A DNA stretch of 64,000 nucleotides from Selaginella tamariscina (lineage: Eukaryota; Streptophyta; Lycopodiopsida; Selaginellales; Selaginellaceae), in the NCBI GenBank assembly GCA_003024785.1, contig PUQB01000005.1:205732-269731 (forward strand), given 5' to 3'. Position 1 is the stretch's first letter. Every line of letters starts with the position of its first letter. Of the stretch, positions 1 through 64,000 are shown in pieces. The notes under the pieces are model-generated. The model searched no databases. It was not told the DNA's origin and saw nothing but the letters and a program-made list of their open reading frames with translations. Both the position numbers and the translations under genes were made by a program.

Positions 1-104
1 TCAATCTTCTAAGTCTTGCATTCTTGCTTCCTCCGACTTGAGCTTTTCTTGCTCCTCCAGCACCTGTATGCATTATATTACACACACACACACACACACA
101 ACAT

Positions 105-146
<42 letters not shown>

Positions 147-659
147 TGCATATACAAATACACATGCATATATACACATAAGATTACCAATTGAGTTTTG
201 CTCGAGTTCCCCTCTGCATGTGTCTACGTAACTTAGCTGTGCTTCTAACCCTGCAACTCTCTCGGTTAACTGCCAGTTATCCTCCTATGTTATTTATTTA
301 TTAAACCAATGAATATATATAACTTTAGAGCTCACCTTAAGGTCAAGTTCTTCTCTGAGAATTTACTCTAATGTCCAGCTGAGCATTAGCTTCTGCAAGA
401 TTCCCTGAGATTCCTTCAATATTCTCCATCAAAAGAATATTCTCTTCTTTTGATGCTTTCAGCATATTCTCCAGTCCAGCTCCAGTTTGTCCACTTTGTT
501 CGTGTTGAGCTCCAAATTCTGCAAGAAATAAATTATATTCTCTGGAATCCGAGTTGGACACCGCTAAGAAGGATTATAAGAAGTATATACTATACACACA
601 TGCGTGTATATGCATTCTTGAATATATACAAAGATACAGACATTTTATTTGATGCCTCT

Positions 660-696
<37 letters not shown>

Positions 697-3600
697 CCAC
701 ACACACACAAAACACACGTTTTTGTACATGCATGTGTATGTATAAACACATAGACATCATAAAACATGAAGACAGAATAATCATATAAATTCCAGATATA
801 AGACACACAGAGCAGGACAAACAGACATATCTATGTATGTATAGACACGATAGAAGCATGACATGTATTTACACAAATACACAACGCACGCACGCACACC
901 TCTAGTTCTTTTGTCACCGTAGAGACTTGAACCTCCAGCTCAACACTGTTCTTACATTCGCTTAAACCATAATCAGCAGATTCAAGCATCGAAATTAAAG
1001 ATTCTGCATCCGTTAACTTAGCCACCTTTAGCTTAAGTTCCCCTTTAGCTAACTCTAACTCTGTTTCGCACTTCTTCAAGTTAGTAATAGTTAAATTCTC
1101 CCCTTCTGCACGCTAAACCTGTCTTAAACCCCTCTAAACTGACTCTAACTCCTGATTTCTAGGTAGATTCTCCGAATAATCCTTCTTAACGGTGTCAGAG
1201 AAGATACCAACAAGACACTCGCTGAATATTTCTCCTCCAGTACTTCTGTTTTTCTCCCTTAGCCGCATTTCTCCTCTATCCATTTCATGCATGTTTCTAG
1301 ATGCCTATACAAATATTTATATATTAGCTCTCTCTCTCTCTCTCTAACACACACGGACAAAAGAATTTGTACATAGCATAGTATGTATTAATTAATATAA
1401 TAGCATATAATGATAAATCCTAAAGTAATTAAGAAATGAATTCCTTCACTTATAGACAAGTTAAGGTAATAGAGTACACTAATTAGATAAATTATACATA
1501 TTTAGTATGATAATATGATGTCATAAAGCATATTCCTTGAAAACATAATTATACATCCTCTATTACTAAATGTAAGATCATTAACAATATGGAATTTTAA
1601 ATTCTTTTATTATTAAGTATGTGTTGGTATTAGTTTAAAGTGTATATCTTACATTATAAACATTTAATAATATATGTGTTACTAATTTACAAGTACCTTC
1701 AAACTTTTCTTTTCCAACTTTTGCTTCAAAGTGTTAGAGTTTTAACCCATAAGGTTAAAATGTGGTAACACGTGGCTGCTAAGTGGACTTCCGGCATTAA
1801 GTTTAAAACAACCCTTAGCATAAGACTTAGGGTCCATAAAATGACCATCCTCCAAACCTTAGAAAATAATATGAGCAGACTTTAGAATCTTGTCCTAAAA
1901 GACCTACACAGACTCATGTCCACCCTAGCTAAGGAGACATGCCTTGCACATACCCCCGTGACATAGCCAAGGCATAATAACTTACCCTTTGAGGAATCAC
2001 CATCATCGGGGAAGTCTCTACGGGGTGCCTTTAACCACGACTAACCCTTAAGGTTTGAATGGTTAAGTTATACTTAGTCCCATGGCTAGTACCTAGTGAG
2101 GACACGAGTGTGTACCTTAGGTAAACATGAGTGTTTTACTAAGTAAACTCCTCAACATTAAGTTTGAATAACCCTAAATACACAACCTCACAAGTGCTTC
2201 ATAAAAGGACTCTTACTAATGAGCTTACCCCTAGATCTCAAGGAAAACACCCCATAGCCAAGTGTGTCATTAACATATTTACTTATGAGACCTCAAGAAA
2301 AGGAAACAACCCCATAGCCGCCATTAACATATTTACTTATGAGACTTAACCTTTTTTGAGTTGAGCTCAAGGTTTAACACTTTAATGTGAACACATGTAC
2401 GCCTACTTATAGAGTATCCAACCCTTTGGGATTAACCCCATGAGACAACCCCAAAAGGTGTGTCTTAAGCATTGTACTATGTGCCATCTAACCTAGTGTC
2501 ACATGGAGTGTTTCCCATATGTGGGTTATTATGCCATAGCCCTTAAATTCAAGGGTTGCACTAGGTGTCACGAATGTAGTTCTCAATGCTAATTCTATAA
2601 CCCTTCTGTTATCCCTCAGGAACTTGGTAAAAGAAACCCTTGTCAACATAGAACCCACGACCACAATTGGACAAGAATACAAACGTGCCTTACTTAATTA
2701 TGAGTGCTGCTCTTAGTTTGATATATAGGACTTACTTATAAGTGCTGCTTTTAGTTTGACATATAGAACTTACCTATGAGTGCTGCTCTTAGTTTGACAT
2801 ATAGTTGAAATAAACCTTAACCTTTGATTCTTAAAATGTACAGTCCGTAACATGGATTCGCCAACGTTAAAGATAGGCTACTCAAAGGTGAGAAGTTGAG
2901 GTAACATGTGCCTTAACAACACAAGTTAGAACTTGCACCAAGAGAAGAGTAACAAACTTAGTCATGAATCCAATAACCCTCACTCATACATGTACTACTT
3001 AATATAGGTCCCTTCCCTGTTTTCTTATTTACATAAGTGGGGCATGAAATCTCATTCCTAAAGGGAATATACTTAATGAGTTAATTAATGACCCATTGAC
3101 CCTTAAACCCTAACATGAGGGAGGTTAAAGTAACCCTAAGGTTCCGATGTGCCACCTATTATAACACAAAAAACCAAAGTAAGAATTTTCTAGATGGAAG
3201 TGCTAGTTTTACATAGAGTTTTCTTGTAAATACCTAATGACACATAACCGAACCATCACTAGATACCTAAGTGCATTAAACATGCATATTTTCTTTACAC
3301 CCCTAAGGCTTATCAACATAATTCGGTGAATAACAAAAAATAAAAATAAAAAAGAATCATAATCAAAACTATCATTATTCCTTGCTGTTATTCCCTTTTC
3401 ATGAGCAAGCTCCTGGATTTCTTTTCCTAGAATATTCGATTTTCTGTAAGCTGATTTGTTCAACTTCTTCCTTGAGCTTAACCTCGCTTAGCGTTAAACT
3501 CTATCTCTTTCCTTGACGTCACTTCCTCGCCAATTAACGTGATCCCTCGTCCTTCTGCATTAAAATAATAAGTTTTACTCTGTGTGTGTGTGTGTGTGTG

Positions 3601-4004
3601 TGTTTCAAACAATGAATTTGAACATGCATACACACATAATATGATACATACATCTATAGTAAGTATAAAGCATACGTTGTACATACATGTATTATCTTTA
3701 TAAACATACATCTCAAACATAATACGTCCATCTCATGTATATCTTGACATAGATACGAATCATATAAACAATCCACACATATAGATACATACAATAAACA
3801 CACACAACGCAGTATATACATAATAAACACACATATAAACGCGCGCGTGTGTGTGTATACACACGGCAAACAGATGTATACATGTAGTAGCACGCGCACA
3901 CACACCTTGTCTGTTGTTTGAGAGTTTCACAATCCTGTTTATCCAAGCTTGATGGTAAACTTAAGCGAGCAGGTTTACCAAGCTTATCTAAACTTGTTCT
4001 AACC
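1..4004 (-). pseudogene. Coiled-coil protein gene, multi-exon, split by an LTR (copy 1; continues left)
   Basis: A chain of minus-strand exon-like segments with GT-AG borders, each rich in heptad-like Leu/Glu/Lys patterns: 3906-4004, a segment from 3554 down to about 3376, 1697-1731, about 1131-1300, 900-1105, about 333-521, 188-284 and 63 leftward. The cleanest is 188-284, which reads EDNWQLTERVAGLEAQL and onward without a stop. 900-1105 also reads as an open coiled coil. Other segments switch frame within an exon (for example around 470-480), and an LTR sits between 3376 and 1731 in what looks like one exon. I do not recognise the family; it resembles long plant coiled-coil (myosin-tail-like) proteins only in composition. 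Probably a decayed gene, though consensus indels could account for some frame changes. Confidence 0.55.
1732..3374. mobile_element. Old solo-LTR-like element inside the coiled-coil gene (copy 1)
   Basis: This stretch aligns in reverse orientation with the solo LTR at 15799-17578. Shared landmarks are the TG start followed by AGAGTTTTAACCC, the CACGTGGC block, the CACTAGATACCTAAGTGCA block and the CTTATCAACA end. It is much more AT-rich than its relative, which suggests an older insertion. It carries a three-fold tandem repeat of about 41 bases at about 2697-2804. I could not find a convincing target duplication, so the right border is approximate. An LTR retroelement fossil with no internal coding region. 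Confidence 0.65.
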
Positions 4005-4978
4005 CTATATATATAGTAAGTTAATTATATAAGGATTGGAAAACTAGAACCACATTATGTGTACTTTATAAAATTAACCAGTTATTCACCGTACATTGAG
4101 AGAGAGAGAGTATAACATATAGTATCTAATACTATCTTAATAGCAATTATAATTAAATCATACCTGAAGGTTTGTCTCTATACGAATTAATAAAAAATAT
4201 AATTATTTTTACGAATTTGACACTCGGAAGAATGTTTCATCTTTATGTGAAAGATATTCTATATGTGTATTAAAGTAGTATTTAACATAAAAAATAAGAG
4301 ATATTCTATATTCTATAAAATTATTGAGCATAAATATTATTTATGTTAAAGTTATTGAATTAATATTATTGTCTGTTGTCAGTTTCAATGTCAAAGTTGT
4401 GAGCAGGCAACAGGTCACACACATATATATGGAGACACACAAATATATATACATAAATAATTATTATTACTAAATAGTCTGATCAATTTAAATAAACATA
4501 TCACCATTATAAATTCACAGTTTTATGTGTATAGGCTGTGTGTGTGTTAAACTCAAACTTACATATAGAAAGGACATATAAATATATCCCATAAAAATAT
4601 CAATAACAGTGTTATTATATATATAAATTTGTGGTGGATTAGCTTTAAGCCTAACATCGTTTTTGGATAATTACACCAAGTATGAGTTTAAAAATGGAGG
4701 TCCCATAAAGCGAATAAAAATGCGGCTTATGTATGATTATCTTCGTCTACTTATGCACTAATCATTATAATTTATAAATGAAATGTTAATTACAACATCG
4801 TTAAAGCGTATCCTTCAAATATATATATATTCATCGATACATTATATATTTATTATGGGGTAAAAGGTTTAATATTAAACTACTTCCACTAATATCAGAA
4901 TATCCATTTCCATATCAACAACAAAAGTCACTATACTTTATATATACTATTGAAATCAGAATGTCAATCTCAAGACAC

Positions 4979-7385
4979 TTAGACATTCTTGCACAGCTTA
5001 CAGAAAAATGGAGACCTCATATCTTCAGCAGTCCATTTCGCACACACCCGTGGTACCAACTTTTTGCTTCACCACAGACTATCCAGTCATCCCCTTCCCA
5101 TAGGCCACACTCTTCACACTCCTCATCTTCAACTTCGAATAGAGGCCCCTTCTCACGAGCAACACGCTCCATGTCTTCCATCACCTGCTGCAACTCCAGG
5201 CGATAATCACAGGTACCAGCTCCGCTTTTTCGGTCTGGGGAGAATCAACTGCTTTTGCCTCTTTCAACTCCGTGATCGAATAACTGGACCGCTTTCTTTT
5301 TTCGTTGACCGTCAGCATCCGTTTCGGGTGTTTCGAGCTTGGTGTCAGCATCCTTTTTGGGTGTCTTGAGCTTGGTATACGGCAGCTCACGATGACCCTC
5401 CGGAATGACTAGTATGAAGACTGGTTTCTGCTGGCCAATTGATTCGCAAACTTTAACCAACTCTTCATAATCGGATTTCCACATGGGCCTTCGCTCCTTT
5501 GCTCGAGTGACTTGGAGGAGGTACTGAAACCTCCCGGCAATCGAATCCACCAAGGGGAAGGTGCGACTCAGCAGAAGTACGTACTTGTCCCTGTCGGAAT
5601 CGGTGAAGGTGAAATTGTTGCCGTAGTGACGCTTGATGTCCGCCGGTGGAAGAGTAATCCTCGAACCATCAGAAAGAGGGAACTCGCCACCAGCACTTAA
5701 CGTCTTGTGAGCGAAGTCCTCGAAAACACATCCCGCAGCAGCAGCTGCGAACTTTGAGTAAGCTTTGGTCCTGTCTAGGAGATCCAGTCGTTTCTCCAGG
5801 TTAGCTCTGTAAACTCCTGGCCAAACCGCTTCTTGCACCAAGGGGACACAAACTTCACTTCACGTATGCTTTTCATGTTATGCTCGGGATCCTCCAGAAA
5901 GATTCTATGTGACACACCGGAATTAACCGGCTCCTGCAACGTTCTCACGTAATACTCTACTGCCCCGCCGTTGTCTCCGCCACCCGTGAAAGTTCACGCC
6001 GAAGTGCCGAACAATACCCCCGCAGATATAGCCGTGCCATGAAATTTGCAGCACTCGTATAACCTGGGGATTAAAAAAGTCCCGCTCTTCTCCCGTCAAG
6101 GAGTACTCAGTCCTCTGCAAGTTGTCCTGCCACTTTCTGTTCCACAGAGCTAACAGTTCGGCAGGCTTCCACGCGCACATGTGGAGGATTGTGAAGTATC
6201 CCTCGTCCATAGTCTTCTCTGCTTCCACAGCACCGTTGCCAGGATTTGGACTGGCGAAAAGCACAGAGCGGCCAAATAAATTCTGTACGCCATTGAACCT
6301 CTGGTCAATCAGCAACCATGTTCCCGGTACGTCAAGGTACTTGTCTGCCACCTCCTTTGTTACCTGCTCACACTTTCCACCATGGAAGTAATAGAACTTT
6401 GAGAAAGTCGACAGCTGCACTACAATCGAGCAGCCCAACTGGCGTAGCCGTGATACGAAGTACCACAAACAGCATGACTTGCCGATCCCTGGATTTCCAG
6501 AAATATGAGTGAACGTGTAATTGTCGTTGAAAACCTTGTGGAAGGCCCTCTTATACGAGACGCGAACATAAATCTCACCAGGTTCTCCAGCAATTCGGGG
6601 CGCTTCATAAAGCCATCCTTGACAGTGAAGTCGTCGTCACGCAGGGGCACCTCAGAGATATCTGGAAGTACAAGAAAACACAATAAATCCAAACAGACAC
6701 GACACCCAGAAGACCACAAGTAACGGACAAGGGACAATAGTAACACTTACCAGCATAACCAGGAGCAAGGGCAGGGGCAGGAGCTGCAAAAACAAACACA
6801 GATTTGTCAGCGAGAGAAAGTCGAAATCAATAAACAGAACAACACCCACAAGATCTAAGACCAGCAATAACAGATCCAGAGCACACAACACCAGCTCTGA
6901 GATGGCTTTGAGAAAAAGAAAAGCTTTTGCAATTTGCTCAGAAGGGAAAACAAAGAGGAAACAAGAAAGCCCACCACGTGGCCACCGAAACAAACAGGAA
7001 CAAACTCGCCCAAATCCAGGGTCATGAGAAGCTCAAGGCAAGACGAAACACATAGCCTTAAAGAACAATCAATCGCTGACCTACTAGAATCAAATCATCA
7101 ACAGCAGAACCATACCTTTGGCAAGAGTCCGCTGTTTCTCCTTCTCTCGCAGCTGCATCTTCTCATCTCGCAGCTGCTCTCTTCTCTCGCAGCTGTTCTC
7201 CTCATCTCGCAGCTGCTTCTCCTTCTCTCGCAGGTACTTTTTCTCCTCGGGATCTTTCGCGATCGAAAGTTGAAACTCCACGTCATCGATTTTCGTTGCA
7301 CCCCATCGATTTCTCGTTGCACCCCATCGATTTCTCGTTGCACATCCAGCATAGAGCGCAAGTCGACACCCATATCCTCCACCAT
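4979..7385 (-). pseudogene. Crinkler/RHS-type coiled-coil NTPase-nuclease-PHD protein gene, copy 1 (broken)
   Basis: Minus strand, ATG at 7383-7385, stop at 4979-4981. Parts in order: an N-terminal charged coiled coil with VQREIDG repeats followed by LREKEKQLRDE-like repeats (7385 to about 7113); a 33-base Ala/Pro exon (6751-6783); a P-loop NTPase with Walker A GNPGIGKS (near 6500) and a TWLLIDQ segment compatible with Walker B; a region with a YLLQVT motif like the nuclease (REase-like) domain of crinkler/RHS proteins (about 5500-5560); a Thr/Lys-rich linker; and a C-terminal PHD finger of C4HC3 type (about 4990-5130). This order is known for crinkler-type proteins of several eukaryotes, but the PHD finger is unusual. 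The frame is interrupted at several places, so I treat it as a fossil or as affected by consensus error. Domain naming is by motif and family pattern only. Confidence 0.65.
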
Positions 7386-7448
7386 GCCTTGGAAACCCTA
7401 GGACTTCAGATTTAGCCAAGTTTCAACGACGAGTCCCAAACTTACAAA

Positions 7449-7497
7449 AGTCAAAGCGGTCAATGGAATAAAATCAACGTCTTTCAACGGTAGTCAA
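7449..7497 (-). promoter_or_regulatory. Cluster of three W-box-like sites upstream of the NTPase/PHD gene, copy 1
   Basis: On the minus strand TTGACT (7492-7497), TTGACC (7458-7463) and TTGACT (7449-7454) lie 64-112 bases upstream of the ATG at 7385. TTGAC[CT] is the core bound by WRKY factors, a family tied to stress and defence control in plants. Three in 49 bases is more than expected by chance, but no expression evidence is available. Confidence 0.4.
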
Positions 7498-7504
7498 ACG
7501 AACG

Positions 7505-7615
7505 ATGGTTAAGAATATTCTATACCCACGTGTACGAGTATGAAGTACGGAGTATGTACAATAGTATGCCTAGAATATTCTGTAACCTTAAAAATAGAAT
7601 ATTCTAAAAATATTC
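7505..7615. promoter_or_regulatory. Repeated AGAATATTCT palindromes, copy 1
   Basis: AGAATATTCT or close variants occur four times in about 110 bases, upstream of the W-box cluster. GAAnnTTC is the inverted pair of a heat-shock element, so these could be heat-shock-factor sites; they could equally be AT-rich palindromes without function. Copy 2 has the same set at about 27197-27302. Confidence 0.3.
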
Positions 7616-8011
7616 TGGTAAATTTGAGAGTAAAAATGTTTTATGCACAAGCCCCACGATGTAAAATTGTAATTTAGTTAAACACCAATTGTATTTTCAT
7701 CTTGTTCTTTGTTCCCTAGGGATTAAATAAGTAATATTAAAATTGCTTCCCTTAAACGATCCATTTGTGAAGTCTTTGGAAACTTGACTGCCACATGGTC
7801 ATTAAGGTTATGACTGTCAGGACCATACAAGAAATACAAGTTTAACAGGTTCTTTTCTTATTTGCGGTACAGGTGGCTCTACCTGAGAATGATAGTGACC
7901 TTGCTTGATATATTCAATATGTATGGTATATTCTGGTGATTAGATTTGGTTAAGGTTAAAACCCTTAACTCTAATCTCAACTCAATTAGGGCTCCAAAAA
8001 GAAAAACTTAC

Positions 8012-8044
8012 CAGCGTGACCAGGAGCAAGGGCAGGGACAGGAG
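8012..8044 (-). other. Orphan copy of the Ala/Pro mini-exon, copy 1
   Basis: A 33-base segment bordered by a polypyrimidine-TGCAG acceptor and a GTAAG donor encodes APVPALAPGHA. It is nearly identical to the 33-base exon at 6751-6783 inside the NTPase/PHD gene. It lies about 630 bases upstream of that gene's ATG, with no recognisable coding exon next to it. Likely left over from a partial duplication of the gene, or an exon of an alternative upstream start. The copy in the second unit is at 27694-27726. Confidence 0.45.
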
Positions 8045-8049
8045 CTGCA

Positions 8050-9197
8050 AAAACCAAAATTTTCAATTGCTTTTCTTCCACGCATTAGAAAAAAATTTCA
8101 ATAATTATCAAAGCAGAAATAAAAAAAATAAGGAGGAAATGTGTTCAAAACTTAAATAATAAAAAACTTTTTTATTATAAAAGACTCCGTATAAACAGAA
8201 ATGCTGAATAATAAGGATGTCCTATTATAAAATACTTTGGCCATCACAAAATAAGCAAGAGACTCACACTACTCAACATCTTTAACACATATCTGAACAT
8301 TTGAGATGGGAAAATTAATAGGAAAAGTCCAAAGAAAATAAAAAAAACTCCTTAACAATAACAGTAAGGCAAAATCTCAATAACACCCATAACCAAGGAA
8401 ATACACTCAACCTAAAATTTTCAACCCTTGTAACATGGGATTTCTCAACATGAAAAATATTTAAAGATTATACAAACGAAACAAAAACAAGATTCTCGAC
8501 TACACATACATGTTTAATATTTAGATTAGTATAAGAAGGACATAAAACACTCAACTTAACACTTCATTAAAAAAGAGAATCATAAGAGTCACAAACAATT
8601 AATGTGTTAGGAGAAGAAAATATTACAAATGAAAAATAAATAATGGCTTAGGCGAAAAAATATGAAAAGGTTGTGAAAGAGAAAAAAATAAAGAAAGAGA
8701 ATCGAATAGTAGATTTATCAAATGACACTTACTCCGTGAGATCTTTAACTCATCCGCATTATTTTTCATCAGTCCTTAATGTAATTTAACTTAATTCTTA
8801 TCAAATTTGAGGTTTTTAGGAGTCAAAATTGTGATTTAAGTTTAATAATGAGTCATTACTGGCTATAATATAAAGATTCTATTGGGTATGAGTTGATTTG
8901 GGCAGTGTGATTTAGTGGTGGCACACCACCCTGTTTGCCAAGCTATGAGTTATATGTTGTGTTGAAGGCATCAAGTTGTAGTGCCATTAATTCTATCCAC
9001 CTATTTGAGGGCCATTGGCATGGCTTATTTGAGCGTCATTGAATCACATCTTCTTCTCACCATATTCTCCCTATAGCTTCCTTAAATTTGCAGTTTTACA
9101 AATTGGTGTTTAAAATTTAAAATCTACCACCTTATTTTTTTTCACACATGGTGATATACTATTAAGTATAAATACTATCTCGGTACTTTAATATTAT

Positions 9198-9242
<45 letters not shown>

Positions 9243-12200
9243 TTGAAATAAATATGTTAATTGGACTTATTAGAATTTATAATTCATTTTCAAGTTTAAC
9301 CATCTTATTCTTATTCCATGAAGCTGTACATGGGTAAAGTGCAAAAATAAATTTGCCATTTATTTTTAAATGTAATATTAAAATAAATAATATTAAAATG
9401 AATTAATTAATTATTGAAAAATCTAATGATATACATAGGTACAATATGTATATAAATTTGAGTTTATAAATTTGTAGAAGGTTTATGAAATTCCATAGAC
9501 CTATGCAAACTTATAAATACAACTTTATAAGTGTGTGTATGCGCGGTAAAGCCTTCACAAATTCTTGTGCTTCCATAAGTAATTGTATTTCTGGGTGGTG
9601 AGTGGCTCCAGTTTGGGGACTCGCTAGTTAGGTCAAGCAAGGCAATGCTCCGATTTATGTGGCTACTATCGTGGGGCGTCCATAAGGGTTAAAAGTTCAT
9701 TAATTAATAAATTATTATTAAATAATTAAACCCACTAATGATGACATGTGTACTAGTTAGAAAAGATAAATAATAAATTTAATGAACATTTATGTTCGTT
9801 ACTTGTTACATAGGTGATCTCACTTATTAGTTTGTTTCTTAATTTTTACTTAGGACCATAAGTTTTAGAATTTGTGTTTTCATTTAAGAATATTAATGGT
9901 GATTATAATATGATTTGTAGTATTTGCTACAACTGTTACAGTTAAGGAATCTCATATATAGTTCATTGATGTAAAATATAAAAAATAATATAATGACTTG
10001 AGAAATTTATTGATGTTAAATTAGTTATAATAAGAGTGACAGGGTATGTGGAGTTGCTTAATGGCATCAAAAATCACCATTAAATTTAATACTTTTTCAT
10101 TTAGTTTTTTATTTTACTTGGGACTGCAAGTAGATTAACAAGAAATGTTTAATATATAAAAATGTATATATGATTTGTGGTTTTGCATTAGACATTAATA
10201 TTGATTATAATAGGATTTTATTACTTATTTCAACTCTCAAAAATAAAAAAATTTGTATATACTTCACTAATGTAAAATATAAGGAAATAACAAAGTGATA
10301 TGAAGAACTTACCGATGTTAAAGTAATTAAAATGTAAGTACCTATACATTAATAATTATATAAATTTTGAGACGGCTTATGTATTAGCCTCAAATATAGA
10401 TTCATATAATTGTTAGTGTATAAGTATAATAATTTATATTGTTTATGTATACTTTTTAATTTCAGAAATTAAATTTTATTTGAATTATGTTCACAAAATA
10501 AACATATTAAAATGGGTCTATTATGGTTCATGTGGCCTCTTAATGAATCAAATATGTCACATGTAAGAAATAATACCAATATATTAATTTTGGTTATTTT
10601 TATATATGCAATTTCAAGCTATAATTAGAAAGAGAGAACATTGTTAATTTTAAAATTAAATTTATAATTATAATTATAAATATTTAATTTTAATTTTCAA
10701 ATCAAATATGAGATTTCTATACTACAATGCTAATTAAGTAATTAAAATTTAATAATATTAAAAGTTCGTAGTCCCTCCATATGCTCTAGATCTTTGTCTA
10801 GCTGCTTATCAACATCCTCCTTTTCCTCACACTAAAATTTATAATTTTACATTTTAAAATTTAATTAAAAATAATATTGTTCCTATCATAATGAATTTAT
10901 TAGTATTGTAATGTCGTAGTGACAATGCCATAAATAAAAGTCCAGATTCTTAAAATGCATGGAAGTGAGGAAATTGTCAATCTCCTTATATTAAGATTGT
11001 AAAAAGCTTTCTCCTTCCAAATGAACTTAGGTGATTGAGTGATGTAAACCTCTTTTTACAAGTCATTGTATATTGCCAAAATAAAAATTAGTTTGATCAT
11101 TATAAACTTTATCTGGTTGTACATCTTTAAGAAGTCCAATCCAACTATTTAAGAAAAACCTCATGTGACAAAGTGAGTGTTTTTTCTCAATGAATTAATC
11201 AAGCTTAAATTTTTTCTTGAAGATAAATTTTGTATTAAACCTTATTTCTGAATGGATTAATCAAACCTAATAAACTTCCTTCATATAGGCAAAGGAATGA
11301 GTTCAAGTCTCATTTTTAATCAAGACAATATACTTGTCTTCCATGGTGAGCTAAAGTGTCTAGTGTTTTGAAAAAACACCACATGATAAAACGTTTTGTG
11401 CATTATATGAGTAACAACTAACTTGACCATTTCAATTAATATATTAATTTTTAAATAGCTTTCATAATGGTCTAGTTTATGGCTTTCTCAGTGTTCAAGA
11501 AATGTGGTTCGTCTTTAGCTTCACAAATGGTCACCTTAATAATTTTTGGCATGGTCCCGACATGTGGTGTATAAACCAATGGCATCCTATGATCCGTTTC
11601 ACAATGTGGTTTGTTATCTATGTATGTATGAGCCACGGCTTATGTGGTTTTTGTAATTAACGCTAAACAAGTAATCATAAGGAAAAACCAATTTAGTTAT
11701 GAAAAGAGAAACCACTTGATGGACCATTTTTATTTATTGGTTATTGTTATGACTTTAGAGATGGCAAGCTTTTATGCCATAGCATACTTTTTTATGACAA
11801 TTTATGTGAGTATATGTGCATATTTAAGTGTGTATGTGCACACATCTTTTGTTACAAAAATTACACCAGTAACGACATGTCTATTTTTATGGCCTAAATT
11901 TGAACAACATATAATAATTTGTACATTCTCCTTACAAATGCAAGGTGAATCCCATGTATCTTTTTTTAATCTTTATCATACCTTTTTAAATTGACCTTTT
12001 TACCATATAAGATAATGCAATTGCAAAATTTATGGTAAGCTTCAATTAGAAACTCTTCAGCTCCACCTTGTTAATGTTCGTGAAAAAGGATTTAAGAGCT
12101 TGCAATGTCACCTCCTCATGCTTAGTGATCGTACATGCGAACTTTATCATAACATGCACGCTAAAGACATGGAGATGAGCCTTCCAATTCTCTTGCAAAT

Positions 12201-13940
12201 GTCACTTAAAAGTTAGGAACTTTAAAGTCATACAAATGCAAACCTCAAAGTCATCTTCTTCAAGTTCAACTTGCGATGACATGTACAAATATGGAGCTCC
12301 TTCAAACACATTTGAGTTGAAGTTTAAAGTCCTCAACAGAGTATTATTAATCACAAGGAGATGAAAGACACTTATGTGAAAGCACGCATGAGGAACTGTG
12401 GTATTTTATAACATGTATGTGTGTAGGTCTTACTTCACGTTGCTCCTTGAGACAATGTAGATTCAGATGGTTTATTGCCTTTAGAGCAAGTCAAGAATAT
12501 GTTGAATAAGCACTTCATGAAACTATCAAACTTCAACAATGAAAAAGTTCCTATCAACAACAACTTGGTGGTTGTTGGGTTGAAGGAAACAATAAAAAAA
12601 AATATAAATGGGGCTTAAGACATGGATGGCAAGATTGAGGCATATTGGAATTCTTATTGGCACAATTGATCACAATATTTGAGATGTTTGTTGTGAGGTG
12701 AGTTTATTCAAACAACATAGATATAAGAAGAAAATGACATTGTATAGAGCTATATGTTTGCACTCGTACATATTCAAAGCTGGATCTACTGTTGTTACTC
12801 ATAGTTGAATATGTGCACAATTGTCGTTGGCTTTAGGACTAGCTATATATTTTAAGTACGGGTGCAATAGCTTATATAGTTGTGACAAAAATATTTTCGA
12901 TGAACATAGAAGTTGCCTCCTTTTTCTTTTTTGGCTAAGTATAAAAAATTGTGTGTTTATGTATGGTGAGTTGAGTGGCTAATGATGTCAATGTATATAT
13001 GAAGTTCTGCAACAAACAAACTAGTCTTTGATTGATGAAGGCATTAACATGCATGTTTTATCACCTGATTACTCGTTCAATCACAAGAGTTTTTTACTAG
13101 TTGAGCACATTGTCATATAGGTGTCTCATTAAAAATGCTAAAAAGCAATGGAAGGATTAAAGGTTATATCAAACAAATTTCCAGACAATGCATGGTAGAG
13201 TACCATTCTCATTAATTCATAAATGTGGTTTTCAACATAAAATGTTATTAAAGTGAAATATTGGAATAAAGTATCAACAAGAATAATAGTAATTTTACAA
13301 GATAATAGATTGAACTAACAACTTCATGCTTAATGACTCAAAGAAAATCATAAGGGACAACTAAAAAAATTCAATGACATATAACATAATTGTAGTATTC
13401 TATTAAAGATTAATTTGCTAACCTTCAAATGTTCTATAGTACAAAGAAGTTCAAGTATATAATGTTGTGCAACTGGTCATTATTGATCACAAATTCGGGG
13501 TCATTTCATCCTTTAGTTATTAATAAAAGAACTTCATCAGTTCTTGGAGTTAAATGATAAATAATGCTTGTTGTCAATGGATCGAATACCCAACATTGTT
13601 GCTTGAAGCTTCTTCTTTAAAGTGTTGAACATTATAATTGTTTATGAAAAGTGAAGTATTTTGTCAATGAAAAGTATGTCAAAATATTCACATCTACTTA
13701 AATTCTTAAGCATGGAAGTGTAAAGTAAATACTCACTCTAGAGTTAGAGTTAGTAAAGATATTTATGGTGTGGTTAATTCTATAATTAAGACAACTTATA
13801 TTTGATTTATGTGAAAAATACTTTTCAAATACAAAAGTTGTATGTATCACCTTACAATATTACAATATATATTTTATAAATTAAACATACTATGATTTTA
13901 CTTTAAATTATTAAACATGTTGACAGCATAAACTCTAAGC
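8050..13940. other. AT-rich spacer of unit copy 1, no gene recognised
   Basis: About 5.9 kb of very AT-rich sequence. It holds a CA/TA microsatellite (about 9200-9241), one copy of a dispersed repeat (9335-9600) and scattered short open frames with no family resemblance. The frame at 11644-11994 is hydrophobic and of low complexity; its copy at 31351 breaks early, so it is not supported. Short protein-like snippets on the plus strand near 12030-12200 may be remnants of an old gene or element. Confidence 0.6.
9335..9600. repeat. Dispersed AT-rich repeat, first instance (copy 1)
   Basis: A stretch starting AGTGCAAAAATAAA and ending near GTAATTGTATTTCTGGGTGG recurs within the same unit at 15524-15765, with small indels and a loss of about 30 bases in the second. 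It has no coding potential; possibly a MITE-like element, but no clear terminal inverted repeats were found. Confidence 0.55.
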
Positions 13941-14016
13941 TAAAATGCATTGGACAAAATTATGCATTTTTCAAAGACACTCCTCTCTCAGTATACAACA
14001 GGAAAGGGAAACCCTC

Positions 14017-14049
14017 TTGAGTTTAAGGGACACCACCCTTAAAACTCAA
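14017..14049. other. Short hairpin downstream of the importin fragment
   Basis: TTGAGTTTAAGGG and its near reverse complement CCCTTAAAACTCAA face each other across about six bases. It lies about 240 bases beyond the stop of the importin-beta fragment, on the 3' side. Present in both units. Role unknown. Confidence 0.35.
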
Positions 14050-14287
14050 ATAATAATAAAAGAAAAAACCTACCCTTTTGAGTTTAAAATAAACCCAAAT
14101 AAAAAAAAATCTAAAAATCTAAAGAAAAAAAAATGCTGGCAGTGTTTAAAAACCAACACACGTTTGCATCCCACCTGTTATTTGACCCGATACACTTGAC
14201 AAAATATGTGAAACTCCAAGTTTCACATCCATGTAGAAAACCTTCAGCACTAGTTTCACACTAGTTTGACACCATATACAAAACCTT

Positions 14288-14562
14288 TCACACCAGGTAG
14301 CGTGTGATGGTAATCTGTGCCCACTCTGCTGTTTCCTTAAGCTGTGCATCATCTGTGGAGAGGCACTCATCTAAGAAATCCTTATAGAATGCAAAGTTTC
14401 TGAATATCTGTGCACAGTTTGGCCCCATTGTGTCTGCCATATCCCCCATAACACCCACTGCAGCCTTGGTAACAACCTCATCTCTGCATATTTATCACTC
14501 AATTAATTACCAACTAATACTCACTACTTAATATTACAACATACTTGAAACTTTGTTGTGTG

Positions 14563-14594
<32 letters not shown>

Positions 14595-15438
14595 CACACA
14601 CACACACACACACACAACACAATACATAAGACACACGTATTAATGTACCTCTCTTTGTCTTGGTAAATAGTCTCAATAAACTGCATTGTATGGGCAGCAT
14701 ATGGAACCATAATCTCTGGCTTCCTCGACTTAAATCCTTGGAATATTCCAGAGTAAGCCTCCAATATACCCGTTCTTAGCTGTAAAAATTAAATAACAAA
14801 TTACTTAAAGCATTTAGACAGTTTATAACTAAATCTAACAAGTTTCACACCAATTTAGTTAGTATAATTATAGGAAGAAGTTCACACAAATTTAGCAATC
14901 TTACATAAAACTTAATACTAGATAGTTTATTTATGTATTACTCACCTGATTATTATAATCAATCATTTCATCGTCCCGACCAGCTTGTAGTGCAGAGAGT
15001 TCTGCAGCACTTAGCAACATAGGCATTGCATAGCTCAAATACTTCTCGAAGTTTGCCCCAATAGCAAGTGCAATATCCCCGAAACATGAAAATATTGGGG
15101 GTTTTACTGACCTGTGTAATTGACTGCTTCCAAGATCCTACATAATAAAATAAAAATATGAGATATCATACTAAAAGAGTAACATCGTAATTAGTATATT
15201 AACATATAAGGATATATAAAAATAATAATAGTATCTTGATATATCTAATAACATCATACGTATTAATGTCGTTATTGTATCTCTGGATAATAGTTCGCTG
15301 ATGTTCTGTTATAGTTAAATACTATTAACTTTGTATACTAATAATATCGTACTGTATACTAGAGTAACAGTGATAGTTTAGCATTAGTTAACTAACCTTT
15401 AGAAGATGTGTCATAATCCCATCGCAGAATGACAAAAC
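14288..15438 (-). pseudogene. Importin-beta C-terminal fragment, four exons (copy 1)
   Basis: Minus-strand exons 15397-15438, 14946-15137, 14649-14779 and 14288-14483 join with GT-AG borders and matching phase into about 186 residues ending in TGA. The peptide contains VLSFCDGIMTHLLK, SVKPPIFSCFGDIALAIGAN, GILEAYSGIFQGFK and DECLSTDDAQLKETAEWA, the conserved C-terminal HEAT-repeat region of importin subunit beta-1 (karyopherin beta), which carries cargo through the nuclear pore. A full protein has about 870 residues; nothing upstream of these exons is recognisable before the solo LTR at 15799. The fragment is fully open in this copy, so loss of the 5' part is recent or these exons belong to a gene disrupted by the duplication. 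Family call is firm; function of the fragment is doubtful. Confidence 0.85.
14555..14622. repeat. Compound TA/GA/CA microsatellite in importin intron
   Basis: TATATA, GAGAGA and CACACA tracts in succession inside the intron between exons 14649-14779 and 14288-14483. The equivalent tract in copy 2 (34251-34312) differs in tract lengths. Confidence 0.8.
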
Positions 15439-15523
15439 CTAAAGAGAAAAGGGAGAGATTAATAAAACACAATAGCATAAACATACAATTACATAACCAC
15501 AATATCTTACAAGATGACTAATA

Positions 15524-15765
15524 AAGTGGCAAAAATAAAGTTGCCATTTATTTTTAAATGTAATATTATAAATAAATAATATTAAAATGAATTAATTAAT
15601 TATTGAAAAATCTAATTAATATACGATATACATAGGTACAATATGTATATTAAATTTGAGTTTATAAATTTGTAGGATCTGCAAACTTATAAACACAACT
15701 TTATAAGTGTGTGTATGCACAAATTCTTGTGCTTTCATAAGTAATTGTATTTTTGGGTAGTGAAT
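15524..15765. repeat. Dispersed AT-rich repeat, second instance (copy 1)
   Basis: Same repeat as 9335-9600, here between the importin-beta fragment and the solo LTR. In unit copy 2 the pair lies at about 29037-29310 and 35215-35450. Confidence 0.55.
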
Positions 15766-15798
15766 TAAACTATTTTAATCGAATTTATGCTCAATAGC

Positions 15799-17578
15799 TG
15801 TCATAGTTTTTACTATGACTCGACCCTTTACTTTGGACGTTGACTGTTGTTACCTACTGTACTATGTTGATAAGCCCTAGGTGTAGAAGAAACAGGCCCG
15901 CTTAGTGCACTTGGATATCTAGTGATGGTCCGGCCGGGTGTCATTAGGTATTTGCAAGAAACTCTGGGCGAAGCTAGCACTTCCATCTAGAAAACTCTTA
16001 CCTTGGTTTTCCGTGTCCCGGTTGGATTAATGGCTAGTTCCGGTGAGTTCGGCATGTCGGATATGCTTAGAAATACCCCCAGGTTTGATAGGTTAGGGTT
16101 TAGGGGTCGATGGATAACTCACCAAGTATGTTCCCTTTGGGAATGAGAATTCAGTGCTAGCCCACTTAAGTAAACAGGAAAACAGGGGGGGGCCTCTGTC
16201 ACATAAATAAGGTAGTATATAGGAGTGAGGGTTCCTGGGTTCATGACTGAGCTCGTTACTCTTCTCCCGGTGCAAGCTCTAGCTTGTGTCGTTAAGGCAC
16301 AACCCTCTGTTGTGCCGCCCTAACTTCCAGATGCCAGGGGTACGTCCCACCTTCGGGGTAGCACGCCCTTAACGTTGGCAAATCCGTGCCTGGGAGGTCT
16401 TGTCGGAATGCACGTTCCAAGAGGCAGAGGTTGAGGCTTGTCTCCAGCCTCCTCCTCCACGTCAAGCTAGGTGTAGCACTCACGGTCAAGCAAGGCACAT
16501 CCGTGTCCTTGTCCAACTGTGAGCGTGGGATCTTGTTTGACAGGTTCATGTTACTTGGTTCCTGAGGGTTCATTGAGGGGTTCTAGAGTCGGCATTTAGG
16601 AGCCACGTTTGTGGCACTTGGTGCAACTCTTGAATCTAAGGGCTATGGCATGATAGTCCACATTGGGGAAGGCAGTGTCACATGGGGATGTGACACTGGG
16701 CTAAACGTCACATGGTACAACGCCCGAGACACGCCCTTTGGGGTTATGTCATGGGCTTGTCGTTAAGGGGTTGGATACTCTAGCAAACAGGCATGCTTGT
16801 GCTTGCACTAGGGTGTTAAGCCTTGGGCATCCGCTCAAGGGAGGTTAGGTCTCGTAACTAGGTGTGCTTTGACACACTTGGCTAGGGGAGTGTTCTCCTT
16901 GAAATTCAAGGGTTGAACAACCTAAGCGTGTTAGCATGAGCCCTTTCGTGAGGCACTCGCAAGGTCATGTGCTTAGGGTTATTCCAAACCTAGCCTTAGG
17001 GAGTTTGCTTAGCAGAACACTCGTGTCCGCCTACGGCGCACACTCGTGTCCTCACTAAGTACTAGCCCTAGGTCTAGGGTATGACTTGGCCACTCGAACC
17101 CTTAGGGGTTAGTCGTGGTTCAGGGTACCCCTTGTTGCCCTAAAGGGGTTGTACTCCCGGATGAGGGTGATTCCTCAAGGGGTAAGTGATGATGCCTTAG
17201 CTCTGTTCAGGGGTATGTGTGGAACACACGTCTCCATGATGGGGGTTAGGGCATGAGCCTGTCTAGGTCTTCTAGGGCAAGACCCTAAGTCAACTAGGGT
17301 TATCCCTCAAGGGTTTTTGGGGTAGACACTCTAGGGAGACTTAGGCTAAACCCTAAGTCAACTAGGGTTATCCCTCAAGGGTTCTGGGGGCAGACATTCT
17401 AGGGAGACTTAGGCTAAACCCTAAGTCTCTTGTCCACTTGGGCATTAGAGTCTAACCCTAGGGGTCGTTGGGGTTGTTCTGGGAAACTTAGCGTTGCTCA
17501 CACAGGGTGATGACGCCAAATGGCCACATGGCAGCCACGTGTTGCCACGTGTTGGCCCTTTGGGTTAAAACTCTGACA
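15799..17578. mobile_element. Solo LTR, 1780 bp, with 5-bp target duplication (copy 1)
   Basis: Begins TGTCATAGTTTT and ends AAAACTCTGACA, so it has the TG...CA ends of an LTR with short inverted termini. It is flanked on both sides by ATAGC (15794-15798 and 17579-17583), a 5-bp target duplication as made by retroelement integrase. It is GC-richer than its surroundings and carries a two-fold internal repeat of about 75 bases (17277-17427). No internal coding region, so it is a solo LTR left by recombination. The family cannot be fixed without an internal region; size and ends fit a plant Ty3/gypsy type. Confidence 0.8.
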
Positions 17579-17583
17579 ATAGC

Positions 17584-18300
17584 TATTTAATCAAGTAAAA
17601 TTGGCTACCATCGGAAAAGTCACATAGGTGCCATGTAAGTGTACATAGATTATAAATTTTAAATAACTTGTAACAAGTGAAAAACAAATCAGTGATAAAA
17701 TAAAATAACTTTTAATTTAACAAATGTTGAAATTGTATTTATGAAAGAATTTAAAACTGTGTAGGGAATGTAAATTGACAAGAAAGAAATTTTATAACAA
17801 TTTGAACTCAAATTAGTTACACTCAAACTTCACAATCCTTAGGATGATCACAATTAAACATTAATCTTTATATGAACGACATTTAATACTTAATTAGAAA
17901 CATATTTATTTATATTGGAATTGTAAAGTTTAATTCCATATTATTATTAACCTTTGTATTTACTATAGTAAATACAAACCATTAGGGTGAGAAACATGGT
18001 TAAAAACTATATTCAAACATGAAATAAAATTATTATAACATGCTGTAAGTTAACATTTAATTGTTAAAGTATAAGAACGAGATGCATCTTGTTATTATTT
18101 TCACAACAACCCGAATAGGTTAGTTTTTGAAATTTATATTTTATTTTTATACATATTATTTCATATGGACTTTTACAAAGTGCATTATCGTGCGTGCGTG
18201 CGTGTGTATGTTCATTATAATTATTTAGCATATGGAATATGATATACCTTGTGTATATATGTGTGTACTTATATATTAGTGTGTGTAGTTATATATTTAT
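17584..18300. other. AT-rich spacer, nothing recognised
   Basis: About 700 bases of AT-rich sequence with no credible open frame or repeat apart from short GTGC/TATG tracts near 18190-18280. Copy 2 equivalent: about 37264-37980. Confidence 0.6.
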
Positions 18301-18316
18301 GTGTAAAATATAACAG

Positions 18317-18458
18317 GTTGAAGAGGAGCGTGAAGAACTTGTAATGGCTGTCCGGAGTTTGAGGAATGGTAGAAAGGCATCTTTCTAGATTCCATAAAAG
18401 AAATTTTGTATATAAAACAAAAATTTATACATTTTGAATGGCTTAAAACTTAGAAACA

Positions 18459-18494
<36 letters not shown>

Positions 18495-19850
18495 AGGTAG
18501 CTACTGTTGATATTTCTTTTATACTAGGGTGTCAAATGAAAAATGTACGAGAGAGAGTACCTATGTGTGTACGTACAAGAGGTATGTCATTTTGACTTTT
18601 CAAACGTACAAAGCCTTTGTGGAAAATCTTATAAGACACAAGATCAAAGCCCATCAGGGTGATGAAGCTGTCATTAAATAGACTATTGTAAGGAAAGTCT
18701 TTGGTCATGATGTTGTGTAAGAACATAATTGTCATTTTCATTATACAAGGAGTAGTTGTCAACACACATATTTTGCACCAAAAGCTCAGAGGAACAACAT
18801 AAACTGAGTGAGGAACTTATAAGATTTTGATCAATAGATAATGCAGCAGAGAACACACACGTAAACTCCACACATGGCTTGCATGATGGATGGTGAGAAA
18901 ACATCATTAAAGCCGGCATAGTTTGTAGGTAAATATATGATTATATATTTTTTTAAACAATGTATAACTTTATCCATTATAGAGAACTCTAAAGCAACAA
19001 TCTTTTGTGCCCAATGTTAACCTTGCCAGATCCAGACACTTCAAATGGAAGCGATATTTAGGTGTAAAAGAGAAGAAACTTGACATTGTAGAAGCTAGCA
19101 AGTTTGATCTCATTAACGTGTTCATGCAATGTGCATATGCATATGTTGCCTCTTTGGGTCGGCATTTGGGTAGCGATCCTTTGTCAATTGACTTCTTTGC
19201 TAAACATGTCACCAAGACCCTTATATTTATAAAGGATGTTGTAATGCTAGTGGAGAAGACTTTCGAAAAGTTAATATTGAACTCAAAGAATAAGTAATTG
19301 GCAAATATATAAAGCAAATTAAAGAAGACATTGGTGACACCAATTTTGAAAAGTGATTTGCATAGACCAGACTACATATATTATATAGTGTTTAGGACCA
19401 ACCAAAAACTAAAACATCTTCAAAATTGAATTTTAACAATGTTGACATGGTACAATTATTAAATTACCTTTTACAAGAAACATTTTGCATTTTTGTATTT
19501 TTGAAAAGTGTTCCTCATCCCTTTTCGGTTGTTGTCGGAATAAATTTAACACACGAGGAAATTAAGGCCTTCATAAAAACAAGATCTTTTTTGAAGTTAA
19601 TTTAGAACACATGCACTTGTGTTTGAATCTAGATGTTAAATTATACGACCCATCCCTACGTTCCCTTTATTCCGGAATGTCCTTACAAACATGAAAGGGC
19701 GTCGTGTCTGAATGCCAAGGAAGCCATCGAAAAAAGCATAATAAGTCGTAATGCATGGCGTTTCTCTTAGGGCAGCTCTTAATGAACATGTTATTGTTTC
19801 ACCAGTAATAAAAGGAGGATGATTTGAACAAAAGATGCACAATCACCATA
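18317..19850 (+). pseudogene. Unrecognised degenerate coding region (copy 1)
   Basis: Several plus-strand protein-like pieces. 18317-18387 follows an ACAG acceptor and reads VEEEREELVMAVRSLRNG to a stop. About 18570-18655 includes KAFVENLIRHKIKAHQGDEA. 19007-19297 is an open frame of 96 codons (SRHFKWKRYLGVKEKKLDI and on) that is identical in the second unit. About 19640-19750 includes CLNAKEAIEKSIISRNAWRF. The pieces are in different frames with stops between them. I do not recognise the family. They may be exons of a host gene or remnants of a DNA transposon; a GT microsatellite (about 18463-18493) lies among them. Confidence 0.3.
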
Positions 19851-21277
19851 TCATAATATTCTAAATGCAATTGCAAGGTGTTTATTTATTCGGCAACATT
19901 TTCAAGAATTGAATACCCTCTTGCATGCACATGTACTACTTTATATATAAGGTCTTAGCAATAGATGCAAACAAAGACATGGTTTTCATTCGTCACCATG
20001 TGCTTTTAAAGTATAGGTTCACGTCGTGTTCTTTTACACAGCTGTAGAAAGTTGAGCACATTTTTCATTTATTATATGTAAAAACAAAATATATTCTTGA
20101 ACTCTACTTTCATCAATAACAAAAATTTCATTATTAGTGTCATTCTCTTTCTTTATATGTACAATCTCAAATAAGGTTATCCACAATGCCCAAGGTAAAT
20201 GTATAACGATGTCATGTACCCTAACTTGTCCTTAATGTTTAGGTTGTAATGACATTGTACAGATGTGATGATGTGGTAGTACATACACTGATGTCAGCAT
20301 GCAGCATGCAAATTAGCTCTCCCATGGAAATACGTTATGTTGAACTTCATTTCTCTTGTACATTATTCACAAGTGATGATGTAACTAGGTGGCATAGCTG
20401 GAACATCTTCTTCTAACTTAAATGACTTAAAAGTTGAGCTAGTTGAAAACCATAGGCTGCATAATAAATTCAAAAATAATTATTGAATGAATGCTAAGCA
20501 TAGTTATTTAATCTTAAATATAGATAAACTTATTAATCAGGAATTCGAGGATAAACTCACAGTGGACAAACTTTTATTAAATAATTATGTGTACTAGATT
20601 ATACGTCGTGTAGTACTTTATATATAGCATATTAGGATGTTTAGTTGTTAATAGCATATTTCTAATGTTTTAAACAGCTAGTTAATTATATACTATATGC
20701 CACATACACGTGCACGCATATAAGCAATAATCATATACAATCGGGGTATGCATACTTATAAAAATGAGATTACACACACCACACACACAACACATAACAC
20801 ATTTACACGCGCGCGCGCACACACACGTCTGTCAACTTGGCGTCCGCATCTTCCAGCTTCAGAGTGAAATCAAGCTCCCGTTTCCTGAAGGACTCAATTT
20901 GATCTTGGAATCGAGCCTTAGACGTTTCCATGGAATATTCCGCATCCTTGAGAGAATTTTCTAGAGCCTTCAAGCTCGTTACGTATTTCTTCCCATTGTA
21001 ACCTCTCGGTAATTACATTAAATCCTCTTTGTCATCGGAATTTCCATCCATCAATCCTCTAAGTTCCTCTTGAAGACGCAATTTTCTAAATAAATAAGAT
21101 ATTTAGTAAGTACACGCACACACATATATACACATATGTATGCAGAACAAGGAGATCTCGCATGTCTGTGAATGTGTATATGTGACATATTCGTACAGAA
21201 ATCTATGTGTGTATATACGTATATGCATATGTCTTATTATATGTATATAGTTTCAACTCCCTTTTTAAATATCCACA

Positions 21278-21338
<61 letters not shown>

Positions 21339-21588
21339 ATGCATGTGTATATAATTAACTAGCTGTTTAACACAAGTATATAGTAACTATACCTCGGCTT
21401 GCGCCCTTTGAGAAAGATCAAGTTACATTCTCGAGCTCTAGATTCCTTTGTGCCAGCTCACGCTCCACGTCTGTCAGCTTAGATTCTACGAATATCCGTA
21501 CGGTCTTGCATTCTTGCTTCCTCCGACTTGAGCTTTTCTTGCTCCTCCAGCACCTGTATGCATTATATTAACACACACACACACACAC

Positions 21589-21618
21589 AATTTTAATTTA
21601 TGCGGATAAATTAAAATT
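21589..21618. other. Perfect 13-bp hairpin at a deletion junction
   Basis: AATTTTAATTTAT, the loop GCGG, then the exact reverse complement ATAAATTAAAATT. It sits where copy 2 lacks about 1.47 kb that copies 1 and 3 have, and the hairpin sequence is absent from those copies. Confidence 0.75.
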
Positions 21619-21794
21619 TTCGTTTCATCTTTTAAATGTAAGATCATTAACAATATGGAATTTTAAATTCTATTTATTAATAATGTGTTGGTATTAGTTT
21701 AAAGTGTATATCTTACATTATAAACATTTAATAATATATGTGTTACTAATTTACAAGTACCTTCAAACTTTTCTTTTCCAACTTCTGCTTCAAG

Positions 21795-23373
21795 TGTTAG
21801 AGTTTTAACCCATAAGGTTAAAATGTGGTAACACGTGGCTACTAAGTGGACTTCCGGCATTAAGTTTAAAACAACCCTTAGCATAAGACTTAGGGTCTAT
21901 AAAATGACCATCCTCCAAACCTTACCTTAAAAATAATATGAGCAGACTTTAGAATCTTGTCCTAAAAGACCTACACATACTCATGTCCACCCTAGCTAAG
22001 GAGACATGCCTTGCACATACCCCCATGACATAGCCAAGGCATAATAACTTACCCTTTGAGGAATCACCATCATCGGGGAAGTCTCTAGGGTGACAAGGGG
22101 TGCCTTTAACCATGACTAACCCTTAAGGGTTTGAATGGTTAAGTTATACCTTAGTTCCATGGTTAGTACCTAGTGAGGACACGAGTGTGCACCTTAGGTA
22201 AACATGAGTGTTTTACTAAGTAAACTCCTCAAGATTAAGTTTGAATAACCCTAAATACACAACCTCACAAGTGCTTCACAAAAGAACTCTTACTAATGAG
22301 CTTACCCCTAGATCTCAAGGAAAACACCCCATAGCCAAGTGTGCCATTAGCATATTTAGTTATGAGACCTAACCTTTCTTGAGTTCATGCCCAAGGTTTA
22401 ATACTCTAATGTGAACACATGTACGCCTACTTACTAGAGTATCCAACCCCTCGGGATTAACCCCATGAGACAACCCCAAAAGGTGTGTCTTAAGCATTGT
22501 ATTATGTGCCATCTAACCTAGTGTCACATGGAGTGTTCCCATATATGGTTATTATGCCATAGCCCCTTAAATTCAAGGGTTGCACTAGGTGTCACGAATG
22601 TAGTTCTCAATGCTAATTCTATAACCCTTCTGTTATCCCTCGGAACTCAGTAAAAGAAACCCTTGTCAACCTAGAACCCACGACCACAATTGGACAAGAA
22701 TACGAACGTGCCTTACTTAATTATGAGTGCTGCTCTTAATTTGATATATAGGACTTACTTATAAGTGCTGCTTTTAGTTTGACATATAGAACTTACCTAT
22801 GAGTGCTGCTCTTAGTTTGACATATAGGAGGAGGTTGAAGATAAACCTTAACCTTTGATTCTTAAAATGTACAGTCCGTGACATGGATTCGCAAACGTTA
22901 AAGATAGGTACCTCGAAGGTGGGACACCCTTACTGTTTAGAAGTTGAGGCGACATGTGCCTTAACAACACAAGTTAGAACTTGCACCAAGAGAAGAATAA
23001 CGAACTTAGTCATGAATCCAATAACCCTCACTCATACATGTACTACTTAATATAGGTCCCTCCCTATTTTCTTATTTACATAAGTGGGCTGGCATGAAAT
23101 CTCATTCCTAAAGGGAATATACTTAATGAGTTAATTAATGACCCATTGACCCTTAAAGTAACCCTAAGGTTCCGATGTGCCACCTAATTATAACACAAAA
23201 AACCAAAGTAAGAATTTTCTAGATGGTTTTACATAGAGTTTTTTATAATACCTAATGACACGTAACCGAACCATCACTAGATACCTAAGTGCATTAAACA
23301 TGCATATTTTCTTTACACCCTAAGGCTTATCAACATAATTCGGTGAATAACAAAAAATAAAAATAAAAAAGAA
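21795..23373. mobile_element. Old solo-LTR-like element, copy 2
   Basis: The same insertion as at 1732 in copy 1, at the same point of the host sequence, so it entered before the segment was duplicated. It keeps the start TGTTAGAGTTTTAACCC and the three-fold 41-base tandem repeat (about 22725-22825). Slightly shorter than copy 1. Fossil of an LTR element. Confidence 0.65.
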
Positions 23374-24479
23374 TCATAATCAAAACTATCATTATTCCTT
23401 GCTGTTATTCCCTTTTCATGAGCAAGCTCCTGGATAATATTCCAAGAATCTTTAAGATCCTGATTCCTAGAATATTCGAGTTCCCGCTTATGTAAGCTGA
23501 TTTGTTCAACTTCTTCCTTGAGCTTAACCTCGCTTAGCGTTAAACTCTCTATCTGTTTCCTTAATGACGTCACTTCCTCGCCAATTAACGTGATCCCCTC
23601 GTCCTTCTGCATTAAAATAATAAGTTTTACTCTGTGTGTGTGTGTGTGTGTGTGTTTCAAACAATGAATTTGAACATGCATACACACATAATATGATACA
23701 TACATCTATAGTAAGTATAAAGCATACGTTGTAATACATACATACATATGTATTATCTTTATAAACATACATCTCAAACATAATACGTCCATCTCATGTA
23801 TATCTTGACATAGATACGAATCATATAAACAATCCACACATATAGATACATACAATAAACACACACAACGCAGTATATACATAATAAACACACATATAAA
23901 CGCGCGTGTGTGTGTGTGTATACACACGGCAAACAGATGTATACATGTAGTAGCACACGCACGCACACACACCTTGTCTGTTGTTTGAGAGTTTCACAAT
24001 CCTGTTTATCCAAGCTTGATGGTAAACTTAAGCGAGCAGGTTTACCAAGCTTATCTAAACTTGTTCTAACCCTATATATAGTAAGTTAATTATATAAGGA
24101 TTGGAAAACTAGAACCACATTATGTGTACTTTATAAAATTAACCAGTTTATTCACCGTACATTGAGAGAGAGAGAGAGAGTAACATATAGTATCTAATAC
24201 TATCTTAATAGCAATTATAATTAAATCATACCTGAAGGTTTGTCTCTATACGAATTAATAAAAAATATAATTATTTTTACGAATTTGACACTCGGAAGAA
24301 TGTTTCATCTTTATGTGAAAGATATTCTATATGTGTATTAAAGTAGTATTTAATAAAAATATGAGCATAAATTTATTTATGTAAAGTTATTGAATTAATA
24401 TTATGAAATGTTAATTACAACATCGTTAAAGCGTATCCTTCAAATATATATTATATCATCGATACATTATATTTTATTA

Positions 24480-24560
24480 AAGAGGTTCCATGCATGGAAC
24501 GGTTTGGAATTTATTTTTATATATATGTATGTACGTACGTACGTATGTATATAATTAATG
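24480..24560. repeat. Copy-2-specific insertion with palindrome and TACG tract
   Basis: Holds the 16-bp perfect palindrome GTTCCATGCATGGAAC followed by an AT-rich link and a GTAC/GTAT tetranucleotide tract. Not present at the matching place in copy 1 (about 4850-4870). Confidence 0.55.
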
Positions 24561-24662
24561 TTAAACTACTTCCACTAATATCAGAATATCCATTTCCATA
24601 TCGTTAGAATTCACACTATACTTTATATAACTATTGAAATCAGAATGTCAATCTCAAGACAC

Positions 24663-27060
24663 TTAGACATTCTTGCACAGCTTACAGAAAAATGGAGACC
24701 TCATATCTTCAGCAGTCCATTTCGCACACACCCGGTGGTACCGACTTTTGCATTCACCACAGACTATCCAGTCATCCCCTTCCCATAGGCCACACTCTTC
24801 ACACTCCTCATCTTCAACTTCGAATAGAGGCCCCTTCTCACGAGCAACACGCTCCATGTCTTCCATCACCTGCTGCAACTCCAGGCGATAATCAGGTACC
24901 AGCTCCGCTTTTTCCGGTCTGGGGAGAATCAACTGCTTTGCCTCTTTCAACTCCGTGATCGAATAACTGGACCGCTTTCTTTTTCGTTGACCGTCAGCAT
25001 CCGTTTCGGGTGTTTCGAGCTTGGTGTCAGCATCCGTTTTGGGTGTCTTGAGCTTGGTATACGGCAGCTCACATGACCCTCCGGAATGACTAGCACGAAG
25101 ATTGGTTTCTGCTGGCCAATTGATTCGCAAACTTTAACCAACTCTTAATCGGATTTCCACATGGGCCTTCGCTCCTTTGCTCGAGTGACTTGGAGGAGGT
25201 ACTGAAACCTCCCGGCAATCGAATCCACCAAGGGGAAGGTGCGACTCAGCAGAAGCACGTACTTGTCCCTGTCGGAATCGGTGAAGGTGAAATTGTTGCC
25301 GTAGTGACGCTTGATGTCCGCCGGTGGAAGAGTAATCCTCGAACCATCAGAAAGAGGAACTCGCCACCAGCACTTAACGTCTTGTGAGCGAAGTCCTCGA
25401 AAACACATCCCGCAGCAGCTGCGAACTTTGAGTAAGCTTTGGTCCTGTCTAGGAGATCCAGTCGTTTCTCCAGGTTAGCTCTGTAGAACTCCTGGCCAAA
25501 CCGCTTCTTGCACCAAGGGGACACAAACTTCACTTCACGTATGCTTTTCATGTTATGCTCGGGATCCTCCAGAAAGATTCTATGTGACACACCGGGGAAT
25601 TAACCGGCTCCTGCAACGTTCTCACGTAATACTCTACTGCCCCGCCGTTGTCTCCGCCACCCGTGAAAGTTCACGCCGAAGTGCCGAACAATACCCCCGC
25701 AGATACATAGCCGTGCCATGAAATTTGCAGCACTCGTATAACCTGGGGGATTAAAAAAGTCCCGCTCTTCTCCCGTCAAGGAGTACTCAGTCCTCTGCAA
25801 GTTGTCCTGCCACTTTCTGTTCCACAGAGCTAACAGTTCGGCAGGCTTCCACGCGCACATGTGGAGGATTGTGAAGTATCCCTCGTCCATAGTCTTCTCT
25901 GCTTCCACAGCACCGTTGCCAGGATTTGGACTGGCGAAAAGCACAGAGCGGCCAAATAAATTCTGTACGCCATTGAACCTCTGGTCGATCAGCAACCATG
26001 TTCCCGGTACGTCAAGGTACTTGTCTGCCACCTCCTTTGTTACCTGCTCACACTTTCCACCATGGAAGTAATAGAACTTTGAGAAAGTCGACAGCTGCAC
26101 TACAATCGAGCAGCCCAACTGGCGTAGCCGTGATACGAAGTACCACAAACAGCATGACTTGCCGATCCCTGGATTTCCAGAAATATGAGTGAACGTGTAA
26201 TTGTCGTTGAAAACCTTGTGGAAGGCCCTCTTATACGAGACGCGAACATAAACTCACCAGGTTCTCCAGCAATTCGGGGCAGCTTCATAAAGCCATCCTT
26301 GACAGTGAAGTCGTCGTCACGCAGGGGCACCTCAGAGATACTGGAAGTACAAGAAAACACAATAAATCCAAACAGATCCGACACCCAGAAGACCACAAGT
26401 AACGGACAAGGGACAATAGTAACACTTACCAGCATACCAGGAGCAAGGGCAGGGGCAGGAGCTGCAAAAACAAACACAGATTTGTCAGCGAGAGAAAGTC
26501 GAAATCAATAAACAGAACAACACCCACAAGATCTAAGACCAGCAATAACAGATCCAGAGCACACAACACCAGCTCTGAGATGGCTTTGAGAAAAAGAAAA
26601 GCTTTTGCAATTTGCTCAGAAGGGAAAACAAAGAGGAAACAAGCCCACGCCATGGCCACCGAAACAAACAGGAACAAACTCGCCCAAATCCAGGGTCATG
26701 AGAAGCTCAAGGCAAGACGAAACACATAGCCTTAAAGAACAATCAATCGCTGACCTACTAGAATCAAATCATCAACAGCAGAACCATACCTTTGGCAAGA
26801 GTCCGCTGTTTCTCCTTCTCTCGCAGCTGCATCTTCTCATCTCGCAGCTGCTTCTCTCATCTCGCAGCTGCTTCTCTCATCTCGCACCTGCTTCTCCTTC
26901 TCTCGCAGGTACTTTTTCTCTCGGGATCTTTCGCGATCGAAAGTTGAAACTCCACGTCATCGATTTTTCGTTGCACCCCATCGATTTCTCGTTGCACCCC
27001 ATCGATTTCTCGTTGCACATCCAGCATAGAGCGCAAGTCGACACCCATATCCTCCACCAT
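24663..27060 (-). pseudogene. Crinkler/RHS-type coiled-coil NTPase-nuclease-PHD protein gene, copy 2 (broken)
   Basis: Second copy of the gene at 4979-7385, with the same domain order: charged coiled coil starting at the ATG 27058-27060, Ala/Pro mini-exon (26430-26461), NTPase with GNPGIGKS (near 26180), YLLQVT region (about 25180-25240), linker and PHD finger. The PHD finger is clearest here: Cys-x2-Cys, Cys-x2-Cys, His-x2-Cys and Cys-x2-Cys are all present within the last about 50 residues. The reading frame is interrupted several times, not all at the same places as in copy 1. Same strand and about 600 bases upstream of the coiled-coil gene. Confidence 0.65.
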
Positions 27061-27132
27061 GCCTTGGAAACCCTAGGACTTCAGCTTTGACGGCCAAGTT
27101 TCAACGACGACGATTGATCCCAAACTTACAAA

Positions 27133-27183
27133 AGTCAAAGCCGGTCAATGGAATAAAATCAACGTCTTTCAACGGTAGTCAAA
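27133..27183 (-). promoter_or_regulatory. Cluster of three W-box-like sites, copy 2
   Basis: The same three TTGAC[CT] sites (27133-27138, 27143-27148, 27178-27183), with nearly the same spacing, ahead of the second gene copy. Confidence 0.4.
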
Positions 27184-27693
27184 CGAACGATGGTTAAGAA
27201 TATTCTATACCCACGTGTACGAGTATGAAGTACGGAGTATGTACAATAGTATGCCTAGAATATTCTGTAACCTTAAAAATAGAATATTCTAAAATATTCT
27301 GGTAAATTTGAGAGTAAAAATGTTTTATGCACAAGCCCCAATGTAAAATTGTAATTTAGTTAAACACCAATTGTATTTTCATCTTGTTCTTTGTTTCCCT
27401 AGGGATTAAATAAGTATATATAAAATTGCTTCCCTTAAACGATCCATTTGTGAAGTCTTTGGAACTTGACTGCCACATGGGTCATTAAGGTTATGACTGT
27501 CAGGACCATACAAGAAATACAAGTTTAACAGGTTCTTTTCTTATTTGCGGTACAGGTGGCTCTACCTGAGAATGATAGTGACCTTGCTTGATATATTCAA
27601 TATGTATGGTATATTCTGGTGATTAGATTTGGTTAAGGTTAAAACCCTTAACTCTAATCTCAACTCAAGTTAGGGCTCCAAAAAGAAACTTAC

Positions 27694-27726
27694 CAGCGTG
27701 ACCAGGAGCAAGGGCAGGGACAGGAG
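27694..27726 (-). other. Orphan Ala/Pro mini-exon, copy 2
   Basis: Second copy of the orphan mini-exon, with both splice signals kept; compare 26430-26461 within the gene. Confidence 0.45.
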
Positions 27727-27729
27727 CTG

Positions 27730-28907
27730 CAAAAACAAAATTTTCAATGCTTTTAGAAAAGAAATTTTCGGATTGCTTTTCTTCCACGCATTAGAAAAGA
27801 AATTTCAATAATTATCAAAGCAGAAATAAAAAAATAAGGAGGAAATGTGTTCAAAACTTAAATAATAAAAAACTTTTTTATTATAAAAGACTCCGTATAA
27901 ACAGAAATGCTGAATAATAAGGGTGTCCTATTATAAAATACTTTGGCCATCACAAAATAAGCAAGAGACTCACACTACTCAACATCTTTAACACATATCT
28001 GAACATTTGAGATGGGAAAATCAATAGGAAAAGTCCAAAGAAAATAAAAAAAATCCTTAACAATAACAGTAAGGCAAAAAACTCTCAATAACACCCATAA
28101 CCAAGGAAATACACTCAACCTAAAATTTTCAACCCTTGTAACATGGGATTTCTCAACATGAAAAATATTTAAAGATTATACAAACGAAACAAAAACAAGA
28201 TTCTCGACTACACATACATGTTTAATATTTAGATTAGTATAAGAAGGACATAAAACACTCAACTTAACACTTCATTAAAAAAGAGAATCATAAGAGTCAC
28301 AAACAATTAATGTGTTAGGAGAAGAAAATATTACAAATGAAAAATAAATAATGGCTTAGGCGAAAAAATATGAAAAGGTTGTGAAAGAGAAAAAAATAAA
28401 GAAAGAGAATCGAATAGTAGATTTATCAAATGACACTTACTCCGTGAGATCTTTAACTCATCCGCATTATATTTTCATCAGTCCTTAATGTAATTTAACT
28501 TAATTCTTATCAAATTTGAGGTTTTTAGGAGTCAAAATTGTGATTTAAGTTTAATAATGAGTCATTACTGGCTATAATATAAAGATTCTATTGGGTATGA
28601 GTTGATTTGGGCAGTGTGATTTAGTGGTGGCACACCACCCTGTTTGCCAAGCTATGAGTTATATGTTGTGTTGAAGGCATCAAGTTGTAGTGCCATTAAT
28701 TCTATCCACCTATTTGAGGGCCATTGGCATGGCTTATTTGAGCGCATTGAATCACATCTTCTTCTCACCATATTCTCCCTATAGCTTCCTTAAATTTGCA
28801 GTTTTACAAATTGGTGTTTAAAATTTAAAATCTACCACCTTATTTTTTATTTCACACATGGTGATATACTATTAAGTATAAATACTATCTCGGTACTTTA
28901 ATATTAT

Positions 28908-28949
<42 letters not shown>

Positions 28950-31900
28950 TGAAATAAATATGTTAATTGGACTTATTAGAATTTATAATTCATTTTCAAG
29001 TTTAACCATCTTATTCTTATTCCATGAAGCTGTACATGGGTAAAGTGGCAAAAATAAATTTGCCATTTATTTTTAAATGTAATATTATAAATAAATAATA
29101 TTAAAATGAATTAATTAATTATTGAAAAATCTAATGATATACATAGGTACAATATGTATATAAATTTGAGTTTATAAATTTGTAGAAGGTTTATGAAATT
29201 CCATAGACCTATGCAAACTTATAAATACAACTTTATAAGTGTGTGTATGCGCGGTAAAGCCTTCACAAATTCTTGTGCTTCCATAAGTAATTGTATTTCT
29301 GGGTGGTGAGTGGCTCCAGTTTGGGGACTCGCTAGTTAGGTCAAGCAAGGCAATGCTCCGATTTATGTGGCTACTATCGTGGGGCGTCCATAAGGGTTAA
29401 AAGTTCATTAATTAATAAATTATTATTAAATAATTAAACCCACTAATGATGACATGTGTACTAGTTAGAAAAGATAAATAATAAATTTAATGAACATTTA
29501 TGTTCGTTACTTGTTACATAGGTGATCTCACTTATTAGTTTGTTTCTTAATTTTTACTTAGGACCATAAGTTTTAGAATTTGTGTTTTCATTTAAGAATA
29601 TTAATGGTGATTATAATATGATTTGTAGTATTTGCTACAACTGTTACAGTTAAGGAATCTCATATATAGTTCATTGATGTAAAATATAAAAAATAATATA
29701 ATGACTTGAGAAATTTATTGATGTTAAATTAGTTATAATAAGAGTGACAGGGTATGTGGAGTTGCTTAATGGCATCAAAAATCACCATTAAATTTAATAC
29801 TTTTTCATTTAGTTTTTTATTTACTTGGGACTGCAAGTAGATTAACAAGAAATGTTTAATATATAAAAATGTATATATGATTTGTGGTTTTGCATTAGAC
29901 ATTAATATTGATTATAATAGGATTTTTATTACTTATTTCAACTCTCAAAAATAAAAAAATTTGTATATACTTCACTAATGTAAAATATAAGGAAATAACA
30001 AAGTGATATGAAGAACTTACCGATGTTAAAGTAATTAAAATGTAAGTACCTATACATTAATAATTATATAAATTTTGAGACGGCTTATGTATTAGCCTCA
30101 AATATAGATTCATATAATTGTTAGTGTATAAGTATAATAATTTATATTGTTTATGTATACTTTTTAATTTCAGAAATTAAATTTTATTTGAATTATGTTC
30201 ACAAAATAAACATATTAAAATGGGTCTATTATGGTTCATGTGGCCTCTTAATGAATCAAATATGTCACATGTAAGAAATAATACCAATATATTAATTTTG
30301 GTTATTTTTATATATGCAATTTCAAGCTATAATTAGAAAGAGAGAACATTGTTAATTTTAAAATTAAATTTATAATTATAATTATAAATATTTAATTTTA
30401 ATTTTCAAATCAAATATGAGATTTCTATACTACAATGCTAATTAAGTAATTAAAATTTAATAATATTAAAAGTTCGTAGTCCCTCCATATGCTCTAGATC
30501 TTTGTCTAGCTGCTTATCAACATCCTCCTTTTCCTCACACTAAAATTTATAATTTTACATTTTAAAATTTAATTAAAAATAATATTGTTCCTATCATAAT
30601 GAATTTATTAGTATTGTAATGTCGTAGTGACAATGCCATAAATAAAAGTCCAGATTCTTAAAATGCATGGAAGTGAGGAAATTGTCAATCTCCTTATATT
30701 AAGATTGTAAAAAGCTTTCTCCTTCCAAATGAACTTAGGTGATTGAGTGATGTAAACCTCTTTTTACAAGTCATTGTATATTGCCAAAATAAAAATTAGT
30801 TTGATCATTATAAACTTTATCTGTTGTACATCTTTAAGAAGTCCAATCCAACTATTTAAGAAAAACCTCATGTGACAAAGTGAGTGTTTTTTCTCAATGA
30901 ATTAATCAAGCTTAAATTTTTTCTTGAAGATAAATTTTGTATTAAACCTTATTTCTGAATGGATTAATCAAACCTAATAAACTTCCTTCATATAGGCAAA
31001 GGAATGAGTTCAAGTCTCATTTTTAATCAAGACAATATACTTGTCTTCCATGGTGAGCTAAAGTGTCTAGTGTTTTGAAAAAACACCACATGATAAAACG
31101 TTTTGTGCATTATATGAGTAACAACTAACTTGACCATTTCAATTAATATATTAATTTTTAAATAGCTTTCATAATGGTCTAGTTTATGGCTTTCTCAGTG
31201 TTCAAGAAATGTGGTTCGTCTTTAGCTTCACAAATGGTCACCTTAATAATTTTTGGCATGGTCCCGACATGTGGTGTATAAACCAATGGCATCCTATGAT
31301 CCGTTTCACAATGTGGTTTGTTATCTATGTATGTATGAGCCACGGCTTATGTGGTTTTTGTAATTAACGCTAAACAAGTAATCATAAGGAAAAACCAATT
31401 TAGTTATGAAAAGAGAAACCACTTGATGGACCATTTTTATTTATTGGTTATTGTTATGACTTTAGAGATGGCAAGCTTTTATGCCATAGCATACTTTTTA
31501 TATGACAATTTATGTAGTATATGTGCATATTTAAGTGTGTATGTGCACACATCTTTTGTTACAAAAATTACACCAGTAACGACATGTCTATTTTTTATGG
31601 CCTAAATTTGAACAACATATAATAATTTGTACATTCTCCTTACAAATGCAAGGTGAATCCCATGTATCTTTTTTTAATTTCATACCTTTTTAAATTGACC
31701 TTTTTACCATATAAGATAATGCAATTGCAAAATTTATGGTAAGCTTCAATTAGAAACTCTTCAGCTCCACCTTGTTAATGTTCGTGAAAAAGGATTTAAG
31801 AGCTTGCAATGTCACCTCCTCATGCTTAGTGATCGTACATGCGAACTTTATCATAACATGCACGCTAAAGACATGGAGATGAGCCTTCCAATTCTCTTGC

Positions 31901-33640
31901 AAATGTCACTTAAAAGTTAGGAACTTTAAAGTCATACAAATGCAAACCTCAAAGTCATCTTCTTCAAGTTCAACTTGCGATGACATGTACAAATATGGAG
32001 CTCCTTCAAACACATTTGAGTTGAAGTTTAAAGTCCTCAACAGAGTATTATTAATCACAAGGAGATGAAAGACACTTATGTGAAAGCACGCATGAGGAAC
32101 TGTGGTATTTATAACATGTATGTGTGTAGGTCTTACTTCACGTTGCTCCTTGAGACAATGTAGATTCAGATGGTTTATTGCCTTTAGAGCAAGTCAAGAA
32201 TATGTTGAATAAGCACTTCATGAAACTATCAAACTTCAACAATGAAAAAGTTCCTATCAACAACAACTTGGTGGTTGTTGGTTGAAGGAAACAATAAAAA
32301 AAAATATAAATGGGGCTTAAGACATGGATGGCAAGATTGAGGCATATTGGAATTCTTATTGGCACAATTGATCACAATATTTGAGATGTTTGTTGTAGGT
32401 GAGTTTATTCAAACAACATAGATATAAGAAGAAATGACATTGTATAGAGCTATATGTTTGCACTCGTACATATTCAAAGCTGGATCTACTGTTTTACTCA
32501 TAGTTGAATATGTGCACAATTGTCGTTGGCTTTAGGACTAGCTATATATTTTAAGTACGGGTGCAATAGCTTATATAGTTGTGACAAAATATTTTCGATG
32601 AACATAGAAGTTGCCTCCTTTTTCTTTTTGGCTAAGTATAAAAAATTGTGTGTTTATGTATGGTGAGTTGAGTGGCTAATGATGTCAATGTATATATGAA
32701 GTTCTGCAACAAACAAACTAGTCTTTGATTGATGAAGGCATTAACATGCATGTTTTATCACCTGATTACTCGTTCAATCACAAGAGTTTTTTACTAGTTG
32801 AGCACATTGTCATATAGGTGTCTCATTAAAAATGCTAAAAAGCAATGGAAGGATTAAAGGTTATATCAAACAAATTTCCAGACAATGCATGGTAGAGTAC
32901 CATTCTCATTAATTCATAAATGTGGTTTTCAACATAAAATGTTATTAAAGTGAAATATTGGAATAAAGTATCAACAAGAATAATAGTAATTTTACAAGAT
33001 AATAGATTGAACTAACAACTTCATGCTTAATGACTCAAAGAAAATCATAAGGGACAACTAAAAAAATTCAATGACATATAACATAATTGTAGTATTCTAT
33101 TAAAGATTAATTTGCTAACCTTCAAATGTTCTATAGTACAAAGAAGTTCAAGTATATAATGTTGTGCAACTGGTCATTATTGATCACAAATTCGGGGTCA
33201 TTTCATCCTTTAGTTATTAATAAAAGAACTTCATCAGTTCTTGGAGTTAAATGATAAATAATGCTTGTTGTCAATGGATCGAATACCCAACATTGTTGCT
33301 TGAAGCTTCTTCTTTAAAGTTGAACATTATAATTGTTTATGAAAAGTGAAGTATTTTGTCAATGAAAAGTATGTCAAAATATTCACATCTACTTAAATTC
33401 TTAAGCATGGAAGTGTAAAGTAAATACTCACTCTAGAGTTAGAGTTAGTAAAGATATTTATGGTGTGGTTAATTCTATAATTAAGACAACTTATATTTGA
33501 TTTATGTGAAAAATATACTTTTCAAATACAAAAGTTGTATGTATCACCTTACAATATTACAATATATATTTTATAAATTAAACATACTATGATTTTACTT
33601 TAAATTATTAAACATGTTGACAGCATAAACTCTAAGCTAA
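27730..33640. other. AT-rich spacer of unit copy 2, no gene recognised
   Basis: Equivalent of 8050-13940. CA/TA microsatellite at about 28910-28950, dispersed repeat at about 29037-29310. Sequence is very close to copy 1, differing by small indels. No gene seen. Confidence 0.6.
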
Positions 33641-33984
33641 AATGCATTGGACAAAATTATGCATTTTTCAAAGACACTCCTCTCTCAGTATACAACAGGA
33701 AAGGGAAACCCTCTTGAGTTTAAGGGACACCACCCTTAAAACTCAAATAATAATAAAAGAAAAAACCTACCCTTTTGAGTTTAAAATAAACCCAAATAAA
33801 AAATAAATCTAAAAATCTAAAGAAAAAAAATGCTGGCAGTGTTTAAAAACCAACACACGTTTGCATCCCACCTGTTATTTGACCCGATACACTTGACAAA
33901 ATATGTGAAACTCCAAGTTTCACATCCATGTAGAAAACCTTCAGCACTAGTTTCACACTAGTTTGACACCATATACAAAACCTT

Positions 33985-35128
33985 TCACACCAGGTAGCGT
34001 GTGATGGTAATCTGTGCCCACTCTGCTGTTTCCTTAAGCTGTGCATCATCTGTGGAGAGGCACTCATCTAAGAAATCCTTATAGAATGCAAAGTTTCTGA
34101 ATATCTGTGCACAGTTTGGCCCCATTGTGTCTGCCATATCCCCCATAACACCCACTGCAGCCTTGGTAACAACCTCATCTCTGCATATTTATCACTCAAT
34201 TAATTACCAACTAATACTCACTACTTAATATTACAACATACTTGAAACTTTGTTGTGTGTATATATATATAGAGAGAGAGAGAGAGAGACACACACACAC
34301 ACACACACACAACACAATACATAAGACACACGTATTAATGTACCTCTCTTTGTCTTGGTAAATAGTCTCAATAAACTGCATTGTATGGGCAGCATATGGA
34401 ACCATAATCTCTGGCTTCCTCGACTTAAATCCTTGGAATATTCCAGAGTAAGCCTCCAATATACCCGTTCTTAGCTGTAAAAATTAAATAACAAATTACT
34501 TAAAGCATTTAGACAGTTTATAACTAAATCTAACAAGTTTCACACCAATTTAGTTAGTATAATTATAGGAAGAAGTTCACACAAATTTAGCAATCTTACA
34601 TAAAACTTAATACTAGATAGTTTATTTATGTATTACTCACCTGATTATTATAATCAATCATTTCATCGTCCCGACCAGCTTGTAGTGCAGAGAGTTCTGC
34701 AGCACTTAGCAACATAGGCATTGCATAGCTCAAATACTTCTCGAAGTTTGCCCCAATAGCAAGTGCAATATCCCCGAAACATGAAAATATTGGGGTTTTA
34801 CTGACCTGTGTAATTGACTGCTTCCAAGATCCTACATAATAAAATAAAAATATGAGATATCATACTAAAAGAGTAACATCGTAATTAGTATAAACATATA
34901 AGGATATATAAAAATATAATAGTATCTTGATATATCTAATAACATCATACGTATTAATGTCGTTATTGTATCTCTGGATAATAGTTCGCTGATGTTCTGT
35001 TATAGTTAAATACTATTAACTTTGTATACTAAAATATCGTACTGTATACTAGAGTAACAGTGATAGTTTAGCATTAGTTAACTAACCTTTAGAAGATGTG
35101 TCATAATCCCATCGCAGAATGACAAAAC
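33985..35128 (-). pseudogene. Importin-beta C-terminal fragment, four exons (copy 2)
   Basis: Exons 35087-35128, 34641-34831, 34344-34474 and 33985-34180, same splice signals as copy 1. The second exon is 191 rather than 192 bases: a run of five C on the coding strand is four here, which shifts the frame at SVKPP. That single homopolymer change is either decay or a consensus error. Otherwise the encoded peptide is the same importin-beta C-terminus. Confidence 0.82.
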
Positions 35129-35486
35129 CTAAAGAGAAAAGGGAGAGATTAATAAAACACAATAGCATAAACATACAATTACATAACCACAATATCTTAC
35201 AAGATGACTAATAAAGTGGCAAAAATAAAGTTGCCATTTATTTTTAAATGTAATATTAAATAAATAATATTAAAATGAATTAATTAATTATTGAAAAATC
35301 TAATTAATATACGATATACATAGGTACAATATGTATATTAAATTTGAGTTTATAAATTTGTAGGATCTGCAAACTTATAAACACAACTTTATAAGTGTGT
35401 GTATGCACAAATTCTTGTGCTTTCATAAGTAATTGTATTTTTGGGTAGTGAATTAAACTATTTTAATCGAATTTATGCTCAATAGC

Positions 35487-37258
35487 TGTCATAGTTTTTA
35501 CTATGACTCGACCCTTTACTTTGGACGTTGACTGTTGTTACCTACTGTACTATGTTGATAAGCCCTAGGTGTAGAAGAAACAGGCCCGCTTAGTGCACTT
35601 GGATATCTAGTGATGGTCCGGCCGGGTGTCATTAGGTATTTGCAAGAAACTCTGGGCGAAGCTAGCACTTCCATCTAGAAAACTCTTACCTTGGTTTTCC
35701 GTGTCCCGGTTGGATTAATGGCTAGTTCCGGTGAGTTCGGCATGTCGGATATGCTTAGAAATACCCCCAGGTTTGATAGGTTAGGGTTTAGGGTCGATGG
35801 ATAACTCACCAAGTATGTTCCCTTTGGGAATGAGAATTCAGTGCTAGCCCACTTAAGTAAACAGGAAAACAGGGGGGGGCCTCTGTCACATAAATAAGGT
35901 AGTATATAGGAGTGAGGGTTCCTGGGTTCATGACTGAGCTCGTTACTCTTCTCCCGGTGCAAGCTCTAGCTTGTGTCGTTAAGGCACAACCCTCTGTTGT
36001 GCCGCCCTAACTTCCAGATGCCAGGGTACGTCCCACCTTCGGGGTAGCACGCCCTTAACGTTGGCAAATCCGTGCCTGGGAGGTCTTGTCGGAATGCACG
36101 TTCCAAGAGGCAGAGGTTGAGGCTTGTCTCCAGCCTCCTCCTCCACGTCAAGCTAGGTGTAGCACTCACGGTCAAGCAAGGCACATCCGTGTCCTTGTCC
36201 AACTGTGAGCGTGGGATCTTGTTTGACAGGTTCATGTTACTTGGTTCCTGAGGGTTCATTGAGGGGTTCTAGAGTCGGCATTTAGGAGCCACGTTTGTGG
36301 CACTTGGTGCAACTCTTGAATCTAAGGGCTATGGCATGATAGTCCACATTGGGAAGGCAGTGTCACATGGGGATGTGACACTGGGCTAAACGTCACATGG
36401 TACAACGCCCGAGACACGCCCTTTGGGGTTATGTCATGGGCTTGTCGTTAAGGGTTGGATACTCTAGCAAACAGGCATGCTTGTGCTTGCACTAGGGTGT
36501 TAAGCCTTGGGCATCCGCTCAAGGGAGGTTAGGTCTCGTAACTAGGTGTGCTTTGACACACTTGGCTGGAGTGTTCTCCTTGAAATTCAAGGGTTGAACA
36601 ACCTAAGCGTGTTAGCATGAGCCCTTTCGTGAGGCACTCGCAAGGTCATGTGCTTAGGGTTATTCCAAACCTAGCCTTAGGGAGTTTGCTTAGCAGAACA
36701 CTCGTGTCCGCCTACGGCGCACACTCGTGTCCTCACTAAGTACTAGCCCTAGGTCTAGGGTATGACTTGGCCACTCGAACCCTTAGGGGTTAGTCGTGGT
36801 TCAGGGTACCCCTTGTTGCCCTAAAGGGGTTGTACTCCCGGATGAGGGTGATTCCTCAAGGGGTAAGTGATGATGCCTTAGCTCTGTTCAGGGGTATGTG
36901 TGGAACACACGTCTCCATGATGGGGGTTAGGGCATGAGCCTGTCTAGGTCTTCTAGGGCAAGACCCTAAGTCAACTAGGGTTATCCCTCAAGGGTTTTTG
37001 GGGTAGACACTCTAGGGAGACTTAGGCTAAACCCTAAGTCAACTAGGGTTATCCCTCAAGGGTTCTGGGGGCAGACATTCTAGGGAGACTTAGGCTAAAC
37101 CCTAAGTCTCTTGTCCACTTGGGCATTAGAGTCTAACCCTAGGGTCGTTGGGGTTGTTCTGGGAAACTTAGCGTTGCTCACACAGGGTGATGACGCCAAA
37201 TGGCCACATGGCAGCCACGTGTTGCCACGTGTTGGCCCTTTGGGTTAAAACTCTGACA
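35487..37258. mobile_element. Solo LTR with target duplication (copy 2)
   Basis: Same insertion as 15799-17578, flanked by the same ATAGC on both sides. It predates the segmental duplication. Differs from copy 1 by a few small indels. Confidence 0.8.
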
Positions 37259-37995
37259 ATAGCTATTTAATCAAGTAAAATTGGCTACCATCGGAAAAGT
37301 CACATAGGTGCCATGTAAGTGTACATAGATTATAAATTTTAAATAACTTGTAACAAGTGAAAAACAAATCAGTGATAAAATAAAATAACTTTTAATTTAA
37401 CAAATGTTGAAATTGTATTTATGAAAGAATTTAAAACTGTGTAGGGAATGTAAATTGACAAGAAAGAAATTTTATAACAATTTGAACTCAAATTAGTTAC
37501 ACTCAAACTTCACAATCCTTAGGATGATCACAATTAAACATTAATCTTTATATGAACGACATTTAATACTTAATTAGAAACATATTTATTTATATTGGAA
37601 TTGTAAAGTTTAATTCCATATTATTATTAACCTTTGTATTTACTATAGTAAATACAAACCATTAGGGTGAGAAACATGGTTAAAAACTATATTCAACATG
37701 AAATAAAATTATTATAACATGCTGTAAGTTAACATTTAATTGTTAAAGTATAAGAACGAGATGCATCTTGTTATTATTTTCACAACAACCCGAATAGGTT
37801 AGTTTTTGAAATTTATATTTTATTTTTATACATATTATTTCATATGGACTTTTACAAAGTGCATTATCGTGCGTGCGTGCGTGTGTATGTTCATTATAAT
37901 TATTTAGCATATGGAATATGATATACCTTGTGTATATATGTGTGTACTTATATATTAGTGTGTGTAGTTATATATTTATGTGTAAAATATAACAG

Positions 37996-38137
37996 GTTGA
38001 AGAGGAGCGTGAAGAACTTGTAATGGCTGTCCGGAGTTTGAGGAATGGTAGAAAGGCATCTTTCTAGATTCCATAAAAGAAATTTTTATATAAAAACAAA
38101 AATTTATACATTTTGAATGGCTTAAAACTTAGAAACA

Positions 38138-38175
<38 letters not shown>

Positions 38176-39540
38176 AGGTAGCTACTGTTGATATTTCTTT
38201 TATACTAGGGTGTCAAATGAAAAATGTACGAGAGAGAGTACCTATGTGTGTACGTACAAGAGGTATGTCATTTTGACTTTTCAAACGTACAAAGCCTTTG
38301 GGAAAATCTTATAAGACACAAGATCAAAGCCCATCAGGGTGATGAAGCTGTCATTAAATAGACTATTGTAAGGAAAGTCTTTGGTCATGATGTTGTGTAA
38401 GAACATAATTGTCATTTTCATTATACAAGGAGTAGTTGTCAACACACATATTTTGCACCAAAAGCTCAGAGGAACAACATAAACTGAGTGAGGAACTTAT
38501 AAGATTTTGATCAATAGATAATGCAGCAGAGAAACACACACGTAAACTCCACACATGGCTTGCATGATGGATGGTGAGAAAACATCATTAAAGCCGGCAT
38601 AGTTTGTAGGTAAATATATGATTATATATTTTTTTAAACAATGTATAACTTTATCCATTATAGAGAACTCTAAAGCAACAATCTTTTGTGCCCAATGTTA
38701 ACCTTGCCAGATCCAGACACTTCAAATGGAAGCGATATTTAGGTGTAAAAGAGAAGAAACTTGACATTGTAGAAGCTAGCAAGTTTGATCTCATTAACGT
38801 GTTCATGCAATGTGCATATGCATATGTTGCCTCTTTGGGTCGGCATTTGGGTAGCGATCCTTTGTCAATTGACTTCTTTGCTAAACATGTCACCAAGACC
38901 CTTATATTTATAAAGGATGTTGTAATGCTAGTGGAGAAGACTTTCGAAAAGTTAATATTGAACTCAAAGAATAAGTAATTGGCAAATATATAAAGCAAAT
39001 TAAAGAAGACATTGGTGACACCAATTTTGAAAAGTGATTTGCATAGACCAGACTACATATATTATATAGTGTTTAGGACCAACCAAAAAACTAAAACATC
39101 TTCAAAATTGAATTTTAACAATGTTGACATGGTACAATTATTAAATTACCTTTTACAAGAAACATTTTGCATTTTTGTATTTTTGAAAAGTGTTCCTCAT
39201 CCCTTTTCGGTTGTTGTCGGAATAAATTTAACACACGAGGAAATTAAGGCCTTCATAAAACAAGATCTTTTTTGAAGTTAATTTAGAACACATGCACTTG
39301 TGTTTGAATCTAGATGTTAAATTATACGACCCATCCCTACGTTCCCTTTATTCCGGAATGTCCTTACAAACATGAAAGGGCGTCGTGTCTGAATGCCAAG
39401 GAAGCCATCGAAAAAAGCATAATAAGTCGTAATGCATGGCGTTTCTCTTAGGGCAGCTCTTAATGAACATGTTATTGTTTCACCAGTAATAAAGGAGGAT
39501 GATTTGAACAAAAGATGCACAATCACCATATCATAATATT
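37996..39540 (+). pseudogene. Unrecognised degenerate coding region (copy 2)
   Basis: Equivalent of 18317-19850. The 96-codon frame (38688-38978) is unchanged. A second frame at 39012-39275 (including SDLHRPDYIYYIVFRTNQ) is open here but interrupted in copy 1. Function unknown. Confidence 0.3.
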
Positions 39541-40493
39541 CTAAATGCAATTGCAAGGTGTTTATTTATTCGGCAACATTTTCAAGAATTGAATACCCTT
39601 GCATGCACATGTACTACTTTATATATAAGGTCTTAGCAATAGATGCAACAAAGACATGGTTTTCATTCGTCACCATGTGCTTTTAAAGTATAGGTTCACG
39701 TCGTGTTCTTTTACACAGCTGTAGAAAGTTGAGCACATTTTTCATTTATTATATGTAAAAACAAAATATATTCTTGAACTCTACTTTCATCAATAACAAA
39801 AATTTCATTATTAGTGTCATTCTCTTTCTTATATGTACAATCTCAAATAAGGTCATCCACAATGCCCAAGGTAAATGTATAACGATGTCATGTACCCTAA
39901 CTTGTCCTTATGTTTAGGCTGTAATGACATTGTACAGATGTGATGATGTGGTAGTACATACACTGATGTCAGCATGCAGCATGCAAATTAGCTCTCCCAT
40001 GGAAATACGTTATGTTGAACTTCATTTCTCTTGTACATTATTCACAAGTGATTGTAACTAGGTGGCATAGCTGGAACATCTTCTTCAACTTAAATGACTT
40101 AAAAGTTGAGCTAGTTGAAAACCATAGGCTGCATAATAAATTCAAAAATAATTATTGAATGAATGCTAAGCATAGTTATTTAATCTTAAATAGATAAACT
40201 TATTAATCAGGAATTTGAGGATAAACTCACAGTGGACAAACTTTTATTAAATAATTATGTGTACTAGATTATACGTGTAGTACTTTATATATAGCATATT
40301 AGGATGTTTAGTTGTTAATAGCATATTTCTAATGTTTTAAACAGCTAGTTAATTATATACTATATGCCACATACACGTGCACGCATATAAGCAATAATCA
40401 TATACAATCGGGGTATGCATACTTATAAAAATGAGATTACACACACACACACACAAACACATAACACATTTACACGCGCGCGCGCACACACAC

Positions 40494-42898
<2,405 letters not shown>

Positions 42899-43442
42899 TG
42901 TTAGAGTTTTAACCCATAAGGTTAAAATGTGGTAACACGTGGTTGCTAAGTGGACTTCCGGCATTAAGTTTAAAACAACCATTAGCATAAGACTTAGGGT
43001 CCATAAAATGACCATCCTCCAAACCTTAGAAAATAATATGAGCAGACTTTAGAATCTTGTCCTAAAAGACCTACACAGACTCATGTCCACCCTAGCTAAG
43101 GAGACATGCTTTGCACATACCCCCGTGACATAGCCAAGGCATAATAACTTACCCTTTGAGGAATCACCATCATCGGGGAAGTCTCTAGGGTGACAAGGGG
43201 TGCCTTAACCACGACTAACCCTTAAGGGTTTGAATGGTTAAGTTATACCTTAGTCCCATGGCTAGTACCTAGTGAGGACACGAGTGTGCACCTTAGGTAA
43301 ACATGAGTGTTTTATTAAGTAAACTCCTTAAGATTAAGTTTGAATAACCCTAAATACACAACCTCACAAGTGCTTCACAAAAGGACTCTTACTAATGCCC
43401 TAGATCTCAAGGAAAACACCCCATAGCCAAGTGTGCCATTAG
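42899..43442. mobile_element. Old solo-LTR-like element, copy 3, truncated
   Basis: The first about 545 bases of the element seen at 1732 and 21795. It ends where the Ty3/gypsy LTR starts at 43443, so the younger element lies inside the older LTR. Confidence 0.65.
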
Positions 43443-43994
43443 TGTCACAACCCGATACAGGATACAGGATTCCGGATATAGGATACAGAATGCAGGATTT
43501 CGGATACAGGATACAGGTTACATGATACAGGTTACAGGATATGCCTGTAGGATATTCCTATAGGATATACCTAGAGGATATTCCTATAGGATATGCCTAT
43601 AGGATATGCTACAGGATATGCCTAGAGGATAAGGGACACTATTCTTAGCTCATGACTAAATTAACTTGGAGTTGTGAGCATAAAAGCTCCGACCTAATTG
43701 TTGTACAATTAGTTACTATCAACACCAGTCTTTTTACGATCATTCTTGCTCTTGTCTTGTTCTTGTCTTGTCTTGCTCCTTTGCCTCCTGCTTTTGTCTC
43801 GCTCCTGGATCCTATCTTGTTCCTATCTCACTCCTAGATCCAGTCCTATTCCTGTCCTACTCCTGGATCCTGTCCTGCGTCTGTCTCTTTCCTGAGTTCC
43901 TAGTTCCTGTCTTGTTTCCTATCCTGCTCCTGAGTCAAGCCTTCCTACTCTTGGAATCCTGCTCACTTCCTGTTTCCTGGATCGTGGCTTGACA
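43443..43994 (+). mobile_element. Ty3/gypsy 5' LTR
   Basis: TG...CA bounded, about 552 bases. Its first 200 bases are a degenerate tandem array of GATACAGG and GGATATNCCTATA-like units. A TATA-like GCATAAAAGC lies at about 43678-43687, followed by a tract very rich in TCCTG/CTTGTC motifs. No standard methionine-tRNA primer site was recognised just after it. Confidence 0.75.
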
Positions 43995-44092
43995 GTTTGA
44001 TAGTAACTGCTTTCATAACTCTTCGTTTCCCAGCTACTTTTTTTCCTTGATTCTTTTCCTTCGTTTTTCTCCTTTCTTTCTTCATAAGATCA

Positions 44093-45136
44093 TGGCTGAT
44101 TTTGAGCACTTTCAACGCGAGCACCAAATGTTGCTTCATAACTGGCTACTTTGCGCCAAGTGGTCATCGATCTGCAAGGCTCCACCCATGCGGCATGCAG
44201 CTGCTGATGCATCCTCCAAGGCTGCTGCGCAGGCTCTCTCTAGGCATCGGTGGTTCCTTCTTCATTGAACTTTTCTCCGGAGCCGAAGATCAGCATGCCA
44301 GAAAAGTTCAGTGGCAACCGTGCCGATTTCCAAGGTTTCCTGAATCAGATCCGACTCTTGATCCGCATGCAACCACGCCGCTACTCGACGAATGCACAAA
44401 AGGTTGGCCTTTTGACATCCTTACTAAGTGGATCTCCACGAGCTTGGGTTGCTCCCTTGCTGGAGCGTGATGACCCATTGATGGAGGACTTTGAAGGTTT
44501 CGTGGCTGCCTTTGAAGCTTGTTTTGGAGATCCTGATAAGTACTGTTCTGCATGCACCAAATTACGAGGCTCACACAAGGATCCAACCAGCTTCAGTTTA
44601 TACATCCGAATTCCAGCAATTGTGCACAAACATTCCATGGGACGAGACTGCGTTGATCGAACACTTTCGTTTTGGGCTGAGGATGATGTGAAGGACCTTC
44701 TCCTTACATTACGGATGCTCAAACATTAGCGGAGATCATGTAACAGGCCGTTTGCTGCGACAACCGTTTGTTCGAGCGCCGTCAAGAAAAATTCCGTCAG
44801 CAGTTCCTGCCAACGAATCCTGTAGCCGTAGCACATGTTCCTACGACACCTTCTGGAGCAGTTCCTATGGAGGTTAACAAATCCAAGCGTGGCCCACTTT
44901 CAACTGCTGAGAAGCAACGTCGTCGGGGTGAGAACCTATGCTTGTATTGTGGTGCAGCAGACACAAGGTGGCGGAATGTCCTAATAAAGCTAGAAGTTCA
45001 AGACGCATGAAGCCGAAGCTGAAGTTCAGTCGAAAAACTTCAATGTCCACTTCGTCTAGGAGCCGCGAAGTTGGACGTAGGTGCAGGCTCCATTGGTGCT
45101 GCTCATACCATGCAACCACTTTTAGCACTCATGCCT
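44093..45136 (+). pseudogene. gag of the first, truncated Ty3/gypsy unit
   Basis: Starts with ATG and encodes a peptide beginning MADFEHFQREHQMLLH. It matches the complete gag from 45611 over its whole length, up to a CCHC zinc-knuckle region near 44937. Broken fossil; it runs directly into a second partial LTR. Confidence 0.7.
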
Positions 45137-45140
45137 AGAT

Positions 45141-45518
45141 TAGCTCTTGGAGTTGTGAGCATAAAAGCTCCGACCTAATTGTTGTACAATCAGTTACTAT
45201 CAACACCAGTCTTACTACGATCAATCTCGTCTTGTCTTGTTCTTGTCTTGTTTCCTGTCCTGTTCCTGTCTCGCTCCTGTTTCCTGTCCTGTCCTGGATC
45301 TGTCCTGCTCCTGTTCCGGATCCTGTCCTTTCTGTCTTGTTCCTGGATCCTGTCCTGCGCTTCCTGTCTTGCTCCCGGATCCTATCCTGATCCTGTCTTG
45401 CTCCTAGATCCGTCCTGTTCCTTTCCTAGTTCCTGTCCTGCTCTCGGTCCTGTTCCTGAGTCAAGCCTTCCTTCTTGGAATCCTGTTCTCTTCCTGGTTC
45501 CTGGATCGTGGCTTGACA
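45141..45518 (+). mobile_element. Second, partial LTR between the two gag copies
   Basis: Matches about 43660-43994 of the 5' LTR, including the TATA-like region and the GGCTTGACA end. It lacks the GATACAGG array of the LTR start. Points to recombination between, or nesting of, two related elements. Confidence 0.75.
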
Positions 45519-45610
45519 GTTTGATAGTAACTGCTTCATAGTTCTCCGTTTTCCAGCTACCTTTTTCTTGATTCTTTTCCTTCATTTTCCTCCTTTTTCT
45601 TTCCTAGATC

Positions 45611-46586
45611 ATGGCTGATTTTGAGCGCTTTCAACGCGAGCACCAAATGTTACTTCATGAGCTGGCCACTTTGCGCCAAGTGGTCACCGACCTGCAAGGT
45701 TCCACCACTGCGGCACATGCAGCTGCTGATGCATCCTCCAAGGCTGCTGCGCAGGCTCTCCCAGGCATCGGTGGTTCCCTCTTCATCAAACTTTTCTTCG
45801 GAGCCGAAGGTTAGCATGCCAGAGAAGTTCAGTGGCAATCGTGCCGATTTCCAAGGTTTCCTGAATCAGATCCGGCTCTTGATCCGTATGCAACCACGGC
45901 GCTACTCGACTGATGCTCAAAAGGTGGGTCTTTTGGCATCCTTACTAAGTGGATCTCCACGGGCTTGGGTTGCCCCCTTGCTGGAGCGTGACGACCCATT
46001 GATGGAAGACTTTGAAGGTTTCGTGGCTGCCTTTGAAGCCTGTTTTGGAGATCCTGATAAGTACCGTTCTGCATGCACGAAGTTACGGAAGCTCACTCAA
46101 GGATCCCGACCAGCTTCCGTCTATGCATCCGAATTTCAGCAACTTTGCACGAACATTCCATGGGACGAGACTGCATTGATCGAACACTTCCGTTTTGGGT
46201 TGAGGGATGACGTGAAGGACCTTCTCCTTACGTTACCGGATGCCCAAACATTAGCGGAGATCATGCAACAAGCTGTTCGTTGCGACAACCGTTTGTTCGA
46301 GCGTCGTCAGGAAAGATCCCGTCAGCAGTTCCTGCAAACCAATCCTGCAGCTGTGGTACATGTTCCTGCACCACCTTCTGGAGTAGTTCCTATGGAGGTT
46401 GAGAAATCCAAGCGTGGCTCTCTTTCCGCTGCTGAGAAGCAACGTCGTCGCAGTGAGAACCTGTGCTTGTATTGTGGTGGAGCAGGACACAAGGTGGCAG
46501 ATTGTCCTATTAAAGCCAGGAACTTCAAGACGCGTGAAGTTGAAGCTGAAGTTCAGTCGGAAAACTCCAATGTCCACTTCGTCTAG
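45611..46586 (+). pseudogene. gag of the main Ty3/gypsy unit
   Basis: Encodes a capsid-type protein with the SMPEKFSGNRADFQGFLNQI region, a basic Arg/Gln-rich stretch and a CCHC zinc knuckle (CLYCGGAGHKVADC) near the end. These are the usual parts of Ty3/gypsy gag. Fossil; treated as broken. Confidence 0.8.
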
Positions 46587-46597
46587 GAGCCGCGAAG

Positions 46598-49500
46598 TTG
46601 GACGTAGGTGCAGGCTCCATTGGTGCTGCTCATACCATCCCATCACTTAAGTTTCCTGTACACATTCATCTTAATAATCGAGAGCTCATGGAGTTTGCCT
46701 TGTTAGACACTGGTGCAAATGCATGCTTCATGGATGACACGTTTGCAACTCAACATGGCATTTCGGTGGTGAAGTTGAAGCGTGCAGTTCCTGTAGAGGT
46801 GGCCGATGGGCGTCTGATTGCTTCTGGCGCAGTTACCCATGCTACCGAACCTCTCTCCTGCAGTATGGCACATTCAACTGTTCAATTTCCTTCAACTTGA
46901 TCAAGACATCGGCATGCCATGGTTCGTTGTTGCAAATCCGCAGATCGACTGGAGGTCTAGGACGCTCACGTTTTCCTCTCCGACAGCTAGGATCAATCCT
47001 GTACCTTCCTGTGTGCAGGATACATCCTTAGTATCTGAGGCAGTACAAGCTACAGGATTGACCGTGCCTGTTCCTGTACCAGTGTTGAAGACTCCTCCTC
47101 GACAGGATTCACCTCATGTCAGTTCCTCAGCACATCCACTCCTGTAAGTTTGCGGTGTCCTGTACAGGGTTCTTCCAATCCTGTATCAGTGTCGAAGGTT
47201 CCTCCTCAACAGGATCCACCTCCTGTTGATTCGTCAGCACATTCGCAGGCTTTCCCACTCTGCGCAACCACGGACTCCTGTACAGGATTCTTCCAATCCT
47301 GTACACTCATCAACACCCACACAGGTTTTTTCCAATCCTGCCTCTTTCTGTTACCCTGCTTCTGTTCCACCCCCAAGATCCTTCCTCTTTTTCAGTCACA
47401 GCTCCCTCCTTCTCCTCTCGAGTTCTTACCACTACCATGCATTGAACTCGCCACTGATCCTGCTCCTTTCCACCTTTTTGCCTTTCAAGTAACTCCTACG
47501 TCCTCTTCTACCTTTCCTGTATCCGACTCTCCTTTTTTCCTCTCCTTCTCCTTCTCCTCCTTCTTCCCTACCATCCAAGTACCACGACTTTAAGGACGTT
47601 TTTGACAAGCACAAGGCTGCAGTTCTTCCTGTTCACAGGTCCTACGACTGTCCTATTGATCTTGCGGAAGGAAAGACTCCACCATTCGGACCGATTTATG
47701 CATTGTCACCCACAGAGTTGGAGGTTCTTCGTCAGTACATCGAGGACAACTTGGCATCCGGCTTCATTCGTCACTCAAAGTCCCCTGCAGGAGGCCTATC
47801 TTCTTTGTCAAGAAGAAGGATGGGAGTTTACGTTTGGTTGTGGACTACAGGGGTTTGAATCAAGTCACCATTCGGAATCGGTACCCGTTGCCATTGATCC
47901 CGGAACTTCTCGATCGGCTGCGAGGAGCAAAGGTGTTCACGAAGATCGACTTACGAGGGGCCTACAACCTTGTACGGATTCGTCCCGGCGATGAGTGGAA
48001 GACTGCCTTTCGTACAAGGTATGGACATTTTGAGTACACGGTAATGCCTTTCGGCCTTACCAATGCCCCAGCCGTGTTCCAACACATGGTGAACGACATC
48101 TTTCGTGACTTCTTGGACCAGTTTGTGGTGATCTACCTCGACGACATCTTGATTTTCTCCAAGGACCAGGCGGCACATGACAAGCATGTACGACTAGTTC
48201 TAGAGCGGCTTCGCGAGCATGGCCTGTACGCGAAGTTGGAGAAGTGTTTTTTCGATAGGGATTCGGTGGAGTTCTTGGGCTACATCGTCTCTCCTGCTGG
48301 CGTTTCCATGGACATGCACAAGGTGAAGACCATCGTGGAGTGGGAGAGGCCCAAGTCGGTACGAGATGTACAATGTTTCCTTGGCTTTGCAAACTTCTAC
48401 AGGCGGTTCATACAGGACTTCTCCAAGCGTGTACTTCCACTCAGAACTCACCAAGCGCACAGGACTTTTCTCTTGGTCCGACAAGGCGGAACACGCGTTC
48501 ACAACACTCAAGGACTTCACGACAGCTCCGATTTTAGCACATCCTGACCCTTCTCATCCTTTCTTCATTGAAGCAGATGCCTCGGATTTTGCAGTAGGAT
48601 CCGTCCTATCGCAAGTTGGAGAGGACAAGTTGCTTCATCCTGTAGCTTTTCACTCTCGTAAGTTCCTGTCGGCGGAGATCAACTACGAGATTCATGACAA
48701 GGAACTCAAGGCCATTGTGGATTCGTTTGAGGAGTGGCGGCATTTCCTGGAAGGTGCTGCACATCCTGTACAAGTTCTTACGGATCACAAGAACCTGGAG
48801 TACTTTCAAACGGCTCGAGTTCTCAGTCGGCGACAGGCTAGGTGGGGAGTTCCTATCACGTTTTGACTTCGTCATCGTCTACAGGCCCGCTTTCGGAATG
48901 GCAAGGCGGACGCATTGTCTAGGCGCTCTTACCTTGCACCAAGCCCGGGCGATCCTGCATTTGACTGTCAAAGGCAAGTGTTGTTGGGTCCTGATCGATT
49001 CCGGCTTGCGGCACTGCAGGTTCATCAGGCTCCAGCAAATTCAACACTCCTACAGGACGTCCGTTCGCAGTTGGCTACAGACGACTTGGCAAAGAATGTG
49101 TTCTCACACATTCATCCTGACGTTGCAAGTTCCTCTTCCTCCAGTTCCCGTCCAGACTACAACCTGTTCACCATACAGGATGGACTCCTGTACCGGGAAG
49201 GTCTCCTGTACGTTCCTGTTGGTATTTCCAGGACTCGTGTGGTACAGGATTGTCATGATACCCCGGCTACAGGACATTTTGGTGTGGCCAAGACAGTGGA
49301 GTTGGTGACTCGCAACTATTGGTGGCCTGGGTTGCGAGGTTTTGTGGAGAGGTTTGTACGGAGTTGTGACACTTGTAGCAGGTCGAAGATGCCTCATCAT
49401 GCACCCTCTGGTCTTCTTCGTCCTCTTCCTGTTCCTTCTGCTCCTTGGAGATCCATTTCTATGGATTTCCTCACAGATCTTCCTCCTTCTCGTGGATTTG

Positions 49501-49919
49501 ATGCAGTTCTTGTGGTGGTTGACCGTTTCACCAAGCAGGCTCATTTCCTACCCTGCAACAAGACAGCTACAGGTCAGACAACTGCCGAGTTGGTGATCCG
49601 CGAGGTGTTCCGACATCATGGTCTTCCTGAGAGCATTGTTTCCGATCGAGGTCCACAATTCATGTCCAAGTTTTGGCGAGAGCTTCTTCGGAGTCTACAG
49701 GTTAAAGCGGATCTTTCTTCAGGATATCACCCACAAACCGATGGGCAGTCCGAACGCACAATTCAGACCTTAGAACAGTATCTTCGTTGCTTCATCAGTT
49801 ACCAGCAGGACAACTGGTTGGACCTCTTCCAATGGCGGAGTTTGCCTACAACAACTCCATCACGCATCTACAGGACAGACACCTTTCTTTGCTCTTACAG
49901 GCCACCATCCACGTTTTGA
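46598..49919 (+). pseudogene. pol of the Ty3/gypsy element (protease, RT, RNase H, integrase)
   Basis: Protease with LLDTGANA at about 46700-46760. Reverse transcriptase about 47800-48440 with [25 protein letters not shown] and the YLDD catalytic box. RNase H about 48480-48800 with [12 protein letters not shown]. Integrase about 49240-49850 with a zinc-binding region (HFGVAKTVEL, CDTCSRSK) and the core (VVVDRFTKQAHF, SDRGPQFMS, YHPQTDGQSERT). Family call is firm. A stretch of about 0.9 kb between protease and RT is Pro/Ser-rich and low in conservation. Broken in several places. A chromodomain, if any, would fall in the gap. Confidence 0.88.
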
Positions 49920-50169
49920 CTTTGCTCCTCCCGCTTCTCCTTCTTCCGCTCCTGCAGTACAGGATCGTCTTCAGCATCTTCGGCAGGTACAGGATGATCT
50001 CCAGGTTCATCTTCACAGGCACAGGAACGATACAAGCATCATGCTGATGCTCACCGTCAGCCGGCACCTGCATACAAGATTGGTGATCTCGTGTGGCTTC
50101 TTCGTCGACACATTCGCACCAACAGGCCTTCTTCTAAGTTGGATTTTCAACGATTGGGCCCTTACAGGA

Positions 50170-50985
50170 NNNNNNNNNNNNNNNNNNNNNNNNNNNNNNN
50201 NNNNNNNNNNNNNNNNNNNNNNNNNNNNNNNNNNNNNNNNNNNNNNNNNNNNNNNNNNNNNNNNNNNNNNNNNNNNNNNNNNNNNNNNNNNNNNNNNNNN
50301 NNNNNNNNNNNNNNNNNNNNNNNNNNNNNNNNNNNNNNNNNNNNNNNNNNNNNNNNNNNNNNNNNNNNNNNNNNNNNNNNNNNNNNNNNNNNNNNNNNNN
50401 NNNNNNNNNNNNNNNNNNNNNNNNNNNNNNNNNNNNNNNNNNNNNNNNNNNNNNNNNNNNNNNNNNNNNNNNNNNNNNNNNNNNNNNNNNNNNNNNNNNN
50501 NNNNNNNNNNNNNNNNNNNNNNNNNNNNNNNNNNNNNNNNNNNNNNNNNNNNNNNNNNNNNNNNNNNNNNNNNNNNNNNNNNNNNNNNNNNNNNNNNNNN
50601 NNNNNNNNNNNNNNNNNNNNNNNNNNNNNNNNNNNNNNNNNNNNNNNNNNNNNNNNNNNNNNNNNNNNNNNNNNNNNNNNNNNNNNNNNNNNNNNNNNNN
50701 NNNNNNNNNNNNNNNNNNNNNNNNNNNNNNNNNNNNNNNNNNNNNNNNNNNNNNNNNNNNNNNNNNNNNNNNNNNNNNNNNNNNNNNNNNNNNNNNNNNN
50801 NNNNNNNNNNNNNNNNNNNNNNNNNNNNNNNNNNNNNNNNNNNNNNNNNNNNNNNNNNNNNNNNNNNNNNNNNNNNNNNNNNNNNNNNNNNNNNNNNNNN
50901 NNNNNNNNNNNNNNNNNNNNNNNNNNNNNNNNNNNNNNNNNNNNNNNNNNNNNNNNNNNNNNNNNNNNNNNNNNNNNNNNNNNNN
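50170..50985. other. Assembly gap (816 N)
   Basis: Run of N between the end of pol and the 3' LTR remnant. The length may be only an estimate. Confidence 0.99.
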
Positions 50986-51204
50986 TATCCTGCTTCGGGA
51001 TCCTGTCCTGTTCCTGTCTTGTTCATGGATCTTGTCCTGCGCTTTCCTGTCTTGCTCCCGGATCCTATCCTGATCCTGTCTTGCTCCTAGATCCGTCCTG
51101 TTCCTATTTCTGTTTCTTGTCCTGCTCTCGGTCCTGTTCCTGAGTCAAGCCTTTCTATCCTTGGAATCCTGTTCTCTTCCTGGTTCCTGGATCGTGGCTT
51201 GACA
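50986..51204 (+). mobile_element. 3' LTR remnant of the Ty3/gypsy element
   Basis: Matches the last about 220 bases of the 5' LTR (about 43775-43994), ending GGATCGTGGCTTGACA. The start is hidden by the gap. Confidence 0.8.
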
Positions 51205-53385
51205 CAAATAACATCTGATTCTACCTTAAGTTTGACTTTTAGAGATACATTGGACTCACACGCTCAATTAGTGAAGATACATAGATGAAGAAGTGGACAA
51301 CTTAGATGTGTCCACAACAATCCAACTTCACTTCATGATTATGATAATTCACTAAGTAAATTCATTCGTTCTTAAAAGTTTTTTAAAAAAGTTTTTGAAA
51401 ATTGAGGAAATTCACTAAAATGTTGAAAATAATTTTTTAAATGAACACATTTGTTCCATGTATGACTCACTTCATTGATAATATATCAAATGACAACTAT
51501 TAGATATTTTACTAGTGTTTAATTTAACAGTAGGAACACATACAATATGGCCATGTGATGACTATGTCATGACCATGCTATGTATCATGATGTAATTAAT
51601 GATGTCCATATATGATTTAAAATTTTTGATTCATCATTTTTGTGTGAAATATCATCACTTTTAAGTGACACATCATCACTATTATTCCAAAATTCAAGTG
51701 TTATCTCTGTGAGATGTTTTGTATTTCATAAAATACTGAATGCAGATAAATTAAAGCAAGAAGTAAAAGACAATATGTGACATTGAAAAGTCACTTCAAC
51801 ATGATAAGAAAAAGACCCAAACACTAATAATCTAGCTTGTCACACAAGCGTGTGGTGAGCTAATGTTGGCAAAGCAACTACATCTTATCCCTAGGTCAAA
51901 AAACATGCTACATGCTATTGAAATTTTGAGTTCTTTTAAGATAGTGAGAGACCTCTAGAACAAAGTTGATCCACTTGGTCATTTATAACAAGCTTCAACT
52001 TGATACCACTATAAGAGTGTAAGACCAATGTTGGGCAAAAGTCAAAGTTGATAAAGAATTGAAACTACCATATGGAAGAATGCTAAGAGTTCTTATAAGC
52101 AAATTTAGTTGCATGTAGCAGATCAATCCAATCATCATGTTAGTATGAAATAAAGTAATAAAGGTATTGTTCTAATGTTTAAATAGTGTTTGATAGTTTG
52201 TCTTTGAATGGTGAGCGATTGCTAACTTTTCTTTGATCTAAAAATATTCAAAGAACCATCATCAAAAGTCAAAAGTGAATTGAGGACCTCAATACTTATC
52301 ACCAAGAAAATTCTGAAGACAAAATACCTTGATATATTAAGTCTATAGTATCATGACCAAAGTATATTTTATTAGAATAAAATGTGCCATCTTAGAAAAT
52401 TGGTTAACCACTACCAAAACTAGATCAAACTATAAGAAACTAAAAGATTTGTAAGGAAATCCATGGAGATGACTTTCATGAATGTTTTCCAATATGAAGA
52501 GGTTGGAGAAAGCTCATTAATATTAAGGAAGCTTGATACACTGCCACAAGTCACCAAAACAAATAAATTGTTCCACATATTTTATAGAACTAAAACACAC
52601 ATTGAACCAACTCATGGTCTTTTGAATATTAAAATGGTTAGTTGTAGGTGTATCATAATAATTTAAACCACAAGAAGATGAAGATCTCTTTATGTAACAT
52701 GAATTTGAGTGTAATAATACAACAATCCATTATTAAGATAGAAAGTTGAATAACCATGAAATACACACCCTTAGAAACAAAAAGAAAATGAAAAATAAAA
52801 AATAAAAAAGGTAGTGAGTTGTGATACCCATGATGAGACTTGTATTGTATTAAATAAAGGAAAAAAAAGAAATAATAAATGCAAGTTGTAACTAAAATGG
52901 GCATGGCTATAGTCCCATTTCCTAATAATTAGCAATTTTAGCTATTTAATTAGCATTTTCTAATATTAAAGGAATATTCTTTAGAATATATGTTTGAAAA
53001 GAGAATATTCTTTAGAATATTCTATTTTGTATTCTACCCTTTAATAAATTATAGCATTCATTGAACAAAAATTAATAACATTATAAAAGTAGAATGTATT
53101 AAATTATATAATATATTGCCTAATATAACAATTAAGGAAGAGCATAAGAGGTACATTATATAAATATTGATGTTGTTATTAAAATATTAATATTTAAATA
53201 TAACATTATTAATTAAAAATTTGTAGTAGTAATAATATATATATAAAATCCTATAATAATATAGTCAATCTTCCATATCATTTTTTAAATTTATATAGTT
53301 AAGTATACAATTTGGTACTATTATTAAAGAGTTTATAATAATTATGAATATTAAATATATGATATTTTATAATTTTGTAATTGCT
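51205..53385. other. AT-rich intergenic region, no gene recognised
   Basis: About 2.2 kb. No open frame longer than about 80 codons and none that resembles a known family. Near 52971-53025 there are several GAATATTC palindromes like those upstream of the NTPase/PHD gene. Around 51990-52020 a minus-strand TGGTATCAA resembles a retroelement primer site, but no element could be outlined. Confidence 0.6.
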
Positions 53386-56300
53386 TTAAGCTTCAGAAAA
53401 CATACATTCCCTTGCAGTTTTGTTAATCGTGACTTTATCAACGCTTCTTGACATCCACCCATATCGAATGGATTTAACATTTATAAAACATGCTGGGTCT
53501 TTTTGATTGGGAGACCATGTTTTCTCTAGGCATCCATTATATCTTTCGCTCTCCTTCTCGTGTCGCCTTTTTTGTGGTTTGAACCATGCAACCTTAACAA
53601 TACTATTTTTTGTGATTACTTCAGGTGTGTCGATAATTTGACCCATCCAAATAGGCTGATTATATGACGCATCTGGAGTAATGAGAACCATCATTAGTTT
53701 TTGAAGATCCTTGCAGCAATCAAAGTATGCTTTAGGTTTTTGGTTCCTTTGTCCAACAAAGTGTGGGGTTTGCACTTCCACATCACTACTGGCTTCTATG
53801 TCGTCTATGCTCAGTGATGTCATTTCAATCTCCTCTCGCCACCTTGTTTTAGGCCAGAAAGGGTGTTGCAATTCTGTACTTGTGACAGTAGGCCCTTCCA
53901 ACTCTCGAACAACAGTCTCCCAATAGTTGACCACATGCTTATATAGTTCTGAGTAACCAGTTGCCTTATCAGAATTCTTTGGCATCGATTTTTGAACCCA
54001 TGCCACATATTTTTTGATGCCATCAATAATAACCTCTTGTTCCTTGAGCTGGGCACTCAATGGAATAGGGTCTGGTTGTCCTTCTGGGAGAAGTGGCTTT
54101 CCATCCTCTCCACTTTTGAAGAGCATTAAGCCCTCTTTCGGTAACCACTCCTGCTCTGATGGCCGTAACTTGTACTGCATAATAGGTATACCATCTCGTA
54201 TGGAGAAAAAGAATTGTAGCGGCACAAGGTGACCAACTAAAGAATCACTCCCTTCTTTTATATACTCCTTGAGAAATTTTTTGAAGTCTGGCACCTCAGT
54301 CACAAGCAAAGCACAACTTTTTTTGGAGATGCAATTTTCAAAAAGATTCATCATATGCGGTAAGGTAAGTGCACTTGTCCTTTTTGTAGAGTTGGAGACC
54401 TTGCTGAAGAACGCATCAATATCTTCATGAGTGTGACCAACCATAAGGAAACTGAGCGTGATTGTTTCAAACACACCTTTGGCAACAAGCATTGACAAGT
54501 ATGCTAGCACATATCTAGAAAATAAAAGTAAGTATGAGCTTGAGAAACCCTTAAGTAAAATGATTTACCTATTTTTGTTCTCGCCTGCACAATTATCCAT
54601 CTGTAAAAGCAAATGACGAGGAAGCTTATTTGATGTTGAGGACACATGTACACTATTTGAGCTAGATCCCTCCACTGAACCTGAACTCTCAACAGGGCCA
54701 TCTGTTTTTTGTGCAGGTTGCTGACAATGCCTCTCATATTCCCAAGTAGCCTCAAGTGCAGATGTGTTCATGAGAGCATTATGTAAAGGTTGAAGGTGTT
54801 GTTTCTTCACTTTGAGATCACTGATAGGACTTGTCTGTGAGTGGGCTTCAAGGTTTCTGAAACACATGGCTAACGACCCAATAGTGAAATTGGAGTCGCT
54901 AGACCAATGTGGAAGTGAAAAGTGTCCATATGACTCACAACCGTGTCCATGTGTTAGCACACCTGTCAATGAAATCGGAAGTTTCATGACATTTCCAAGG
55001 CACTTTGGTGTTGCAAAGAGCTTTGGAATGCTGGTCTTTGAATGATCCATCTTGTCATGGATCAAGCACAGGTACTCTGATGGGCGTGACACAGAAAGCA
55101 TGCGGTGTGCATAGTACTGAGACCGGCAAGTTTGTTGTGCAATCATGTGGGCCTCCATCTTCCTTTGAATGGTAGTGATCTCCACCAAGGTTTTTGCACA
55201 AGCCTCTGCAGCCTTCAATGATGTACAAGTGTCACACTTAGAAAAGCTAGAGTGTTTTGCAATCTCCACATCCTTAAAATGAGTATTCCATATGTTGTTG
55301 AAGGTACCAGTGCAGATTGCTTGGAGCCCCATCAAACTGAGGCACTTGTTCACATGTTCACACAGTTTCAATTGAGTGTAGATTGAAGGTAAAACCTTGA
55401 GATTTTCCCTGACCCCTGCATTTGTGGTTCGGCATTTGTGAGGCATCCTGTCTGCATTTGCTTCCACAAAAGCCTTGAGTATCTCTATGGCTGCCATGAT
55501 GTGAGAGCGGGTTTTGACCAAGCGAGTGTTCCCATGAACTGAGGTTCGCGCTCCATCTAGCCACTCATCCCTCCGACGGTAGAACGTGGTCTTTGGGATC
55601 CCGTATATACTGTACCAAGCTTTGAAGCAGATGGCCACCTTATTAAATACCATGGATGTACTCTGATAACCTGTGTCCGAGGCCATTCCATCAATACACC
55701 CAGTTAGTGCAGCATATACAAACTCATGCCTTTGCTTTTGGGTGAGCATACGAAAGACATGTCTACATTGGGTAATTTCATTCCGGTCTGCCATCTGACA
55801 ACACTTCTTCTTGCAACAGTCAATCGTGGAAATGCTCGTAACACTTTCGGAAGATGTAGGATCCATCTTTACCCTCTTGCTGAAACTTGCAGGGGAAGAT
55901 CTACAACCCATGAATCGCCTTTTTCTTACAATAGGACCAATGCAAGGAACCTCTTCAAATATGAGTTGTTCTTCCGGGTTGTTATTATTGAAATCCAACC
56001 CAGAATATGTTGAACCATCTTGCCGTCTTAATTCAGATGTTCGCCACCTCACGAGGGATCCAGGATACAATGTGCCATTAGGTGAAACCTCTGTCACAAC
56101 TACACCCACGAAGTCGGACCCTAGTTTCTCTTCTGACACTGCTTCCATTGGATTTATAGCTGTGATGATGCCTCTTCCGACTTCAATCTCACGAAGAAAG
56201 AGAATCACCTCATCCATCACAGCAGGCAAGCCATCATCTGGTAAACTCGTGCTACTATTTGTTTGTGACTCTGCATATTCTGTGTCAGCCTTGACTTCAT

Positions 56301-56505
56301 CCAAATTCCACAATACAGGAGAACCCTCCTCAAATTCCATTCCCAGAACCTCAACATGCTTGTAAATGGTGTTCACCCATACGTACACACAAGATCCTTG
56401 GGCAATATTGTGACATGATGCATTATTATCTCGAACTTCCACAGTTCCAGTGCCAACTATCTCGTTGTTCCGAAGAAGACATACTTTATCTCCAGTATTA
56501 AACAT
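53386..56505 (-). CDS. DUF7869-like transposase-related protein, two exons, apparently intact
   Basis: Exon 1 ends at 54569 and exon 2 is 53386-54514. The 54-base intron has GT-AG borders and the phase joins as ENKN-R-YVLAYL. The start is taken as ATG 56503-56505; a CAG acceptor at 56512 fits a leader intron, and the open frame extends only a few codons further. The protein has about 1020 residues: an N-terminal domain (GDKVCLLRNNEIVGTG, then VLGMEFEEGSPVLW), a Cys-rich stretch (CCKKKCCQ), a zinc-ribbon-like FSKCDTCTSLKAA, then acidic motifs HDKMDHSKT, LLLQMDNCAGENKNR and FLMVGHTHEDIDAFFSKV. The last two are typical of the DUF7869 family in mosses, ferns and other plants, which I infer to be RNase-H-fold, transposase-derived proteins. 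No stop or frame change seen, unlike the rest of the window. Confidence 0.8.
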
Positions 56506-56658
56506 ATTGTCCTGCACATAAATAATTGTATTATTTATGATATCTGTTTATGCAATATTTCTAAGAAATCTGAATTACGGTTACTTAATAATATGCATAT
56601 GCAATAATACATAATTATGTTTAGAGATAATATCTCATGTTTGATTAATACAACTGAT

Positions 56659-57390
56659 GGGCGGGATTAATCCCGCCCACGAATCCCTCCGACGAGGAAC
56701 GGTCGGCGGGATTAATCCCGCCGCCGACTCAACCCCTTCGGAGAGAGTCGGCGGGATTAATCCCGCCTTGGACTCCCTCCGACAAGGAAGAGCCGGCGGG
56801 ATTAATCCCGCCGCCTCTTCCTCCTCGGGGGAGTCCGGCGGGATTAATCCCGCCGACTCTCTCCGACGAGGAAGGGAGTCCGGCGGGATTAATCCCGCCG
56901 ACTCATCCTCGCCGGAGAGAGTCGGCGGGATTAATCCCGCCGGACTCCCCCGAGGAGGAAGAGGCGGCGGGATTAATCCCGCCGGCTCTTCCTTGTCGGA
57001 GGGAGTCCAAGGCGGGATTAATCCCGCCCACAATTCTTACGACGGGGAATGGGTGGCGGGATTAAACCCGCACATAACTCTCTCCAAAACTATGATTTCA
57101 AAGAGATCTCGGGATAAATCCTGTCCCCAAATCTTAAAACAGGGAGTGGTGGCGAGATTAATCCCGCCACCCCTTCCCTGCCTCCTAAAATGGTTGGCGG
57201 GATTAATCCCGCCGACAACTCTTTCTAATAAATTCTGGTAACTCTTCATCAGTTGAGAAGGTTATCGACGGGATTAATCCCGCCACTCTTTTTCAGTGGC
57301 GGAGAAGCATTGCCCGGGAGATGGTGGCGGGATTAATCCCGCCACCTCTTCGAAGAGGCGAAAAAGAAATGGCCGGATTAATCCCGCCGC
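56659..57390. repeat. Palindrome array 1: about 14 copies of GGCGGGATTAATCCCGCC
   Basis: An 18-bp perfect palindrome, often extended to 20 bp, repeats with centres near 56668, 56713, 56758, 56803, 56845, 56890, 56932, 56974, 57019 and 57063, then less regularly to 57380. The steps are 45, 45, 45, 42, 45, 42, 42, 45 and 44 bases. The spacers (24-27 bases) are variations on a CTCCGACGAGGAAG theme. The core half GGGATTA/TAATCCC is the same on both strands. Not a CRISPR: the host is a eukaryote and the spacers are related to each other. Confidence 0.95.
56750..57028. repeat. Large inverted repeat built from the palindromes
   Basis: Around the palindrome centred at 56890 the array reads the same on both strands. 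The spacer after 56767 is the exact reverse complement of that after 56983 (27 of 27), and the spacer after 56812 is the exact reverse complement of that after 56941 (24 of 24). The innermost pair (after 56854 and 56899) matches apart from a few bases and a 3-base indel. The arms are about 140 bases each. Confidence 0.9.
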
Positions 57391-57556
57391 CCGGTTAACC
57401 TAGAATATTAAGTTAAAAGGATATTTAAACGGGATAAATCCCTAACGGAATATATTATAATCCTAATGCATTCTAAACCCCTAAATTGTAATTTTAAGAG
57501 AGAATGTAAGAGAGTGAATCTTTATAAGTATTTTTAAATTTGTTTATAATACTTAC

Positions 57557-57740
57557 TTGTAAACAGCACTGAAGGCGCCGTGCTTTCCTATAAAGAATAG
57601 CACCCAATTTAATCTCGCTCCTGAGATGATCACTATGAAGAAAAAAGAAGATCTAAAGAGTGAAAAATACAGAAATGAAGAAACCCTTGCCGGAGAAAGA
57701 ACCAGATCTGAATTTGAGTGGGAAATTAAATGCATTTTCA
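57557..57740 (-). other. Predicted noncoding leader exon of the DUF7869-like gene
   Basis: On the minus strand a CT-rich, UTR-like stretch ends in TTTACAA followed by GTAAGTATT, a strong donor. Joined to the acceptor at 56512 it would give a leader intron of about 1045 bases (56512-57556) that contains the whole first palindrome array. The 5' end of the exon is a guess. Confidence 0.4.
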
Positions 57741-57994
57741 AATTTACATGTCAGACCGACAATACATATGTCAGAAATTCAAATTTTTAAAAAGAACAGA
57801 AAATAAAATTTAAGATGAGTTGACACAAATATCCGACACTCTGACATATATACTCTCCAGTTCCAATGAGTATTTTAAAATTGCATTTAATGTTATTCAA
57901 GTGATTCAAGCTGTTTAATTTATTAAAATTTTAATATAATTCTTATATTCAAGTATATTATATATTAATATATATATATAATATATACTTATAC

Positions 57995-58630
57995 AATAAA
58001 TAAATTGATATATTATTATGTATCATTTAAAATATATTCATAGTCTGTTTATTATTATTATTTTCTTAATTACTCGAGTATTTAGTTTTCATTTCCTAGT
58101 ATCAATGGGATATTCTTTAATATTTTATTAATATTTGAAGAATATTCTAATATTAAACCTGATTATCATAATTAAATTAGTCTTGTTCTTAATTATTGCA
58201 GTAATTATTCTACATTTGTATATATTAATGGGATTTTCTCAATTAATTTGTTATTATTTCAAGAATATTCATGTGTTAAACCTTATTATCAATATTAAAT
58301 TAATACACACTATGAACATATTTTAAATTATACATAATAATACATCATTTTATCTAATATATAGTCATATATAGTTTTAATAATATATATATTAATATCA
58401 TTTCCTTAATTACTTGAGTAATTAATCTTCTTTATATTAATGGGATTTTCTCAATTAATTTCTTATTATTTCAAGAATATTTCAATGTTAAACCTTTTAT
58501 CAATATTAAATTAATATATATTATTAAAACTATATATGGCTATATATTAATAAAATCATATATTATTATGTATAATTTAAAATATGTTCATAGTGTGTTT
58601 ATTAATATTATTTTCTTAATTATTCGATGT
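57995..58630. repeat. AT-rich degenerate tandem repeats
   Basis: Three copies of a block beginning near ATTAATGGGATTTTCTCAATT and ending TATCAATATTAAATTAAT lie at about 58098-58182, 58218-58303 and 58433-58517. A second block (TATGTAT/TAATTTAAAATAT, then CATAGTCTGTTTATTA) occurs at about 58010-58083 and 58568-58628. Confidence 0.65.
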
Positions 58631-58859
58631 TTGTTTTGCACACATATATAAACACAATCATAAATTTACACACGCATTACAAGAACTTACAAAAACACAT
58701 ATGCACACACATGCACAACCCTAAACCAAACTGAAGAAATATGTTGCTTCTTTATTGAAAACATCATGTTCAACGCATGTATGATATATGTACTCAATCT
58801 GTGTGTATGTAACACATTGAATTTACATGTGTAATATTTATATTAAGCTTGTTGGGAGC

Positions 58860-58887
58860 AAACCCTAAACCCTAAACCCTAAACCCT
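58860..58887. repeat. Interstitial telomere repeat 1
   Basis: Just under four tandem CCCTAAA units (plant-type telomere repeat). Confidence 0.9.
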
Positions 58888-58951
58888 GTGTATACATGTG
58901 TGTACAAAAATAATTTTTCAACACTCTCTCTTCACACCATGCATGATCCAT

Positions 58952-58970
58952 CCTAAACCCTAAACCCTAA
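58952..58970. repeat. Interstitial telomere repeat 2
   Basis: Two to three CCCTAAA units, about 65 bases after the first cluster. Confidence 0.85.
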
Positions 58971-59406
58971 TATGTAACACAATGAATTTACTCATGTAAT
59001 ATGTATGTATGTCTGTGTGTATACACGTGTGCATGTATATATGTGTACTCTGTATGTATATATGTGTACTTTCTGTCTTCTCTCATACATACACACCATG
59101 CATGATCCATGTTAATATGTACTGTCTCTCTTCTCTCAAACATACACACCATGCATGATCTATAATATGTACTCGGTCTCTTAATATTATGTACTAATAT
59201 GTATGTATGTCTGTGTGTATAATACACACCATGCATGATCCATAATATGTACTGTCTCTCTTCTCTCATATACTATGTATGTATATCTGTGTATAATATG
59301 TGTAAGTATATATGTGTACTAATATATGCAATGTGTACAAAAATAATTTTTCAACACTCTCTCTTCTCTCATACATACACACCATGCATGATCCATCCTA
59401 AATCCA

Positions 59407-59433
59407 AAACCCTAAACCCTAAACCCTAAACCC
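59407..59433. repeat. Interstitial telomere repeat 3
   Basis: Just under four CCCTAAA units, inside the second copy of a repeat block that also surrounds cluster 2. Confidence 0.9.
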
Positions 59434-59759
59434 ATGTAATATGTATGTATGTCTGTGTGTATACACGTGTGTATATATTATGTGTATTAATATATGCAAT
59501 GTGTATGTATGTATTGATACACATGAAACTTTAACACTCTCATGGACACACACATGTTAAATCCCTGCATGATTTATATTTTTGGGGTGTATGTGATACA
59601 CCCACGCACACGCACGCGCTAATAATATAATGAAAGAATATTCGTTTAGGGCGAATCTATATTTTATTCTTTTTAGGGTTTAAGTATATTCTCAAAGGAA
59701 TATTTATTAGGGTTAATATATATATTTAATTCCTTTAGGGTTTAGGTATATTCTTAGGG

Positions 59760-59808
59760 TTTCAAGAGGCGGCGGCTGTGAAATCGGCGGCGGCGGCTGT
59801 GCACACAG
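59760..59808 (+). other. Possible leader exon of the ParB-like gene
   Basis: A GGCGGCGGCTGTG-rich segment ends at 59808 in CACACAG followed by GTGAGATCTG, a good donor. It could splice to the TTTTGCAG acceptor at 62732. That would place the repeats of 59809-62732, with palindrome array 2, in a leader intron. The 5' end is unknown. Confidence 0.3.
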
Positions 59809-59811
59809 GTG

Positions 59812-59814
59812 AGA

Positions 59815-59857
<43 letters not shown>

Positions 59858-60115
59858 ATAGGAGTGTGTATAAATTTATTTATTAGTTTTATCTCTCGCA
59901 CACACACGCACACTCCTGTGTATGTATATGTGTGTGTGGGTGTGTGTTTGTTTATCTGTATGATTTTATTTGTTTCGCTCACACACGCATACACACGATA
60001 TACATATACACATTATATATATACCTATATACATATATACATACATATATTATGTGTACCAGTATCTGTAAATTTTTTTTTATTGATCTATCTCTCCCAC
60101 ACACACGCACACTGC

Positions 60116-60169
<54 letters not shown>

Positions 60170-60799
60170 ATCAATGCATATTAACAAATAGTATACAACA
60201 CTAGTTTATATATATGCTTATATATTCATATGGGTTATATATCTATATACACACATATATATATGTGTGTGTTTATCTGTATAATTTTATTTATTTATTA
60301 GTTTTATCTCTCGCACACACACGCACACTCCTGTGTATGTATATGTGTGTGTGTGTATTTGTTTATCTGTATGATTTTATTTGTTTCGCTCACACACGCA
60401 TACACACAATATACATATACACATATATATACCTATATACATATATACATACATACAACACTAGTTTATATATATGCTTATATATTCACAGACTCTCTCT
60501 CTTTCTCTATGGATTATATATCTATATACACACATATATATGTGTGTGTTTATCTGTATAATTTTATTTATTTATTAGTTTTATCTTTCGCACACACACG
60601 CACACTCCTGTGTATATATATGTGTGTGTGTGTGTTTGTTTATCTGTATGATTTTATTTGTTTCGCTCACACGCATACACACGATATACATATACACACA
60701 TATATATACCTATGTACACACATATATTATGTGTACCAGTACTGTATAATTTATTTATTTATCTATCTCTTGCACACACACGTACACTCCTATACATAC

Positions 60800-60830
<31 letters not shown>

Positions 60831-60905
60831 CACACACACATATATATATGTGTGTGTTTTTATCTGTATAATTTTTTTATTTATTAATTTTATCTCTCGC
60901 ACACA
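59812..60905. repeat. CA/GT/TA-rich tandem repeats
   Basis: A block of roughly 280-400 bases, with TTTATCTGTATGATTTTATTTG, CGCACACACACGCACACTCC and TATACATATACACAT segments, recurs about four times. The sub-block TTTTATCTCTCGCACACAC appears near 59889, 60303, 60582 and 60890. Interleaved with pure GT and CA tracts (59816-59850, 60119-60154). Confidence 0.75.
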
Positions 60906-60920
60906 CGCTAAGCCCCTCGA

Positions 60921-62430
60921 GCGGCGGGATTAATCCCGCCGCTATAGGTTTATGGCCTCGGCGGCGGGATTAATCCCGCCGCTATAGGGGCCATGCAACG
61001 GGATTAATCCGCCGCCCATGGCCTGCGTGAGGGGCCTCGCGGCGGGATTAATCCCGCCGCTCACCCATGCCCTGCGCGGAATGCGGCGGGATTTATCTCG
61101 CCGGCAATGGCCTGTGTGAAGGCCCTAATGGGCGGGATTAATCCCGCGGATTCCGCGCAGGGCATTTACAGGGATGGGCGGCGGGATTAATCCCGCCGCT
61201 CATGAGGCTAACCGAAGAGCCTGCATGAAAGATCCTGCACGGAAGGCTAACCGAAGAGCCTGCATGACATGTCCTGCGCGTAAGGCGGCGGGATTAATCC
61301 CGCCGCCCAGGGAATTCACGCAGGACATGAACGGCGGGATTAATCCGGCCCCACGCTCATGCCCTTCGCGGAGGGCGGCGGGATTAATCCCGCCGCTCAG
61401 GCACTTCCGCAGGATATAAGCGGCGGGATTAATCCCGCCCCCACCCATCCCTGTTCAAAATGCCGCAGCCAATATATATGTGTGAGCGCATGATTTACGA
61501 GAGGGCGGCGGATTAGTCTCTCCGAACCTTCATTACCCGGTGGCGGGATTAATCCCGCCACCCTTCTTTTTTCCTCCATTGGTATGTTGAATCAATCCCG
61601 ACTAACTCTGTCTGAGACGGAGAAGGTTTACAAAATACCAATGGAGGGAACTGAGAAGGGTGGTGGGATTAATTTCACCATCCCTTACATGGTGGGCGGG
61701 ATTAATCCCGCCGCGTACGCATGCCCTGCGCGGAATCGGGCGGGATTTATCCCGCCGCCATTGGCCTTCCTGAAGGGCCTAGGCGGCGGGATTAATCCCG
61801 CAAGATTTCGCACAGGGCATTGGCGTTCGCGGGATTAATCCCGCCGACTAAGGCCTGAGTGAAGGGCCTGGGACGCGGGATTAATCTCGCCGCGTACGCA
61901 TGCCCTGCGGAATCGGGCGGGATTTATCCCGCCGCCATTGGCCTGCCTGAAGTGCCTAGGCGGCGGGATTAATCCCGCCCATTCCGCGCAGGGAATTGGC
62001 GTCCGCGGATTAATCCCCGCATAGGGACCGAGTGAAGGCCCTGGGCGGCGGATTAATCCCGCCGAGTCTTCAATGCCTGTTGGAGGAATGAATCCCGCCA
62101 CCCTTCCTTTGTTTTCTCCATTGGTGAGTCGGACCAATCCCAAACGTTTCTGTCTGAGACGTAGAAGGTTTTCAACATACCAATGGAGAGAATTGGGAAG
62201 GGTGGGGAAATTCATTTAACCATCACTTACATGGTGGGCGAGATTAATCCCGCCCCCTTTCTGGAGTCACTGAAGGGGTGTGAGAAATAAATCCTGCCCA
62301 GTTCTCTCTGAACCGAGAAGGGTGGCAAGATTAATTCCGCACTCCCGTTCAAGGCCTCCAGAAAGGTGGCGAGATTAATCCCGCCCACTCTTTCAGGAGG
62401 CATTGAAGGGGTGGCGAGATTAATCCCGCC
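60921..62430. repeat. Palindrome array 2: about 30 copies of the same palindrome
   Basis: GGCGGGATTAATCCCGCC and degenerate forms occur from 60923 to 62430. Clear cores lie at 60923, 60963, 61041, 61180, 61287, 61377, 61422, 61542, 61695, 61785 and 61962. Spacing is 40-100 bases and less regular than in array 1. Spacers carry a second motif, CATGCCCTGCGCGGAAT, in both orientations (for example about 61069 and 61145). Variants such as GGCGGGATTTATCCCGCC and GGCGAGATTAATCCCGCC occur toward the right end. Confidence 0.95.
61575..62250. repeat. Higher-order repeat inside palindrome array 2
   Basis: The segment 61575-61712 (CCATTGGT..., GTCTGAGACG, CATACCAATGG-like, CTTACATGGTGGGCG) returns at about 62118-62254, so the period is about 543 bases. 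Within it, a block of about 177 bases starting GTACGCATGCCCTGCG (about 61715) repeats at about 61894. CCATTGGTATG and CATACCAATGG form inverted pairs within each higher unit. Confidence 0.75.
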
Positions 62431-62544
62431 GCACCTTCCATGTGAATATATATGTGTATTAGTATATATAAGTTGCATATCTCATTTTATTTACTTTTAT
62501 CATCTTATCATAATATTTCGAGTAAAAGCTAGGAATCTATATAA

Positions 62545-62631
62545 AACTGTCCAGAGCTCACATTTGTGGTGGTTCTAAAACGAAATGTTATCTTTCTTTT
62601 GCACTAACACAAATGTGAGCTTCGGACAGTT
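62545..62631. other. Hairpin with 24-bp arms upstream of the ParB-like gene
   Basis: Left arm 62545-62568 and right arm 62608-62631 are reverse complements in 22 of 24 positions (CACATTTGTG side and ACTGTCC side), with a 39-base loop. It could be a small MITE or a structured RNA segment. It lies about 140 bases before the ATG and 100 before the 62732 acceptor. Confidence 0.6.
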
Positions 62632-62771
62632 AATACGTCTACTTCTCTCTGTGTATTATTTTTGTATATTCGGGTTTATACAAGTGTGTGTGCGTTTTTA
62701 TATATTTGTATTCATAGTGTATTATTTTGCAGAAGGACGATTTGATCAAACAAGGAGATCGAGTCATTAGT

Positions 62772-64000
62772 ATGGAGTCGTCGTCAAATTCTGGGTAAGA
62801 ATTAAAATAAAATCTGTTATACTCGGATACTTGAACTAATCATTTTTGTATTCAGATGTGGAATTGAGGTGACATTAAAGACAAGAGCAGGAGAAGAGAT
62901 GGGCAGGGGGATTCTGGAATCAACTTGGCCATATTTTAAGATAAATGGGAAGCGCATTGGAGCAACCATGGCTGCTGTCAAATTAACCTCTGTCACATCT
63001 CATGGACAAGCAAAACAATGGAAAGTAGATTCGCTAGTCAAGCACCCGAAAGCAGGCTGCGAACCCAGATTGGACGATTCTCGACACATATGCCTTGTTC
63101 CATCCAATGTCACGTTCTCGGATCCAGAGGTCGTCAGTTACAACATTAATTTCGGGTGGTTTTGTCGACTTGTGGATAATGACGTTCACGTGTTCACTAA
63201 TGATGTTGACCTTGGAGTTCTTCTTCAACTCAACGAAAGCCCATCTATGGAGGGGATCCATCTGGATGTCTACTTCGAAAATCTTCAGACTCATCGAGTA
63301 GGTGTATTGTCAGGAGATATTGCTTCACAATACAGAAAATCAGCAAGTGAGCAATCTTCCCTCTTCACATTGAAGAAGAACACAGCGACATCATAATGGA
63401 GATTGAGAGGGTGGCTCGGTCTCAGGTTCTCTACAGATCACGTTCAATTTGCTTAGGGAGCTTTGGGAGCTGGAAGAGTGTACCGAGAACACTAGAACAG
63501 CTGCAGTCGGGGATCACACATGTTGATTCGGATCGCAAAAGAAAATCATCAATCGTTTTGTCAGCTGCACCTGTGGCATCTCATGCTGCAATAAGTCACA
63601 AGGAAATGATGTTGGATGATAAGATTTATCCTTGTAGGGTTAAATATTGCAGCGTCAACCCAAACTTCAATTACAGGCCACTCAACCAGGAACGTGTAGC
63701 TGAGCTCATGGAGAAGATGAAGGACGACAATTCTTATACCGTTCCACATAATGCTGTTTTGTGTCCATACTATGAAAGAAGGAAGGGCGCTGACAAAGTC
63801 TGGATCACAACACCAGAACAACTCATGAAGATTCAGACGGAGAATAAAAAATCTATCAAGTACTACATCATTAGTGGCCAGCACACAATAACGGCAGCCC
63901 AACGACTTCTCGAGGAACACAACAAAGGAACGATGGCAACAAAACTTTCCGAGCATACCCGTGAGAAGCTGACAAAAAGATCGGCGTTTTTAGCTAAGCC
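62772..64000 (+). CDS. ParB/sulfiredoxin-like domain protein (partial at right edge)
   Basis: ATG at 62772; exon 1 to 62794, a 61-base GT-AG intron (62795-62855), then exon 2 from 62856, giving MESSSNSGCGIEVTLKTR. The first about 180 residues (through GFWCRLV-like NFGWFCRLVDNDVHVF) are not recognised. The frame ends at 63396, where another frame, open to the window edge, takes over; the change lies about 63370-63396, with a second plausible switch near 63440-63530, so indels or an unseen intron are likely. The later part reads KIYPCRVKYCSVNP, YRPLNQERVAELMEKMKDD and YYIISGQHTITAAQRL. This fits a ParB/Srx-type fold, with GQHTITAAQ in the place of the family's G-x-H-R-x-x-A-A motif. The arginine is missing, so catalytic activity is doubtful. 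Divergent from the DUF7869-like gene. Confidence 0.6.

Follow-up and report, generated by a model that had tools for sequence, protein, structure and literature searches.

An 18-bp palindrome arrayed in predicted leader introns of a large, high-copy DNA transposon of Selaginella tamariscina, possibly for self-recognition

The window analysed here, a 64,000-nucleotide stretch of a Selaginella tamariscina contig, contains two divergent genes separated by two arrays of an 18-bp perfect palindrome, with positions that agree with those proposed in an initial annotation of the sequence. The first gene lies on the minus strand (53386-56505) and encodes a transposase of 1021 amino acids, with an intact frame and one predicted intron (54515-54568). 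Both exon frames matched the DUF7869 family (PF25273), with 94.1 and 47.2 bits against a gathering cut-off of 26, in such a way that the transposase-like gene expected beside the array can now be assigned to this family. DUF7869 was the only Pfam match in these exons, and none of the MULE type or the Tnp2 type was found. Against the six copies of the gene having more than two changes, dN/dS values of 0.20-0.46 were obtained. Three relatives (P0001-P0003), located on contigs of 3.6-5.3 kb, share 33-37% identity with it across 52-97% of the first exon; a fold model of P0001 built from 4 sequences was set aside (mean pLDDT 36).

The second gene runs on the plus strand from 62772 to 64000 and beyond the window end, with a predicted exon (62772-62795), an intron (62796-62853) and then coding sequence. 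Just past the window end, a predicted 61-bp intron (64173-64233, in coordinates extended beyond the window) contains one further palindrome, and a NIF/FCP1-like phosphatase frame comes further along (around 66470-67309 extended; PF03031, E = 1.2e-9). In the window copy the frame shifts by one base near 63345-63350, and a programmed frame change or a very short intron was dropped as its explanation because the other copies keep the frame there. The gene had been described as ParB-like, a label that found no support: ParB was sought in Pfam up to E = 10, in NCBIfam and in PDB sequences and gave no match, a protein database search with a length filter that may hide long relatives gave no support either, and the fold model of the product was unusable (pLDDT 35). 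Nor was any DNA-binding domain recognised in the product with Pfam, NCBIfam or PDB sequences. The product may contain a ParB/Srx-like motif; a methyltransferase-like one suspected in a later exon was discarded after finding no support in Pfam, PDB or the protein search. The N-terminal modules of the two gene products are weakly alike.

In total, 36 copies of the palindrome at up to 2 mismatches, 21 of them exact, were counted in the window, where none is expected by chance (0 matches in 100 dinucleotide shuffles). Array 1 (56660-57388, no strand assigned) holds 15 copies of GGCGGGATTAATCCCGCC at up to 2 mismatches, 11 exact, mainly at steps of 42-45 bp, and includes a 126-bp inverted repeat with 98% identity (56747-56872 and 56906-57031). 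Array 2 (60923-62430, likewise unstranded) holds 21 copies at up to 2 mismatches, 10 exact, 25 at up to 4 and 26 at up to 5. The initial estimate of about 14 copies for the first array was thus close, and the second array is also real, its estimate of about 30 copies being somewhat high given that only 25 or 26 were found at the looser thresholds. The two arrays were also said to be the only places of the window with the 18-mer, in agreement with the 0 sites at up to 4 mismatches in positions 1-52879. The AT-rich middle (57557-59808, unstranded) comprises the leaders and, presumably, a two-way promoter between them, with microsatellites and short CCCTAAA runs, and no palindrome at up to 5 mismatches.

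Both arrays are placed inside predicted leader introns, called by splice-site consensus and not from RNA. That of the transposase gene (56512-57556, minus strand) encloses array 1; its donor, ACAA/GTAAGT, occurs in every one of the 9 rows aligned, the window's among them, and its acceptor, GTGCAG/GACAATATG, in 8 of 9, the alignment of S173 ending short there. That of the second gene (59809-62732, plus strand) encloses array 2, with the acceptor TTTTGCAG/AAGG in all 8 rows aligned, again counting the window, and the donor CACACAG/GTGAGAT in no more than 3 rows, close relatives that are the ones alignable at this point. The leader-intron placement suggested before is therefore consistent with conserved splice sites. 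All 41 sites of the window's element at up to 4 mismatches fall inside three predicted introns, which make up 27% of the element.

The arrays belong to a large, high-copy and recently active DNA transposon with terminal inverted repeats. The element is about 14.7 kb long, from window position 52880 to about 3.6 kb beyond the window end, and its imperfect terminal inverted repeats of about 26 bp lie at 52880-52905 (plus strand, TGCAAGTTGTAACTAAAATGGGCATG), where homology among the copies begins, and at 67574-67599 in extended coordinates (minus strand, TGCACGTTGTAACTAAAGTGGGCATG), 3.6 kb past the window end. The ends read TGCA[A/C/T]GTTGTAAC. No clear target-site duplication was found in the five two-ended copies (WIN, A, B, second C and D): four showed nothing, and copy A a low-complexity TATAT. 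Genome-wide, 27,128 exact copies of the 18-mer were counted, against 0 for the reversed control. A genome search for a link between arrays and genes had been proposed, and the link was found in the part covered, contig C1 from its start to 2.08 Mb, where 10 of 11 clusters have one or both element genes; the remaining cluster has no gene match and weak similarity to the element only, and none of the 11 is plainly apart from it. A satellite or chance origin of the 18-mer was rejected on the absence of matches in the shuffles and the reversed control, together with these gene-linked clusters. No phage or viral relatives emerged, the single IMG/VR match being a viral contig with one palindrome between genes, at about chance level by our estimate; protein scans of viral contigs gave no relatives of the frames of either gene. 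The initial annotation had overlooked that arrays and genes are parts of a single transposon, present in many copies and bounded by terminal inverted repeats. A literature search by title and start of abstract, with thin coverage of subscription papers, gave no described element like this one.

Conservation of the palindromes was measured between the window's element and 9 other copies at 8 loci, using BLAST pieces of at least 2000 bp. The palindromes carried 110 substitutions in 3832 positions (2.9%) and the spacers 659 in 7971 (8.3%), the palindrome value being lower at 8 of 8 loci, with the reservation that alignment of tandem arrays may pair non-orthologous units and inflate the spacer differences. 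These values uphold the earlier view that the palindrome itself is conserved despite varying spacers. Its 8-bp core diverged by 1.1% (18/1704), close to the transposase coding sequence (347/24928, 1.4%) and less than the coding sequence of the second gene (326/9095, 3.6%). Deletions are not below those of the spacers everywhere, as at locus E (0.93% in palindromes and 0.75% in spacers). Among the seven copies having both arrays the number of exact sites varies from 7 to 25. Next to the second gene, the final two sites follow each other at the same step of 44-45 bp in every one of the 8 copies extending that far, and the final four at similar steps in 7 of them. Being steadier than the intervening DNA, the palindromes may well be landing sites by which the element, or a factor of the host, controls the element's copies.

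Within the 18-mer, changes are mainly one-sided (339, against 9 compensated pairs and 4 uncompensated two-sided changes), so that strict symmetry is not enforced outside the core. Position 10 is rather variable, with 26 changes, and the commonest variant, GGCGAGATTAATCCCGCC, was found at 32 sites. Among main-family core sites fitting GAT[A/T][A/T]ATC, 256 of 296 read GATTAATC and the other 40 read GATTTATC, GATAAATC or GATATATC, some of these being perhaps chance matches outside arrays. The same pattern fits 32 sites of an older subfamily, every one of which reads GATTAATC, with symmetric arms in the versions TGGCCGG..CCGGCCA (5 sites) and TGGCGGG..CCCGCCA (5 sites). The dyad reaches one base beyond the 18-mer, as the next outer bases are complementary in 58% of 166 flanks and in 40% of shuffled ones; offsets 2-6 are about as shuffled, and offsets 7 and 8 are higher (41% vs 31% and 48% vs 35%).

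We propose, with a probability of roughly 0.45, that the intronic arrays are sites for a protein binding as a symmetric dimer, most likely encoded by the element itself, and that they serve in self-recognition or anti-silencing. The candidate binder would be the second gene product or the transposase. Clustered binding at 42-46-bp steps beside both gene starts would mark every copy of the family, and the bound arrays would keep both genes transcribed, perhaps by autoregulation, or spared from host silencing, with an effect limited to the transposon's own family. Against this reading stand the lack of a recognised DNA-binding domain in the second gene product, the mainly one-sided changes of the 18-mer and the one C1 cluster with no gene match.

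A host protein is a rather unlikely alternative, in which the arrays would be sites of a WOX-type homeodomain factor, so that the element would be expressed in stem-cell or germ-line tissue, where transposition is heritable. The lead is retained because both strands of the core, GGATTAATCC, include TTAATCC, one of the forms of TTAATSS, an element that the accessible part of one report describes as bound by the WOX homeodomain protein PtrWOX13A (PMC9274204). Conservation resides in the core rather than in the GC arms, and the core recurs in the older subfamily (32/32), as this reading would have it. Here, however, the motif is arrayed within the long dyad of a transposon, and an 18-20-bp dyad exceeds the length that such a site needs; position 10 is variable, the GATTTATC variant (26/296 main-family core sites) lacks TTAATSS on either strand, and none of the 11 C1 clusters covered stood plainly apart from the element.

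A role in RNA is quite unlikely: the leader introns would form chains of hairpins for small-RNA pathways, for binding of proteins to RNA or for control of splicing. It would account for the location of 41 of 41 sites in predicted introns and for the 126-bp inverted repeat of array 1, and folding of the 145 distinct spacers is a little stronger than that of shuffled sequence (mean z -0.74, with 68% under the shuffled mean), in a test that is weak because the spacers are not independent. Compensation is however mostly absent, the loop side is conserved more than the stem, and GGCGAGATTAATCCCGCC, which puts an A-C mismatch in the stem, occupies the same places beside the second gene in several copies.

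Binding of the transposase in cis for excision, as with the subterminal repeats of CACTA elements, is very unlikely. Arrays of a motif bound by an element protein are required for CACTA transposition, as far as the available text of PMC2613891 goes; the arrays here occupy the middle of the element, with about 3.8 kb between them and the left end and 5.2 kb to the right end. A functionless tandem repeat, passively homogenised by slippage and gene conversion, is to be doubted just as strongly. Unit turnover and higher-order repeats are indeed plain in the arrays, yet of about 45 bp per unit chiefly the 18 bp are conserved, and the lone palindrome in the predicted 61-bp intron, beyond the reach of tandem homogenisation, has the same sequence in all 8 close copies, among them the window's, and is altered yet recognisable in a 78%-identical copy; it is modest evidence, as the close copies are young there. 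A ParB-parS-like partition system, suggested by parS-like palindromic sites adjoining a gene with a possible ParB/Srx-like motif, is hardly tenable for a chromosomal, dispersed element for which neither Pfam (to E = 10) nor PDB sequences gave a match to ParB, and whose scanned frames gave no ATPase match over a curated cut-off.

To our knowledge, few transposons possess a system of their own that singles out their copies by a motif and shields them from host silencing. Tentatively, the element may represent an undescribed type of large plant DNA transposon, whose own dimeric protein would read a perfect palindrome present tens of times in the leader introns of both its genes, with anti-silencing that arose independently of VANC and about 27,000 identical sites in a 300-Mb genome. 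If so, it would be a second, independent example of motif-based self-recognition, its motif being a perfect palindrome with thousands of sites in a single genome, meaning that the strategy recurs, and it would offer a site together with candidate proteins ready for binding and methylation work. Even if the binder were a host factor, about 27,000 identical sites would have been added to the genome.

Among known systems, the CACTA/En-Spm elements (soybean Tgmt*, maize En/Spm, with TNPA-like binders) resemble this one as large plant DNA transposons with palindrome-forming motif arrays, according to the part of PMC2613891 available. Their arrays are subterminal, whereas those described here are central and lie in predicted introns; their ends begin with CACTA and not TGCA, they make a 3-bp target-site duplication, none being clear here in five two-ended copies, and their Tnp2-type transposase is replaced here by one matching DUF7869 in both exons. 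VANDAL elements of Arabidopsis carry a MULE-type transposase and differ likewise from this DUF7869 element, which has other companion genes, and the motif of the VANDAL21/VANC21 anti-silencing system, whose protein binds it and induces loss of DNA methylation, is the 9-base YAGTATTAY instead of a long perfect palindrome. In our best reading, the arrays would nevertheless work like VANC motif arrays, without the element being a VANDAL. VANC, which the transposon itself encodes, binds a short motif whose tandem repeats occupy introns and upstream sequence within its own family (PMC5735166, in the text accessible). For VANDAL21/VANC21, the accessible portions of PMC5735166 and PMC10398659 describe a short motif that occurs many times in the introns of the element's own genes and upstream of them, is enriched within the family and is gained and lost as tandem repeats; similarly, the palindromes are noncoding at 41 of 41 sites and linked to element genes in 10 of 11 clusters of the 2.08 Mb of C1, and their exact copies vary from 7 to 25 among related elements.

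The distribution of the 18-mer palindrome GGCGGGATTAATCCCGCC was studied in the window and in the genome. At up to 2 mismatches, the window holds 36 sites (21 exact, against 0 in 100 shuffles), which are gathered in array 1 (56660-57388, 15 sites), beside the start of the transposase gene, and in array 2 (60923-62430, 21 sites), beside that of the divergent second gene. The initial annotation had placed around 30 copies in array 2; the array itself is real, with a smaller number of sites (25 at up to 4 mismatches and 26 at up to 5). Its view that the 18-mer is confined to the arrays within the window was confirmed, with no sites at up to 4 mismatches in 1-52879. The genome (300.7 Mb, 1391 contigs) contains 27,128 exact copies, and the same letters read backwards, used as a control, do not occur in it. 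A viral contig also carries one exact copy in an intergenic hairpin (L001:146-163), probably by chance. The rest of the window includes a 16.7-kb direct duplication (4869-21589 and 24555-41226, 98.6% identical) with additional, diverged pieces at 13-2272/41139-43441, a Ty3/gypsy-type retrotransposon (around 43649-51204) with gag, reverse transcriptase and integrase matches and CCTG-rich repeats, and, between the arrays, short telomere-like CCCTAAA runs (58860-58887 and 59397-59433), which are in keeping with a plant genome.

Clusters of the 18-mer were grouped from the first 100 of the exact sites, all on one contig (C1) up to position 2,083,341, and the window was compared with twenty 10-kb stretches (18 on C1 near listed sites, 2 downstream of the window) and with a further 5.5 kb and 12.5 kb of C1. 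Asked whether the arrays always lie beside DUF7869-like or ParB-like genes, the matches listed gave 11 clusters, 10 of them with one or both of the DUF7869 gene and the second gene, whose position and orientation relative to the arrays match those found in the window. In three of the ten (S125, S173 and S314) the transposase alone or the second gene alone was seen, as the copy is incomplete or the compared stretch stops short, and at S2055 the second-gene piece is diverged (71%). The exception is C1:2071485, a diverged array of 17 sites (up to 5 mismatches) in 3.5 kb with no protein match, beside DNA that is 68-70% like the window intergenic region, a weak match in low-complexity DNA. The compared part of C1 has around 9 exact sites per cluster, and the site density of C1 is about half of the genome mean; by extrapolation, were this part typical, some 3000 clusters would exist genome-wide, fragments included. 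A rearranged relative at C1 around 2054337-2057000 (L033, L027) combines a second-gene piece, a transposase 3' piece and an inverted left end, and the remains of a far more ancient second gene (L026, D_1794, oriented 4300-6200; pieces of 40-58% identity) have decayed GGATTTATCC-type palindromes upstream.

Among the matches listed, the alignments of element copies share start and stop points. These place the left end of the 14,720-bp element at 52880, with TGCAAGTTGTAACTAAAATGGGCATG, and its right end at 67574-67599 (window-extended coordinates), where TGCACGTTGTAACTAAAGTGGGCATG is read on the opposite strand. Both ends are present in five copies (the window's own, A, B, the second C and D), and in copy E the right end is altered. 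A target-site duplication was sought in the five two-ended copies; none was found in four, and A showed a low-complexity TATAT. The C copies at C1:912539 (L021) and C1:931147 (L023) have identical 20-bp left flanks, so one of them probably arose by segmental duplication, the transposon being copied together with its surroundings.

The transposase gene (53386-56505, minus strand) reads through 1021 codons without a frame break, across one predicted 54-bp intron; both exon frames match PF25273, and the first exon has three relatives at 33-37% identity. The dN/dS of the window copy against six copies with more than 2 changes was 0.20-0.46, and values of up to 0.86 for pairs formed by the other copies, and of 2.4 for a single young pair that differs by 1 synonymous and 9 non-synonymous changes, indicate that not every copy is under constraint. 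The coding sequences of the window, B and E copies are 0 to 2 substitutions apart, small indels aside, so the movement or duplication of the element was recent. In the window, the frame of the second gene (predicted start 62772, plus strand) shifts by one base near 63345-63350, a point at which it is unbroken in other copies; single-base indels are frequent among copies and may reflect decay or errors of assembly. The label "ParB-like" for this gene, based on a motif, found no support in Pfam, NCBIfam, PDB sequences, the protein database or a single-sequence fold. Its product (62854-63393) and the transposase (54565-56505) have a weak N-terminal module in common (11/37 identical, E = 4e-4 for the pair). 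After the second gene lies a NIF/FCP1-like phosphatase frame (L010:3202-4041, window-extended 66470-67309; PF03031, E = 1.2e-9, 38.5 bits, cut-off 21.8), which seems an unusual cargo for a transposon.

Introns were called from donor/acceptor prediction and conservation in aligned copies, the row counts including the window's row. Array 1 falls in a predicted leader intron from 57556 to 56512 (minus), whose donor is kept in 9/9 rows and its acceptor in 8/9, one alignment ending there. Array 2 falls in another, from 59809 to 62732 (plus), with the acceptor kept in 8/8 rows; its predicted donor, which is present only in the 3 closely related rows that reach this point, is the least certain intron end. 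One more palindrome is contained in a 61-bp intron predicted within the second gene; it is identical in 8/8 close copies (window included) and reads AGCAGGATTTATTTCGCT in a copy with 78% identity over this part. All 41 sites (up to 4 mismatches) of the window's element are within three predicted introns that make up 27% of it.

Substitutions were counted between the window and nine element copies at 8 other loci, in BLAST pieces of at least 2000 bp. The palindromes had 110/3832, divided into 18/1704 in the 8-bp core and 92/2128 in the arms, compared with 659/7971 in the spacers (a figure that out-of-register tandem alignment would inflate), 491/8790 in the middle AT region, 347/24928 in the transposase CDS and 326/9095 in the second-gene CDS. 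The palindrome rate was below the spacer rate at all 8 loci. In total, deletions (2.5% vs 4.3%) and insertions (1.6% vs 5.1%) were also lower in palindromes, but this trend does not extend to every locus (at E, deletions 0.93% vs 0.75%). Exact sites range from 7 to 25 among seven copies with both arrays, and neighbouring sites are most often 44-46 bp apart, counted as steps; the step between the two sites closest to the second gene is kept in 8/8 copies, and those among the closest four in 7/8. Array 1 contains two 126-bp stretches that are 98% complementary. The first bases outside the 18-mer are complementary in 58% of 166 flanks vs 40% when shuffled, which extends the dyad to 20 bp; flank offsets 7 and 8 are also complementary more often than shuffled. 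An older subfamily (S2055, L030) has GATTAATC in 32/32 sites fitting GAT[A/T][A/T]ATC, the only sites counted, and two symmetric arm versions with 5 exact copies each.

These dense, noncoding, core-conserved, family-linked and fast-turnover arrays resemble those of VANC-type systems, which makes an element-encoded dimeric DNA-binding protein the likeliest reading (probability around 0.45); such a protein would bind the arrays, and its binding would keep the transposon family expressed. The main rival, which we consider improbable, is binding by a host homeodomain factor of the WOX type: the core has TTAATCC on both strands, and PtrWOX13A binds TTAATSS (PMC9274204), but GATTTATC sites lack TTAATSS on either strand. 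Action as RNA hairpins is less likely, as pair changes within the 18-mer were 339 one-sided, 9 compensated and 4 two-sided without pairing, so RNA pairing is not what maintains the arms. Roles as transposition sites or as passive repeats are likewise less likely. A literature search, with subscription papers mostly outside its coverage, returned no description of such an element or 18-mer.

The proposed element-encoded binder has its closest comparison in the Arabidopsis VANDAL transposons. There, VANC21 binds YAGTATTAY, a motif that is tandemly repeated upstream of VANA21 as well as within VANC21 and VANB21 introns, and the family loses methylation through the action of VANC (PMC5735166 and PMC10398659). 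As in those systems, the arrays here are dense and noncoding, adjoin both gene starts, occur with one family and turn over fast, and the core of the palindrome varies roughly as little as protein-coding DNA does. The subterminal repeats of CACTA elements offer a comparable principle of action (PMC2613891), whereas the arrays described here are central and the ends and the transposase are different.
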